A DNA stretch of 64,000 bases from Tatumella citrea (lineage in GTDB: Bacteria > Pseudomonadota > Gammaproteobacteria > Enterobacterales > Enterobacteriaceae), in assembly GCF_002163585.1 (NCBI RefSeq), contig NZ_CP015579.1, forward strand, positions 3,472,001 through 3,536,000, in the 5' to 3' direction. Below the pieces are notes generated by a model. That model was not told the DNA's origin, did no database searches, and saw nothing but the letters and a program-made list of their open reading frames with translations. Shown piece after piece: positions 1 through 64,000 of this stretch. How positions within the stretch are numbered: position 1 is the stretch's first letter; each line of letters opens with the position of its first letter. Made by a program: the position numbers and the translations under genes.

Positions 1-64
1 CTCCCTCCGCCTGGTTGGCTGCAATGGCCCCTCCCCATAGAAATGATTCCGGAAACAAATTCAT
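1..64 (-). CDS. 6-phospho-beta-glucosidase (GH1), N-terminal fragment cut by window edge
   Basis: Only the first 21 codons lie in the window; the gene continues past base 1. They read MNLFPESFLWGGAIAANQAE then G, the hallmark N-terminus of glycoside hydrolase family 1 phospho-beta-glucosidases (AscB, BglA, BglB types: FPE-FLWGGA-AANQ-EG). An AAGGAGAG ribosome-binding site lies 5-6 bases before the ATG. Family members hydrolyse 6-phospho-beta-glucosides such as phosphorylated cellobiose, arbutin or salicin in the cytoplasm. The gene follows the EIIBC permease gene on the same strand, matching the E. coli ascFB layout. The family call is firm; the paralogue cannot be decided from this piece. 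Confidence 0.88.
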   Translation of the reverse strand, partial: MNLFPESFLWGGAIAANQAEG

Positions 65-131
65 TTATCTCTCCTTAGATAGTGGCTGTCATTCTCCGGC
101 ACAGTGGCCGTAGTCTCTGATTTCCGGCAGG

Positions 132-147
132 CCTGCAATCTTGCAGG
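132..147 (-). other. Intercistronic hairpin between EIIBC and phospho-beta-glucosidase genes
   Basis: A perfect inverted repeat, CCTGCAA-TC-TTGCAGG, lies in the 112-bp gap between the two genes. It has no T-run on the minus strand, so it looks like an mRNA-stabilising or partial-termination hairpin rather than a full terminator. Confidence 0.4.
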
Positions 148-176
148 TTTTACAGATTGTGGCCCACCGGTAGTTA

Positions 177-2118
<1,942 letters not shown>

Positions 2119-2601
2119 CTAACGACGGCGATCGAGGATTTCGAAGCAAAAACTGTGGGTGTTGTTACTGTCAGCATCATGGAACTCACTAAAAACAGAG
2201 TGCCACTGATCCGGGTTATAGTCAGGAAACTGAGTATCTCCTTCTACTTCGGCATCGATATGTGTCAGATATAACCGGTCAGCTTTTTCCAGCATCTGAG
2301 CATAGATTTTTCCACCACCGATGATCATAATCTCAGAAGCTTCCCCTGCGAGCTGTAAAGCTTCTTCCAGAGATGTGGCGCGGGTGACACCCGCGGTTTC
2401 CCCGGGTGTGCGACTGATAACAATGTTCAGCCGTCCAGGGAGTGGTCTGCCTATCGACTCGAACGTCCGGCGCCCCATAATTACAGGCTTGTTCAGAGTA
2501 TGCTTTTTGAACCAGGCCAGGTCCGCCGGCAGGCTCCACGGCATGGCATTATCCATGCCAATAATACGATCCGCTGCCATGGCAGCAATCAGACTAATCA
2601 T
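2119..2601 (-). CDS. folA: Dihydrofolate reductase
   Basis: Reduces dihydrofolate to tetrahydrofolate with NADPH in the cytoplasm; target of trimethoprim. The 160-aa protein matches chromosomal enterobacterial FolA (about 159 aa). Visible features are MISLIAAMA at the start, the Met20 loop (MDNAMPW), the catalytic Asp27 in LPADLAWFK, the NADPH-binding segments [15 protein letters not shown] and [10 protein letters not shown], and the C-terminal [17 protein letters not shown] region. There is a promoter candidate just upstream. Its neighbours here are a porin gene upstream and the beta-glucoside operon downstream; the apaH and kefC genes seen near E. coli folA are not in this window. Confidence 0.97.
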
Positions 2602-2630
2602 TACGTTAACCCGCTCGAAAAATTGGCGAC

Positions 2631-2659
2631 ATCATACGGAAAGGCTTTGTGTTCGTCGA
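2631..2659 (-). promoter_or_regulatory. Putative folA promoter
   Basis: On the minus strand, TCGACG (4 of 6 to the -35 consensus) and TATGAT (5 of 6 to the -10) are separated by 17 bp and lie 30 bp before the folA ATG. Confidence 0.45.
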
Positions 2660-2700
2660 TAGGCATGGAAACTATTTCATCATTATCTATGGACCATATG

Positions 2701-2724
2701 CTGGTCTGGCTGACGGCCAGACAG
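2701..2724 (-). terminator. Hairpin downstream of first porin gene
   Basis: An imperfect inverted repeat with arms of about 9-10 bp (CTGGTCTGGC / GGCCAGACAG) lies 93 bp past the porin stop and before folA. No T-run follows, so an intrinsic terminator role is uncertain. Confidence 0.25.
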
Positions 2725-2816
2725 TCTTCCTGCTGCAGAAAAGTCCGGTGAAACAGGATATTAAATTGCAGCAAACACTCACAGGTATTATGCAGTGGCT
2801 GGCCGTGCTGTATCGG

Positions 2817-3959
2817 TTAAAAATTATAATAGAGCCGGATTACATTCATATTTCCCTGGTGATCAGAATCAGCGGTAATGACATACTCATAATCGACCCT
2901 GAATCCATAATCCAGTGCAAAAGATATCCCTAATCCATTGTCTGTACGCTGATAATCTCTTCCTGTAACAAACTGCATACGGTCCCCCATAAAATAGGGT
3001 TGCACTGATTGCAGAATATAACGCTGCACAGGGATGTTATATCCGGCATAATATTCTACACCCCACGCATCCCCTGCGAAATAATGTTGAACATCAATAC
3101 GATGGCTGGGCGCGAAGTTCTGATACCAGCCTCCGCCGGCAGCCAGCCGCCACTGACCGGGTCGCCAACTGAATGCAGTTCCCAGCAAATTCTGATTTTC
3201 GTTTTTATTTTCATGGAGTTGTGGGCTTCTCATCCGGGCCTTAGTGTAGTTCCATGCCATCCCCCAGTTTAAATCAGGGGTGATAGTGTAATTAAATCCC
3301 AGTGAGCCACCGCCTCGCCGTTTGTAGCGAAGCCCGTCTCCCGGCAGATAATCATCATCAGAAAACAGGTAGGCAACGTATAAACTGACATCACCGAACT
3401 GGTTCTGATACCTCAACTGCTTCCGGGGCCGGTACGAACCATCATAATCACCGTTAATTCCGTTACCGGGCCCCTGTCCGAGCATATCGTAATCCCAGAT
3501 ATCGGTTTTAGCTCCCACCACATCATAATAAATACTATTGCGCTGACCGAAACTCAGTTCCCCCCACTGCTGACTACGTAATGCGGTGTACATCATCCTG
3601 CGTAACGTATTTCTTGCCCCTTCAGCATGGTGATTATCCCAGTGCAACAATGCCGGAATATTAACTCCCAGTTCATAATAATTCGTCCAGATAAGTGAGT
3701 CAGTGATCCGGAAATCAGCAGTAAAACGAAACCGGCTACCTCCATCAAATACATTACGTTTATAGTTATTACCTTGCACTCCGGTCATATGATTTATTTG
3801 CGGGCGAATACTACCACCCACTTTAAAATTCAGGCGACTCATCACATCATTTTTTTGTGGGTCAGTTTTTATTAATGTTATTTCAGCCCGACTGATCATT
3901 GGAAGTAATGATAATATTGTTAATGATCCTGAGAGTAATAGACAACGGCATTTATTCAT
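2817..3959 (-). CDS. Outer-membrane porin, paralogue of the next gene
   Basis: A 380-aa beta-barrel protein. Residues 1-25 form a signal peptide (MNKCRCLLLSGSLTILSLLPMISRA, cut before EITL). The remainder is rich in alternating aromatic and glycine residues and ends in a terminal phenylalanine (RLYYNF), the usual outer-membrane insertion signal. It aligns along its whole length with the neighbouring 380-aa porin: both carry VGGSIRPQ, KRN-FDGG-RFRF, NYYELGVNIPA, YYDVVGAKTDIWD, PGNGI-GDYDGSYR, YFMGDR and DNGLG-SF. It appears to be a Gram-negative porin-superfamily member, but it lacks obvious OmpC/OmpF loop motifs, so the substrate is unknown. A duplication is the likely origin. Confidence 0.8.
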   Translation of the reverse strand: MNKCRCLLLSGSLTILSLLPMISRAEITLIKTDPQKNDVMSRLNFKVGGSIRPQINHMTGVQGNNYKRNVFDGGSRFRFTADFRITDSLIWTNYYELGVNIPALLHWDNHHAEGARNTLRRMMYTALRSQQWGELSFGQRNSIYYDVVGAKTDIWDYDMLGQGPGNGINGDYDGSYRPRKQLRYQNQFGDVSLYVAYLFSDDDYLPGDGLRYKRRGGGSLGFNYTITPDLNWGMAWNYTKARMRSPQLHENKNENQNLLGTAFSWRPGQWRLAAGGGWYQNFAPSHRIDVQHYFAGDAWGVEYYAGYNIPVQRYILQSVQPYFMGDRMQFVTGRDYQRTDNGLGISFALDYGFRVDYEYVITADSDHQGNMNVIRLYYNF

Positions 3960-4190
3960 AGTTAATCCTGGTTAATATTAATTATTCTTACATTAGCATT
4001 CATGTTCCCTGGTAAATTACCGGCAACAAACTATCACGCCAGAATGTAATTAATAGCGAAGATAACAGGACATTTTATCGTCTAAAGCACACGATCACTG
4101 TTCAGTGAATATTAACTTACTCACAGAAAAAAATAATTCGTCTTCACTGTAAAATATTTTATATTTTTAAAAGGTGAAATAACGGCAATA

Positions 4191-4222
4191 AAAAAGGGGC
4201 AGCTAAAAAGCTGCCCCTTTTT
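4191..4222 (-). terminator. Intrinsic terminator of second porin gene
   Basis: AAAAAGGGGCAGC-TAAAAA-GCTGCCCCTTTTT: a perfect 8-bp GC-rich stem flanked by A-run and T-run, 15 bp after the stop codon. It could work in both directions and separates the two porin transcripts. Confidence 0.85.
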
Positions 4223-4236
4223 ATGCGTACAACGGA

Positions 4237-5379
4237 TTAGAAGTCGTAGCGCAGACGAACCAGATTCAGGTCGCCAATTTTGTCGGTGCTGGAGGTGAAC
4301 ATATGTTCAACATCAACACGGAAACCGTGCTGCAGCTGGAACGATACACCCAGACCATTATCAATACGTTGATAATTACGACCACTCACGTACTGCAGAC
4401 GGTCACCCATGAAGTAAGGCTGGATAACTTTCAGACCGTATTGATCGATATGGAAGTTATATCCGGCGAAATACTCGAGACCCCATGCGTTACCCGCGAA
4501 GTAGTCGTTAAGGTTCGCTCTCTTAGTCAGCAGGAAGTTCTCATAGAAACCGCCACCTGCTGATAATACCCAGTTATCCGGGGTCCAGCTCAGAGCAGTA
4601 CCAAAAATGTTTTGGTTGTATTTGCTGCCTTCACCGGTAGAAGGATTGCGCATTGAAGCTTTGGTGTAGTTCCATGCCGTACCCCAGGTCAGATCTTTGG
4701 TGATATGGTAATCAGCACCTAAAGAACCACCGCCCTGACGCTTATACGCCAGGCCATTGCCCGGATAATAGCTTGAATCAGCAAACAGGAAGCCCGCATA
4801 GACGTCAACCTGGTCAATGGATTTTTTATATTTCAGCATTTTACGCCCACGATAAGATCCATCGTAGTCACCGCTGATACCGTTACCTGGTGCCTGGGCC
4901 AACATATCGTCATCCCAGATGTCGGTTTTAGCCCCGACTACATCATAGTAAACACTGTTCTGTTGACCAATAGTCAGGCGACCCCACTCTTTACTGTCCA
5001 GACCGGTGTACAGCATACGACGAGTCGTATGGTTTGCACCTTTCTGATAGTGGTTATCCCACTTTAATACCGCCGGGATATTTACTCCCAGCTCATAGTA
5101 GTTGATCCAGGTCAGATCATCATTGAAGTGATAGTTAGCTCCGAAACGAAAACGTGTACCACCATCGAATCCATTACGTTTATAAGATTTGTCGTTCACC
5201 CCTGTAGAATGGTTAAACTGAGGACGAATACTTCCGCCAACAGTTAAATCCAGACGGCTCAACACGCTATCATCAGGAACCTGAGGAACTAAGTGAATCT
5301 CCGCCTGAGAGGCCAGAGGAAGCATCGACATTAGCACCAGGCCACCGGTTAGAGATTTATTACGCCAGCTTTTCTTCAT
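4237..5379 (-). CDS. Outer-membrane porin, paralogue of the previous gene
   Basis: A 380-aa protein from the MKKSWRNKS start. I prefer this start over an ATG five codons upstream because it gives a normal signal peptide (ending LPLASQA before EIHL), while the upstream ATG has no ribosome-binding site. The mature part shares VGGSIRPQ, NYYELGVNIPA, YYDVVGAKTDIWD and PYFMGDR with its neighbour and ends in a C-terminal phenylalanine (LVRLRYDF), as expected for BamA-dependent barrels. The gene has a strong terminator and an AT-rich upstream region with TATG repeats near 5480-5495. Substrate unknown; a general or sugar-related diffusion pore is possible. Confidence 0.8.
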   Translation of the reverse strand: MKKSWRNKSLTGGLVLMSMLPLASQAEIHLVPQVPDDSVLSRLDLTVGGSIRPQFNHSTGVNDKSYKRNGFDGGTRFRFGANYHFNDDLTWINYYELGVNIPAVLKWDNHYQKGANHTTRRMLYTGLDSKEWGRLTIGQQNSVYYDVVGAKTDIWDDDMLAQAPGNGISGDYDGSYRGRKMLKYKKSIDQVDVYAGFLFADSSYYPGNGLAYKRQGGGSLGADYHITKDLTWGTAWNYTKASMRNPSTGEGSKYNQNIFGTALSWTPDNWVLSAGGGFYENFLLTKRANLNDYFAGNAWGLEYFAGYNFHIDQYGLKVIQPYFMGDRLQYVSGRNYQRIDNGLGVSFQLQHGFRVDVEHMFTSSTDKIGDLNLVRLRYDF

Positions 5380-5571
5380 TAAGATTATCCACATGAATAA
5401 TAAAATTTAAATTTTTTTTGTCCGGGGTATTGAGGCAAAGCAAAAAAACAACTAACACTTTCTAATTTTCTTATATGTCCGTACATACATACATATCGAA
5501 ACATATCCTGTCAGAAAAATAAATGTATTTATAGGGTAGAAAGTGCGGTTTTTATAAAGAATATTTATGAA

Positions 5572-5602
5572 ATAAGCGATCCTTGTTATAAGGACCGCTT
5601 AT
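5572..5602 (-). terminator. Hairpin downstream of carB
   Basis: Inverted repeat ATAAGCG-TCCTT / AAGGA-CGCTTAT with a 5-base loop, 16 bp after the carB stop. The T content after it is modest (TTTCATAAATATT), so it is a probable but not ideal terminator. Confidence 0.5.
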
Positions 5603-5617
5603 ATTACGCGAGGAGTA

Positions 5618-8600
5618 TTACGCTTTTATTTCAGAATGCATTTCCTGGACCGAAATAACCCGGTCAGTTGGATCAGCATTCAAAGCCATTGCGGTTGCGA
5701 AGCCGCCGTTTAGTGTTGTGTCGTAATGTACTTTATATTGCAGTGCACTGCGTCTGATCAAACGAGAATCTTCGATTGCCTGACGACCGGCAGTAGTATT
5801 TACAATATAACTGTATTCACCATTCTTCAGACGGTCCTGAATATGTGGACGCCCTTCATGGACTTTATTTACCAGACGAGGATTAATTCCGGCCTCACCC
5901 AGTACTACAGCAGTACCGTGAGTTGCATCCAGCTCATAGCCAAACTTCAGCAATTTTGCCGCAAGATCGACAACCCGTTGTTTATCTCCCTCGCGAACCG
6001 ATAACAAAGCACGCCCGGATTTTTTCATGGTGGACTGAGCGCCCAGCATCGCTTTGGAGAACGCCTCGGCAAAGGTACGACCGACACCCATGACTTCCCC
6101 GGTAGAACGCATTTCTGGTCCAAGGATAGGGTCAACACCCGGGAATTTATTAAACGGCAGCACAACTTCTTTGACCGAATAATAAGGAGGGATGATCTCT
6201 TTATTGACACCTTGTTGTGCCAGAGTCTTCCCGGCCATCACACGGGCTGCGACTTTAGCCAGTGCCACGCCTGTCGCTTTAGAAACGAAAGGAACAGTAC
6301 GGGCAGCTCGCGGGTTAACTTCAATCAGATACACTTCGTTATCTTTTACCGCAAACTGCACGTTCATCAATCCACGGACATTCAGTTCAAAGGCCAGGCT
6401 TTTCACCTGCTCACGCATCACATCCTGAATTTCCTGACTCAGCGTATAGGCTGGCAAAGAACACGCAGAGTCACCAGAGTGAACACCCGCCTGCTCGATA
6501 TGCTCCATAATTCCGCCAATCAATACCTGCTCACCGTCGCAGATTGCATCTACGTCAACTTCTACTGCGTCATCCAGGAAGCGGTCCAACAATACCGGAG
6601 CATCGTTGGACACGGAAACCGCAGTCATAAAGTAGCGCTTCAGGTCAACTTCGTCGTAAACGATTTCCATCGCACGACCGCCCAGAACATAAGACGGACG
6701 AACAACCAGCGGATAACCAATGGTTGCTGCTTTTTCTACCGCCTGCTCCAGCGCTGTAACGGTTGAGTTGGCAGGCTGTTTCAGGGACAGACGATCTACT
6801 GCTTGCTGGAAACGCTCGCGGTCTTCTGCACGGTCGATAGCATCCGGGCTGGTTCCGATAACCGGAACTCCTGCGGCTTCCAGGGCACGTGCCAGTTTCA
6901 GTGGTGTCTGACCACCGTATTGCACAATAACCCCTTTCGGTTGTTCAATCCGGACAATTTCCAGTACATCTTCCAGAGTAACCGGTTCGAAGTAGAGACG
7001 ATCCGAAGTATCGTAATCGGTAGACACTGTTTCAGGGTTACAGTTGACCATAATGGTTTCATAACCATCTTCACGTAATGCCAATGCGGCATGCACGCAG
7101 CAGTAGTCAAACTCAATCCCCTGACCAATACGGTTAGGGCCACCGCCAAGGATCATGATTTTTTCACGATCATGGTTTGGATTAGCTTCACACTCTTCTT
7201 CATAAGTGGAGTACAGGTACGCAGTATCAGTCGAAAATTCTGCCGCACAGGTATCTACCCGCTTATAGACCGGGTACAAATTATATTGCTGGCGCAGTTT
7301 CCGGACTTCACCTTCAGCTACTCCGGCCAGATTAGCCAGACGCAGGTCAGCAAAACCTTTGCGTTTCAGCTGGCGCAGGAAATCATAGCTCAGGCCATTC
7401 AGCCCCTGGCGTGCTACCTGCTCTTCCAGACGAACCAGTTCTTCAATCTGTACCAGGAACCAGCGATCCACATTAGTCAGATTAAAGACACCATCCACAG
7501 ACATGCCCAGACGGAAAGCATCGGCGATGTACCAGATTCGGTCGCTGCCAGCATCTTTCAGTTCACGACGGATACGGGTTAATGCTTCAGCATCTTCCGG
7601 ATCCACTTTCGGGTCAAAACCACAGGCTCCAACTTCCAGACCACGTAATGCTTTCTGCATTGACTCCTGGAACGTGCGGCCAATGGCCATCACTTCACCA
7701 ACGGATTTCATTTGCGTGGTCAGACGATCGTTGCTGCCGGCAAATTTTTCAAAGTTAAAGCGAGGAATCTTAGTCACGACATAGTCAATTGAAGGTTCAA
7801 ATGACGCCGGAGTCTGGCCACCGGTAATATCGTTCATCAGTTCATCGAGGGTATAACCTACTGCCAGTTTGGCGGCGATCTTCGCAATCGGAAAGCCGGT
7901 TGCTTTCGAGGCCAGAGCTGAAGAACGTGAAACCCTTGGGTTCATTTCAATAACAATCAGACGGCCATTCTCAGGGTTCACCGAGAACTGCACGTTTGAC
8001 CCGCCAGTTTCTACACCAATTTCACGCAGTACTGCCAGCGAGGCATTACGCATGATTTGGTACTCTTTGTCGGTCAGGGTCTGAGCTGGTGCTACAGTGA
8101 TTGAGTCACCGGTGTGAATACCCATCGCATCGAAGTTTTCGATAGAACAAACAATGATACAGTTATCATTCTTGTCACGAACCACTTCCATCTCATACTC
8201 TTTCCAGCCAATCAGCGACTCATCAATCAGCAGCTCGTTAGTCGGAGAGAGATCCAGCCCGCGTTCACAAATCTCTTCAAATTCTTCGCGGTTATAAGCA
8301 ATACCGCCACCGGTGCCACCCATAGTAAAGGAAGGACGGATGATGCACGGGAAACCGACCTCTTCAGCAACCTTTAAGGCTTCTTCCATAGTGTGGGCAA
8401 TGCCGGAACGCGCGGTGTCGAGTCCGATACTTTTCATTGCTGTATCAAAACGGCGGCGATCTTCTGCTTTATCAATAGCATCTGCCGTTGCACCAATCAT
8501 GGTGACGCCGAATTCTTCCAGTACGCCGTGCTTTTCCAGTTGCAGTGCACAGTTCAGAGCTGTCTGGCCACCCATTGTTGGCAATACTGCATCCGGACGC

Positions 8601-8842
8601 TCTTTCTCGATAATCTTACGTACCACTTCCCAGTGGATTGGCTCAATATAGGTGGCGTCCGCCATATCCGGGTCAGTCATGATGGTTGCCGGGTTTGAGT
8701 TCACCAGCACCACACGATAACCTTCTTCACGCAATGCTTTACACGCCTGAGCACCGGAGTAGTCGAATTCACACGCCTGGCCAATCACAATTGGGCCGGC
8801 ACCAAGGATCAGGATGGTTTTTATGTCTGTACGTTTTGGCAT
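5618..8842 (-). CDS. carB: Carbamoyl-phosphate synthase large subunit
   Basis: Makes carbamoyl phosphate from ammonia (delivered by CarA), bicarbonate and two ATP, for arginine and pyrimidine synthesis. At 1074 aa it matches E. coli CarB (1073). Two homologous halves are visible: the first starts [22 protein letters not shown] with ATP-grasp motifs ([34 protein letters not shown]). The second starts near residue 555 ([54 protein letters not shown]). The C-terminal 140 residues form the allosteric MGS-like domain bound by ornithine, UMP and IMP. It is cotranscribed with carA after a 14-bp gap. Confidence 0.98.
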
Positions 8843-8856
8843 TTATTGGCTCCTGA

Positions 8857-10005
8857 TTACCTTTTACCGGAACGGAAAGTGTTAATTAAATCGATGAAGT
8901 GGTCGAACAGCGGTGCCGCATCATGCGGTCCCGGGCTCGCTTCCGGGTGCCCCTGGAAACTAAACGCAGGTTTATCTGTCCGGTGAATCCCTTGCACAGT
9001 ATGGTCAAACAGGGATTTGTGGGTCACACGCAGGCATTCAGGCAGATTCTGCTCATCGACAGCAAAACCGTGGTTCTGCGCGGTGATCATCACGACATTA
9101 CGGTCCAGATCTTTCACCGGATGGTTTCCGCCGTGATGTCCCAGCTTCATTTTCACCGTTTTAGCGCCACTGGCCAGAGCCAGCAACTGATGTCCAAGAC
9201 AGATACCAAATACCGGAATATCAGTCGTCAGGAATTGTTTGATTGCGCTGATTGCGTAATCACAAGGTTCCGGGTCACCAGGACCATTCGATAAGAAGAT
9301 ACCGTCCGGATTCATTTTTAAAACTTCATCTGCTGATGTTTTGGCCGGAACTACAGTCAGTCGGACACCACGATCAACCAGCATACGCAGGATATTGCGT
9401 TTAGCACCAAAGTCATAAGCCACTACGTGATAAGGCAATTCGCTCTCATCTTTTGCCGCCGGCAGTTCATTCTCCAGCGTCCAGCTACCCTGCTGCCATG
9501 CATACGTCTTATCCGTCGTTACTTCTTTCGCCAGATCCATCCCTTTCAGACCAGGGAAACTTTTCGCCTGCTGCAGTGCATCGGCCACATCCGGATTATC
9601 ACCGGCAATAATGCAGCCATTCTGAGCACCTTTTTCGCGTAATAAGCGGGTCAGCTTACGGGTGTCGATATCGGCAATAGCAACAATATTGTGACGGGAA
9701 AGATAGGCTGAGAGGTCTTCGGTACTGCGGTAATTACTGGCAATCAATGGCAGGTCTCGGATGACTAATCCCTGAGCATGAACCTGAGATGATTCTTCGT
9801 CTGCGGGATTGGTACCAACATTACCGATATGGGGATAAGTAAGAGTGACGATCTGGCGGGAATAGGAAGGATCAGTAAGGATTTCTTGATAACCGGTCAT
9901 TGACGTGTTGAAAACGACCTCTCCCACTGCCGACCCACATGCCCCAATGGCCCGACCGTGGAACTCGGTTCCGTCTTCCAGAACCAGGATTGCTGACTTT
10001 GTCAA
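8857..10005 (-). CDS. carA: Carbamoyl-phosphate synthase small (glutaminase) subunit
   Basis: Class I glutamine amidotransferase that supplies ammonia to CarB. The start chosen is a TTG at 10005, giving [16 protein letters not shown] after the initiator, as in E. coli CarA, which is also known to use UUG. A strong TGGAGGAAG ribosome-binding site precedes it. An in-frame GTG nine codons further upstream would put that site inside the gene. The length of 382 aa equals the E. coli protein. Visible motifs are the N-terminal [20 protein letters not shown] domain, the nucleophile loop [13 protein letters not shown], and the catalytic HPEAS near the C-terminus. Confidence 0.96.
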
Positions 10006-10037
10006 AACTTCCTCCAGGGAATAAATAGTCACTATAC

Positions 10038-10071
10038 CTGCATATTAATTCATGAATAGCACCTGAATCAA
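10038..10071 (-). promoter_or_regulatory. carAB proximal promoter (P2-like) with ARG-box
   Basis: Minus strand: TTGATT (10066-10071), 18 bp, TAATAT (10042-10047). Overlapping the -10 is TGAATTAATATGCA, one mismatch from the ArgR consensus TGAAT-N4-ATTCA. E. coli carAB P2 is likewise overlapped by ARG boxes, so arginine repression here is likely. The second box is only a half-site. Confidence 0.6.
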
Positions 10072-10114
10072 TCCAAAAAACACCTTTCAGGTCGATTTTT
10101 GGCAAATTGGGCGC

Positions 10115-10143
10115 ATTCTAATGAGCGTCATGCACTATGTCCA
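10115..10143 (-). promoter_or_regulatory. carAB distal promoter (P1-like)
   Basis: Minus strand: TGGACA (10138-10143), exactly 17 bp, TAGAAT (10115-10120), each one mismatch from the sigma-70 consensus. The position upstream of P2 matches the pyrimidine- and purine-controlled P1 of E. coli carAB. No PurR box was found. Confidence 0.55.
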
Positions 10144-10385
10144 GTCTGAAAGCCAATAATATTGTTTTTTTTAACGCACTGAAGCTAAAAATCTAATGAC
10201 AGCTGCAAAAATGGTGGATTAATAGCGCATTAAAACGATTGCCTGACAAGGAGCATAGCACAGATGCTAAAAAAGCGACTTTTCAGACCAAATGGTCCGA
10301 AATTCATGTCTGAGACGGGGATAAAAAACAGGTTATCGTCATAAAATGACAGTTAAATGAAGAAAATAAAACCAGTGGTCTGTAT
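10144..10385. other. Non-coding stretch between carAB promoters and dapB terminator
   Basis: AT-rich sequence that may carry the upstream regulatory part of carAB (PepA and IHF binding in E. coli), but no site can be named from sequence alone. A 26-codon frame at 10264-10344 looks fortuitous. Confidence 0.4.
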
Positions 10386-10418
10386 TTAAAAAATTAGGAG
10401 GGATTAAAAAATCCCTCC
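10386..10418 (-). terminator. Intrinsic terminator of dapB
   Basis: On the minus strand, GGAGGGATT-TTTT-AATCCCTCC (perfect 9-bp stem) is followed by TAATTTTTT. It lies 45 bp past the dapB stop. Confidence 0.8.
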
Positions 10419-10462
10419 ATCACAATCAATTACTTACTGATTGCCATTCACATCACAACACT

Positions 10463-11284
<822 letters not shown>

Positions 11285-11472
11285 TCATTCCTGTACGTGT
11301 GCATAAAATGCCGGCTCAGAGTAACCAGCCTCGTAAGCGGGCACCAGTAAAATAAAGCATCATTAGAATTTCAGTGGAATATGAGGATATTATCAGCAAA
11401 AACAATGAGACGTGAAGCCGGTGGCACTCAGAAACAAATACCACCGGTAAAAACAGATCAGCTATAGCTGAA

Positions 11473-11503
11473 GTTCCGCAGCACGAGAGCCGGCTGCAGG
11501 AAC
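11473..11503 (-). terminator. Hairpin after ispH
   Basis: GTTCC-GCAGC / GCTGC-A-GGAAC pairs over ten positions with one bulged A, just past the ispH stop. No T-run follows on the minus strand, so the terminator call is weak. A palindrome CAGCTATAGCTG lies next to it at 11459-11470. Confidence 0.35.
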
Positions 11504-11509
11504 GTGGGA

Positions 11510-12463
11510 TTATTCAACTTCTTTAATATCAACCCGAAGCTCTTTTGGCACTTCAAAAACAATGTTTTCTTCGCGACCAATCAGCTCTATTGCCGCTTCA
11601 CCACCAAACTCACGCAACCTGGCAATCACCTGCTGAACCAGGATATCCGGCGCTGAAGCGCCTGCAGTAACCCCGACACAGCTGACGCCTTCCAGCCAGC
11701 TCTCGCGAATATCTTCGGCTGAATCAATCAGTTTGGCCAGTTTACCCGCTCGTTGTGCCAGTTCGGCCAGCCGGTTAGAGTTAGAAGAATTCTTCGACCC
11801 GACCACCAGAATAACCTCTGCACGATCAGAGAGATGTCTTACAGCTTCCTGGCGATTGGTGGTGGCGTAACAGATATCATCTTTACGTGGGCCTATAATG
11901 GCAGGGAAACGCTCACGCAACGCATCGATAATCTCTGAAGTATCGTCAACAGATAAGGTCGTCTGAGTCATAAAGCTCAGATTAGATTCATCTTTAATTT
12001 TCAGTCTGAACACATCCTCAGGAGACTCCACCAGGTACATTCCCCCTTCCGGGTTATTGTATTGCCCCATGGTACCTTCAACTTCCGGATGTCCTGCATG
12101 CCCGATCAGTATCGCTTCCACCCCTTTGCGGCTGGCCCTGGCAACTTCCATATGCACTTTTGTCACTAACGGACAGGTTGCATCGAACAGCATAGTCAGT
12201 GAACGGGAGCGGGCTTCCGCCCTGACCGCCTGAGAAACGCCATGGGCGGAAAAAATCAGAATTGCACCATCAGGCACTTCACTGATTTCTTCGATAAAAA
12301 TCGCTCCACGCTCACGTAAGCTCTCCACAACATAGCGATTGTGTACCACTTCATGGCGGACATAAATCGGTGCGCCATACATCTCCAGCGCACGTTCCAC
12401 AATACTGATAGCCCGGTCAACACCGGCGCAAAATCCTCGCGGATTAGCGAGCAGAATTTGCAT
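11510..12463 (-). CDS. ispH: 4-hydroxy-3-methylbut-2-enyl diphosphate reductase
   Basis: Last step of the MEP isoprenoid pathway: an iron-sulfur enzyme that makes IPP and DMAPP from HMBPP. The start [15 protein letters not shown] is chosen from family alignment and a GGAGG site 9 bases upstream; an earlier in-frame ATG 14 codons upstream has no such support. The 317-aa product (E. coli 316) has the three cluster cysteines in [22 protein letters not shown] and [11 protein letters not shown], plus the catalytic Glu in [10 protein letters not shown]. It overlaps the end of fkpB by 20 bp and is the last gene of the ribF/ileS-lspA-fkpB-ispH run. Confidence 0.97.
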
Positions 12464-12914
12464 TTTCGGCCTCCGGTCGTGGATTAACTTCCAGCACTTC
12501 AACATTAAAAGTGATCACTTGCCCGGCCAGTGGATGGTTAAAATCCACGGTAATAGAATCACCGGACACATCACGGATAACGCCTGGCATTTCACTGCCA
12601 TCCATTGCCGTAAACAACATTATCGCACCCTGTTCAGGCTCACCGGCATCAGCAAAGTCTCTGCGAGAAAAATACTGAATCAAATCAGGATTCGCTGCAC
12701 CAAAAGCATCTTCCGGCGCCAGAGTAAACTGATGGGTATCGCCGGCATTCAGCCCGTTGAGAGCAGCCTCAAATGCCGGAGACAGACTGTCGTCTCCCAG
12801 CCGGAACAATGCCGGTTTACCGTTTGCACGGGTTGATTCGGCAACAGATCCATCTTCCAGGGTCAGAGTGAAATGCACCAGAAGCGAATTATCATGTTGT
12901 AGCGTGTTACTCAT
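12444..12914 (-). CDS. fkpB: FKBP-type peptidyl-prolyl cis-trans isomerase (SlpA)
   Basis: A 156-aa FKBP-fold prolyl isomerase (E. coli FkpB/SlpA is 149 aa). The N-terminal [17 protein letters not shown] and the central segment [15 protein letters not shown] core (here [22 protein letters not shown]) are typical, with the inserted flap domain between about residues 70 and 125 ([20 protein letters not shown]) and the closing FDHPLAG-like [19 protein letters not shown]. It begins 3 bp after the lspA stop and overlaps ispH, so translation of the run is probably coupled. Confidence 0.95.
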
Positions 12915-12917
12915 GCC

Positions 12918-13421
12918 TTACCCTTTGTCAGCCTGTTTAGCTGAGGAAGGGATAAACCCTTCCAGAACTACCAGTGCCGCACCAATACAAATTCCGCAGT
13001 CTGCAATATTGAAGGTTGCGAAATGCCAGTCACCAACATAGAAGTCGATAAAATCGACAACAAAACCATGCCATGCCCGGTCAAGTAAATTGCCTAATGC
13101 CCCACCAATAATCATAGCGTAAGCAATGTTAGTTAGCTTCTGGCTGGCGCGACTGCGGTACATCAATACCAGTAATGCAATGGCAATAGCCACCGCAATA
13201 CCGGCAAAGAACCAACGCTGCCATCCGCCTTTATCTGCCAGAAAGCTAAACGCTGCACCATAGTTATGCGCATAGAACAGATTCAGAAAAGGCACCAGCG
13301 CACGACTCTCGTGCAACTGCATATTTGCCATAATCCACTGTTTGCTGGCGAAATCGATGACTATCACCAGTACCATAACCCATAGCCAGCGTAAGCCGGT
13401 TGAACACAATGATTTACTCAT
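12918..13421 (-). CDS. lspA: Lipoprotein signal peptidase (signal peptidase II)
   Basis: Inner-membrane aspartic protease that cleaves prolipoproteins before the lipidated cysteine; target of globomycin. The 167 aa show four membrane segments. The family motifs holding the two catalytic aspartates are present: [33 protein letters not shown], split around residues 115-145 (first Asp in NLLDR, second in VVDFIDF). Its ATG overlaps the ileS stop (TGATG), the usual ileS-lspA coupling in enterobacteria. The lipoprotein gene at 51687 is one likely substrate in this window. Confidence 0.97.
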
Positions 13422-16237
13422 CAGGCAAACTTACGCTCTTCACCAGCACCTGCCACGTTGGTGTAACAACGTCCACAGATTTCAGCATGTTCAGGGTTCT
13501 GACCAACATCCTTGGTGTAATGCCAGCAGCGAGGGCATTTTTCGCCTTCAGCTTTAGTCAGCACTACTTTCAGACCTTTCAGGTGTTCACTCTGAACGGC
13601 ATCAGCCGGCGCCGACGAGTAGTCAGCAACCTGCACCGCAGACGTCAGAAGCACAAAGCGCAGCTCATCTCCCAGAGCTTTCAGTTTTTCAGCCAAAGCA
13701 TCATCGGCATAAAGGACAACTGAAGCTTCCAGAGCACCGCCAATTCGCTTATCGGCACGAGCCTGTTCAATCACCTTATTCACTTCACTACGAACTTTCA
13801 GCAGCTGTTCCCAGTACGAATCATTCAGCGCTTCATGTTCCGACAAGCCAAACAGTCCCTGGTACCATTCACCGGTAAACACATATTGTTCACGCTGTCC
13901 GGACAGGTGTCCCCAGATTTCATCGGCGGTAAACGACATAATTGGCGCCATCCAACGAACCAGTGCTTCGGCAATATGCCACAGCGCGGTCTGACAACTC
14001 CGGCGAGCCACACTATCGGCTTTCGCGGTGTACTGACGATCTTTGATGATATCCAGATAGAACGAGCCCATCTCGACTGAACAGAACTGCATCAGGCGTT
14101 GTACCACTTCGTGGAAATCATAGCGCTCATAAGAGGCAACGATATCCTGCTGTGCAGCCAGCGCACAACTGACAGCCCAGCGATCCAGAACCACCATATC
14201 TTCCGCAGCTACCTGATCAGTTTCCGGATTAAATCCGTTCAGGTTCGCCAGCAGGAAGCGGGCAGTATTACGGATACGGCGATAGGCATCTGCAGAACGT
14301 TTCAGAATCTCGTCTGATACTGCCATTTCACCTGAGTAGTCGGTAGAAGCTACCCACAGACGTAAAATATCTGCACCCAGTTTATCCATGACATCCTGAG
14401 GACTGACGGTGTTTCCAATCGATTTAGACATCTTACGGCCCTGACCATCCACGGTGAATCCATGAGTCAGTACCTGACGGTAAGGTGCTTTACTTTTGAT
14501 AGCTGTAGAGATCATCAGGGATGACATAAACCAGCCACGGTGCTGGTCAGAGCCTTCCAGATAAATATCTGCACTGTGGCCGTTAAATTCCGGACGCACA
14601 TCGACAACAGAACAACTGGTCGATCCTGAGTCAAACCACACATCCAGAGTATCAGGGACTTTGCTGTAGTTTTCGGCATCATCACCCAGTAACTCTTTAG
14701 CATCCAGATCCCACCATGCCTGAATACCATCCTGCTCAACCCGCAGTGCAACCTGTTCCATCAGTTGCAGGGTATCCGGGTGCAGCTCTTCAGTGTGGTT
14801 GTGGACAAACAGCGCCATTGGCACACCCCAGGTACGCTGGCGGGAAATACACCAGTCAGGGCGGTTAGCTACCATCGATTCAATACGTGCCTGGCCCCAG
14901 TCCGGGATCCATTGCACATCTTTGATCTCTTTCAGTGACTGAGCACGCAAACCTTTCTGATCCATGCTAATAAACCATTGCGGCGTTGCACGGAAGATAA
15001 TCGGCGTTTTGTGGCGCCAGCAGTGCGGATAGCTGTGGTGTAATTTTTCCACATGCAGAAGCGCACCCTTCTCACGCAGCAATTCCACAATCAGATCATT
15101 TGCTTTGAACACATTAACGCCATCCAGACCCGGATAAGTTCCTGGCAGATAGCTGCCATCAGGGCCGACAGGATTGGCTACTTCAATGCCATATTTCTGA
15201 CCAATGACATAGTCTTCCGGACCGTGGCCCGGAGCGGTATGGACCGCACCTGTACCGGCATCCAGAGTAACGTGATCACCCAGCAGTACCGGAACATCGA
15301 AGTCGAGGAACGGATGACGGAAGCGCAGCAGTTCAAGCGCATCACCCCGGCATTCGCCCAGCACAGTCCATTCGGTGATCCCGGCACGTTTCAGTACACT
15401 TTCGGTCAGTTCTTTTGCCAGAATCAGTACATGGCCGTCGGCCTGAACCAGTTGGTATTCAAATTCCGGATTAACAGAAATTGCCCGGTTAGAAGGCATG
15501 GTCCACGGAGTAGTGGTCCAGATAACCAGCGATATCGGAGCTTCCGGAACCGCCGCAGAAAATTTCGCGGCTACCGCAGCTGCATCTGTCGCGTTAAACA
15601 TCACATCGATAGATGGTGAAGTTTTATCGTAATATTCAACTTCTGCCTCAGCCAGTGCAGAGCGGCACTCGGTACACCAGTGAACCGGTTTTGCCCCTTT
15701 CAGCAGATGGCCGTTACCAATGATACGTCCTAACGCACGGATAATGTTGGCTTCGGTTTTGAAATCCATCGTCAGGTAAGGGTGGTTCCAGTCACCTAAC
15801 ACACCCAGACGGATAAAATCTTTTTTCTGCCCTTCAATCTGCTCAGCCGCATACTCACGACAAGCCGCGCGGAATTCCGCCGCAGTGACTTTTTCGCCAG
15901 GTTTGCCGATCATCTGTTCAACTTTATGTTCGATCGGTAATCCGTGGCAGTCCCAACCCGGCACGTACGGGGCATCAAAGCCTGACAGACCTTTGGATTT
16001 AACAATAATATCTTTCAGAATCTTATTAACTGAGTGACCAATATGAATGCTGCCGTTAGCGTACGGAGGGCCGTCATGCAGAATAAAGGTTTTTTTACCT
16101 TTCTTAGCTGCACGAATAGTTTGGTACAGTTGATCGTCGGTCCAGCGCTGCAGCATTGCTGGTTCCCGTTTGGCCAGATCGCCACGCATCGGGAACCCTG
16201 TTTCTGGTAAATTCAGGGTAGATTTATAGTCACTCAT
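13421..16237 (-). CDS. ileS: Isoleucyl-tRNA synthetase
   Basis: Charges tRNA-Ile in the cytoplasm. The 938 aa equal the E. coli length. The class I HIGH motif is in [16 protein letters not shown] near residue 60, a large CP1 editing domain follows, and KMSKS is in [10 protein letters not shown] near residue 603. The C-terminal zinc-binding domain has the two cysteine pairs CPRCWH and CGRCYTN. It is the bacterial (mupirocin-sensitive) architecture. It starts 27 bp after ribF and is coupled to lspA. Confidence 0.98.
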
Positions 16238-16264
16238 CAGATTCTCGGTTCCATATTTCGGTCA

Positions 16265-17203
16265 TTACACCGTTGCTTTTAGCCCAAAAAATTCCCGGGC
16301 CGTCACCACATCTTTGGCAATTTGCGCTTTTAGTTCATCAAGCGAGGCAAATCGTTGCTCATTACGTATTTTATGCCGCAATACCACTGAGATATGGCGG
16401 CCATATAAATCAATATTTACATCCAGTAAATTCACTTCCAGTTGCTGGCGGATGCCCTTTACAGTTGGTCGCGTTCCAATATTCGCCACGCCATAAAAGG
16501 GACTTCCACTGATGCCCTGTACCTCGACCGCAAACACACCTTTCACTGGCGCCACAGCCCGTCGCAACGGAATATTCGCAGTTGGAAAGCCGAGTGTTCG
16601 GCCCAGAGCATCACCGTGTACCACCTTGCCGGAAATTGCATAAGGACGTCCCAGCAATCGTTCTGCCGCAGCGAAATCATCAGCAGCCAGCGCTTCCCGG
16701 ACTTTGGTACTGCTGACCCGCAGCCCTTCATGACAAAATGTCTGGGTATTAGCAATTTCAAAGTGATACTGCTGCCCGGCTTTCTGTAATAACAGGAAAT
16801 CCCCTTCCCGGCCAGCGCCGAAGCGGAAATCATCGCCGACAGTCAGAAAGCGAACATCCAGTTTATCCACCAGGATGTTGCGGATAAAATCATCCGCTGT
16901 CAGTGCCGAAAACGCACTGTCAAAACGAACACACAGTACCGTATCAACTCCGGCCTGTTCCAGATAATGAATTTTTTCCCGTAATCTTGTCAGTCGTGCC
17001 GGGACCTGCCCGCGGGCAAAAAACTCCAACGGTTGTGGTTCAAATAACATAACCACTACCGGAAGATGACGTTTCCGTCCTTCTTCGCAAAGCTGCGTCA
17101 GTAGCGCCTGATGCCCGCGATGCACACCGTCAAAATTACCAATAGTCAAAACGCAGCCTTGATGCTGCTTTGAAAGATTATGTAAACCGCGGATAAACTT
17201 CAT
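16265..17203 (-). CDS. ribF: Bifunctional riboflavin kinase / FAD synthetase
   Basis: Converts riboflavin to FMN and then FAD. The 312-aa protein (E. coli 313) has an N-terminal nucleotidyltransferase domain with LTIGNFDGVHRGHQALL (residues about 20-36) and SSTKVREAL. A C-terminal kinase domain follows, starting near residue 185 with GKVVHGDALGRTLGFPTANI. It is first in the run ribF-ileS-lspA-fkpB-ispH and is divergent from rpsT, as in E. coli. Confidence 0.97.
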   Translation of the reverse strand: MKFIRGLHNLSKQHQGCVLTIGNFDGVHRGHQALLTQLCEEGRKRHLPVVVMLFEPQPLEFFARGQVPARLTRLREKIHYLEQAGVDTVLCVRFDSAFSALTADDFIRNILVDKLDVRFLTVGDDFRFGAGREGDFLLLQKAGQQYHFEIANTQTFCHEGLRVSSTKVREALAADDFAAAERLLGRPYAISGKVVHGDALGRTLGFPTANIPLRRAVAPVKGVFAVEVQGISGSPFYGVANIGTRPTVKGIRQQLEVNLLDVNIDLYGRHISVVLRHKIRNEQRFASLDELKAQIAKDVVTAREFFGLKATV

Positions 17204-17373
17204 GGTCGACTCAAATCGCTGGAAATCGCCGGATTATACCCTTTACGGCGTACAAATTTAACCCGTCAACTTACCCTTTCGATGCTTCTTTACTGCTTTT
17301 CCTCATGTTTATTTGTGGCCGGGTAAATTCCCGACAATTTTGTTGCGAAAAGCTGTATTCAGCGCCAGGAAGC

Positions 17374-17382
17374 TGGTAGAAT
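17374..17382 (+). promoter_or_regulatory. rpsT upstream promoter, extended -10
   Basis: TGG-TAGAAT is an extended -10 element 92 bp upstream of the second rpsT promoter's -10; no good -35 is seen. E. coli rpsT also has two promoters at about this spacing. Confidence 0.4.
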
Positions 17383-17445
17383 CTTGCGCCATCAATTACG
17401 TAACCGGGTGTTGTTGTTTAAACGACGCTTATTTGCACAAATCCA

Positions 17446-17474
17446 TTGACAAAAGAAGGCGCAAAAGGCATAGT
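17446..17474 (+). promoter_or_regulatory. rpsT main promoter
   Basis: A perfect -35 TTGACA (17446-17451), 17 bp, then CATAGT (17469-17474), located 48 bp before the rpsT start. Confidence 0.7.
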
Positions 17475-17500
17475 CCTCGGCCTTTGATTTGTCCATATAG

Positions 17501-17785
<285 letters not shown>

Positions 17786-17812
17786 TCGCCTGATTGTTGT
17801 TGCTTTGAAAAG

Positions 17813-17835
17813 AACCGGCCCTGGCCGGTTTTTTT
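17813..17835 (+). terminator. Intrinsic terminator of rpsT
   Basis: AACCGGCC-CT-GGCCGGTT followed by a T-run, 27 bp after the rpsT stop. Confidence 0.88.
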
Positions 17836-17880
17836 ATGCCTGAAATTCCACTGGCCAGACTTTACTGGCAAGTGGATTTG

Positions 17881-19053
17881 CTAGTGTGATGGCGCCGCAT
17901 AACGCAGCCGCAGTAGAACATATCCTACGACCGCAGACAAAACAGAGCCCCCCAGAATTCCCAGCTTAGCTTCATTCACCAGTTGTGCATGCTGTTGCCC
18001 GAATGCCAGTGAGGCAATAAATATCGACATGGTAAAACCAATACCACACAACACACCGATGGTCGCAATATCAGCAATACCTGTTTTGCCGGGGAATCTG
18101 GCGATACCCAGCCTGGTACTCAGCCAGCAAATCAGTGCAATTCCCAGAGGCTTACCAATCAGCAGGCCCGCGATAATCCCTAACGGTAATGGCGACAATA
18201 CATCAGACAGACTCAGGTTATTCAGGACGACTCCGGCATTGGCAAAAGCAAATAATGGCAGGATCAGCCAACGGCTCCACGGTGCCAGAGCGTGTGCCAG
18301 CGCAGATGCCGCAGAATGCTCTCCCTGCCCCCTGACTGGCATCATCAGCCCAAGGATGACGCCGGCAATGGTGGCATGCACTCCGGATGAGAGCACCGCA
18401 TACCACAGCACCACCCCGGCCAGCAGCCAGGCACTGCGTTTTTGTACTCCGGCACGATTCATCAGCGCCAGAATCACAACCATCACCGCCATAGCGCCCA
18501 GCGCCAGCAGTGAGACTTGCCCGCTGTAAAATAAAGCGATGATAATAATGGCGCCCAGGTCATCAATCACCGCCAGCGCCATCAAAAACACCCGCAGAAC
18601 CGCCGGAACCCTGTGCCCCAGCAATGCCAGGATGCCCAGAGCAAAAGCTATATCCGTGGCCGTTGGAATGGCCCAGCCATTACGAAACTCAGGATGGTGA
18701 CCGTTGCCTGCCAGAAAGATAACCGCCGGTGCAATCATTCCCCCCAGCGCAGCCAGCAGTGGGAAAATAGCCTGCTGACGGGTTGCCAGTGCTCCACTGA
18801 CCAGTTCCTGTTTGACTTCCAACCCGACCAGCAGGAAAAAGACCGCCATCAGGGCATCATTAATCCAGAACAGGGTGTTGTGAGGATGTGCATCAGCACT
18901 GCTGCCTTCCGACAGGGTAAAATGCAGGAAATGCTGATATCCCTCCGCACTCCAGCTGGCATTTGCCAGCACCATAGCGAGCACTGCGGCAACGATTAAG
19001 ACTACGCCTCCGGCAGCCTCGCTCAGGAATAATTTTTTCAAAACTGACATCAA
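17881..19053 (-). CDS. nhaA: Na+/H+ antiporter NhaA
   Basis: Inner-membrane antiporter that expels one sodium ion for two protons; needed for salt and alkaline tolerance. The 390 aa (E. coli 388) form about 12 membrane helices. The ion-binding aspartate pair is present in AVIDDLGAI, and the N-terminal LKKLFLSEAAGGVVLIVAAVLAM and pH-sensor-side LVGLEVKQELVSG are typical. In E. coli nhaA is followed by its LysR-type regulator nhaR; here rpsT follows directly, so control must differ. It lies downstream of dnaJ, past a terminator. Confidence 0.97.
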   Translation of the reverse strand: MMSVLKKLFLSEAAGGVVLIVAAVLAMVLANASWSAEGYQHFLHFTLSEGSSADAHPHNTLFWINDALMAVFFLLVGLEVKQELVSGALATRQQAIFPLLAALGGMIAPAVIFLAGNGHHPEFRNGWAIPTATDIAFALGILALLGHRVPAVLRVFLMALAVIDDLGAIIIIALFYSGQVSLLALGAMAVMVVILALMNRAGVQKRSAWLLAGVVLWYAVLSSGVHATIAGVILGLMMPVRGQGEHSAASALAHALAPWSRWLILPLFAFANAGVVLNNLSLSDVLSPLPLGIIAGLLIGKPLGIALICWLSTRLGIARFPGKTGIADIATIGVLCGIGFTMSIFIASLAFGQQHAQLVNEAKLGILGGSVLSAVVGYVLLRLRYAAPSH

Positions 19054-19138
19054 ACAGCATCCTTCCGGTTTGTTTTTTCGGTTCGGATAATGTTCTCAGT
19101 TATGTTGCTGATTGCCAAACATTCCCGGATTAATATAC

Positions 19139-19171
19139 AAAAAAAAAGCCAGCACTACAGAGCACTGGCTT
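19139..19171 (-). terminator. Intrinsic terminator of dnaKJ
   Basis: On the minus strand, AAGCCAGTGCT-CTGT-AGTGCTGGCTT followed by a run of T; about 20 bp after the dnaJ stop. Confidence 0.88.
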
Positions 19172-19190
19172 ATTTCGTTGAACCGACCGT

Positions 19191-20333
19191 TTAGCGGGTC
19201 AAATCGTCAAAGAATTTCTTCACACCATCAAAGAAGCTCTTCGAGCGGGGGCTGTTATTGTCGCCTGACGGGCCACCCAGAGTCTCACCCAGTTCACTGA
19301 GCAACTCTTTCTGCTTTTCGCTCAGGTTCACCGGCGTTTCGACCACCACGCGGCACAACAAATCACCAATGGAACCGCCACGAACCGATTTCACACCTTT
19401 ACCACGCATCCGGAATAATTTATCGGTTTGCGTGCCGGCAGGGATTTTCAGCTTCACCCGGCCATCCAGGGTGGGAACTTCAATTTCGCCACCCAATGCT
19501 GCCATAGCGAAATTAATAGGTACTTCGCAGTAAAGATTATTATCTTCACGTTCAAAGATCGGATGCTTTTTCACCGAGACCTGTACATACAGATCACCCG
19601 CCGGAGCACCCTGCTCGCCAGCTTCACCTTCTCCACTCAGACGGATACGATCACCGGTATCTACGCCTGCCGGAATTTTCACTGACAGAGTTTTGGTTTT
19701 CTCAACACGGCCATGACCATGACAGGAGTTGCACGGATCTTTAATAATGGTGCCACGGCCCTGACAGGTCGGACACGGCTGCTGCACCGTGAAGAACCCC
19801 TGGCGCATCTGCACCTGACCAGCTCCCTGGCAGGTAGTACAGGTTTGTGGTTTAGAGCCTGCTTTCGCCCCGCTACCATGACAGGTATCGCACTCCTGGA
19901 GTGTCGGGATACGAATCTCTTTGGTTACACCACGAACCGCCTCTTCCAGAGTCAGTTCCATGTTATAACGCAGATCGGAACCGCGGGCTGCTCGCTGACG
20001 ACGACCACCGCCAAAAATGTCACCGAACACGTCACCAAAGATATCGCCGAAATCTGCGCCGCCGCCACCAAAGCCACCGCCGAATCCGCCACCGCCCATG
20101 CCGCCTTGTTCAAACGCCGCATGACCATACTGGTCATAAGCTGCACGTTTCTGATCATCCGTCAGAATTTCATAGGCTTCTTTAACTTCTTTGAACTTCT
20201 CTTCGGCCTGGGTATCGCCTGGATTACGGTCAGGGTGATATTTCATTGCCAGCCGTTTATAGGCTTTTTTGATTTCACGCTCATCCGCTGATTTGGATAC
20301 GCCTAAAATCTCGTAGTAATCACTCTTCGCCAT
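19191..20333 (-). CDS. dnaJ: Chaperone DnaJ (Hsp40)
   Basis: Co-chaperone that delivers unfolded clients to DnaK and stimulates its ATPase. The start is set at [15 protein letters not shown], the family N-terminus; two in-frame ATGs up to six codons upstream are less likely. The 380 aa (E. coli 376) show the J domain with HPD in KYHPDRNPG, then a long Gly/Phe region ([25 protein letters not shown]). Four zinc-binding CxxCxGxG repeats ([32 protein letters not shown]) precede the C-terminal substrate-binding domains. Confidence 0.97.
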
Positions 20334-20355
20334 TTTCATTGCCTTTAACATGATC

Positions 20356-20387
20356 GCACGGGCGTGGATATTCTCCTACGCCCGTGC
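20356..20387 (-). other. dnaK-dnaJ intercistronic hairpin
   Basis: GCACGGGCGT and ACGCCCGTGC form a perfect 10-bp stem around a 12-base loop with AGGAG in it, 23 bases before the dnaJ start codon. There is no T-run. It may stabilise dnaK mRNA or tune dnaJ translation. Confidence 0.6.
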
Positions 20388-20435
20388 TGGTTAGCAGCGG
20401 CAGGATCCCCCACCGCTGAGCCCGGTCATGGGCAA

Positions 20436-22346
20436 TTATTTTTTGTCTTTAACTTCTTCAAATTCAGCGTCGACAACATCGTCATCTTTCTGAGCAGAAG
20501 CGTCTGCACCCTGAGCTGCACCGTTCGCCTGAGCCTGCTGTGCCAGCTCCATCAGCTTACCGGATACCTCAACCAGCGCCTGAATTTTGGCGTCAATTTC
20601 AGCTTTATCTTCTGCTTTCAGCGCAGCTTCCAGCGCAGTCAGTGCAGATTCAATCGGTGCTTTATCTTCAGCAGATAATTTATCACCGGCTTCTTCTAAC
20701 TGTTTACGGGTGCTGTGTACTACCTGGTCACCCTGGTTGCGCGCCTGAACCAGCTCTTCAAATTTACGGTCAGATTCTGCATTCAGTTCTGCATCACGAA
20801 CCATTTTTTCGATTTCTTCATCGTTCAGACCGGAAGAAGCCTTAATGGTGATCTTCTGCTCTTTACCGCTGTTTTTGTCTTTAGCAGACACATGCAGGAT
20901 ACCATCCGCATCGATGTCAAAGGTGACTTCGATCTGAGGCATACCACGTGGTGCTGCCTGAATACCATCCAGGTTAAACTGACCCAGTGACTTGTTATCA
21001 GAAGAACGTTTACGCTCACCCTGCAGCACGTGGATAGTTACCGCAGACTGATTGTCTTCTGCTGTAGAGAACACCTGGCTGTGTTTGGTCGGGATAGTGG
21101 TGTTTTTGCTGATCAGGCTGGTCATTACGCCGCCCATGGTTTCGATCCCCAGGGACAGAGGAGTTACGTCCAGCAACAGAACATCTTTAACATCACCAGC
21201 CAGAACACCACCCTGAACTGCTGCACCTACTGCTACTGCTTCGTCCGGGTTAACGTCTTTACGTGGTTCTTTACCAAAGAAGTCTTTAACTTTGGTCTGA
21301 ACCAGTGGCATACGGGTCTGTCCACCAACCAGAATCACGTCATTGATGTCAGATACTGACAGGCCGGCATCTTTCAGAGCAACTTTCAGCGGCTCGATAG
21401 AACGGCTAACCAGATCTTCAACCAGAGCTTCCAGTTTCGCACGGGTCACTTTGATATTCAGGTGTTTAGGACCTGTTGCATCGGCAGTCACGTACGGCAG
21501 GTTAACGTCAGTCTGCTGTGCAGAAGACAGCTCAATTTTCGCTTTCTCTGCAGCTTCTTTCAGACGTTGCATTGCCAGCGGATCGTTACGCAGGTCAATA
21601 CCCTGCTCTTTCTTAAACTCATCGACCAGGTAGTTGATCAGACGGCTGTCAAAGTCTTCACCACCCAGGTGGGTATCACCATTGGTAGCCAGAACTTCGA
21701 AGGTTTTTTCGCCATCAACTTCATCAATTTCGATGATTGAGATATCGAAAGTACCACCACCCAGGTCATAAACCGCGATAGTACGGTTACCCTGGCCTTT
21801 ATCCATACCGTATGCCAGTGCAGCAGCGGTTGGTTCGTTGATGATACGTTTGACTTCCAGACCTGCGATACGACCGGCATCTTTAGTAGCCTGACGCTGT
21901 GCATCGTTAAAGTATGCAGGTACAGTGATAACCGCTTCAGTTACTGGCTCACCCAGATAATCTTCAGCCGTTTTCTTCATTTTTTTCAGCACTTCAGCAG
22001 AGATCTGCGGCGGTGCCATTTTCTGGCCTTTTACATCCAACCATGCGTCACCGTTGTCAGAACCGATGATTTTATAAGGCATGATTTTCAGATCACGCTG
22101 AACTTCTTCGTCCTGGAAACGACGGCCGATCAGACGTTTGATAGCAAACAGCGTGTTTTGCGGGTTAGTCACGGCCTGACGTTTAGCAGGCTGGCCTACC
22201 AGAGTTTCGCCATCCTGGGTGTAAGCGATGATTGAAGGTGTTGTACGATCACCCTCAGCATTTTCCAGTACGCGTGCTTTACCACCATCCATAATTGCTA
22301 CGCATGAATTGGTTGTACCAAGGTCAATACCAATAATTTTACCCAT
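20436..22346 (-). CDS. dnaK: Chaperone DnaK (Hsp70)
   Basis: ATP-dependent chaperone. The 636 aa (E. coli 638) begin [21 protein letters not shown]. The nucleotide-binding domain has [39 protein letters not shown] and [10 protein letters not shown]. The linker [16 protein letters not shown] leads to the beta-sandwich substrate-binding domain. The C-terminal lid ends in EEVKDKK, close to the conserved EEVKDKK tail. It is followed by dnaJ in one operon and preceded by two sigma-32 promoters. Confidence 0.98.
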
Positions 22347-22395
22347 CTCTACACATCTCCCACTTAAATTCTGTTTTCGTTCGGATATGAACCTT

Positions 22396-22423
22396 AAATG
22401 CGGTCTCAGGTGATTAATTCAAG
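22396..22423 (-). promoter_or_regulatory. Sigma-32 heat-shock promoter of dnaKJ, proximal
   Basis: Minus strand: CTTGAAT, 13 bp, CCGCATTT, against the sigma-32 consensus CTTGAAA-N11-16-CCCCATnT. About 50 bp before the dnaK ATG. Confidence 0.65.
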
Positions 22424-22471
22424 CCCCGGATTGCATTTTTTTTTCGGCTCATAACTCGCTATGAGAACAAG

Positions 22472-22497
22472 ATGGGGTCAGTTTGTCGACCATCAAG
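22472..22497 (-). promoter_or_regulatory. Sigma-32 heat-shock promoter of dnaKJ, distal
   Basis: Minus strand: CTTGATG, 13 bp, CCCCATCT. This closely matches E. coli dnaK P1 (CTTGATG and CCCCATTT with the same spacing). Two T-runs lie just upstream and might act as an UP-like element. Confidence 0.82.
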
Positions 22498-22629
22498 GGG
22501 TGGAGTAAAAAAAAGTAAAAAAAAGCAGCGTGATGACAACAGACTGGGGGCTGAGGGAGAACATCTCTTGTGGGTTCGGTCAGCCAGCAAATAACGGTGA
22601 GGCAGAGGAAAGAAGGTGTTAATGCACAG

Positions 22630-22646
22630 TGGGGGCCAGGCCCCCA
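22630..22646 (-). other. Strong hairpin after the transporter gene
   Basis: TGGGGGC-CAG-GCCCCCA on the plus strand: a 7-bp GC-only stem with 3-base loop, right after the transporter stop at 22653. No T-run on the minus strand; may still limit read-through into dnaK. Confidence 0.45.
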
Positions 22647-22652
22647 ATGTGT

Positions 22653-23945
22653 TCAGGCACTGGCCTGGCGGAGAGAACGAGTCTGCGAGTGTAGATATAA
22701 ACCAATCACCCCACCCATCACACACAGTCCAATAATGTACCCACAGGGTGCCATCGGAGTGATACGTAAAGCCAGTGTCACAAAAATCGGCGTCAGCCCA
22801 CCAAACAATGCATAAGAAAGATTGTAAGCCAGAGATATACCGCTGAAACGGATCGCCGGAGGAAATGCGCGGACCATAATAAACGGCACTATCCCAACAG
22901 TCCCGACACAGAGTCCGGTCAGAGCATACACAGCTATCAGATACTGTGGCTGGCTTGCCATGACATTGAATAATAACCCGCAACTGATAGCCAGCAACAG
23001 GCATCCCACCGACAAGCAGAGCCCCGCACCAAAACGGTCAACCAGTGATCCGGCGATAATACATCCCAGCAGTAGCATGACAGTAGCGATGCTATTGGCC
23101 TGCAAACTCAACGCAGCCGGGATGTGATACATTTTCTGCATTAAGGCCGGAGCCATCAGGATAATTACCACAATGGCAGCTGACAGTAGCCATGTCAGCA
23201 ATACTGAGATCAGCAGACTTTTACGATGAAAGCGGATTACCGTATTCAGTGGCAGAGCTTCAGATAAGGATTTTTGCTGTTGCATCTGGCGAAACACAGG
23301 CGTTTCCTGCAACCAGCGACGCAAATATAGCGCAATAAAACCGAATACGCCGCCCAGCAGAAAAGCCAGACGCCAGCCGGTAGATGCCACCAGCTCAGGA
23401 GACATGCTGCGGTTAATCGCACCGGCAACCAACGATCCCAGCAGAATACCCACCGTCAGCCCGGCGGTCAGTGTGCCACAGGCAATTCCGGTCCGGTTGC
23501 CAGGTACATGTTCAGCAACAAACACCCAGGCACCAGGCACCTCACCGCCAATAGCCGCTCCCTGCAGTAAACGCATCAGCAACATCAACAGTGGAGCCGC
23601 CAGACCGATCGACTGATAGGAAGGTAATAATCCCATAGCCAGAGTTGGCAGTGCCATTAACAGAATACTCAGGCTAAACATTTTTTTGCGTCCGAGAACA
23701 TCGCCAAAATGCGCCATAACTATCCCGCCTAACGGTCTGGCAAGGTAACCGGCAGCAAAAATACCAAAGGTCTGAACCTGACGTAACCATTGAGGGATAT
23801 CGGCAGGGAAAAACAGATCGCCGATAACCGCAGCGAAGAAAACGAAAATAATAAAATCGTAAAATTCCAGGGCACCGCCCAGTGCAGCCAGAATGAGTGT
23901 TTTATAGTCCTGCCCGCTCAGGCGGCCCGGGGGGTGATTATCCAT
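22653..23945 (-). CDS. MFS transporter, metabolite:H+ symporter type
   Basis: A 430-aa, roughly 12-helix major facilitator. The start is placed at MDNHPPGRLSGQDYK; an ATG 26 codons upstream would add an unlikely N-terminal tail. The N-terminal half shows ALGGALEFYDFIIFVFFA, the loop 2-3 motif GGIVMAHFGDVLGRKKMF and RLLQGAAIGGEVPGAWVFVAEHVP, features of the metabolite:H+ symporter subgroup (ProP, ShiA, KgtP, citrate carriers). The substrate, likely an organic acid or zwitterion, cannot be told. It occupies the place held in E. coli by satP and neighbours between mog and dnaK. Confidence 0.85.
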   Translation of the reverse strand: MDNHPPGRLSGQDYKTLILAALGGALEFYDFIIFVFFAAVIGDLFFPADIPQWLRQVQTFGIFAAGYLARPLGGIVMAHFGDVLGRKKMFSLSILLMALPTLAMGLLPSYQSIGLAAPLLMLLMRLLQGAAIGGEVPGAWVFVAEHVPGNRTGIACGTLTAGLTVGILLGSLVAGAINRSMSPELVASTGWRLAFLLGGVFGFIALYLRRWLQETPVFRQMQQQKSLSEALPLNTVIRFHRKSLLISVLLTWLLSAAIVVIILMAPALMQKMYHIPAALSLQANSIATVMLLLGCIIAGSLVDRFGAGLCLSVGCLLLAISCGLLFNVMASQPQYLIAVYALTGLCVGTVGIVPFIMVRAFPPAIRFSGISLAYNLSYALFGGLTPIFVTLALRITPMAPCGYIIGLCVMGGVIGLYLHSQTRSLRQASA

Positions 23946-24062
23946 AATAAATATACTTTTCAGAGGTAAGGTCAAAGGGATGGTTGTAAATATTTCCTTA
24001 CTATATCGGCAATCATTTATCACACCAGCAACAATGAACTTTATCCTTAAAAAAGTCTATTT

Positions 24063-24650
24063 TTAGTCGTTTATCTCACGTCTTGCACTTTTAGGACGAA
24101 ATGCTGCTACCACTTGCGGGTCAGTTTCGACATAAGGCCCCTCAAGCAACTGTAAACAATATGGTACACTTGCAAAAATGCCAGCCACTTTAACCTGACC
24201 GGACTCATCTTTCAGCCCTTCCAGGGTTTCTTTAATCGATTTTGGTTGCCCCGGCAGATTCAGAATAAGAGCCTGCTTGCGAATAACGCCGGTCTGTCGC
24301 GACAAAATAGCCGTAGGGACAAAATTGAGGCTTATCTGGCGCATCTGCTCACCGAAGCCTGGCATCACGCGGTCTGCCACAGCCAGGGTTGCATCCGGAG
24401 TCACATCACGTAATGCCGGCCCGGTGCCGCCAGTGGTCAGGACCAGGTGGCAATGCTGCTCATCAACCAAATCCACCAGAGTCTGCTCTATCAACGCCTG
24501 TTCATCCGGGATCACCCGGCTTTCCAGTTGAAACGGTGTAGTCAGTGCCCGGGACAACCATTCTTCAAGGGCCGGGATACCCTGATCCTGATATACCCCC
24601 TGAGAGGCGCGGTCGGAAACGGAGACCAGTCCGATACGTAAAATAGTCAT
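24063..24650 (-). CDS. mog: Molybdopterin adenylyltransferase
   Basis: Adenylates molybdopterin before molybdenum insertion by MoeA. The 195 aa match E. coli Mog (195). The MoCF-biosynthesis fold is shown by LRIGLVSVSDRAS at the start, the TTGGTGPALRDVTPDAT signature with its catalytic aspartate, and LNLPGQPKSIKE near residue 135. It follows talB on the same strand, the E. coli order. Confidence 0.96.
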   Translation of the reverse strand: MTILRIGLVSVSDRASQGVYQDQGIPALEEWLSRALTTPFQLESRVIPDEQALIEQTLVDLVDEQHCHLVLTTGGTGPALRDVTPDATLAVADRVMPGFGEQMRQISLNFVPTAILSRQTGVIRKQALILNLPGQPKSIKETLEGLKDESGQVKVAGIFASVPYCLQLLEGPYVETDPQVVAAFRPKSARREIND

Positions 24651-24717
24651 GATTATTCGCTTTGTCTGAGGGCCGCCAGTGGCAGCAAATGCGGGGGATT
24701 ACAGGGAATGTTTATGT

Positions 24718-24742
24718 CCCGCAGCAGCGTTGCTGCTGCGGG
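24718..24742 (-). terminator. Hairpin after talB
   Basis: CCCGCAGCAGC-GTT-GCTGCTGCGGG: perfect 11-bp stem, 8 bp beyond the talB stop. Lacks a T-run on the minus strand, so it may be an mRNA 3' end stabiliser or a weak terminator before mog. Confidence 0.5.
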
Positions 24743-24750
24743 CTGGTTAA

Positions 24751-25704
24751 TTACAGTAAATCTGCAATCATTTTTTCCAGTTTGCCCTGGTCCAGAGCAA
24801 AGTTACGAATACCCTGAGCCAGTTTATCAATGGCCATTGGATCCTGGTTGTGATCCCACAGGAACTCGGCTTCTGACATTTTTTCCGGACGGGCTTTCAC
24901 TTCACCGCTGTAGCTCAGCTTACGCTCAACTTCACCGTCAGTTTCTGACAGCTCTTTCAGCAGTCCCGGAGAAATGGTCAGACGGTCGCAACCAGCCAGT
25001 TCCAGAATTTCGCCGGTGTTACGGAAACTTGCGCCCATGACGACAGTTTCATAACCGTGTTGCTTGTAGTAGCTGTAGATTTCAGCCACAGAAACCACAC
25101 CCGGATCTTCATGCGGTGCGTACTCTTTTTTGTCGGTGTTAGCTTTGTACCAGTCAAGGATACGGCCGACAAACGGAGAAATCAGGAATACACCCGCTTC
25201 AGCACAGGCACGCGCCTGAGCAAAAGAGAACAGCAGAGTCAGGTTACAGTTGATACCTTCTTTTTCCAGACGTTCTGCCGCACGAATCCCCTGCCAGGTA
25301 GAGGCCAGTTTGATCAGAATACGGTCATTGCTGATACCAGCATCGTTATACAGTTTAATCAGGCTGTGTGCCTTAGCGATGCTGGCTTCGGTGTCATAAG
25401 AAAGACGAGCATCAACTTCGGTAGAGATACGGCCAGGGATTAACTTCAGGATTTCCAGGCCGATATTTACGGCCAGCTTGTCAGAGGCGAAAGCAATCTG
25501 CTGATCTTTATCGTTGCTCTGCTTACGTGCCCATTCGATAGCTTCATCAATCAGCTTACGATATTCAGGGATCTGTGCAGCATTGAGGATCAGTGAAGGG
25601 TTAGTGGTTGCATCCTGTGGTTTGTACAGTTTCATTGCTGCAATGTCACCCGTATCGGCAACGACTGTGGTTAACTTGCGCAGTGAGGTAAGTTTGTCCG
25701 TCAT
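24751..25704 (-). CDS. talB: Transaldolase B
   Basis: Transfers a dihydroxyacetone unit between sedoheptulose-7-phosphate and glyceraldehyde-3-phosphate in the non-oxidative pentose phosphate pathway. The 317 aa equal the E. coli TalB length. The Schiff-base lysine is Lys132 in [12 protein letters not shown], and the N-terminal signature [10 protein letters not shown] with Asp17 (VADTGD) is present. It is divergent from yaaA, as in E. coli, although the intervening yaaJ is absent. Confidence 0.97.
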
Positions 25705-25965
25705 GTTTGCTTCTCTTCTGTTGAACTGTCAGGGTAAAAAAGCCTCTCCGGATAATATCACGCACTTCCTGAGGTGCAAGACCAGCCCGGCTAAACAATC
25801 ACGAAATCGCATTGTACAACACAGGCATTCGCCCCCGGTTTTCCCGGCCATCTGCCTTACACCATAGCCCGGATGAATGACAACGATTGATCTATCCGTG
25901 CAACTTTTTTGTTACACTGCCGGTAAAACAGTGAGCCCGCGCGGGCCAGTTATGAGGAAAAAAAG

Positions 25966-26745
25966 ATGTTGATGGTTATCTCTCCGGCCAAAACGCTGGA
26001 TTATGAAAGCCCGCTGGCAACCCAAAAATACACCCAACCAGCACTGTTAAAATATTCTCAACAGTTAATTGATATTGCACGTCAGCTCTCTCCGGCACAG
26101 GTTGCCTCACTGATGAGCATCAGCGATAAACTGGCCCATCTTAATGCTGAGCGCTTTAATGACTGGCAGGCAGATTTCACTCCGGACAATGCCCGTCAGG
26201 CCATTCTGGCCTTTAAAGGCGATGTCTATACAGGGCTGGCGGCCGAGAGCCTGAGTGACGATGATTTTGACTTCGCTCAGCAACACCTGCGTATGCTGTC
26301 AGGATTATATGGCGTGCTTCGCCCGCTTGATTTGATGCAACCCTACCGGCTGGAAATGGGGATCAAACTGGCCAATCCGCAAGGCAAAGATCTCTACAGC
26401 TTCTGGGGAGACCGGCTGACCAAAGTATTGAATGAAGCTCTGGCAGAACAGGGCGATGATGTTCTGATTAATCTGGCGTCTGATGAGTATTTTAAAGCGG
26501 TTAAACCAAAACAGCTGGCCGGAAAAATTATTAAACCCGTATTCCTCGATGAGAAAAACGGCAAATTTAAAGTCATCAGCTTCTATGCGAAGAAAGCCCG
26601 TGGACTGATGAGCCGTTACATTATCCGGAACCGGCTGACGACTCCGGAACAGCTGACCGGTTTCGACAGTGAAGGCTACTTTTTTGACGGTGCTGCCAGC
26701 GACGGGCAGGAACTGGTGTTTAAACGCCACGAGCAAACTGCCTGA
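25966..26745 (+). CDS. yaaA: Peroxide stress protein YaaA
   Basis: A 259-aa UPF0246 protein (E. coli 258). It starts [17 protein letters not shown] and has the conserved [46 protein letters not shown] and [11 protein letters not shown] segments. In E. coli it lowers free intracellular iron and limits Fenton damage during peroxide stress; the fold is DNA-binding-like. An AGGAAAAA site precedes the ATG. Confidence 0.96.
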
Positions 26746-26754
26746 TCACAGTAA

Positions 26755-26785
26755 GCCGTCGTGGTTGGCACTCAGCAACGACGGC
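26755..26785. other. Hairpin between convergent yaaA and NTF2-like gene
   Basis: GCCGTCGT / ACGACGGC, an 8-bp perfect stem with a 15-base loop, just past yaaA. No clear T-run on either strand. Confidence 0.35.
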
Positions 26786-26799
26786 AGTCACTGAGCAAT

Positions 26800-27204
26800 T
26801 CAGACTGTTTCTGTATTCAGCAGGTCCGTGCCGTACGAATTATCGATACTGCACAACCAGCGCCCGTCCGGCTCTTTCCGAAAAACATAGGTCGCACGAC
26901 GGTTTATCTCAACGGGTTCCCCCTGCGGCCCGGGAAATTTTAGCCGGCTTTCCATTATGACCAGCACATCCCCGCCCCCTTCAATTACCTGCATATCGCC
27001 CTGAGTGACCTGCAACTGCCCCTGAAAATAGTCAGAAATCAGCCCAAAGGCTTTACGGATATCGGCTTTTCCACGGGCAATCATGCCTGGTTTAATCACC
27101 AACGCCGCATCTTCGGTGTAGTACTCCATCACTGCATCAAAGTCACCGGCAGAAATAGCACGGTCACAATCTTCGATGATCTGTCGAACAGGGTGTGTGG
27201 TCAT
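26800..27204 (-). CDS. NTF2-like (SnoaL/DUF4440-type) protein
   Basis: A 134-aa protein with the cone-shaped NTF2-like pattern: an N-terminal helix pair (VRQIIEDCDRAISAGDFDAVMEYYTEDAALVIKPG), then ARGKADIRKAFGLI, and a strand-rich end (RRATYVFRKEPDGRWLCSIDNSYG). Members of this group are small cytoplasmic proteins with varied or unknown roles. No catalytic residues can be assigned. It lies beyond the thr operon terminator and convergent to yaaA, so it is probably transcribed on its own. Confidence 0.75.
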   Translation of the reverse strand: MTTHPVRQIIEDCDRAISAGDFDAVMEYYTEDAALVIKPGMIARGKADIRKAFGLISDYFQGQLQVTQGDMQVIEGGGDVLVIMESRLKFPGPQGEPVEINRRATYVFRKEPDGRWLCSIDNSYGTDLLNTETV

Positions 27205-27227
27205 CAGAGCTCCGGCTGGCTGGAAGG

Positions 27228-27262
27228 GGAAAACAGAAAACCTGCAGGCAGCGCCTGCAGGT
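27228..27262 (-). terminator. Intrinsic terminator of thrABC
   Basis: ACCTGCAGGC-AGC-GCCTGCAGGT, a perfect 10-bp stem, followed on the minus strand by TTTTCTGTTTTCC; about 19 bp after the thrC stop. Confidence 0.85.
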
Positions 27263-27280
27263 GAGTTATGACAGGAAGGA

Positions 27281-28573
27281 TCAGATACGTTTGGTCAGCA
27301 GATACTCTTTTAAAACCGCAAAATCTGCCGGCAAGTTATCAGACAGCAGAGGCAGGTCGGCACGTTCCGCTAATTCAGCCGGTAACGGCAGATCTTTCTG
27401 CAGAATCTCGTCCACGCTCTCTTTGAATTTCGCCGGATGCGCAGTACCCAGGAATAATCCATACTCGCCGTCACGTAACTGGTCACGCAGCATACTCCAG
27501 GCAATCGCAGCATGCGGTTCTGAGATATAACCCTCAGCAGCCAGTTCACGCATCGCCGTGCGTGTCTGCTCATCGCTCAGTGCACCGTAGGCCAGTTCAT
27601 TCAGTTGCCAGGTTTTACGACGGAATAGCTCTTCAACACGTGGCCAGTTATTCGGCTGGCTGACGTCCATGGCATTAGAAAGCGTCGCAACGGTTTTATT
27701 CGGTGCCCACTCACCGCTGCTCAGGAAACGAGGAACGGTGTCATTGGCATTGGTCGCGGCAATAAAACGTTTAACCGGCAGTCCAAGGCTCTTCGCCAGT
27801 AATCCGGCGGTTAAATCACCAAAGTTCCCGCTCGGTACTGAAATCACCAGCTGGTTACGTTTTTCCTGAGGCAACTGAGCTACTGCTTCAAAGTAATAGC
27901 AAACCTGAGCCAGCAAACGGCTGATATTGATGGAGTTCGCCGAGTTAAGGCCAATCGCCTGTTTCAGTGCCTGATCATCAAATGCCTGTTTCACCAGTGC
28001 CTGACAGGCATCAAAATCGCCGTCTACAGCGATGGTCTGAATATTTCCACCCAGAGTACAGAACAGTTTTTCCTGTAGCGGACTGATTTTGCCCTGAGGA
28101 TAGAGAATAACTACCCGGATATTTTCCATGCCATAAAATGCATGAGCCACGGCAGCACCGGTATCTCCGGAGGTTGCTGTCAGGATAGTGATTTTTTCAT
28201 CTTTATTACTGCTCAGTGCCAGCATCTGCGCCATAAACCGGCCGCCGAAGTCTTTGAATGCCAGCGTAGGACCGTGGAACAGCTCCAGGCAAGCGATATC
28301 TGCTGAGACGGGTTGAACCGGTGCCGGGAAAGCAAATGCCGCTTTTACCCGTGCAGCCAGTTCTGCTTCAGGGATCTCATCACCGATAAATGCTGACAAA
28401 ATTTTGCTGCTGCGACTGACAAAGTCCAGCTCCAGCAGTTGATCAATTTCAGTCAGTTCAAACTCTGGCAGTTCATTCGGGAAGAACAGCCCTTGTTGTG
28501 AACCCAGACCCTGTTTTACGGCCTGAGTGAAACTGACCTGCTCGTTATGATCTTTCAGATTATATAATTTCAT
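27281..28573 (-). CDS. thrC: Threonine synthase
   Basis: PLP enzyme that converts O-phosphohomoserine to threonine. The 430 aa (E. coli 428) start MKLYNLKDHNEQVSFTQAV. The PLP lysine is in HGPTLAFKDFGGRFM, the phosphate loop is around TATSGDTGAAV, and SVPSGNFGDLTAG is present near residue 240. It begins 3 bp after thrB in the thrLABC operon. Confidence 0.98.
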   Translation of the reverse strand: MKLYNLKDHNEQVSFTQAVKQGLGSQQGLFFPNELPEFELTEIDQLLELDFVSRSSKILSAFIGDEIPEAELAARVKAAFAFPAPVQPVSADIACLELFHGPTLAFKDFGGRFMAQMLALSSNKDEKITILTATSGDTGAAVAHAFYGMENIRVVILYPQGKISPLQEKLFCTLGGNIQTIAVDGDFDACQALVKQAFDDQALKQAIGLNSANSINISRLLAQVCYYFEAVAQLPQEKRNQLVISVPSGNFGDLTAGLLAKSLGLPVKRFIAATNANDTVPRFLSSGEWAPNKTVATLSNAMDVSQPNNWPRVEELFRRKTWQLNELAYGALSDEQTRTAMRELAAEGYISEPHAAIAWSMLRDQLRDGEYGLFLGTAHPAKFKESVDEILQKDLPLPAELAERADLPLLSDNLPADFAVLKEYLLTKRI

Positions 28574-28576
28574 CGC

Positions 28577-29506
28577 TTATCCCAGTTTACGTGCGCCCGT
28601 CGTATCAAGACGGCAAATATGTACGAAGCCTTCATCGTTCTGCAGATAGTGCTGCTGCAGCCATGCTTTAGCCTGCTCAGCCACCTCCGGTGTATCACAG
28701 ACCGCAAACAGTGTCGGTCCGGAACCGGAAATACCACAGGCCAGCGCTCCGAGTTCGGTCACGGCCTGCCGTGCTTGCGCAAAGCCTGGCAGTAATTCGG
28801 TACGGTATGGCTCAGCGATGACATCTTTCATCAGGCTGGCAGCCAATTGTGGCTGGCGGGTATGACAGGCATGAATAAATCCTGAAAGCATCCGCCCGTG
28901 GGTAATACAGTCGGCTTTACTGTAACTCGCCGGTAAAATTGCTCTGGCCTCAGCGGTGGACACTTTAATCCCTGGATAGGCCATCACCCAGTACCATTCA
29001 TCGAAGCCCGGCACTGGCTGACAGGTAATACCATTCGCTTCCAGCATCAGCTGGATTCCTCCCAGAAAGCAGGGAGCAACGTTATCAAAATGTACGCTAC
29101 CGGAAACCCGGCCTTCCAGTTCGCCCATCAGAGCCAGTAACCGGTCATCATCCAGAGGCCGATCACAGAACTCATTCATCGCCATCAGTCCGGCGACCAC
29201 CGAACAGGCACTGGAACCCAGCCCGGAACCAATCGGCATATTCTTTTCCAGCACCATTCTGACCGGAATTTCATGGCCAATTTCCTGGCAAAAACGCTCC
29301 CAGCACTGATAAACAATATTCTCTTTTGGATCTGCCGGGAGTTTTGACACAAAACTGCCACGGTTTTCGAGACTAAAAGATTCCGCTGTCTCAACAGTGA
29401 CACAATCGCCCAGCAATGTGCCGTCAACCGGCGAAACCGCCGCGCCCAGCACATCAAACCCGACACTGACATTCCCGATAGAGGCGGGTGCATAAACTTT
29501 TACCAT
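28577..29506 (-). CDS. thrB: Homoserine kinase
   Basis: GHMP-family kinase making O-phosphohomoserine. The start [21 protein letters not shown] is chosen by family alignment; an in-frame ATG seven codons upstream lies inside thrA. The 309 aa (E. coli 310) contain the ATP-binding [18 protein letters not shown] and the C-terminal [12 protein letters not shown] motif. It starts 2 bp after the thrA stop, so translation is coupled. Confidence 0.97.
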
Positions 29507-29508
29507 GA

Positions 29509-31971
29509 TCAGACTCCCAGCTTCCACGTCAGAGTTCTCAATAAATCAGCAAACACCCCGGCCGCTGTAACATCGTTACCGGCTCCGTACCCCCGAAGCA
29601 CCAGAGGCAGAGGCTGATAATAACGGCTGTAGAATGCCAGTGCATTCTCACCATTCTTCACTTTAAACAACGGATCATTGCCATCCACTGCCGCAATTTT
29701 CACGCTACACTTGCCCTGTTCATCAATGGCACCGACGAAACGTAACACTTTACCTTCATCACGGGCTTTAGCTGCCCGCGCCGAGAACTCTGCATCCAGT
29801 GACGGCAGTTGCTGCATAAACTCATCCGCGTCGGCCAGCGATAACAATCTTTCCGGCAGTACGGCTTCAATCTCAATATCACTGAGTTCCAGCGCCATTC
29901 CTGCTTCACGGGCCAGAATCAGCAGTTTTCGCGCGACATCCATCCCCGACAAATCATCCCGTGGGTCAGGTTCGGTAAAGCCCAGCTCGCGGGCTTTGGT
30001 GGTCGCTTCTGACAGCGATACACCATCATCCAGCATGCCAAAAATATACGACAGAGAGCCAGACAGGATGCCGTTGAATTTAAGCAGCTCATCACCGGCA
30101 TTGAGCAGGTTCTGAAGATTCTCAATCACCGGCAGCCCTGCACCCACGTTAGTGTCATACAGGAATTTACGCCGTGTTTTCTCTGCTGCTGCCCGAATCT
30201 GCTGATAATACTCCCATGAGGAGGTGTTCGCTTTTTTGTTCGGCGTCACCACATGGAAGCCTTCACTCAGAAAATCAGCGTACTGGTCGGCCAATTGCTG
30301 ACTGGAAGTACAGTCAACAATCACCGGGTTCAGCAGGTGATATTCTTTAACCAGACGAGTCAGGCGTTCGAGGGAAAACTCATCAGTTGCCCGGGAAAGC
30401 TGATCCTGCCATTGGTCCAGATTAATACCATGAACGTTGGTCAGTAATGCTTTTGAGTTGGCAATACCACACACCCGTAAATCAATATGTTTGTTTTTCA
30501 GCCAGGATTGCTGACGGTGTAACTGGTTAAGTAATGCCGCACCGACTCCGCCGGTACCCACTACAAACACCTCAATGACCTGATCAGTGGCAAACAGCAT
30601 CTGATGGACGACCCGCACACCGGTAGTTGCTTCATCATTGCTGACCACCACCGAGATAGAGCGTTCTGACGAGCCCTGAGCAATAGCGACAATGTTAATG
30701 TTGGCCCTGGCGAGTGCTGAGAAGAATTTTGCCGAAATCCCCCGCAGAGTGCGCATTCCGTCACCCACTACAGAAATGATGGCCAGGCTTTCGATAACTT
30801 CCAGCGGGTCAAGCAAGCCGTCTTTCAGCTCCAGATAGAACTCATCCTCCAGAGCACGGCGGGTAGACAGGGCTTCATTTTGCGGCACACAGAAACTGAT
30901 ACTGTATTCAGAAGAAGACTGGGTAATCAGAACTACCGAAATCCCTTTGCGCGACATCACGGCAAACACTCTGGCAGCCATACCAACCATGCCTTTCATT
31001 CCCGGTCCGGAAACATTAAACATGGCCATGTTATTCAGGTTGGTGATGCCTTTCACCGGAGTCGAATCTTCACCCTGCCCTGCGGCAATCAGGGTACCTG
31101 GTGCTGACGGATTAGCAGTGTTTTTAATCAGGCAAGGGATCTGGAACTGGGCAATCGGGGTAATGGTGCGCGGATGAAGTACTTTGGCACCAAAATAGGA
31201 GAGCTCCATGGCCTCCTGATAGGACATCGATTTAAGCAGACGCGCATCCGGCACCTGACGAGGGTCACAGGTATAAACACCGTCAACATCTGTCCAGATT
31301 TCGCAACAGCTGGCACGCAAACATGCAGCCAGCACTGCTGCTGAATAGTCTGAACCATTGCGTCCCAACGCCACCAGTTCGCCCTGCTCATTTCCGGCAG
31401 TAAAACCAGCCATCAGTACATAATTTTTTGGTGGAATCTGACTGGCAGCAATCCGCCGGGTCGATTCAGTAATATCAACGGTAGATTCCAGATAGCCGCC
31501 TACAGCCAGCAGCTTCTCGACCGGATCAATAACTGTGACCTGGTGACCACGGGCCTGCAACAGTGCCTGCATAATGGCAATGGACAGCTTTTCACCGGTG
31601 CAGATCACCGCTGCATTCACGCTGTCAGGGCATTGTCCCAGCAGGTTAATCCCGAGGATAATTTCCTGTAACCGGGCAAATTCGTTATCGACAAACTGAG
31701 TCATTGCCTGCAAACCGAAGCCAGGCTGCGCTTCAGCCAGCCCCTGCAGTAACTGGTCAAATATCTGGCGGGCATCATTCAGATTGGCTGAGGCGTCCTG
31801 CCCGGAGATAGTTTTTTCGATAAGTGCAACTAAGTGGTTGGTAATTTTTGCCGGAGCGGAGAGGACTGTCGCAACCTGTTCCTGCTGTGCATAATTTTCC
31901 AGTATGTCGACAACACGCAGAAAACGTTCTGCATTTGCGACCGAGGTTCCGCCAAATTTCAACACTCGCAT
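29509..31971 (-). CDS. thrA: Bifunctional aspartokinase I / homoserine dehydrogenase I
   Basis: First and third steps of threonine synthesis, threonine-inhibited. The 820 aa equal the E. coli ThrA length. The aspartokinase domain begins [17 protein letters not shown] and has [14 protein letters not shown]. The middle carries two ACT-type regulatory segments ([14 protein letters not shown] and [15 protein letters not shown]). The homoserine dehydrogenase part begins near residue 465 with [13 protein letters not shown] and includes the conserved [21 protein letters not shown]. It follows the thrL attenuator. Confidence 0.98.
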
Positions 31972-31998
31972 GGGTCAATAACTCCTGAATTTATGCCG

Positions 31999-32036
31999 AA
32001 AAAAAAGCCCGCACCTGATTAGGGAGCGGGCTTTTT
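31999..32036 (-). promoter_or_regulatory. thr operon attenuator terminator
   Basis: On the minus strand, AAAAAGCCCGC-TCC-CTAATC-AGG-TGCGGGCTTTTTTTT forms a Rho-independent terminator between thrL and thrA, as in the E. coli thr operon. Confidence 0.92.
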
Positions 32037-32055
32037 CGTTTTTTCCTGTTATGCG

Positions 32056-32127
32056 TCAGCCCGCACCGTTACCTGTGGTAATGGTGATGGTGGTAATAAT
32101 AGTAATGTTCAGGCTGTGATTTCGCAT
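32056..32127 (-). CDS. thrL: thr operon leader peptide
   Basis: A 23-residue leader: MRNHSLN, then a run with six threonines and five isoleucines, then GNGAG and a TGA stop. The tail and the codon run match E. coli ThrL (21 aa with eight Thr and four Ile codons). When threonyl- or isoleucyl-tRNA is scarce the ribosome stalls here and the downstream terminator does not form. There is no strong ribosome-binding site, which is also true of E. coli. Confidence 0.93.
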   Translation of the reverse strand: MRNHSLNITIITTITITTGNGAG

Positions 32128-32146
32128 TTAATGTCTGTCTGTCTTT

Positions 32147-32175
32147 TATCTAAACTGTCTGCTCTCAGAAGTAAA
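32147..32175 (-). promoter_or_regulatory. Putative thr operon promoter
   Basis: Minus strand: TTTACT (32170-32175), 17 bp, TAGATA (32147-32152), 20 bp before thrL. Elements are only fair matches; an upstream TTGACT has no suitable -10 partner. Confidence 0.4.
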
Positions 32176-32329
32176 ACAAACCGCCCGATAAGTCAATCAA
32201 TTTGTCATTTTCTGCTTAACAAGACTACTACGCATTGATTCTGTTCACTTGGTCAAAAACAACTAATCTATATGCTCTGCGGCACAATATTCCTGACCGG
32301 ACACCATAAAATATCAATTTATCAGCAGA

Positions 32330-33016
32330 TCACTCTGCAAGCTTTTTTTCGATATCATGCAGTAAACGATGCAGCATTGCACTGTCTCTCTGCTCCAGCA
32401 ACCCGAGCCGCTGATCCAGCCAGTCGGCCATTTTCAGGTCATCGCTGACCGACAAACGCTCAAGTAACTGATGAGTTCTAAGACGCAGTGCCCGCAGTTG
32501 TTGTGGATCTGCCACCGGTTGAGCCTCTGCCTTTACCTGCATCAGTGAAGAAAACTGATAACACAGTACCATTACCGCCTGCCCCAGATTTAATGACGGA
32601 TAGTCAACCGCCATAGGAATTCCTGTCAGCACATCGGCCAGCGCCAGCTCCTCGTTGGTCAGACCGCTTTCCTCACAACCAAAAATCAATGCCAGCCGGT
32701 TCAGCCACTGCTGCTTTTCTTTCAACAATGCTTCAGCCTGCTGAGGCGTTGCATAATAATGATAACGGGCACGGCTACGGGCAGTAGTGGCAATTGAAAA
32801 ATCTACATCGGCCAGCGCGGCTGCCAAATCAGGGTACTGGTGCACATTATCCAGTATGTCGGTAGCCCCATGAGCCACCCGATACGCGGCGGCCTCCTGC
32901 CAGACACTGCTGTTGACGATACGCAGCTCACTAAAACCCATGGTTTTCATCGCCCGGGCTGCCGCCCCTACATTTTCGGCACGCGCCGGAGAAACTAAAA
33001 TAATCGGGAATGACAT
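32330..33016 (-). CDS. yjtD: SPOUT-family tRNA/rRNA methyltransferase YjtD (LasT)
   Basis: A 228-aa TrmH/SpoU-type RNA 2'-O-methyltransferase homologue (same length as E. coli YjtD). The start MSFPIILVSPARAENVGAAARAMKTMGF is chosen because it begins the family's first motif and has GGTGAT upstream; an ATG seven codons earlier is less likely. Motifs 2 and 3, forming the trefoil knot that binds SAM, are LIFGCEESGLTNEELALAD and PSLNLGQAVMVLCY. A C-terminal helical extension resembles TrmJ. The target RNA is not established. It sits between thr and arcA, as in E. coli. Confidence 0.9.
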   Translation of the reverse strand: MSFPIILVSPARAENVGAAARAMKTMGFSELRIVNSSVWQEAAAYRVAHGATDILDNVHQYPDLAAALADVDFSIATTARSRARYHYYATPQQAEALLKEKQQWLNRLALIFGCEESGLTNEELALADVLTGIPMAVDYPSLNLGQAVMVLCYQFSSLMQVKAEAQPVADPQQLRALRLRTHQLLERLSVSDDLKMADWLDQRLGLLEQRDSAMLHRLLHDIEKKLAE

Positions 33017-33260
33017 ATCATCACCTAAACAATGCACTAAACAACTCAGTACTGGCTATTTTGTCTGGTTTCATAAGAAATTTTAACCAGTTAAATGCCA
33101 GACAGAACATGAAATCAACAAAAAAAACCGGAAAATTATTTTTTTATCATTAAATTACAATATGTTAAATTAAAAAATCAGCGAGTTTACTGTGAGTACC
33201 TGGCACGTGCTACGGCATAATTTAGCGATTTCTCCTATAAGGAGAATAAAAAAGAGATAT

Positions 33261-33289
33261 TTTTCACACAAGTGTTAACGTGCTACACT
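33261..33289 (+). promoter_or_regulatory. Putative arcA promoter
   Basis: TTTTCA (33261-33266), 17 bp, TACACT (33284-33289); fair sigma-70 elements in the block that looks conserved with E. coli arcA. Confidence 0.45.
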
Positions 33290-33294
33290 CAGTT

Positions 33295-33308
33295 TTGATA
33301 TAAGTCAA
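33295..33308 (+). promoter_or_regulatory. FNR-like box upstream of arcA
   Basis: TTGATATAAGTCAA has one mismatch to the FNR consensus TTGAT-N4-ATCAA. E. coli arcA is activated anaerobically by FNR. Which start site it serves is unclear: it overlaps the start expected from the promoter above and lies upstream of a weak downstream -10. Confidence 0.6.
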
Positions 33309-33575
33309 CGAAGCGTTTTTATTTGCTTCCTGAATGTTGTTGGTGCTGTTAGCCCGCTGTTAAAGAGGTTAGGATGAAGCGCATAAAGACCAGTTTAGGC
33401 GCATACAGTCCAACTGTATTTACGTTGAAATTCGTCAGTGACATTAATCTGTGATGCATCAAGAACAAAACGTCGTAAATTGGCAATGCAGACTCATTAT
33501 ACGTCGACCGATATCTCAGACATCAGCACTGTATGCCTTGTATCAATTTTGATGGCAAATTTTAGGTAGCGAACC

Positions 33576-34295
33576 ATGCAGACCCCGCAAATTCTTATCG
33601 TCGAAGACGAGCTAGTAACCCGAAATACTTTAAAGAGTATTTTCGAAGCTGAAGGATACATCGTATTCGAAGCCTCTGATGGTGCTGAAATGCACCAGTT
33701 ATTGACTGACAATGATGTCAATCTGGTGATAATGGATATCAACCTGCCAGGTAAAAACGGCCTGCTGCTGGCTCGCGAGCTCCGCGAACAGGCAAGCGTA
33801 GCGCTGATGTTCCTGACAGGGCGTGACAATGAAGTCGACAAGATTCTTGGGCTGGAGATCGGTGCGGATGATTACATCACCAAACCGTTTAATCCACGTG
33901 AACTGACCATTCGTGCACGTAACCTGCTGTCCCGTACCATGAATCTGGCGGTCAGCAGTGAAGAACGTAAGCATGTGGAAAATTACCAGTTTAACGGCTG
34001 GACACTGGATATTAACAGCCGTTCTCTGGTCAGCCCGCAAGGCGAGCAGTACAAACTGCCACGTAGTGAATTCCGTGCCATGCTGCACTTCTGTGAGAAT
34101 CCGGGAAAAATTCAGACCCGCGCTGACTTGCTGAAGAAAATGACCGGCAGAGATCTGAAACCTCACGATCGTACGGTGGATGTGACCATCCGTCGTATTC
34201 GTAAGCATTTCGAGTCAAACAGTGATACCCCGGAGATCATCGCTACGATCCACGGTGAAGGTTATCGTTTTTGCGGTGAGTTAGAAGATAACTAA
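33576..34295 (+). CDS. arcA: Aerobic respiration control response regulator ArcA
   Basis: OmpR/PhoB-type regulator of the ArcBA two-component system that represses respiratory genes under low oxygen. The 239 aa (E. coli 238) consist of a receiver domain (residues 1-120) with acidic Glu10-Asp11, phosphorylated Asp54 ([12 protein letters not shown]), the Thr of MFLTGRD and the Lys of DDYITKPF. A winged-helix domain follows ([35 protein letters not shown]). It starts [12 protein letters not shown] like E. coli. A terminator separates it from convergent creA. Confidence 0.98.
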
Positions 34296-34322
34296 CTTCC
34301 CGGATGCGGACTGTTTTACGCT

Positions 34323-34354
34323 GCCCGTCGGTCTGATGACCGGCGGGCTTTTTT
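34323..34354 (+). terminator. Intrinsic terminator of arcA
   Basis: GCCCGTCGGTC-TGAT-GACCGGCGGGC followed by TTTTTT, 28 bp after the arcA stop. One T-G pair in the stem. Confidence 0.88.
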
Positions 34355-34372
34355 ACATTTTGTGCGACACCC

Positions 34373-34861
34373 TTAGTGCCATGGCATGATTGGGACAGCG
34401 CTGATCGCATTTTTTGGCGAACCATCGACCAGTTTGTCAGAATAGCTCAGATATACCAGTGTATTCCGTGTTTTGTCATAAAAACGAACAACCTGAAGTT
34501 TCTTAAATATCAACGAGGTACGTTTTTTAAATACCACGTCTGACTCCCCTGGTTTCAGGTTGTCAGGAATAGTTACCGGTCCGACCTGCTGACAGGAAAT
34601 GGCGGCATCTGCCGTATCTTCAGCCAGACCCAGTCCGCCTTTTATACCTCCGGTTTTAGCCCGGCTGATATAACATGTAACATTTTTAACATCTGGATCA
34701 TCAAAGGCTTCGATTACAATCTTGTGATCCGGACCAAGTAATTTAAAAACGGTATCTACAGAGCCAATTTCCTCAGCATGTACCATGCCATTAAGAGCAA
34801 AAAGTACACAGCCGGCTGCCGCAAATTTGTTGATAAAAAACTGTAGTTTTTTGATTTTCAT
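34373..34861 (-). CDS. creA: CreA family periplasmic protein
   Basis: A 162-aa protein (E. coli CreA 157 aa). Residues 1-29 form a signal peptide ([26 protein letters not shown]). The mature domain has the family's [49 protein letters not shown] and [17 protein letters not shown]. Two cysteines (CYISRA, CQQVG) may pair. Function is unknown. In E. coli creA heads creABCD; here creB, creC and creD do not follow, and creA is convergent with arcA and divergent from rob. Confidence 0.93.
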
Positions 34862-35068
34862 TAAGTTACCGCTTATTAGGTGATTACTGAATAATCAATA
34901 TAAGGTTACTATTGATACCTTCAAGTGTTCCTTTGTCGCACTGAATTATTGTAACAACAGGAAACGGTATATTTGCGCCCTTTCCTGTTTTTTTTGCATT
35001 TAATGCTACTCTTAGCTTTATGAAGGTTGCCTGATCAATTATGCCAACCAGGACTGTGAGGATGTAAT

Positions 35069-35953
35069 ATGGACCAAGCTGGTATCATTCGCGATTTGCT
35101 TGTCTGGCTGGAGAGCCATCTGGACCAACCCTTATCTCTGGATAATGTTGCCTTTAAGGCCGGATACTCCAAATGGCATTTACAGCGGATGTTTAAGAAC
35201 GTAACAGGTCATGCTATTGGCGCTTATATCCGGGCCAGACGCCTGTCTAAAGCTGCTGTTGCACTGAGACTTACCAGTCGCCCAATTCTGGATATTGCGC
35301 TGCAATACCGGTTTGATTCTCAGCAAACGTTCACCCGTGCATTTAAAAAACAGTTCAATCAGACACCTGCTGGTTATCGCCGTGCCTCTGACTGGAATTC
35401 CTTTGGGTTACGTCCACCAATTCGTATGGGCGAGTTTTCTATGCCTCAGCCAACGTATGTCACGTTGCCGGAAACCACGCTGATGGGGCAAACTCAAAGC
35501 TACAATTGTACTCTGGAACAGATTTCTGTTTATCGTGCGGAAATGCGCGGCCATTTTTGGCGCCAGTTCCTGCACGATACCGATGCGCCGCATATTTTAT
35601 ATGGACTGCATCAGGTGAAAAGTAGTGCAGATAAAGAAGACGAGCAGGAAATTCTTTACACCACTGCAGTCACCGAAAACGATTCAGGGCAGAGCCTGCA
35701 ATCAGCACAGAAGATCATTCTGGAAGGTGGTGAATACGTTCAGTTCAGCTACAAAGGTCCTAAAGAACAACTCCAGGACTTTATCCTGGTATTGTACAGC
35801 ACCTGTATGCCAACCCTTGGGCTGACCCGACGTGCCGGACAGGATATTGAACGCTTCTATACCCCGGGTGGCAAACTGACCAAAGAAAATACCGCAGAAC
35901 TGACCTGCGAATATTTGATCCCTATTCGCAACGAAGCCCGACGCGTTGCCTGA
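35069..35953 (+). CDS. rob: AraC/XylS-family right-origin-binding regulator Rob
   Basis: Transcription activator of the mar/sox/rob stress regulon. The 294 aa (E. coli 289) carry an N-terminal AraC-type double helix-turn-helix (LDNVAFKAGYSKWHLQRMFKNVTG and ILDIALQYRFDSQQTFTRAFKKQFNQTPAGYRR, residues 20-105). A C-terminal GyrI-like small-molecule-binding domain follows from about residue 125. The DNA-binding domain at the N-terminus, followed by a GyrI-like domain, distinguishes Rob from MarA and SoxS. It is adjacent to creA and gpmB as in E. coli. Confidence 0.96.
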   Translation: MDQAGIIRDLLVWLESHLDQPLSLDNVAFKAGYSKWHLQRMFKNVTGHAIGAYIRARRLSKAAVALRLTSRPILDIALQYRFDSQQTFTRAFKKQFNQTPAGYRRASDWNSFGLRPPIRMGEFSMPQPTYVTLPETTLMGQTQSYNCTLEQISVYRAEMRGHFWRQFLHDTDAPHILYGLHQVKSSADKEDEQEILYTTAVTENDSGQSLQSAQKIILEGGEYVQFSYKGPKEQLQDFILVLYSTCMPTLGLTRRAGQDIERFYTPGGKLTKENTAELTCEYLIPIRNEARRVA

Positions 35954-35960
35954 CCACTAA

Positions 35961-35992
35961 CATACCCCGGGATTCACAGAATCCGGGGTATG
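35961..35992. terminator. Bidirectional terminator between rob and gpmB
   Basis: CATACCCCGGGATT-CACA-GAATCCGGGGTATG: long near-perfect stem between the convergent genes, 8 bp after rob and 4 bp before the gpmB stop. The T-run is weak (TTATTT). Confidence 0.7.
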
Positions 35993-35996
35993 TTAT

Positions 35997-36644
35997 TTAA
36001 CGCTGTAGTTCATCCAGAGCGTCAGCCGTTAAATGAGCCACATCTCCGGCAGTTTCCACCACCCAGCCATTAGCCAGCCATTCACTGTGCTGATAATCCA
36101 CTCTGGAAAGCGAGCAGTTACGTAGCCGCAAGCGCCGCTCAGCAAAAGCCGGTAACCCCAGCAAAGTACTGATTAACGTTCCCAAAGCCATACCATGGCT
36201 GACCAACACCGGGCGACTGCCAGACGGTAACTCACGACAGGCATCCAGCGCCTGATGCATACGGCCGGCCAGTTCAGTCATACTTTCCCCGCCGGGGATC
36301 CGCCCATTTTCAGTGCCATCCACTAACGACTTACGCCAGCCTTCTTCTTCAGCAGACAACTCGCTCAGACGACGGGTTTCCAGTATTCCCATATTCAATT
36401 CCCGTAACCGACTGTCGGTCACTATCGGGCACTGGCAATACTGCGCAATAATTTCCGCAGTCTGGCGGGTCCGGCCTAAATCACTGCTGATGATATGCGT
36501 GATACCATAAGACTGAAGCCGCTCTCCCACCTGCTTTGCCTGTTGCTCTCCTTGTACGGTTAATGGGCTATCGCTTTGTCCCTGCAGACGACGTTCGGTA
36601 TTCCACAGGGTTTCACCATGACGAACCAGAAAGACTTGTAGCAT
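35997..36644 (-). CDS. gpmB: Phosphoglycerate mutase-like phosphatase GpmB
   Basis: A 215-aa histidine-phosphatase family member (the same length as E. coli GpmB). The phospho-histidine is His9 in LVRHGETLWN; further motifs are SSDLGRTRQTAEII, LRELNMGILE and the second histidine in VSHGMALGTLIS. Family members act on phosphoglycerate-like or sugar phosphates; genuine mutase activity of GpmB is doubtful. It is divergent from yjjX, as in E. coli. Confidence 0.93.
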   Translation of the reverse strand: MLQVFLVRHGETLWNTERRLQGQSDSPLTVQGEQQAKQVGERLQSYGITHIISSDLGRTRQTAEIIAQYCQCPIVTDSRLRELNMGILETRRLSELSAEEEGWRKSLVDGTENGRIPGGESMTELAGRMHQALDACRELPSGSRPVLVSHGMALGTLISTLLGLPAFAERRLRLRNCSLSRVDYQHSEWLANGWVVETAGDVAHLTADALDELQR

Positions 36645-36701
36645 GTTACCTATCCATTATACTGAGTCAGTGCAACCATCTGCCCTGAGAGTTTAACTAT
36701 T

Positions 36702-37238
36702 ATGTACCATGTTGTCGCCGCTACCAGCAACCCGGCAAAAATCAGCGCTATCCTACAGGCATTCGAAGATGTTTTTGGTGCCGGCCAATGCCAGATTTCG
36801 GGTTCAGAAACTGACAGCGGTGTTTCAGCGCAACCGATGAGTGATGAAGAAACGCTTAAAGGTGCCCGTCAGCGCGTTGCTAATGCCCGTCATCGTCAGC
36901 CCGAAGCAGATTTCTGGGTAGCGATTGAAGCCGGTATTGACGGTCAGCAGGCATTCGCCTGGATGGTGATAGAAAATGCTTCACAGCGGGGTGAATCGCG
37001 TTCTGCCAGTTTCTTATTACCCGCGGCAGTCTCTGAACAACTCCATCAGGGGCGGGAGCTCGGAGATGTGATGGCACAACTGACCGGCATCGATAATATC
37101 AAACAAAAAGGGGGAGCGATTGGAGCACTGACTGAAGGCCGGCTGACCCGGACCTCCGTTTATCATCAGGCTTTATTGCTGGCGCTATGCCCGTTGCTGC
37201 ACCCTTACTACAATCAGTCACCACTCAGCGACAGCTGA
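36702..37238 (+). CDS. yjjX: Non-canonical purine NTP phosphatase (inosine/xanthosine triphosphatase)
   Basis: A 178-aa ITPase-fold protein (E. coli YjjX 170 aa) that removes ITP and XTP from the nucleotide pool. The N-terminal [47 protein letters not shown] and [10 protein letters not shown] motifs are characteristic. Its last 25 bases overlap the end of trpR on the other strand, so the two transcripts are convergent and overlapping. Confidence 0.94.
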
Positions 37239-37531
37239 TGTTCCAGCCATTGACGAAATACAGCCGGTGACTCCTTGAGGCTGTTAGAACCCCGGGTAAT
37301 GGTGGCAATTCCAACGCCCAGTTGATCTTTTAACTGCCGTTGGCTCAGTTCACCACGCATCAGTTCTTCAATAATTCTTAACCGGGTCGCCAACGCTTCC
37401 CGTTCATCCGGAGTCATCATCAGTTGCAGTAACGCCTCTGTCTGCTGATCGTCCACTGCCTGCTTCAGTAAGCTGACAACACGAGGCCAGTTAAACTCAA
37501 AATTTTCTTCTGCATTGGCAGTGGGCAACAT
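37214..37531 (-). CDS. trpR: Trp operon repressor
   Basis: Tryptophan-activated repressor. The 105-aa all-helical protein (E. coli 108) has the conserved [53 protein letters not shown] helices, split here at the helix-turn-helix [19 protein letters not shown]. It is downstream of slt on the same strand and has its own operator at 37543. Confidence 0.96.
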
Positions 37532-37542
37532 AGACGGCTTCC

Positions 37543-37560
37543 GTACTCATTGATGAGTAC
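37543..37560 (-). promoter_or_regulatory. TrpR operator of trpR
   Basis: GTACTCATTGATGAGTAC, a perfect palindrome except for the central pair, 12 bp before the trpR ATG. E. coli trpR has an equivalent operator (GTACTC....GAGTAC), so autoregulation is expected. Confidence 0.82.
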
Positions 37561-37575
37561 AGAAGCATAGCATAC

Positions 37576-39495
37576 TCAGTAGCGGCGATTCCACTCTGTA
37601 TCCTGTAACAGTTTGCCCGGCTGTCCCATGAAATAACGATAGTAGGCATCATAAGCCAGCACATTTTTCACATAGTTACGTGTTTCGGCAAAAGGAATGG
37701 TTTCAATAAACCCGACAGCATCCAGCTTACCCCCACTCACTGCCAGCCACTTCCTGACTCTGCCAGGACCAGCATTATAGGCCGCAGAAGAGAAAATACG
37801 GTTATCGTCAAACTGACGGTACACGTAATCCAGATACTGCATCCCGATCTGGATATTCATCTGCGGATCTAACAGCTGGCTACTGTTCACGTAATTACTG
37901 ATCGGGAACATTTTGACAGTATGCGCCGCAGTCGCGGGCATTACCTGCATTAGCCCGCTGGCACCGACCGGCGAGCGAATTTTTGGGTTCCATGCACTTT
38001 CCTGTCGCGAAATGGCCATCGCATAACTCACCGGGATGGCTTTCCCGGCAGAATATTGTTGATAGTACTGCTGCCAAGCCAGCGGGAAACGCTCCTTCAG
38101 GCTGTCCCACATTTTGGCGGTAATGGTGGCCTGAACACTCAGATCCCACCAGTCCTGCTCGCTGGCATAGCGAGCCAGCATCTTCTGTTGTTCCAGGGGT
38201 TTGCTGCTGATAAGGTTAGCCCATTCACTTCGGGCCAGATTATCCATTCCCCAGTACATCAGTTCTCTGACACGGCTAATCTCTGCGCCGCTGGCAACTG
38301 CGGCGGTCGGTGCAGGTGCCGGATCAATCGTCAGTTTATAAGGTACACCCAGTTTTTGGGCCGCAACCATAGGATAGAAACCACGTTTCTGTGTCAGCTG
38401 GCTGAGAAGTTCATCGCCTTCCTGTTTACGGCCCTGCTCCAGTAACAGACACGCCTGCCAGTATTGCCACTCATCCTTTTGTTTAGCCTCGACAGGTAAC
38501 CGGGCGATCCAGGTATTCAGGCCCCGGTGATCATTATCCGAAATCGCCTGGCGGATACGTCGCTCGATGAGTGACGTAGAATCACTGTCCATCACAACAG
38601 CATCCCGCCAGCGCATCTGTTCCGTCGTCACATCGCTGCCCATAAATTGCCAGGCCACTGACTCTTTCATGGCCTGAGCTTCAGAATCAGACATTTTCTG
38701 GGCCGCCACCAGCACCGGGATCAGTGAGCGGGCATTTTCGGCATCCTGTCGTGCCAGCCGGCTGAAAGCAATCAGGGTTATCTGCCGACTGAAATCCCCG
38801 GGGGCCACCGTAGTGGCAAAACTGCTGACCGTCTGCGGGTTTTGTCCCAGCGTCGAAAGGGCTGTGGCAACGGTTGCATAATTTACCGGCAGCATGGTGA
38901 TCAAATGACGCACCAGCGAATCATTCCCCTCTTTAAAGGCCAGGATCACACGCTGTAAAACAGCCTGCGGACTGAATTGTGCCGATGACTGCCAGGCAGT
39001 AAACAGTGCATCGCAACTGTCGGGTAAGTTGGCCCCGGTCAGCCATAATTTTTTCGCGCCTTCCCAGGCCAGTTGCCGGTTGCCGGTCGCCCAGTTGGCG
39101 TAATACCAGTTACATTGTGCCTGTACCGGTGCCGGACGGGTTGGACTGAAGCTTAATAAGCCCTGCCAGTCCTGGCGTCTTGCCAGTTCATTGATAAAGC
39201 GGTTTTTCAGACTGCGGGCGGAAGGCAATGTCGGGTACTGGTTGGCAAAATTGGTAATTGCCAGAGAGGTTTCCTGATTCAAATCCTGGGACAGTAGCCG
39301 GTATTCAAGGTAAGGATAAAGCGGGTAATCTTTCAGTGACGGCATCATCTGCGCCACAACATCCATTTGATTGTTATCCCAGGCCTGCTTAATTTGCTGG
39401 TATCGCAGACGCTGTTGATCCAACGAGTCTGCCTGACTGAGACCGGCAACCCCTGTCAGACAGAGACCCAATACCCAATGCTTCCAATTAATCAC
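37576..39495 (-). CDS. slt: Soluble lytic murein transglycosylase
   Basis: Periplasmic exo-lytic transglycosylase that releases 1,6-anhydromuropeptides. The start is a GTG at 39495 with GAGGAG upstream, giving a clean signal peptide (NWKHWVLGLCLTGVAGLSQA, then DSLDQQRLRYQQIKQAWD). The frame runs further upstream but without a better start. The 639 aa (E. coli 645) have the long helical superhelix and a C-terminal catalytic domain with the active Glu in ISRQESAWNPKIRSPVGASG, then LMQVMPATA and SSAAYNAGPGRVRKWL. trpR follows. Confidence 0.96.
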   Translation of the reverse strand: MINWKHWVLGLCLTGVAGLSQADSLDQQRLRYQQIKQAWDNNQMDVVAQMMPSLKDYPLYPYLEYRLLSQDLNQETSLAITNFANQYPTLPSARSLKNRFINELARRQDWQGLLSFSPTRPAPVQAQCNWYYANWATGNRQLAWEGAKKLWLTGANLPDSCDALFTAWQSSAQFSPQAVLQRVILAFKEGNDSLVRHLITMLPVNYATVATALSTLGQNPQTVSSFATTVAPGDFSRQITLIAFSRLARQDAENARSLIPVLVAAQKMSDSEAQAMKESVAWQFMGSDVTTEQMRWRDAVVMDSDSTSLIERRIRQAISDNDHRGLNTWIARLPVEAKQKDEWQYWQACLLLEQGRKQEGDELLSQLTQKRGFYPMVAAQKLGVPYKLTIDPAPAPTAAVASGAEISRVRELMYWGMDNLARSEWANLISSKPLEQQKMLARYASEQDWWDLSVQATITAKMWDSLKERFPLAWQQYYQQYSAGKAIPVSYAMAISRQESAWNPKIRSPVGASGLMQVMPATAAHTVKMFPISNYVNSSQLLDPQMNIQIGMQYLDYVYRQFDDNRIFSSAAYNAGPGRVRKWLAVSGGKLDAVGFIETIPFAETRNYVKNVLAYDAYYRYFMGQPGKLLQDTEWNRRY

Positions 39496-39667
39496 ATGCT
39501 TCTCCTCTTTTCCCCGGCACATATCAGCAGACCCGCTGACAGTCTTCCATGCTAGCGGGTTAAATGATGACTTACTATCATCTGCCAAAAATTTACTCAG
39601 TCTGACGTTCACTGGCACGTTTGAGTGTAAAAGCATTGCACAAATTTGCACCATTCGAAGGCGGCCC

Positions 39668-39685
39668 TGCGCCAAAAATGGTCAA
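39668..39685 (+). promoter_or_regulatory. NtrC-like binding site upstream of the urea operon
   Basis: TGCGCCA-AAAA-TGGTCAA matches the NtrC (GlnG) consensus TGCACCA-N4-TGGTGCA at 11 of 14 positions. Its centre is about 98 bp upstream of the start site predicted from the sigma-54 promoter, a normal enhancer distance. A further TGCACCA half-site is at 39647-39653. Confidence 0.55.
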
Positions 39686-39748
39686 CCTTGCTGATTACGT
39701 CATTCGCCACAATTCATTTAATCAATAAATTTCATTAAGTTACAACTA

Positions 39749-39764
39749 TGGCACGCTCTTTGCT
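39749..39764 (+). promoter_or_regulatory. Sigma-54 (RpoN) promoter of the urea operon
   Basis: TGGCACG-CTCT-TTGCT matches the sigma-54 consensus TGGCACG-N4-TTGCW at every position, with correct GG/GC spacing (-24/-12). The start site would fall near 39775, about 27 bases before the atzF ATG. Confidence 0.85.
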
Positions 39765-39771
39765 CAGATGA

Positions 39772-39793
39772 ATACCATCTGGTATACATGATG
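39772..39793 (+). promoter_or_regulatory. Candidate GntR operator over the urea operon start site
   Basis: Two overlapping dyads: ATACCA-TC-TGGTAT (39772-39785) and CATC-TG-GTATAC-AT-GATG (39776-39793). TGGTATAC-type centres are common in operators of FadR/FCD GntR proteins, and a GntR gene of that type is in the operon. The location over +1 fits repression. Confidence 0.55.
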
Positions 39794-39801
39794 GAATTCA
39801 T

Positions 39802-41601
39802 ATGACCTCTTTAAGCGCAGGACTTACTCTTGGACAGTGGACTCACCATTGTCAGCAACACCCTCAGCAGCTGGCTGAAATTCTGAATCAATGGCTGGCA
39901 ACGTTTGATCCACAGGATCCGGCATGGATAAGTGTCGCGACTCCGGCACAAATCACTGCACAGGTCAGCGAAATTCTGCCACGTTTTCTGCAGGATCCAA
40001 CCTCGCTGCCACTGTTCGGCGTCCTGTTTGCGGTTAAAGATAATATTGATGTTGCCGGTTTTAACACCACCGCCGCCTGTCCCGCGTTCAGTTATGTGGC
40101 CGACAATGATGCTGAAGTAATAGCCCGTCTGAAGTCTGCCGGGGCCATTGTGGCCGGAAAAACCAATCTCGATCAGTTTGCCACCGGACTGGTCGGCACC
40201 CGTTCACCTTATGGTGAAGTACCTAACAGCTTTGATCCGGATTATGTCAGCGGCGGTTCCAGTTCTGGTTCTGCATCGGTGGTAGCACGCGGCCTGGTGC
40301 CTTTCTCTCTGGGAACAGATACTGCCGGTTCAGGACGTGTTCCGGCCGGGTTTAACAATATTGTCGGTCTGAAACCAACCAAAGGTTGGCTCTCTGCCTC
40401 CGGCGTGGTCCCTGCCTGTCGTCTGATTGATACTATTTCAGTGTTTGCACTCACCACCGAAGATGCCTGGCAGGTAGCCAGCCTCGCCGGGGGTTATGAC
40501 AGCGGAGACAGCTATTCACGGTCTTCTCCCCATACCGCGCCAGCTGCCTTGCCGGCCTCCCCTAAGTTTGCCATTCCTGCCAATCCGGAATTCTTTGATG
40601 ATGAGCAGGCTCGTGCCGCCTGGGAAGCCGCATTAACCGACCTGCAAACCTGCGGTGCCACGTTGTCGGCTATTGATTTCACACTGTTTCACCGGCTGGC
40701 AGAACAGTTGTACAACGGCCCGTGGGTTGCTGAAAGAACCGCGGCCGTTGGTGAGATGTTACAGAATCCGGACAAACTCGACCCGGTGGTCTACGGCATT
40801 GTCAGGCAGGGTGAGAAATTCTCAGCTACCGATGCCTGGCGGGCTGAATATCTGCGTTCCGAACTGAGCCGTCAGATTCAGCAAACTCTGGCACAGTTCG
40901 ACGGACTGGTGGTCCCGACTTCACCCACTATCCGCACCCGCCAGCAAATGCAGCAGGAACCGGTGAAATACAACGCTCAGTTTGGTACCTACACCAATTT
41001 TACTAATCTCGCCGATCTCTGTGCGCTGGCCCTGCCAGCAGGTTTTCGGGCCGACGGACTGCCCGCCGGAATCACGCTGATTGCTCCTGCCTGGTATGAC
41101 CGGGCCCTGGCTGGTTTTGGCTTACGCTGGCAACAGCAACAACAACTGCCTCTGGGTGCCACCAGACTGCCTGCACCAGAGTCAGCGGTTTCTCTGCCGG
41201 CATCTGCTGATCATGTACGCATCGCGGTCGTCGGTGCGCATCTGACTGGTATGCCTCTCAATTATCAGCTCACCTCCCGCCAGGCGGTTCTGGTGGAAGA
41301 AACCACCACTGCTGCGCATTACCGCCTGTATGCCCTGAGTGGCGGAGCGATTAAAAAACCAGGTCTGGTTCGCGATGACAGTGGCGCTGCCATTATCGTC
41401 GAACTCTGGGATATCCCCCTGGCCCGTTATGGCGAGTTTGTTGCCGAGATCCCGGCACCTTTAGGAATTGGCACCCTGACGCTGGCCGACGGGCGCACTG
41501 TTCAGGGATTTGTCTGCGAACCTTATGCACTGAGTAATGCCCTCGATATCACCGAAACAGGTGGCTGGCGCCGCTGGTTAAGCTCACAGGAGACCCGTTA
41601 A
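39802..41601 (+). CDS. atzF: Allophanate hydrolase (urea amidolyase second enzyme)
   Basis: Hydrolyses allophanate to ammonia and CO2. The 599-aa protein has an N-terminal amidase-signature domain with Lys79 (FAVKDNIDV), Ser153 (GGSSSGS) and the nucleophile Ser177 (GTDTAGSGR), giving the Ser-cisSer-Lys triad. A C-terminal domain of about 120 residues (VRIAVVGAHLTGMPLNYQL to DITETGGWRRWL) is typical of AtzF/DUR1 allophanate hydrolases and absent from plain amidases. It starts with a modest ribosome-binding site and is first in the operon; the next gene begins 2 bp after its stop. It works together with the urea carboxylase. Confidence 0.95.
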   Translation: MTSLSAGLTLGQWTHHCQQHPQQLAEILNQWLATFDPQDPAWISVATPAQITAQVSEILPRFLQDPTSLPLFGVLFAVKDNIDVAGFNTTAACPAFSYVADNDAEVIARLKSAGAIVAGKTNLDQFATGLVGTRSPYGEVPNSFDPDYVSGGSSSGSASVVARGLVPFSLGTDTAGSGRVPAGFNNIVGLKPTKGWLSASGVVPACRLIDTISVFALTTEDAWQVASLAGGYDSGDSYSRSSPHTAPAALPASPKFAIPANPEFFDDEQARAAWEAALTDLQTCGATLSAIDFTLFHRLAEQLYNGPWVAERTAAVGEMLQNPDKLDPVVYGIVRQGEKFSATDAWRAEYLRSELSRQIQQTLAQFDGLVVPTSPTIRTRQQMQQEPVKYNAQFGTYTNFTNLADLCALALPAGFRADGLPAGITLIAPAWYDRALAGFGLRWQQQQQLPLGATRLPAPESAVSLPASADHVRIAVVGAHLTGMPLNYQLTSRQAVLVEETTTAAHYRLYALSGGAIKKPGLVRDDSGAAIIVELWDIPLARYGEFVAEIPAPLGIGTLTLADGRTVQGFVCEPYALSNALDITETGGWRRWLSSQETR

Positions 41602-41603
41602 TC

Positions 41604-44600
41604 ATGTTTGATACCGTACTGATTGCTAACCGTGGTGAAATTGCCTGCCGTGCGTTGAAAACTCTGAAACGTCTGGGAATTCGTAGCGTCACTGTCTATT
41701 CCGATGCAGATAAAAACGCCCCGCATGTGAAAGAGGCTGACGAGGCAATTGCCCTTGGCGGTGATAAACCGACTGACAGTTATTTGTCGATAGAGAAAAT
41801 TTTACAGGCGGCCCGACAGAGTGGCGCCCAGGCTATCTGGCCGGGATACGGATTTTTATCAGAAAGCCTGCCTTTTGCTGCTGCCTGTGAAGAAGCAGGG
41901 ATCGTGTTTATTGGTCCTACCGCCCATCAGATTGGCGAGTTTGGATTAAAACACCGCGCCCGCGAACTGGCTGCTGCTGCCGGAGTCCCCATGACTCCGG
42001 GAACTCCATTGCTGAATTCACTACCGGAAGCCTTGCAGGCTGCCGCTACTATCGGCTATCCGGTGATGTTGAAAAGCACCGCCGGCGGCGGTGGCATTGG
42101 CATGACCCGCTGTGCCGATGAAGCAGCCTTATCCGATGCATGGGAAGGTGTCCGTCGTCTGGGCGCACAATTCTTCAATGATGCGGGTGTTTTCCTCGAA
42201 CGTTGTATCGATCAGGCCCGGCATATTGAAGTACAGATTTTCGGAGATGGTCAGGGCAAGGTCGTTGCCCTGGGAGAACGCGATTGTTCTCTGCAACGCC
42301 GCAACCAGAAAGTCGTCGAGGAAACGCCTGCCCCTCACCTGCCGCCAGAAACACGCCGTACGTTACTGGAAAGTGCGGTCAGACTTGGTGAGAGTGTGAA
42401 TTATCGCAGTGCAGGTACAGTCGAATACATCTATGACGGCGCTCAGGATAAATTCTATTTCCTGGAAGTGAATACCCGGTTACAGGTAGAACACCCGGTA
42501 ACTGAATCAGTCACCGGATTGGATCTGGTCGCCTGCATGTTGCAGGTCGCCGCCGGCGAAACTCCGGACTGGCAGGCCATGGCTAAAGCTCCGCAAGGGG
42601 CAGCTATCGAAGTTCGCCTGTATGCAGAAGACCCGCTGAAAAACTTTCAGCCCTCACCCGGTACACTGACCGATGTCAGCTTCCCGGATAATGTGCGGGT
42701 CGATGGCTGGGTGAGTACCGGCACGGAAGTTTCCGCCTGGTACGATCCACTGCTGGCAAAACTGATTGTTCATGCCGATACCCGTGAAGCTGCCTGGGAA
42801 AAATTACGTCAGGCCCTGTCAGAAACCCGGATTCAGGGGATTGCTTCAAATCTCGACTATCTGCGTCAGGTCATTAATACCCGTGAGTTCCGCGAAGGGC
42901 GCAGCTACACCCGCTTCCTCGATAAATTTACCGCCAATGCCCATGTGGTGGAAGTGATTCAGCCAGGTACCTGGAGCTCGGTGCAGGACTATCCGGGCCG
43001 CCCGGGCTACTGGGATATCGGCGTTCCGCCTTCCGGCCCGATGGATGATTATGCCTTCCGGCTGGCTAACCGAATTGTAGGTAATGCGCCGGAAGCAGCA
43101 GGGCTGGAATTTACTCTGCAGGGACCCGTTTTAAAATTCCACTGCGATTGCGTTATCGCGTTGACCGGAGCCCCTTCAGAAGCAACCCTGGATGATGAGC
43201 CGGTCGCATTCTGGCAGCCAGTGACCGTAAAAGCAGGTCAGACTCTGGTACTTGGTCGTGCCACTTCCGGTTGCCGTACCTGCCTTGCCATCCGCCACGG
43301 TTTTGATGTCCCGGTCTATCTGGGCAGCCGCTCAACCTTTGCCCTGGGACAGTTTGGGGGCCATGCAGGACGAATTTTACGCCAGGCAGATATGCTGCCG
43401 GTATCACAACCAGAATTACCTGCCTGCACTACACCACCCGCTATCAGTGAACCGCAGGCTCTGCCGACAGAGATGATTCCGGAATACGGTAATCACTGGC
43501 AGATTGGGGTGTTATATGGCCCGCATGGTGCTCCGGACTTTTTTACCCCACAGGCGATCGATACCTTCTTTGCGACCGACTGGGAAGTGCATTACAACTC
43601 AAACCGGTTGGGTGTCCGGCTGAGTGGCCCTAAACCCGAGTGGGCGCGGGAAAACGGCGGCGAAGCCGGCCTGCACCCTTCTAATGTGCATGACTGCGAA
43701 TACGCCATTGGTGCCATTAACTTTACCGGTGATTTCCCGGTCATCCTGACCCGTGACGGACCGAGCCTCGGTGGTTTTGTCTGCCCGGTGACAATTGCCA
43801 GCGCCGAGCTATGGAAAGTCGGTCAGGTCAAACCCGGCGATAAAATCCGCTTCTATCCGATCAGTTTTGATGAAGCTCAGGCGCTGGAAACGGCCTGCAA
43901 TCAGCAAATTGAACAGCTTACACCCGCAGCGATACCAGAATTTTCTCCGGTTAATCTGCAACCCACTGACGGAGTTCCGGCGACCGCACTGGCTGCATTA
44001 CCGGCACAAGGGGACCGTCCGTCTGTGGTCTACCGTCAGGCGGGTGATCATTACATCCTGATCGAGTATGGCGACAACGTCCTGGATCTGGCGTTACGCC
44101 TTCGGATTCATCTGCTGATTGAAGCGATTCGTCAGCAGGCGATCCCGGCGATCCGCGAACTGTCCCCGGGTGTTCGTTCATTACAGATCCGCTATGACAG
44201 CCTGCAGTTATCACAGAAAGCACTGATTGACCTGCTGCTGGAGCTGGAAACCTCGCTCGGTGATGTCAGCGAGCTGAAAGTCCCTTCACGTATTGTCTGG
44301 CTGCCAATGGCTTTTGAAGACAGCGCAACCTTAGACGCGGTCAGCCGTTATCAGCAGACCGTCCGTCAGCAGGCGCCGTGGTTGCCGAATAACGTTGATT
44401 TCCTGCAACGGACCAACGGGTTGGAAAGCCGTGAGGAAGTTAAACGCATTCTGTTTGATGCCAGCTATCTGATTCTTGGCCTGGGCGATGTCTATCTGGG
44501 AGCCCCTTGTGCAGTCCCCGTAGATCCGCGCCACCGGCTGCTCAGTTCAAAATATAACCCTGCCCGCACCTTTACTGCCGAAGGTACTGTCGGTATCGGC

Positions 44601-45233
44601 GGCATGTATATGTGTATTTATGGGATGGATTCGCCGGGTGGATACCAGTTGGTGGGCCGTACGCTGCCTATCTGGAACAAATATCTGAAAAACGATCAGT
44701 TCGCCGCCGACGAACCCTGGTTATTACATTTCTTCGATCAGGTGCGTTTCTATCCGGTCACTGAAGATGAATTACTGCAACTGCGTGATGATTTCCGTGA
44801 AGGCCGTGCCAGCGTGCGCATCGAGGAAAGTGAATTTGATTACGCAGCCCATCGCCGTTTCCTGGCAGAAAACGCGGACTCTATTAACCAGTTTAAAGAG
44901 CGCCAGGCCACTGCTTTTGCTGAAGAAGTGGAGTTGTGGAGCCGCGAAGCGCTGAACTCTCCGTCAGAAGACGATCAGCCTCTGGTCGCCGAAGAAGATA
45001 CCGCAGGATTATTGCCGGTCAATGCCGACCTGAATGGCAGTGTCTGGAAAGTCCTGGTGTCACCAGGCGACACCATCGTTGCCGGTCAGCCAGTAGTGAT
45101 TGTGGAAGCGATGAAAATGGAACTGACCATCAGTTCACCTGCCGCAGGTGTGGTCAGCCAGATTGCATGCCAGCCAGGGCGCCAGGTTGCTCCGGGGGAT
45201 GTGCTGCTGTGGTTAGCCGGGGAGGAGCAATGA
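41604..45233 (+). CDS. uca: Urea carboxylase (biotin-dependent)
   Basis: Carboxylates urea to allophanate using ATP and bicarbonate. The 1209 aa show, in order, a biotin carboxylase domain (residues 1-445: [49 protein letters not shown]), then a KipA/AHS2-like part (about 450-780: [34 protein letters not shown]). A KipI/AHS1-like part (about 810-1090: [45 protein letters not shown]) and a biotinyl domain with Lys1171 in VEAMKMELT complete it. This is the carboxylase portion of yeast DUR1,2. Related proteins that act on guanidine usually travel with carboxyguanidine deiminase genes, which are missing here; urea is therefore the likelier substrate. Confidence 0.94.
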   Translation: [1209 protein letters not shown]

Positions 45234-45937
45234 GTTCTGTGAGTAACAGCAATAAATCACGACCAGAAGCACTGGCTTCGCGGGTTTATCAGGCAGTGAA
45301 GGACGATATTTTCGACTTCCGTTTACTGCCGGGTGATCGCTTCAGTGAAAACGATATTGCTGAAAAAATGCAGGTCAGCCGGACCCCGGTCCGGCAGGCA
45401 CTCTACTGGCTGGCCCATGAAGGCTACCTGGAGGTCTATTTCCGCAGTGGTTGGCAGGTTAAACCGTTCGATTTCGAGTATTTCGAAGAACTGTACGACT
45501 TCCGTACCGTTCTGGAATGTGAAGCCGTGCGCCGGTTGTGCCGTTTACCGGCAGAGCAGTGCCGCCAGGCATTAACCGAACTGCAAAATTTTTGGATTGA
45601 TACGCCACCGCTGCCACTCAGTGATGGCAAGGAAATCTCAGCCTGTGATGAAGAGTTTCATCGCGGGTTACTGGATGCGGCAGGAAACCGTGAAATGGCG
45701 AAAGTCCATGCGATTGTCACCGAGAAAATTCGCATCATCCGTCGTCTGGACTTTACCCGCGAAGACAGGATCAGTGCCACATACCGGGAACACGCCCTGA
45801 TTTTAAACCAGATTTTTCAACAAAACAGCGAGGAGGCACAGCTACTGCTCACCAGGCATATCGCAGAGAGTAAAGCGGAAGTCCGCAAAATAACACTACA
45901 CATGTTACAGCAGGCAAGAACATCACCCGAGTCATAA
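45230..45937 (+). CDS. GntR-family (FCD/FadR-type) transcriptional regulator
   Basis: A 235-aa regulator. The start is the ATG at 45230, which overlaps the uca stop (ATGA) and has GGGGAGGAG upstream; the frame extends into uca but without such a site. Residues 15-80 form a winged helix-turn-helix (LASRVYQAVKDDIFDFRLLPGDRFSENDIAEKM, VSRTPVRQAL, LAHEGYLEV). The rest is an all-helical FCD ligand-binding domain with metal-ligand-like residues (DEEFHRGLLDAAGN, EHALILNQIF, LLLTRHI). Its place between the catabolic and uptake genes makes it the likely local regulator, possibly responding to a pathway intermediate. Confidence 0.92.
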   Translation: MSSVSNSNKSRPEALASRVYQAVKDDIFDFRLLPGDRFSENDIAEKMQVSRTPVRQALYWLAHEGYLEVYFRSGWQVKPFDFEYFEELYDFRTVLECEAVRRLCRLPAEQCRQALTELQNFWIDTPPLPLSDGKEISACDEEFHRGLLDAAGNREMAKVHAIVTEKIRIIRRLDFTREDRISATYREHALILNQIFQQNSEEAQLLLTRHIAESKAEVRKITLHMLQQARTSPES

Positions 45938-45959
45938 TTCGCTTATCAGGGGTATTACA

Positions 45960-47228
45960 ATGAAAAGACGTTCATTACTTAAAGCTTTTGCTCTCTCCGC
46001 TACTGTCGTCAGTATGGGGGTCAGTCTCGGTGCTTATGCTGCCGACACTATCAAAGTCGGGATTATGCATTCACTCTCCGGCACCATGGCGATTTCAGAG
46101 ACGCCGTTGAAAGATGTGGCTCTGATGACCATTGATGAAATTAATGCGCACGGTGGTGTGCTGGGTAAAAAACTGGAGCCAGTGGTGGTTGACCCTGCAT
46201 CCAACTGGCCATTGTTCGCCGAAAAAGCCCGTCAGTTACTGAGCCAGGATAAAGTTGCTGTCGTCTTCGGTTGCTGGACCTCGGTATCACGTAAGTCCGT
46301 TCTGCCGGTATTTGAAGAACTTAATGGTCTGCTGTTCTACCCGGTGCAGTATGAAGGCGAAGAGATGTCACCGAACGTCTTTTATACCGGAGCGGCACCA
46401 AACCAGCAGGCAATTCCGGCAGTACAGTACCTGATGAGCGAAGATGGCGGCAATGTTAAACGCTTCTTCCTGCTTGGTACTGACTATGTCTATCCGCGTA
46501 CCACCAATAAAATCCTGCGTGCCTATCTCCATTCCAAAGGGGTTCAGGATAAAGATATTCAGGAAGTTTATACCCCGTTTGGTTACAGCGATTACCAGAC
46601 CATTGTTTCCAATATCAAAAAATTCTCTGCCGGTGGTAAGACTGCGGTTATCTCCACCATTAACGGCGATTCCAACGTTCCGTTCTACAAAGAGCTGGCT
46701 AACCAGGGCATAAAAGCTACCGATATTCCGGTCATGGCCTTCTCGGTAGGTGAAGAAGAGCTGCGTGGTATTGATACTAAACCTCTGGTTGGTGAACTGG
46801 CTGCCTGGAACTATTTTGAATCTCTGGATAACCCGGTAAACGCTAAATTTGTTGCCGATTACCGTGCCTATGCCAAAGCTCACCATCTGCCAAACGCTGA
46901 CTCCGTAGTTACCAATGACCCGATGGAAGCGACCTACGTCGGCATCCATATGTGGGCTCAGGCAGTCGAGAAAGCCGGCACCACCGATGTGGACAAAGTT
47001 CGTGCAGCAATGGCCGGACAGACGTTTAAAGCGCCGGATGGATACACTCTGACCATGGACCAAACCAACCACCACCTGCATAAACCAGTGATGATTGGTG
47101 AAGTTGAAGCCAACGGCCAGTTTAACGTGGTCTGGCAGACCGACGGTACCGTACGTGCTCAGCCGTGGAGCCCGTATATTGCCGGGAACGACAAAAAACC
47201 TGATACCCCGGTCAAAGGTACGTTCTGA
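45960..47228 (+). CDS. urtA: Urea ABC transporter substrate-binding protein
   Basis: A 422-aa periplasmic binding protein of the branched-chain amino acid/amide family. The N-terminus MKRRSLLKAFALSATVVSMG resembles a Tat signal (RR-x-LLK) and ends at GAYA, before ADTIKVGIMHSLSGTMAISETPLKD. The stretches GCWTSVSRKSVLPVFEELNGLLFYPVQYEGEE and DYVYPRTTNKI are characteristic of UrtA-type urea/short amide binders. It starts 22 bp after the GntR gene. Confidence 0.95.
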   Translation: MKRRSLLKAFALSATVVSMGVSLGAYAADTIKVGIMHSLSGTMAISETPLKDVALMTIDEINAHGGVLGKKLEPVVVDPASNWPLFAEKARQLLSQDKVAVVFGCWTSVSRKSVLPVFEELNGLLFYPVQYEGEEMSPNVFYTGAAPNQQAIPAVQYLMSEDGGNVKRFFLLGTDYVYPRTTNKILRAYLHSKGVQDKDIQEVYTPFGYSDYQTIVSNIKKFSAGGKTAVISTINGDSNVPFYKELANQGIKATDIPVMAFSVGEEELRGIDTKPLVGELAAWNYFESLDNPVNAKFVADYRAYAKAHHLPNADSVVTNDPMEATYVGIHMWAQAVEKAGTTDVDKVRAAMAGQTFKAPDGYTLTMDQTNHHLHKPVMIGEVEANGQFNVVWQTDGTVRAQPWSPYIAGNDKKPDTPVKGTF

Positions 47229-47310
47229 CCATCCGCTGACCCGCTGCCTGTCGGCGGGTCCGTTAGCTAACCCGGTCAGGTCCGTTCCTGCCCTCAGTTG
47301 AGCAAAGATT

Positions 47311-48888
47311 ATGATCACACTACGCCGCGTTTTCTGGTCATTACTGTGGTTAACACTGTGCCAGCCATTACTCGCCAGTGCCGGTCCTGCGGCAGATTTT
47401 GCCGCCGCCAGCCGCACACAGCAGGCCACATTGTTACAGCAGTGGGCTGCCGCACCTGATGAACATTTACTGCCACTACTGAATGCATTACATAATGAGA
47501 ATGTGGTAACAGATGAGAACAAGCAGCCTTTCAGTAAAACCGGCGACAAACTGGTGCCACTGGACAGTGCACAACAGCCTACCGGCAATACCCGTAAATT
47601 GCTGATGAACAACCGGCTGCGAATTCTGACCTCCCGCGCCTTGTCAGCTATCGAACTAACCAGCCATGATCCGGCACTCCGTCTGCTGGCCGCACGGCAG
47701 TTACAGAATGATGTAGCCAGCGATCAGCTACCACTAATGCAACAACAGTTGCAGAAAGAAACTAACCCGCAGGTTCGCGATGCCCTGTCACAGGCAGTAG
47801 CCCTGCTGCAACTGACTAATCCTCAGGCGGAAGTGCGCCTGCAGGCAGTGAAACTGTTAGGTCAGGCCAGTAACCCTGATGTACAGGCCAGCCTGCAACC
47901 TCTTACTCAGGCATCAACCGAACCGGATGCGAAGGTACGCCAGGCTGCAGCTGACAGCCTGCAGCAGATCCACCATCGACTGATGTGGGGTGACTGGCTC
48001 GGTCAGGCATTTAGTGGCCTGTCTCTTGGTTCCATACTGCTGCTGGCAGCACTTGGTCTCGCCATTACCTATGGCCTGCTGGGGGTGATTAATATGGCCC
48101 ACGGCGAAATGCTGATGATAGGTGCTTATACCACCTGGATGATCCAAAGCCTGTTCCAGCAATGGGCACCACAATGGCTGGCATGGTATCCAATACTGGC
48201 GCTGCCGGCCGCCTTCCTGCTGACTGCCGCTATCGGCATGATCCTTGAACGTACTATTATTCGTCACCTTTATGGCCGCCCGCTGGAAACACTGCTGGCT
48301 ACCTGGGGCATCAGCCTGATTCTGATCCAGGGAGTCCGGATACTGTTCGGCGCGCAGAACCTGGAAGTTGCTAACCCGGGTTGGTTATCCGGAGGCTGGC
48401 AGGTGTTACCGAACCTGGTACTGCCTTATAACCGGATTGCCGTCATTGTGTTTGTGGTTGGTGTGCTGCTGCTCACCTGGCTGCTGCTCAACAAAACCCG
48501 GCTCGGACTGAATATCCGTGCCGTTACCCAAAACCGCGCAATGGCTGACTGTTGCGGAGTAGCTACCGGCAAAGTGGATATGCTGGCGTTTGGCCTGGGT
48601 TCCGGCCTGGCCGGTCTGGGAGGCGTCGCCTTATCTCAGTTAGGTAATGTCGGTCCGGAACTGGGACAAAGTTATATTATTGATTCCTTCCTGGTAGTGG
48701 TGGTCGGTGGTGTCGGGCAGCTGGCAGGAACCGTGGCAGCCGCACTGAGTCTGGGTATTCTGAATAAAGTGCTGGAACCGCAGGTCGGTGCTGTGCTGGG
48801 TAAAATCATCATCCTGCTGGCGATTATCCTGTTTATCCAGAAACGTCCTCAGGGGCTGTTCGCTGCTAAAGGGAGGGTCATTGACTAA
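47311..48888 (+). CDS. urtB: Urea ABC transporter permease UrtB
   Basis: A 525-aa permease. A signal peptide (to about LLASAG) and a periplasmic helical-repeat domain of about 200 residues (LRLLAARQLQNDV, VRLQAVKLLGQASNPDVQASL) come first. A LivH-type membrane domain follows from about residue 230 (AITYGLLGVINMAHGEMLMIGAYTTW, VVVVGGVGQLAGTVAAALSLGI). The long N-terminal domain is normal for UrtB and distinguishes it from LivH. Its stop overlaps the urtC start by one base. Confidence 0.95.
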   Translation: MITLRRVFWSLLWLTLCQPLLASAGPAADFAAASRTQQATLLQQWAAAPDEHLLPLLNALHNENVVTDENKQPFSKTGDKLVPLDSAQQPTGNTRKLLMNNRLRILTSRALSAIELTSHDPALRLLAARQLQNDVASDQLPLMQQQLQKETNPQVRDALSQAVALLQLTNPQAEVRLQAVKLLGQASNPDVQASLQPLTQASTEPDAKVRQAAADSLQQIHHRLMWGDWLGQAFSGLSLGSILLLAALGLAITYGLLGVINMAHGEMLMIGAYTTWMIQSLFQQWAPQWLAWYPILALPAAFLLTAAIGMILERTIIRHLYGRPLETLLATWGISLILIQGVRILFGAQNLEVANPGWLSGGWQVLPNLVLPYNRIAVIVFVVGVLLLTWLLLNKTRLGLNIRAVTQNRAMADCCGVATGKVDMLAFGLGSGLAGLGGVALSQLGNVGPELGQSYIIDSFLVVVVGGVGQLAGTVAAALSLGILNKVLEPQVGAVLGKIIILLAIILFIQKRPQGLFAAKGRVID

Positions 48889-49964
48889 TGAGCCAGCCAA
48901 TTACTGTCACCATAGGCAAAAAAATGCCGGTACTGACGCTGACGCTGGTCAGTGTGGTCCTGCTGGCATTGCTGATTATGCCGTTTCTTAGTTTACTTCC
49001 GGCCAGCAATCCGCTGTCAGTCTCGACTTATACTCTGACACTGTGCGGTAAGATCCTCTGTTATGCCATCGTTGCCGTCGCCCTGGATCTGGTTTGGGGC
49101 TACGCAGGGATGCTGTCGCTGGGTCACGGGCTGTTCTTTGCATTGGGGGGCTACGCTATGGGGATGTACCTGATGCGTCAGGCCTCTGGTGACGCCCTGC
49201 CGGCCTTTATGTCGTTTCTCTCCTGGGACCATCTGCCCTGGTTCTGGACCGGAACTCAGTCATTTATCTGGACGTTATGCCTGATTGTGTTGTTGCCTGG
49301 CGGGCTGGCTGCGTTATTTGGTTTCTTTGCTTTTCGCTCAAAAATCAAAGGGGTCTACTTTTCGATCATGACTCAGGCACTGACCTACGCCGGAATGCTG
49401 CTGTTCTTCCGTAACGAGACCGGATTTGGCGGCAATAACGGATTCACCGGCTTCACCACACTGCTCGACTGGAAGATTGATGCCACAGGAACCCGTATTG
49501 CGCTGTTTATGGCCACAGTGATTCTGCTGGCGTTATCACTGCTCACTGGCTTCCTGCTGGCGCGCAGTAAATTCGGCCGCATTTTGACGGCAGTGCGTGA
49601 CGCCGAAAACCGTCTGATGTTTTGTGGTTATGACCCACGCGGTTTCAAATTATTTATCTGGACCCTGTCGGCCGTCATGTGTGGCCTGGCCGGGGCACTC
49701 TATGTTCCGCAGGTTGGAATCATCAACCCGGGAGAAATGTCACCGACTAACTCAATTGAAGCCGCAATCTGGGTAGCACTCGGCGGCCGCGGCACACTGA
49801 TTGGCCCGGTGTTAGGTGCGGCGATTGTTAACGGGGCGAAGAGCTGGTTTACCGTCAGTTTCCCGGATTACTGGCTGTTTTTCCTCGGCCTGATGTTTAT
49901 TGTGGTTACCCTGGTTCTGCCACAGGGTGTTGTCGGGCTGTTGCGCCGGAGGAAAAATGACTGA
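48888..49964 (+). CDS. urtC: Urea ABC transporter permease UrtC
   Basis: A 358-aa LivM-type inner-membrane permease. It has about eight to ten membrane segments and the family pieces VALDLVWGYAGMLSLGHGLFFALGGYAMGMYL, ETGFGGNNGFTGFTTLL, RSKFGRILTAVRDAENRLMFCGYDP and WVALGGRGTLIGPVLGAAIVN. It pairs with UrtB. The start overlaps the urtB stop (TAATG) and its end overlaps urtD by 8 bp. Confidence 0.95.
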   Translation: MSQPITVTIGKKMPVLTLTLVSVVLLALLIMPFLSLLPASNPLSVSTYTLTLCGKILCYAIVAVALDLVWGYAGMLSLGHGLFFALGGYAMGMYLMRQASGDALPAFMSFLSWDHLPWFWTGTQSFIWTLCLIVLLPGGLAALFGFFAFRSKIKGVYFSIMTQALTYAGMLLFFRNETGFGGNNGFTGFTTLLDWKIDATGTRIALFMATVILLALSLLTGFLLARSKFGRILTAVRDAENRLMFCGYDPRGFKLFIWTLSAVMCGLAGALYVPQVGIINPGEMSPTNSIEAAIWVALGGRGTLIGPVLGAAIVNGAKSWFTVSFPDYWLFFLGLMFIVVTLVLPQGVVGLLRRRKND

Positions 49965-50748
49965 TCAAATTTATACCCACAGCTCACCGGCCGACCGGCA
50001 TCGTCAGCAAACCGATCCGGTGTTGCAGCTGGAAAATATTTCGGTGACATTCGACGGTTTTCGCGCCCTGAATAACCTGTCGCTGAATATCGGCGTCGGG
50101 GAACTGCGTTGCGTTATCGGGCCGAATGGTGCCGGTAAAACTACCCTGATGGATGTTATCACCGGTAAGACCCGGCCGGACGAGGGCAAAGTAGTGTACG
50201 ACCAGCGTACCGATCTGACACGCTTGTCACCCTCAGAAATTGCCCGCGCCGGTATTGGCCGTAAATTTCAGAAACCAACCGTGTTTGAAGCGCTAACCGT
50301 GTTCGAAAATCTCGAAATTGCACTGAAAGCACCAAAAACCGTGGCGGCCTCATTGCGGGCCAGACTGAACGGAGAGCAACAGGACAGAATCGCCTCGACT
50401 CTGCAATTGCTCCGTCTGTCAGACCAGCAACAACGGCTGGCAGGGTTGTTATCGCACGGACAAAAACAGTTTCTCGAAATCGGTATGCTGCTGGTTCAGG
50501 AACCCCATCTGTTGTTGCTGGATGAACCCGCCGCAGGGATGACCGATGCAGAAACAGAATACACCGCTGAGTTATTCCGCGAGCTGGCAGGAAAACACTC
50601 ACTGATGGTGGTGGAGCACGATATGGGATTCGTCGAAACTATCGCCGACCATGTCACAGTCCTGCATCAGGGGCAGGTACTGGCAGAGGGTTCTCTGCGT
50701 GAAGTACAGGCCAATGAACACGTTATTGACGTATACCTGGGGCGCTAA
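49957..50748 (+). CDS. urtD: Urea ABC transporter ATPase UrtD
   Basis: A 263-aa LivG-type ATPase. The start MTDQIYTHSS at 49957 follows GGAGG and overlaps the end of urtC. Walker A is GPNGAGKTTL, the ABC signature is the variant LLSHGQKQFLEIG (LSHGQ, usual for UrtD), Walker B is LLLLDEPAAGM, and the switch histidine is in MVVEHDMGFVE. It energises UrtBC with UrtE. Confidence 0.95.
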   Translation: MTDQIYTHSSPADRHRQQTDPVLQLENISVTFDGFRALNNLSLNIGVGELRCVIGPNGAGKTTLMDVITGKTRPDEGKVVYDQRTDLTRLSPSEIARAGIGRKFQKPTVFEALTVFENLEIALKAPKTVAASLRARLNGEQQDRIASTLQLLRLSDQQQRLAGLLSHGQKQFLEIGMLLVQEPHLLLLDEPAAGMTDAETEYTAELFRELAGKHSLMVVEHDMGFVETIADHVTVLHQGQVLAEGSLREVQANEHVIDVYLGR

Positions 50749-50749
50749 C

Positions 50750-51448
50750 ATGTTACAGATTGCCGAATTACATCAGTATTATGGCGGCAGCCATATTTTG
50801 CGCGGCCTGTCGTTTGAAGTGCCTGTCGGTCAGGTGACCTGTTTGCTGGGTCGCAACGGGGTTGGTAAAACCACCCTGCTGCGTTGCCTGATGGGGCTGT
50901 TACCCGTGAAGTCAGGCACTATCCACTGGCAGCAACAGCTGCTTAATCAGCGTAAACCCCACCAGCGGGTCAATGCAGGCATTGCCTGGGTACCGCAAGG
51001 GCGTGAAATTTTTCCACGTCTGACGGTAGAAGAAAACCTGCTGTTGGGTATGTCACGCTTTTCAGCCCGCGAGGCACGTCACGTCCCGGAAGATATTTAT
51101 CAGCTGTTCCCGGTACTAAAGGAGATGAAACATCGTCGTGGCGGGGATCTCTCCGGAGGCCAGCAGCAGCAACTGGCAATTGGCCGTGCGCTCGCCAGCC
51201 GCCCGCAATTACTCATCCTCGATGAACCGACAGAAGGTATTCAGCCTTCGGTGATTAAGGAAATTGGCCAGGTTATTAAAATGCTGGCTCAGCGTGGTGA
51301 TATGGGGATTTTACTGGTTGAGCAGTTCTATGACTTTGCCGCTGAACTGGCGGATCAGTATCTGGTGATGTCCAGAGGCGAGATTATTCAACAAGGCTCT
51401 GGCGCAGATATGGAAAAGGATGGAGTCAGAAAACTGGTGGCAATTTAG
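50750..51448 (+). CDS. urtE: Urea ABC transporter ATPase UrtE
   Basis: A 232-aa LivF-type ATPase. The start MLQIAELHQYYGGSHILRG begins one base after the urtD stop; the frame extends upstream inside urtD without support. Walker A is GRNGVGKTTLL, the signature LSGGQQQQLAIGRAL, Walker B LLILDEPTEGIQPS, and the stretch AWVPQGREIFPRLTVEENLLLG is typical for LivF/UrtE. Last gene of the operon, followed by a terminator. Confidence 0.95.
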   Translation: MLQIAELHQYYGGSHILRGLSFEVPVGQVTCLLGRNGVGKTTLLRCLMGLLPVKSGTIHWQQQLLNQRKPHQRVNAGIAWVPQGREIFPRLTVEENLLLGMSRFSAREARHVPEDIYQLFPVLKEMKHRRGGDLSGGQQQQLAIGRALASRPQLLILDEPTEGIQPSVIKEIGQVIKMLAQRGDMGILLVEQFYDFAAELADQYLVMSRGEIIQQGSGADMEKDGVRKLVAI

Positions 51449-51617
51449 TACCAGGACTGGCGGTTGTGCTTCAACAGCCGCTGGTCTGTTATCTGGCCAT
51501 TCACGATGGCCCGTCTGAATTCCGTACTGCGTTATTCGTGCGGTAATTGTTACTCCTTCTGGCTTTGCTCCACGACTCATTGCCGCTGTTAAAAACAGAG
51601 AGTGAGGGTAACTAAAT

Positions 51618-51655
51618 TTCATGATGGCGGAAAACTTTAACCATCATGAATTTTA
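51618..51655 (+). terminator. Terminator of the urea operon
   Basis: TTCATGATGG and CCATCATGAA pair perfectly over 10 bp around a 13-base loop and are followed by TTTTATCT. Lies 170 bp after urtE and 31 bp before the convergent lipoprotein gene's stop. Confidence 0.6.
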
Positions 51656-51686
51656 TCTCATCACCCGGTGATAACAACAGACGGGA

Positions 51687-52223
51687 TTAATGTGCGCTGA
51701 TAACTTTTGCCGGCGACAGTACAATTACCGATGTCACACTTGAATCGCCCATTCCCATTCTGACAACACCTTTTAAAGTCACCCGCTGGCCAACACTGTA
51801 TTTAGTCAGTTCGCTGTAATCGATAAAGGCATTGGCATTACATCCACCCAGGTTTGCGGTCGCTTCATATTTAGTTCTGAAACTCAACGTTGCCTGCTTA
51901 ACAAATCCCGGGTCGCCATTAACTAATGGTCTCGATTCATTAATGTTAGTGATCACATCAGTAATTTGAACGGTCTTATTTTCCCAGCGTTCTTTTGCCC
52001 TGAAGGAGTTCTTACTAAAGTCACTGCATATTTGTGCCAACGTCGTGCTGGTTGCACTACCATTCAGTAAGGCATCATCATTACCTGATGTCCCTGATGT
52101 TGAAGAGCTTTTGCTGGTCAGTTTATTAACCTGCGCTGAGGCATCATTTAAAGTTTGTTGTAATTGCTGGCAGCCCGACAGCAATATAGCTGCACCAATG
52201 ACGGGAAGGATATATTTTTTCAT
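51687..52223 (-). CDS. Putative lipoprotein with OB-fold-like domain
   Basis: A 178-aa secreted protein. A lipoprotein signal peptide ends in the lipobox LLSGCQQ, with Cys18 as the lipidation site. Then comes a low-complexity Ser/Thr/Gly linker (about residues 37-60). A C-terminal domain of about 115 residues (LAQICSDFSKNSFRAKERWENK to SVIVLSPAKVI) includes YSVGQRVTLKGVV, which resembles the tRNA_anti-like OB-fold of small secreted proteins. Function unknown. It is convergent with the urea operon and probably independent of it. Confidence 0.75.
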   Translation of the reverse strand: MKKYILPVIGAAILLSGCQQLQQTLNDASAQVNKLTSKSSSTSGTSGNDDALLNGSATSTTLAQICSDFSKNSFRAKERWENKTVQITDVITNINESRPLVNGDPGFVKQATLSFRTKYEATANLGGCNANAFIDYSELTKYSVGQRVTLKGVVRMGMGDSSVTSVIVLSPAKVISAH

Positions 52224-52496
52224 TTTATAGACAAACCCTTATAAATTTAACAGCGGTATTGAATGAAGAATTAACATCAGAAAGTTATCATGCAAGCCGA
52301 ATGAATCTATATTATTATTAATGTATACTCAAGCCGTTCCCACCTTCCCCTTTCAGCCTACACCATTTAAGATAATGATACTGTTTGCATTTCATTTAAA
52401 GCATTATCCTGATCAGGATATTATCTTTCGGGAACTCGGCTGGAAAAATTAGAAATTCTGTTGGATTAGTCTAATCCGGGGCTATGCCTCAGGTAG

Positions 52497-52661
52497 AAAT
52501 ATCGACTGTTCTTCCTTATCGAAATACAAACCGGCACACCAGTCTCAATAGCCGAAAATATGGGTCTTCGTAGACAGACCGTCAGTCGGTGTAACACCGG
52601 TTATTCGCCAGGTTCAGCCCTGAACAATATTGTCAGTAATCACCGGTTATCTGGTCAGTAG
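52497..52661 (+). pseudogene. Possible relic of a helix-turn-helix reading frame
   Basis: A 54-codon open stretch without a good start contains SIAENMGLRRQTVSRC, which resembles the helix-turn-helix of transposases or small regulators. It has no partner fragments or terminal repeats that I could see. Chance similarity is quite possible. Confidence 0.15.
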
Positions 52662-52783
52662 CAGAGTTTGTTTCGACGAAATGGCAAAGTATTGCCCTAA
52701 ACTTTCCGGATAAAGTCGTGTTACTCCCCCTCCGGCACTGATAACTGTTCGTGCAAATCACCTGATCATCCGGCATGACTTTA

Positions 52784-52797
52784 ACTTACAAGTAAGT
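52784..52797 (+). promoter_or_regulatory. Inverted repeat upstream of tetR, candidate operator
   Basis: ACTTAC-AA-GTAAGT is a perfect 6-bp-arm dyad, 35 bp before the tetR ATG, where a TetR autoregulatory operator would be expected. Confidence 0.5.
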
Positions 52798-52832
52798 ATA
52801 CTGGTCTACCTACTAACTTTCAGGATCTCTCT

Positions 52833-53417
52833 ATGACTGTCGTTCAGGATCAAAAATCCACGGCCTATGACAAACTACTGATGGCTGCCAGAGTGCTGTT
52901 TTATAACTACGGCATTGCTGCCACTGGTATCGATGCGGTAGTGAAACGGGCCGGTGTGGCTAAAAAAAGTTTGTATAACAATTTCAGTTCCAAAGACGCA
53001 CTGATTGAGGCCTATCTGACAGCTCGTCATCAGGAATGGCTGGATCTCTATCAGCGCCGTTCTGCAACCGCAACCACTCCTCAGCAAGGCATCATGGCCG
53101 TATTTAACGCCTATACCGATCACGCTGAATTTGAATACGAATATGCTTTTCGTGGCTGCGGGCTGCTGAATGCCGCCGCAGAACTGCCTACCGGAGCTCC
53201 TGGCCGTAAAGCTATTTGTCAGCACAAACAACAGGTGGAAGATATTCTGAAACAGCACATTAGTCAGTTGACGAAAGACCAGACGCGCTGTGATTTACTG
53301 GCCCGACATTTATCATTTCTGCTGGAAGGAAGCATTACACGGGCCGGTCTGGAAGGTAACAGTGACTGCATAAGCCAGGCCTCCGCCATGGCACAAAGCC
53401 TGCTGGAGACCCTATGA
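52833..53417 (+). CDS. TetR/AcrR-family transcriptional regulator
   Basis: A 194-aa regulator with an N-terminal helix-turn-helix at about residues 12-58 (KLLMAARVLFYNYGIAATGIDAVVKRAGVAKKSLYNNFSSKDALIEAYL) split across the usual TetR_N helices. A variable ligand domain follows, with cysteine in FRGCGLLNAAAELP, a stretch seen in many TetR proteins of this subgroup. Its stop overlaps the start of the transporter gene (ATGA), so the two are cotranscribed and the transporter is its likely target. Confidence 0.9.
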   Translation: MTVVQDQKSTAYDKLLMAARVLFYNYGIAATGIDAVVKRAGVAKKSLYNNFSSKDALIEAYLTARHQEWLDLYQRRSATATTPQQGIMAVFNAYTDHAEFEYEYAFRGCGLLNAAAELPTGAPGRKAICQHKQQVEDILKQHISQLTKDQTRCDLLARHLSFLLEGSITRAGLEGNSDCISQASAMAQSLLETL

Positions 53418-54340
53418 CCTCACAGACTTCTCGCCCGCAGGCAGGAATAGCCGCCGTGCTGGCCGCCTCTGTTCTCTGGGGAACGACGGGGACTGCCGCG
53501 ACTTTCGCTTCAGGCGTCAGCCCATTGGCGATTGGAGCGGTGGCTATGGGGGGTGGCGGAATATTACAGGCTTTGCTGGCCCTGCCAAAAATGCTCTCCG
53601 GTCGCCGGCAGATTGCAGCTAACTGGCTGAATTTACTTATTGGCGCACTGGCGGTCGCCGTTTATCCGCTGGCGTTTTATGCCTCGATGCATTATGCCGG
53701 AGTGGCGGCAGGTACTGTGATTTCTATTGGTTCTGCCCCGCTGTTATCCGCGTTGATCGAATACTATTTTGACGGACATCCACTTAGCCGCCAGTGGATC
53801 TGTGGTGCATCGATCGGAGTGGCCGGGATGATTCTGCTGTGTATTGCCGAAGACCGGGCTGCTACTTCCGGAGACAGCCTGCAAACACTAAGTGGTATTT
53901 TGCTGGGACTGGTGGCTGGCTTCACTTATGCTCTTTATTCATGGTCAGCACGACGCATGATGCACAACAGCGTCAATGCCACGGCCGCCATGGGTTCCAC
54001 TTTCGGAGCCGGTGGGATACTGCTGATTCCTGTATTACTGTTGACCGGCGCACCACTGCTGGCCTCCACTACCAATATCGCCGTCGCTCTTTATATGGCA
54101 CTGGTGCCAATGTTTATCGGTTATCTGTGCTACGGAATCGGCCTGGCACGCATCAAAGCCAGTACCGCTACCACGTTGTCATTAACAGAGCCGGTAGTCG
54201 CGGCCTTGCTGGCGGTGACTCTGGTGGGAGAACGCCTGCCGGCTTCCGGCTGGGCCGGTATCGGGCTTATCATCCTGTGTCTGGTCATTATTACCCTGCC
54301 GGCGCGATTGTTCCGTCTGCGTCGTCGTGTTACCGCATGA
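53414..54340 (+). CDS. EamA/DMT-superfamily transporter
   Basis: A 308-aa inner-membrane protein with ten predicted helices in two EamA repeats (residues about 10-145 and 155-300): AAVLAASVLWGTTGTAATF, APLLSALIEYYF; then GILLGLVAGFTYALYSWSAR, TATTLSLTEPVVAALLAVTLVGERL. The second-repeat TEPV motif is typical of drug/metabolite exporters of the RhaT/YddG group. Substrate unknown. Regulated most likely by the overlapping TetR gene. Confidence 0.9.
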   Translation: MTSQTSRPQAGIAAVLAASVLWGTTGTAATFASGVSPLAIGAVAMGGGGILQALLALPKMLSGRRQIAANWLNLLIGALAVAVYPLAFYASMHYAGVAAGTVISIGSAPLLSALIEYYFDGHPLSRQWICGASIGVAGMILLCIAEDRAATSGDSLQTLSGILLGLVAGFTYALYSWSARRMMHNSVNATAAMGSTFGAGGILLIPVLLLTGAPLLASTTNIAVALYMALVPMFIGYLCYGIGLARIKASTATTLSLTEPVVAALLAVTLVGERLPASGWAGIGLIILCLVIITLPARLFRLRRRVTA

Positions 54341-54349
54341 TCTTTGCCG

Positions 54350-54381
54350 CATCCTGGAAAACTACCTTGTTTTCCGGGATG
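54350..54381 (+). terminator. Hairpin after the EamA transporter gene
   Basis: CATCCTGGAAAAC-TACCTT-GTTTTCCGGGATG: 13-bp stem with one T-G pair, 9 bp after the stop. No T-run follows, so termination is uncertain. Confidence 0.4.
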
Positions 54382-54477
54382 ACATCCGCTGTCGCTCTCT
54401 GTGATTATGCCCGGAAACAGGCTACACTCCACAGCTGAATTATCATGATCAATATGTATTAAAAGAGGCTCATTCTC

Positions 54478-56145
54478 GTGGCTCAATTCGTTTACAGCAT
54501 GCATCGCGTGGGCAAAGTTGTCCCGCCAAAGCGGCATATCCTGAAGAACATCTCCCTGAGTTTTTTCCCCGGGGCCAAAATCGGGGTTCTGGGACTTAAC
54601 GGTGCCGGTAAATCCACCCTGTTGCGCATTATGGCCGGTATTGATACCGACATTGAGGGTGAAGCACGTCCTCAGCCTGGCCTGAAAATTGGCTACCTGC
54701 CACAGGAACCAAAACTTAATCCTGAACACACTGTCCGTGAATCCGTTGAAGAAGCCATGGCAGAAGTGGTTGGCGCGCTGAAGCGTCTGGATGAAGTTTA
54801 TGCACTGTACGCCGATCCCGATGCAGACTTTGATAAGCTGGCTGCAGAACAGGGACGTCTGGAAGAAATCATCCAGGCACATGACGGCCACAACATTAAC
54901 ACTCAGTTTGAACGTGCAGCCGATGCTCTGCGCCTGCCAGACTGGGATGCAAAAATTGCCAATCTCTCCGGGGGGGAACGTCGTCGTGTCGCCCTGTGTC
55001 GTCTGCTGTTAGAAAAACCTGACATGCTGCTGCTCGACGAACCTACCAACCACCTGGATGCTGAGTCTGTCGCCTGGCTGGAACGTTTCCTGCACGACTT
55101 CGAAGGAACGGTAGTGGCGATTACCCACGACCGTTACTTCCTGGATAATGTGGCCGGCTGGATTCTGGAACTGGACCGTGGTGAAGGTATTCCGTGGGAA
55201 GGTAACTACTCCTCCTGGCTGGAGCAGAAAGATCAGCGGCTGGCTCAGGAAGCGTCCTCAGAAGCAGCTCGTCGCAAATCGATTGAAAAAGAGCTGGAAT
55301 GGGTACGTCAGGGGGCTAAAGGCCGTCAGTCTAAAGGTAAAGCCCGTCTGGCACGCTTTGAAGAGCTGAACAGCGTTGAGTACCAGAAACGTAACGAAAC
55401 CAGTGAGCTGTTTATCCCACCTGGCGCACGTCTCGGGGATAAAGTGGTTGAGGTGAATAACCTGACCAAGAGCTACGGTGATCGTCTGCTGATTGATGAC
55501 CTGAGCTTCTCAGTACCGAAAGGGGCCATCGTCGGAATTATCGGGGCGAACGGTGCCGGTAAATCGACCCTGTTCCGTATGCTATCCGGGCAGGAACAGC
55601 CAGATTCAGGCAGCATTGAACTGGGTGAAACCGTGAAACTGGCGTCAGTTGATCAGTTCCGTGATGCGATGGACAACAGCAAAACGGTCTGGGAAGAAGT
55701 GTCCGGCGGTCAGGACATCATGAAAATTGGTAACTTTGAAATGCCGAGCCGCGCTTATGTGGGTCGTTTCAACTTCAAAGGGACTGACCAGGGCAAACGT
55801 GTTGGTGAGCTGTCTGGTGGTGAGCGTGGCCGTCTGCACCTGGCCAAACTGCTGCAGGTTGGCGGCAACCTGTTACTGCTCGATGAACCTACCAACGACC
55901 TGGACGTGGAAACCCTGCGGGCCCTGGAAAACGCCCTGCTGGAGTTCCCGGGCTGTGCCATGGTTATCTCGCATGACCGCTGGTTCCTTGACCGCATCGC
56001 TACCCATATCCTTGATTACCAGGATGAAGGGAATATCGCCTTCTTCGAAGGTAACTTCACCGAATATGAAGAGTACAAGAAACGGACTCTGGGTGCTGAA
56101 GCACTGGAACCAAAACGTATCAAGTACAAGCGTATGACCAAGTAG
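54478..56145 (+). CDS. ettA: Energy-dependent translational throttle protein EttA (ABC-F)
   Basis: A 555-aa ABC-F ATPase (same length as E. coli EttA) that binds the ribosomal E site and gates elongation by ADP/ATP ratio. It starts with GTG (AQFVYSMHRVGKVVPPKRH). The two ABC domains have Walker A GLNGAGKST and GANGAGKST (E. coli has GPNGAGKST), signatures LSGGERRRVAL and LSGGERGRLHL, and Walker B LLLLDEPTNHLD and LLLLDEPTNDLD. The arm and linker are intact. In E. coli it neighbours slt; here the urea region is in between. Confidence 0.97.
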   Translation: MAQFVYSMHRVGKVVPPKRHILKNISLSFFPGAKIGVLGLNGAGKSTLLRIMAGIDTDIEGEARPQPGLKIGYLPQEPKLNPEHTVRESVEEAMAEVVGALKRLDEVYALYADPDADFDKLAAEQGRLEEIIQAHDGHNINTQFERAADALRLPDWDAKIANLSGGERRRVALCRLLLEKPDMLLLDEPTNHLDAESVAWLERFLHDFEGTVVAITHDRYFLDNVAGWILELDRGEGIPWEGNYSSWLEQKDQRLAQEASSEAARRKSIEKELEWVRQGAKGRQSKGKARLARFEELNSVEYQKRNETSELFIPPGARLGDKVVEVNNLTKSYGDRLLIDDLSFSVPKGAIVGIIGANGAGKSTLFRMLSGQEQPDSGSIELGETVKLASVDQFRDAMDNSKTVWEEVSGGQDIMKIGNFEMPSRAYVGRFNFKGTDQGKRVGELSGGERGRLHLAKLLQVGGNLLLLDEPTNDLDVETLRALENALLEFPGCAMVISHDRWFLDRIATHILDYQDEGNIAFFEGNFTEYEEYKKRTLGAEALEPKRIKYKRMTK

Positions 56146-56153
56146 TATTGAGC

Positions 56154-56182
56154 TTACCGGGCCCGGCGGCCCGGTAACTTTT
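56154..56182. terminator. Terminator between convergent ettA and nadR
   Basis: TTACCGGGCC-CGGC-GGCCCGGTAA followed by CTTTT on the plus strand; perfect 10-bp stem. Confidence 0.75.
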
Positions 56183-56193
56183 CGGGTGTTATC

Positions 56194-57453
56194 CTAACGC
56201 TGACGTTCCGGTGGCAACTGATCAGCCGGATGTTCCAGCATATGTTTCACCAGTTCAATACAACGCAGGAAGCGGGAATCATAGTCATCTTCCTCAACCC
56301 GCACATAGCGAATATTGTTCTGCTCCAGCATCCCCAGCAGCATCGTCTGAAACTCCCGCCGGTCAACCGAACTGCCCAGACTACGCAAGCCATCTGCCAC
56401 CCAGGGCACATTATTCTCCAGCACTATCACCAGATCAAAACGGTATTCATCAATTAGCGCCTGGACAAACGGGTGCTGGCGCCCTTCGTATTTCAGGCAA
56501 AAAGCCTGAGTCGTCACGAAATCAGTATCAATAAAGGCGACTTTATTGGCATATTTCACCGCAAAATCAATATACTGTGCCTGACCCAGTGCAATTTTAT
56601 CGTAATCTGAATACTGCAATGCAATCTCATCGCCGCCCAGATGAGAAAACACATAATCACGCCCATATTCCCACGCACTGGTGGTGTTGAAAATGTTCGC
56701 CAGCTTATTCACCAGGGTAGATTTGCCACTGGATTCTCCGCCAAGTAACGCGACCTTACGGACGAAGAACGGCTTCACTTCAGTCGGAATATAGTCCCAG
56801 TAACGAAACGGATCCTGACGGATCTGCTTGCCACTGATATTCATAAATGAACGATCAGGATCGACCAGTACCGCCTGAATCGACAGATGTTTTTCGAACA
56901 TCGGCGCGTCGGCAGCCTCGCTGGTGTACACCTTATCAGGAACAATTCCTTGCGCGGCGAGGAACTGTTTCATACCGTGACTCCAGACATCCCAACCGTG
57001 CGGATATGGCTCCATTCCTTCTTCATTGAAAGAGTGGATGCGAATATTTTTCTGGTATTTAAAGGTCTGCAATAACCAGCGCAAACGGTCACTGGTGGTT
57101 GGCTGTTCAGACATTGAACTGCTTTCAAATAACAGGCGATCCCGTGGATCATCGTGCCCCATAATGATATGCAGTTCATCAACCTGGCTGCAGGCACGCT
57201 GTATCAGGTAGATATGACCGGTATGCAACGGATAGAATTTGCCAAACACCACTCCAACCGTTTTCTGACGGCGGGGAAATTCCAACCCAAGAAAGCGATG
57301 TAATGCTTCCAGTTTTCGGGCACTGGGGCTGTTTATTTTGGCGTTAATCAGCTGGCTCAGGTAGCCCTTAGTCATATCGCAGGCATCCGCTACCTGCTGT
57401 AGCGTGTATCCTTGCTGACGAATTGCCTTTTTCAGATAGTCATAAGTCGACAT
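56194..57453 (-). CDS. nadR: Trifunctional NAD regulator/NMN adenylyltransferase/ribosylnicotinamide kinase
   Basis: A 419-aa protein (E. coli NadR 410). Residues 1-60 are a helix-turn-helix repressor domain (YTLQQVADACDMTKGYLSQLINAK). Residues 63-225 form the NMN adenylyltransferase domain with VVFGKFYPLHTGHIYL. From about residue 230 there is a nucleoside kinase domain with the P-loop LLGGESSGKSTLVNKLA. It represses NAD synthesis genes when NAD is high and salvages ribosylnicotinamide. It is last in serB-radA-nadR, as in E. coli. Confidence 0.96.
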   Translation of the reverse strand: MSTYDYLKKAIRQQGYTLQQVADACDMTKGYLSQLINAKINSPSARKLEALHRFLGLEFPRRQKTVGVVFGKFYPLHTGHIYLIQRACSQVDELHIIMGHDDPRDRLLFESSSMSEQPTTSDRLRWLLQTFKYQKNIRIHSFNEEGMEPYPHGWDVWSHGMKQFLAAQGIVPDKVYTSEAADAPMFEKHLSIQAVLVDPDRSFMNISGKQIRQDPFRYWDYIPTEVKPFFVRKVALLGGESSGKSTLVNKLANIFNTTSAWEYGRDYVFSHLGGDEIALQYSDYDKIALGQAQYIDFAVKYANKVAFIDTDFVTTQAFCLKYEGRQHPFVQALIDEYRFDLVIVLENNVPWVADGLRSLGSSVDRREFQTMLLGMLEQNNIRYVRVEEDDYDSRFLRCIELVKHMLEHPADQLPPERQR

Positions 57454-57539
57454 TCATTGCCTCTTGTCATCTGCCGGACAGCTGTCTGGCATCCACTTTG
57501 CTGCGCTGCCGGTAACCGGGTACTACAGGGGTGACAGAA

Positions 57540-57560
57540 CCGGCACAAAAAAAGTGCCGG
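57540..57560 (-). other. Hairpin after radA
   Basis: CCGGCAC-AAAAAAA-GTGCCGG lies 11 bp past the radA stop. On the minus strand the T-run is in the loop, so the arrangement is not that of a normal terminator; may allow partial read-through into nadR. Confidence 0.4.
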
Positions 57561-57570
57561 CCCGGGTATA

Positions 57571-58956
57571 TCATGCCAGTTCTTCTAAAACATCCAGTGC
57601 ATCGGACAGCTTTTTGACAGTATAAACCGTCATCCCTTCCGGGGGCTTTTTAGGAGCGTTGGCGGCTGGAACTATCGCGCGACGAAAACCGTGTTTCGCC
57701 GCCTCAGAAATACGCTCCTGACCGCTGGGTACCGGGCGAATTTCACCCGCCAGTCCCACTTCTCCAAAGATAACCAAATCCTGCGGCAACGGACGATCAC
57801 GCAGGCTGGAAACCATTGCCAGCAATAATGCCAGATCGGCACTGGTTTCGGTGACTTTTACGCCACCGACAACATTAACGAATACGTCCTGATCCGCCAT
57901 TTGCAATCCGCCATGACGATGCAAAACTGCCAGCAAAATGGCTAAACGATTTTGCTCCAGTCCGACGGCCACCCGGCGGGGATTACCCATCATTGAATGG
58001 TCGACCAGGGCCTGAATCTCCACCAGCAATGGCCGGGTACCTTCCCAAATCACCACCACAGAACTTCCGGAAGTGACCTCATCGCCCCGGGACAGAAAAA
58101 TAGCGGAAGGGTTGCTGACTTCGCGCATTCCCTGCTCTGTCATAGCGAATACACCCAACTCGTTCACTGCACCAAAACGATTTTTGTGGCTGCGCAGGGT
58201 CCGAAAGCGTGAGTCTGCATCACCATCCAGCAATACCGAACAGTCAATACAGTGTTCAAGAACTTTAGGTCCGGCCAGCGAGCCGTCTTTAGTGACATGC
58301 CCGACCATCACTATCGCTACGTCATGCATTTTGGCAAATCGCGTCAGATAAGCCGCGGTTTCCCGGACCTGCGCCACGCTGCCAGGCGAAGACTGGATAT
58401 CGGCCATATGCATTACCTGGATGGAATCAATAACCATCAGACGCGGTTTCTCTTCCGAGGCAATCTGGCAAATTTGTTCAATGCTGGTTTCAGACAGCAT
58501 ATTCAGATTATCTGTCGGCAGTCCCAAACGATGGGCACGCATCGCCACCTGCTGCAATGACTCTTCCCCGGTGACATACAGCGTTTTCATCTGCTCACCG
58601 AGTTTACACAACGTCTGCAACAGTAAGGTCGATTTCCCGGCTCCCGGATTTCCGCCGATCAGAATGGCGCTGCCTGGTACCACACCACCTCCCAGCACCC
58701 GGTCGAATTCTTTAAACCCGCTACTGAAACGAGGTAACGCTTCCAGGCTAATCTCTGAAAGTTTTTGTACTTTGGAGACTCCGGCACTGCCTGCATAACC
58801 AGACAATCGCTCGTTTCTGGCCGCCGTGGGAGTCGCAGCGATGCGCACCTCAGTGATACTGTTCCATGCCTGACAGGCACTGCATTGTCCCTGCCAGCGC
58901 GGATAGTCAGCTCCGCACTCATTACAAACGTATGCACGTTTTACCGCTTTGGCCAA
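57571..58956 (-). CDS. radA: DNA repair protein RadA (branch migration)
   Basis: RecA-like DnaB-type motor aiding homologous recombination. The 461 aa (E. coli 460) start with a zinc finger (CNECGADYPRWQGQCSACQAW), then a RecA core with Walker A GGNPGAGKSTLL and the RadA-specific KNRFGAVNELG motif. A C-terminal Lon-protease-like domain follows (VNVVGGVKVTETSADLALLLAMVSS, GEVGLAGEIRPV). It starts 14 bp after serB. Confidence 0.97.
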   Translation of the reverse strand: MAKAVKRAYVCNECGADYPRWQGQCSACQAWNSITEVRIAATPTAARNERLSGYAGSAGVSKVQKLSEISLEALPRFSSGFKEFDRVLGGGVVPGSAILIGGNPGAGKSTLLLQTLCKLGEQMKTLYVTGEESLQQVAMRAHRLGLPTDNLNMLSETSIEQICQIASEEKPRLMVIDSIQVMHMADIQSSPGSVAQVRETAAYLTRFAKMHDVAIVMVGHVTKDGSLAGPKVLEHCIDCSVLLDGDADSRFRTLRSHKNRFGAVNELGVFAMTEQGMREVSNPSAIFLSRGDEVTSGSSVVVIWEGTRPLLVEIQALVDHSMMGNPRRVAVGLEQNRLAILLAVLHRHGGLQMADQDVFVNVVGGVKVTETSADLALLLAMVSSLRDRPLPQDLVIFGEVGLAGEIRPVPSGQERISEAAKHGFRRAIVPAANAPKKPPEGMTVYTVKKLSDALDVLEELA

Positions 58957-58970
58957 AATGACTCCTCAGC

Positions 58971-59948
58971 TTATCGTTGTTCGTGGATCAAACCACCACT
59001 CAGAATACAGAGCACACCGATCAGGGATGCATTTCGAATGGTTACGCCGGCCTTTTCGTTCACCTTGGGTTTGGCATGATAAGCAATCCCCAATCCTGCG
59101 GCTTTCATCATGACCAGGTCATTGGCTCCGTCGCCAATTGCCACGGTCTGGTGCTTCGGAATGTCAAACCGGGTTGCCAGTTTTTCCAGAGTCACTGCTT
59201 TATATTTTGCATCAACAATGGTGCCCAGCACATTACCCGTCAGCCGGCCATCGTAAATTTCCAGCTCATTGGCCGCTACCGCCACCAGGTCCAGTTCATC
59301 ACGTAAATAGTCGGCAAAAAAGGTAAAGCCTCCGGAAGCAATGGCCACTTTCCAGCCATGCGACTGTAGCTCAGCCACCATAGTACGCAGGCCCGGCATC
59401 AGCGGCAGCTCATCACGAACCTGTTTAAGGATTGATGCATCAGCGTCTTTCAGTGCAGCAACACGCTGGCGCAGGCTGGCTTCAAAATCCAGCTCACCAC
59501 GCATGGCTCGCTCGGTAACTTCTGCAACCTGTTCACCACAGCCGGCCAGTTTGGCAATTTCATCAATGCACTCAATTTCGATTGCAGTCGAGTCCATATC
59601 CATCACCAGTAATCCGGGAGTTTTCAAGTGCGGTAACTCCCCCAGAGGTACGACATCCAGGCCGCACTCATGAGCCAGTTTACTGGCACGGGGTGTCAGA
59701 GAACCGGCCAGCCGGATCACCTGCATATCCTCGACAGACCAGCCACTGACGATTACCATGGCTGCACCCAGACGATGCTGATAGTCAGTCAGGCGCTGTT
59801 TATCCAGCCCCTGCCCGTAAAGTAACCAGCCGGTACTGCCGGCACGGTAATCCAGTGGCATTACTTCATCACCACTTAAAGATAAAGGCAGACCCGGCCA
59901 TTGCGCGACATTCGCAGGCAGATCACACCAGGTAAGACGGTTTGGCAT
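58971..59948 (-). CDS. serB: Phosphoserine phosphatase
   Basis: Last step of serine synthesis. The 325 aa (E. coli 322) have a family-specific N-terminal region of about 110 residues and a HAD domain with the nucleophile in LLVMDMDSTAIEIECIDEIAKLAG. Motif II is AIASGGFTFFADYL, and the Mg-binding loop is VAIGDGANDLVMMKAAGLGIAY. It is first in serB-radA-nadR and divergent from ytjB. Confidence 0.97.
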   Translation of the reverse strand: MPNRLTWCDLPANVAQWPGLPLSLSGDEVMPLDYRAGSTGWLLYGQGLDKQRLTDYQHRLGAAMVIVSGWSVEDMQVIRLAGSLTPRASKLAHECGLDVVPLGELPHLKTPGLLVMDMDSTAIEIECIDEIAKLAGCGEQVAEVTERAMRGELDFEASLRQRVAALKDADASILKQVRDELPLMPGLRTMVAELQSHGWKVAIASGGFTFFADYLRDELDLVAVAANELEIYDGRLTGNVLGTIVDAKYKAVTLEKLATRFDIPKHQTVAIGDGANDLVMMKAAGLGIAYHAKPKVNEKAGVTIRNASLIGVLCILSGGLIHEQR

Positions 59949-60066
59949 CAGAGCTCCTGTAGGGGGACAACAAAACCACGCAAGAGGCTACCCCGAGTGC
60001 AGCTATTCTGGCAACATAAACCATAAGTCATTACGATTATTCGCGTAGGAATGAGACACGCCGCCC

Positions 60067-60783
60067 ATGGCACAACAGAAAATCAAGTTTACCCTGCACC
60101 GCTCAGTGATCATTCTGGCCTGCCTGGCATTGCTGGTACTGCTGATGCAGGGAGCGTCCTGGTTCAGCCTGAACAGCCAGAAAGTACAATCCACTCAGGT
60201 CCGACAACTGGCAGAAACTCTTTCCCGGCAGGTCGCATTTAGCCTGGTCCCGTTACTCAATGACAGTAATAACCAACAGGGAAAGATTGAAGCGATTTTA
60301 AATCAGCTGACCACCAACAGTCGGATACTCGATGCTTCAGTCTATGACACTAACGGCGCACTGGTTGCCCGTAGTGGCGAAAGCATCACGGTCAGGGATC
60401 GCCTGGGGCTTGACGGACAACGTGCCGGCAGCTATTTCAATCATCAGATTGTTCAGCCAGTACAGGGCAAAAACGGGCCGCTGGGCTTTTTGCGACTGAC
60501 ACTGGATACCCATGTACTGGCCACTGAATCCCGGCAAGTAGATAACACCACCAATATATTGCGACTGATGATGTTGCTGGCTCTGGCTATCGGCCTGGTA
60601 CTGAGCCGTACGTTGTTGAGAAACCGGCGCAGTCACTGGCAGCAGTCCCCCTTCCTGCTGACGGCCAGCCAGCCAGTACCGGCGGAACCGGAAGACAACG
60701 ACCAGCCATCGCCCGCCAGGAAGGCTCCGGCCAAATATTCCCGACCACCACGTAACCGTAAAAGACGCCGCTCTTCACGCTAG
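60067..60783 (+). CDS. ytjB: Membrane protein YtjB (Smp)
   Basis: A 238-aa inner-membrane protein (E. coli YtjB/Smp 214 aa). It has an N-terminal anchor (SVIILACLALLVLLMQGASWF), a periplasmic domain of about 130 residues (VRQLAETLSRQVAFSLVPLL, LTTNSRILDASVYDTNGALVARSGES) and a second membrane segment near residues 163-178. A basic C-terminal tail ends in RNRKRRRSSR. The tail accounts for the extra length. Function is not known; the serB-divergent location is conserved in enterobacteria. Confidence 0.92.
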   Translation: MAQQKIKFTLHRSVIILACLALLVLLMQGASWFSLNSQKVQSTQVRQLAETLSRQVAFSLVPLLNDSNNQQGKIEAILNQLTTNSRILDASVYDTNGALVARSGESITVRDRLGLDGQRAGSYFNHQIVQPVQGKNGPLGFLRLTLDTHVLATESRQVDNTTNILRLMMLLALAIGLVLSRTLLRNRRSHWQQSPFLLTASQPVPAEPEDNDQPSPARKAPAKYSRPPRNRKRRRSSR

Positions 60784-60801
60784 TCCTGCCAATACCTGCC
60801 A

Positions 60802-60826
60802 GTCTGTTCACAAATAGTGAACAGAC
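60802..60826. other. Perfect inverted repeat after ytjB
   Basis: GTCTGTTCAC-AAATA-GTGAACAGAC, a 10-bp perfect stem 19 bp after the ytjB stop and followed by a C-run, not T. It could be a weak terminator, or an operator for genes to the right. Confidence 0.45.
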
Positions 60827-61047
60827 CCCCGCTTTAAATGTTAATTTCGTGTAACAACAATTTCTGCCATGCTTACCTGCATATCGCTGCGGCTAATGCA
60901 CTCTGACGGCAGTCTGGTCACCAGCCCCGCAACAATCGGCAAATATGGCGACCAGGTATTTCTATACTTAGTACCATCCGCCGCAGCCTGTAGCGGCTCT
61001 CGCTACTGGCTTAACCAGATTCATCACCGACGATGAGGAACCCGACA

Positions 61048-61575
61048 ATGTCATTATCTGAGTTGATTAATAAGTACCAGATTAATATCGAAGCAGCCCG
61101 TAAGGCAGACGATTATGTGTTTAATCACACCATGATCCGCGTGAAAGACCTGCCGAAAGCCATCGATTTCTATAGCAAGGTTCTTGGATTTATTCCGGTG
61201 TATGAAGAACGTTTTGAAGAGGCTGCTTTTACCATCGTTTATCTGGTACGCCGTCCGTTGTCTGAGATCCCACAGGACGATCAGCAACTGAAACAATGGG
61301 CATTAAGTCAGCCCGGCGTGCTGGAACTGACCTGGAACCACGGCACAGAAAAAGAGGCTGATTTCCACTATCACAACGGAAATGCCCAGCCACAAGGATT
61401 TGGACATCTGTGTGTCAGCGTACCCGATGTCCGCCAGGCCTGTGAGCGCTTTGAACAGCTGTCGGTGCCTTTCCAGAAAAAGTTATCGGAGGGCCGCATG
61501 AACTACGTGGCTTTTATTAAGGATCCTGACGGCTACTGGATTGAGATTCTGCAACCTACCCCGTTGGATAACTAA
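61048..61575 (+). CDS. gloA: Lactoylglutathione lyase (glyoxalase I)
   Basis: Isomerises the methylglyoxal-glutathione adduct to S-lactoylglutathione. The start MSLSELINKYQ is chosen because GAGGAA precedes it at the right distance; another ATG five codons upstream does not have one. At 175 aa it is the longer glyoxalase I form (E. coli GloA is 135 aa) with an N-terminal extension. Metal ligands inferred from the family are His27 (FNHTMIRVKD), Glu93 (VLELTWNHG), His120 (GFGHLCVSV) and Glu166 (WIEILQ). It is 51 bp upstream of an aldehyde dehydrogenase gene on the same strand. Confidence 0.92.
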   Translation: MSLSELINKYQINIEAARKADDYVFNHTMIRVKDLPKAIDFYSKVLGFIPVYEERFEEAAFTIVYLVRRPLSEIPQDDQQLKQWALSQPGVLELTWNHGTEKEADFHYHNGNAQPQGFGHLCVSVPDVRQACERFEQLSVPFQKKLSEGRMNYVAFIKDPDGYWIEILQPTPLDN

Positions 61576-61626
61576 CTATCCGTTTACCGTGGTTATCGCT
61601 AACCTTTCACTGTACCGGAGAATTCT

Positions 61627-63087
61627 ATGACCCAATATAATCACCTGCTCCCTGATTCACCTGCCCATTTTATTAACGGACACTGGGTGAAGTCAGCACA
61701 ACACGATGAAGTTCTGAACCCGGCCACTGGCAAGGTTATTTGTCAGGTAGCTAAGGGCGATAAAGAAGTCGTCGACCAGGCCGTACGGGCAGCCATAAAA
61801 GCGCAGAAAGCATGGGCCAGCAAGCCACAGCCAGAGCGTGCGACTTTTCTGGAGGCCTGGATAGAACAGATTAAACAAAATTATGAAGCCCTGGCGACAC
61901 TACTGACCACTGAGCAAGGTAAACCACTCAGTGAAGCCCGTGGTGAGGTTGATATGGCAATCACTATGCTGCGTTATGCCGCTAATTTTGCCTGGAAACG
62001 TCAGGGAGATGTACTGGCATCCTCGGCACCTCATCAACATTCCGTGACCCGTGAAGTGCCGTTAGGCGTTATCGGGGCAATCATCCCGTGGAATTACCCG
62101 CTGGCACTGTTCCTGCGTAAAGCAGCTCCGGCCCTGATTGCCGGAAACTCGATTGTGATTAAGCCAAGTGAAGTGACACCACTCAGTTCTCTGGCTCTGG
62201 CAACACTGAGCCAGCAGGCCGGAATTCCTGACGGTATTGTCAATGTGGTGTGTGGCGAAGGTCGCTCAGTTGGCGATGCCCTGGTTAAACATCCTGGCAC
62301 AGCACTGATCACCATGACCGGCTCAACCCGTGCCGGTAAAGAGATCATGAAAAATGCCGCAGAGAAAGTGATTCCGGTATCACTTGAACTGGGCGGTAAA
62401 GCGCCATTCATTGTGATGGCGGATGCGGATATTGAGAAAGCTGCACGTGACGCACTGAATTCACGGATGGCAAACTGCGGACAGGTCTGTATCTGTAACG
62501 AAAGAACCTACGTTCAGCGGGCAGTGTACGATCAGTTTATCAAAGCTTTGCAGAAAGCCGCACAGGAGATTGTGGTGGGTGATCCGTTGCAGGAAGGCAC
62601 TATTGTAGGCCCGAAAGTTTCAGCGGCAGAAAAACAGCATGTCGATGAGTTACTGGAAACCACCGTTAAACAGGGCGGAAAAATCCTCTGGCAGGCAAAA
62701 CTGCCGCAGGACCCGGCTCTGGCAAAAGGCAACTGGGTCGCGCCGGCAATTGTTACCGACTTACCGGCTGATGCTCAAATCCTCACCGAAGAGGTGTTCG
62801 GCCCGATTCTGCCAGTGGTGGTATTTGACACTCAGGAAGAGGTCATCGACAAAGCCAATGCCGCAGAATATGGCCTGAGTTCTTATCTGTATACCCGTGA
62901 CCTTTCAACTGCATTGCAGATTTCCGATCAGCTGGAATATGGTGAGGTTTATATTAATCGCTTCGGCCCCGAAGAGATCAATGGCTTCCATGCCGGATGG
63001 AAACTCTCCGGACTTGGCGGTGATGACGGCGAATATGGCTATCAGCTGTACATTAAACGCAAGACCATCTACATCGATTATCAGTAA
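61627..63087 (+). CDS. AldA-like NAD-dependent aldehyde dehydrogenase
   Basis: A 486-aa aldehyde dehydrogenase. Visible are the NAD-binding WNYPL (IIPWNYPLALFLRKAAPAL), KPSEVTP, the glycine turn TGSTRAGKEI, the general base in LELGGKAPFIV and the catalytic cysteine in NCGQVCICNERTYVQ. The C-terminal INRFGPEEINGFHAGWKLSGLGGDDGEYG resembles E. coli AldA, which oxidises lactaldehyde and glycolaldehyde. AldA-type function is probable but not sure. Its placement after gloA suggests a shared role in handling methylglyoxal-derived aldehydes. Confidence 0.85.
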   Translation: MTQYNHLLPDSPAHFINGHWVKSAQHDEVLNPATGKVICQVAKGDKEVVDQAVRAAIKAQKAWASKPQPERATFLEAWIEQIKQNYEALATLLTTEQGKPLSEARGEVDMAITMLRYAANFAWKRQGDVLASSAPHQHSVTREVPLGVIGAIIPWNYPLALFLRKAAPALIAGNSIVIKPSEVTPLSSLALATLSQQAGIPDGIVNVVCGEGRSVGDALVKHPGTALITMTGSTRAGKEIMKNAAEKVIPVSLELGGKAPFIVMADADIEKAARDALNSRMANCGQVCICNERTYVQRAVYDQFIKALQKAAQEIVVGDPLQEGTIVGPKVSAAEKQHVDELLETTVKQGGKILWQAKLPQDPALAKGNWVAPAIVTDLPADAQILTEEVFGPILPVVVFDTQEEVIDKANAAEYGLSSYLYTRDLSTALQISDQLEYGEVYINRFGPEEINGFHAGWKLSGLGGDDGEYGYQLYIKRKTIYIDYQ

Positions 63088-63174
63088 TCTGCTATGACCC
63101 GGGGCGCGTCCTGTGTCCCGGGTTACGCCAGAATGTGAGGCGTATATAGCCTGCTCTGAATAACAGGACTTTTT

Positions 63175-64000
63175 ATGAATGTGTTACTGATCCTCTGTCT
63201 GCTGCTGGGAATTTTTGTCAGACGATTTATCACGTTTCCTGAACAGCTGATCCCCTCGGTTAACTGGTGGCTGATCAGTATTGCTTTGCCCTGCGTTATC
63301 CTGACCCTGATCCCGCATACCCGGTTCGATAGCTCCAGTCTGTTTCCTGTGCTAAGCATGTGGCTGGTGTTCCTCGGAGCCCTGATACTGGCGGTGCTGG
63401 CCCGCCGGGTTGCCGGCTGGTCGCGGGAAGTTTGCGGAGTCATCATTCTGGTCGCAGGTATCGGTAACACGTCGTTTATGGGGTATCCCATTATTTCTGG
63501 CTATTACGGGGCAGAAGGACTGAAAACGGCAGTGATTGCCGATCAGTTAGGCAGCTTTATTATCCTGTCCACTGTCGGAGTTATTGTTATGGCTCTCTGC
63601 TCAGGAAACCAGGTCAGTCTCAGGCAGGTCTCAAAACGGATTATCTCTTTTCCTCCCTTTGTGGCCCTGATCGCAAGTCTGTTGCTGAAACTGACCGATG
63701 GTCTGCCGGACATGCTGCAAACTCCGGTTGCCAGTATCGGAGCAACAATGACTCCGCTGGCGCTGTTTACGGTCGGATTACAGATCCGGCTGCGTCCGCC
63801 ACGTCGGTTATTTGCTCCGTTGCTGGCAGGGACGATATGGAAGCTACTGGCAGCCCCGGCACTGGTATTGCTGACCTCACTGCTGTTCCCTGTCAGCGCT
63901 GAAGTCAGAAATATTTCAGTACTACAGGCCGGTATGGCACCGATGATAGCAGCCGCGATTATGGCCCAACGGGCGGGGCTGAAACCGGAGCTGGCCACTG
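63175..64000 (+). CDS. AEC (auxin efflux carrier) family transporter, cut by window edge
   Basis: The frame begins MNVLLILCLLLGIFVRRFIT after an ACAGGA site and stays open to base 64000, giving 275 residues without a stop. It is strongly hydrophobic with about nine membrane segments. It has the AEC-family patterns GNTSFMGYPII, TPLALFTVGLQI and AGMAPMIAAAI-AQRAG. The family is about 310-320 aa, so only the end is missing. These proteins move organic acids or other solutes (for example malonate or malate carriers). It follows the aldehyde dehydrogenase gene on the same strand and could share its transcript. Confidence 0.88.
   Translation, partial: MNVLLILCLLLGIFVRRFITFPEQLIPSVNWWLISIALPCVILTLIPHTRFDSSSLFPVLSMWLVFLGALILAVLARRVAGWSREVCGVIILVAGIGNTSFMGYPIISGYYGAEGLKTAVIADQLGSFIILSTVGVIVMALCSGNQVSLRQVSKRIISFPPFVALIASLLLKLTDGLPDMLQTPVASIGATMTPLALFTVGLQIRLRPPRRLFAPLLAGTIWKLLAAPALVLLTSLLFPVSAEVRNISVLQAGMAPMIAAAIMAQRAGLKPELAT

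Follow-up and report, generated by a model that had tools for sequence, protein, structure and literature searches.

The eight-gene urea amidolyase/Urt operon carried by the 64,000-nucleotide stretch of DNA analysed here (the window; C1:3472001-3536000 of a 4.49-Mb genome) is in all likelihood served by a two-signal promoter, at which NtrC- and sigma-54-dependent activation would be gated by autorepression from a GntR-family regulator encoded within the operon. An initial annotation of this DNA had proposed a sigma-54 promoter activated by nitrogen limitation through NtrC; it was right on the sigma-54 promoter and, by the family evidence, on NtrC, to which the fuller picture adds a well-supported, though predicted, autoregulatory GntR protein. 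Ntr control would be only half of the circuit, because a GntR operator that is at least equally conserved appears to lie on the start site. The arrangement represents a compact and widely conserved control unit for ATP-dependent urea use in enterobacterial relatives, for which a candidate regulator and operator can be named.

Profile matches bear out the gene content that had been read from the sequence, namely atzF, uca, a GntR regulator, and urtABCDE. Curated NCBIfam cut-offs are passed by seven of the eight genes, the exception being the GntR regulator, and AtzF is 96% identical to that of Tatumella morbirosei, the nearest named relative found. The genes are arranged as follows:

39802..41601, + strand: atzF, allophanate hydrolase (TIGR02713, 805 bits against a cut-off of 511)
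41604..45233, + strand: uca, urea carboxylase with Asn at residue 706 (NCBIfam match and alignment column)
45230..45937, + strand: GntR-family regulator with an FCD domain (PF00392 and PF07729)
45960..47228, + strand: urtA (NCBIfam cut-off passed)
47311..48888, + strand: urtB (NCBIfam cut-off passed)
48888..49964, + strand: urtC (NCBIfam cut-off passed)
49957..50748, + strand: urtD (NCBIfam; start set by family alignment)
50747..51448, + strand: urtE (NCBIfam; start set by family alignment)

The uca and gntR genes overlap by 4 bp, and we infer that one transcript spans all eight genes and that all eight would be under Ntr control. Comparisons drew on 392 genomes sampled from a family-level group, in which a related atzF (E <= 1e-60) was present in 127 genomes and in 48 of the 154 sampled genera. 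Loci were fetched for 120 of the 127 atzF-positive genomes; the window's own genome was read directly, and those not fetched were G072 and five genomes with fragmentary or divergent atzF matches (G236, G316, G377, G387, and G388). The fetched loci comprise 108 in which atzF comes first and 12 in which a carboxylase 44-48% identical to that of the window comes first. The full eight-gene order is found in 86 of the 108 atzF-first loci, and part of the rest end at a contig boundary or are missing genes.

The region upstream of atzF contains the following elements, scored against the sigma-54 consensus TGGCAC-N5-TTGCW and the 17-bp NtrC consensus TGCACYAN3TRGTGCA; transcription from a sigma-54 promoter starts about 12 nt after the GC of the -12 element:

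39637..39653, + strand: possible extra NtrC-like dyad, uncertain, overlapping the distal one (10/14)
39647..39663, + strand: distal NtrC-like dyad TGCACCATTCGAAGGCG (10/14 to the 17-bp consensus)
39668..39684, + strand: proximal NtrC-like dyad (17-bp register, 9/14; distance to the distal dyad 21 bp)
39749..39764, + strand: sigma-54 -24/-12 element TGGCACGCTCTTTGCT (11/11; conserved)
39770..39799, no strand: 30-bp near-palindrome GAATACCATCTGGTATACATGATGGAATTC, core GTATAC, probable operator for the GntR protein encoded in the operon (conservation, co-movement)
39774..39776, + strand: predicted transcription start (from the position of the sigma-54 element)

The sequence TGGCACG-CTCT-TTGCT at 39749-39764 fits the RpoN consensus at every position, exactly as had been claimed. 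It is the only exact match in the window, the other three listed having one mismatch each, and because the four matches found at up to one mismatch equal the chance expectation (3.66), the significance of the element rests on its conservation. Across the whole genome there are 14 exact matches, and 270 at up to one mismatch compared with 83 for a reversed control pattern. An element scoring at least 9/11 occupies the same place before atzF in 106 of the 108 atzF-first loci, 53 of them exact, against a background in which 10/11 is reached at 4 of 145,520 other plus-strand positions around the same genes. The two misses are L081 (7/11) and L076 (8/11), the latter counting against the proposal in that its genome encodes rpoN and ntrC. 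None of the 12 carboxylase-first loci has the element, the best reaching at most 8/11 within 400 bp upstream. The sigma-54 promoter is very likely real, judged from motif and conservation, and the window's genome encodes rpoN (537 bits against a cut-off of 277). A simple scan of the plus strand from 39400 to 39801 found no sigma-70-like site.

The initial annotation made no mention of the 30-bp palindrome at 39770-39799, which sits downstream of the -12 element and ahead of the atzF start codon, over the predicted start. Aligned as the best match to its 18-bp core (at least 12/18), the palindrome is found in 108 of 109 promoters, where it begins 26 or 27 nt from the T of TGG and in every one of the 108 carries GT(A/G)TAC. 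Calculated without gaps, mean pairwise identity over the -24/-12 element is 0.72 and over the palindrome 0.55, compared with 0.29 for the enhancer zone and 0.26 for sequence far upstream. No second copy of the palindrome was found in the window's genome, the next-best operator matches there carrying three mismatches.

The palindrome is probably bound as an operator by the FCD-type GntR protein that the operon itself encodes, a reading that rests on four lines of evidence. In G218 and G350, gntR lies outside the operon (its product 74% and 73% identical to that of the window) and is preceded by a sigma-54 site (10/11) and the palindrome. In G142 (L223) and G305 (L227), urtB has a sigma-54 site and palindrome of its own, together with 9-10/14 dyads at -101/-80 and -102/-81; in G305 an opposite-strand ORF of 746 residues separates urtA from urtB. 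Co-loss is seen in G037 (L081/L237), a 1.4-Mb genome that keeps atzF and uca (the carboxylase 72% identical and in an open frame) with no urt genes at that locus. Its promoter has neither sigma-54 element nor palindrome, and no match was returned in this genome for gntR (E <= 1e-25), rpoN (0.001), or ntrC (1e-160), although a more diverged ntrC may be present; this would be a naturally deregulated urea amidolyase, possibly in a symbiont. Finally, when up to two mismatches are allowed, the operator is matched in 110 of the 113 genomes carrying the close type of atzF, compared with 4 of the 14 that carry the other type and 27 of the 265 that have no atzF. G208 is a counter-case, in that the palindrome is retained there although no gntR match reaches E <= 1e-25. 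Viral contigs scanned for the GntR protein yielded nothing informative.

A precedent for such an operator is Atu1419 of Agrobacterium fabrum, an FCD (VanR-group) repressor with a solved DNA complex that, in the accessible part of its description, binds ATGTATACAT (PMC7797058). Like the window's GntR protein, Atu1419 is a PF07729 regulator with a GTATAC-centred palindrome; unlike the longer 30-bp palindrome on the sigma-54 start site of the window, the palindromes of Atu1419 overlap -10 boxes.

The dyad TGCGCCA-AAAA-TGGTCAA at 39668 is present, scores 11/14 as had been stated, and has its centre some 98 bp ahead of the predicted start, also as stated; that score, however, needs a 4-bp spacer and an 18-bp site (39668-39685), and the canonical 17-bp register at the same position scores 9/14. 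Searching the window with the 17-bp pattern TGCACCN4TGGTGCA at up to three mismatches returned 26 sites, against 25.9 expected, and the dyad at 39668 was not among them. Nor is the 18-bp form favoured as the functional one by the comparative set (the 106 loci whose sigma-54 score is 9/11 or better plus the window, n=107, leaving out L076 and L081), in which dyads of at least 11/14 with a 4-bp spacer occur in 3 of 107 promoters compared with 2.8 in shuffles.

The comparison that had been suggested, for loss of both motifs in relatives keeping the operon, supported the initial annotation: beside the widely retained sigma-54 element, 47 of the 107 promoters have a dyad of at least 11/14 with the canonical 3-bp spacer, where dinucleotide shuffles yield 1.3 on average. 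With spacers of 0, 1, 2, 4, 5, 6, and 7 bp the counts are 7, 19, 3, 3, 4, 15, and 1; those for spacers 1 and 6 are also above their own shuffles, perhaps from neighbouring half-sites. Across this set, dyads are concentrated around -80 and -102 from TGG. Tandem dyads separated by 21 or 22 bp are found in 69 of the 107 promoters, compared with an expectation from mononucleotide shuffles of about 0.1 for each spacing; pairs with a spacing of 13 are also prominent (20 against 1.2). The window's distal dyad, at -102 from TGG, is at a position where relatives have dyads, and the pair at 39647 and 39668 occupies conserved positions but is weak (10/14 and 9/14). Activation under nitrogen limitation is supported, with the single 18-bp dyad giving way to this weak tandem pair and with the overlooked probable GntR operator added.

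NtrC control of the window promoter is supported mainly by these relatives, a comparative argument from motifs. Within the window's own genome, which encodes ntrC (808 bits against a cut-off of 559), a dyad of at least 11/14 accompanies four of the 14 exact sigma-54 sites, the window's not among them, and several probably unrelated exact sites have dyads of 8-10/14, compared with the window's best of 10/14. As controls, a promoter near ntrC, which we take to be that of glnA, carries strong dyads (13/14 and 12/14) 33 bp apart, whereas those of the window are weak and 21 bp apart, and a 13/14 dyad lies before a LysR-type gene. The overall layout, a sigma-54 element with NtrC dyads upstream, is that of the enterobacterial glnA-type Ntr promoters.

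Sequence and comparison directly show the elements themselves, how nearly fixed their spacing is, how well they are conserved, and that they move and are lost together with the regulator genes. In the circuit that they suggest, phosphorylated NtrC would bind the tandem sites at 39647 and 39668 when nitrogen is limiting and would activate sigma-54 RNA polymerase at 39749-39764. The in-operon FCD-type GntR protein, predicted to act as a repressor rather than an activator, would bind 39770-39799 over the start site until released by a metabolite of the urea pathway as its presumed ligand. Because gntR lies within the operon, repression would also amount to autoregulation.

Part of this circuit could be read differently if the operon were under plain Ntr control and the palindrome were an element of the mRNA leader or ribosome-binding site rather than a repressor operator. 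The palindrome does overlap the presumed leader and ribosome-binding region before the start codon, but its invariant part, GT(A/G)TAC, is the centre, which would be the loop in RNA. Since the window's leader folds no better than shuffled sequences (z 0.20) and the palindrome recurs before relocated gntR genes, a hairpin is not favoured, and we regard this reading as the most improbable of those considered. An operator is the preferred interpretation.

An enhancer-binding protein other than NtrC might drive the sigma-54 promoter, given that the genome has other matches of this kind and that the dyads in the window are weak. We think this improbable, because what is enriched in relatives is the NtrC dyad at canonical spacing, ntrC (E <= 1e-160) is matched in 126 of the 127 atzF-bearing genomes (the exception being G037), and no enhancer-binding-protein gene is found among the eight genes of the operon. 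The NtrC sites might also have decayed in this Tatumella lineage with loss of tight Ntr control over the operon, as the contrast between 9-10/14 in the window and 12/14 in the same-genus G098 (L077) could suggest; against this, the sigma-54 element is exact, the operator is intact, and the half-sites remain in the conserved register 21 bp apart, leaving such decay with a very small share of the likelihood. NtrC activation combined with GntR repression is the interpretation retained below.

Related regulation of urea genes has been described in other bacteria. Excerpts of published work report that urea carboxylase and urtB fall by 6.0 and 5.9 log2 units in a Burkholderia cenocepacia ntrC mutant (PMC5491218), and predicted NtrC regulons include atzF in Rhizobiales and urt genes in Alteromonadales, Oceanospirillales, Rhizobiales, and Rhodobacterales (PMC5343134, accessible part). 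The accessible portions of these two reports do not name an enterobacterial atzF-uca-gntR-urt operon or describe a GntR operator at its promoter. Among the open-access titles, abstract openings, and passages covered, no description of the enterobacterial promoter or GntR operator was found, which is weak evidence with most subscription papers lying outside them; a possible precedent, GntR together with NtrC on Klebsiella purine genes, did not appear there either and is not relied on.

The substrate of the operon can be addressed through the carboxylase. A published rule, as given in the available part of PMC12186494, separates guanidine from urea carboxylases by Asp or Asn at one residue, which we infer to be the alignment column at window residue 706; here Asn is present in 100 of 100 operon carboxylases and Asp in 7 of 7 guanidine-type enzymes. 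The same source describes guanidine carboxylase operons with a paralogous carboxylase and allophanate as a shared intermediate. Unlike these, the window shows no riboswitch match between 34000 and 54000, no UAAP gene among the eight, and Asn rather than Asp in the carboxylase. Control by a guanidine riboswitch was rejected, given that Rfam at gathering score gives no such match from 34000 to 54000 and that residue 706 is Asn. At the seven guanidine-type loci, Guanidine-II exceeds the gathering score in four and lies just under it in three, and UAAP1/UAAP2-like genes are found at all seven (by tblastn, one locus being checked by family model). The two gene sets are separated by their control DNA, the urea type having sigma-54 and GntR operator elements and the guanidine type a riboswitch.

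Five genomes (G057, G184, G344, G097, and G208) keep atzF with the sigma-54 (9-10/11) and palindrome module, four of them with gntR, and lack the operon's uca and urt genes at the atzF locus. Elsewhere in these genomes the best carboxylase match, 53-54% identical, is of guanidine type, and in G184 the atzF match is split. Similarly, G087 (L124) has atzF-gntR-urtABCDE with a guanidine-type carboxylase as the only one in the genome. If GntR is still functional in the uca-less genomes, one would expect it to respond to a ligand shared by the two pathways, and allophanate is our favoured guess as inducer. A GntR protein that senses allophanate, so that firing of the NtrC/sigma-54 promoter would require both nitrogen shortage and the intermediate, is suggested by the five genomes that keep the atzF module alongside a guanidine-type carboxylase, whose pathway also yields allophanate; we put it forward tentatively, at rather less than an even chance. 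Were it true, the operon would be a bacterial counterpart of the yeast DAL/DUR genes, in which nitrogen catabolite repression is combined with allophanate as specific inducer (PMC4589623, in excerpt), although the yeast proteins are unrelated and the bacterial inducer is only guessed. The FCD residues D140, H144, H188, and H210 are at least 97% conserved among 102 sequences and align with D/H residues of TM0439 (3sxy), a metal-binding FCD protein according to the accessible part of PMC7797058. As a lead, this resemblance to a metal site would suit a carboxylate ligand.

The regulon may extend beyond urea genes. In G308 (L224) and G151 (L226), a 10/11 sigma-54 site and palindrome precede a transporter gene, whose product in G308 is SsuA-like and below the family cut-off; this SsuA-like ABC transporter operon may be a second target. 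An operator match in G365:C126 may be a third case of the urtB type. Six extra operator matches were judged by ORF order only; those in G071 (L225) and G002 (L228) are near other genes and may be sites of other regulators, and those in G344 (L229), G215 (L230), and G268 (L232) are in or beside unrelated ORFs.

Some rearrangements and features of the structural genes deserve mention. In G350 (L093), a broken uca continues into urtC as though the intervening stretch had been deleted, while the promoter elements are kept. The N-terminal region of the window's UrtB (47311-48888), some 230 residues long, has HEAT-repeat matches and precedes the permease domain. By eye, the gap between urtA and urtB (47228-47311) contains a G+C-rich inverted repeat, gacccgc...gcgggtc, which perhaps sets urtA above the other urt genes.
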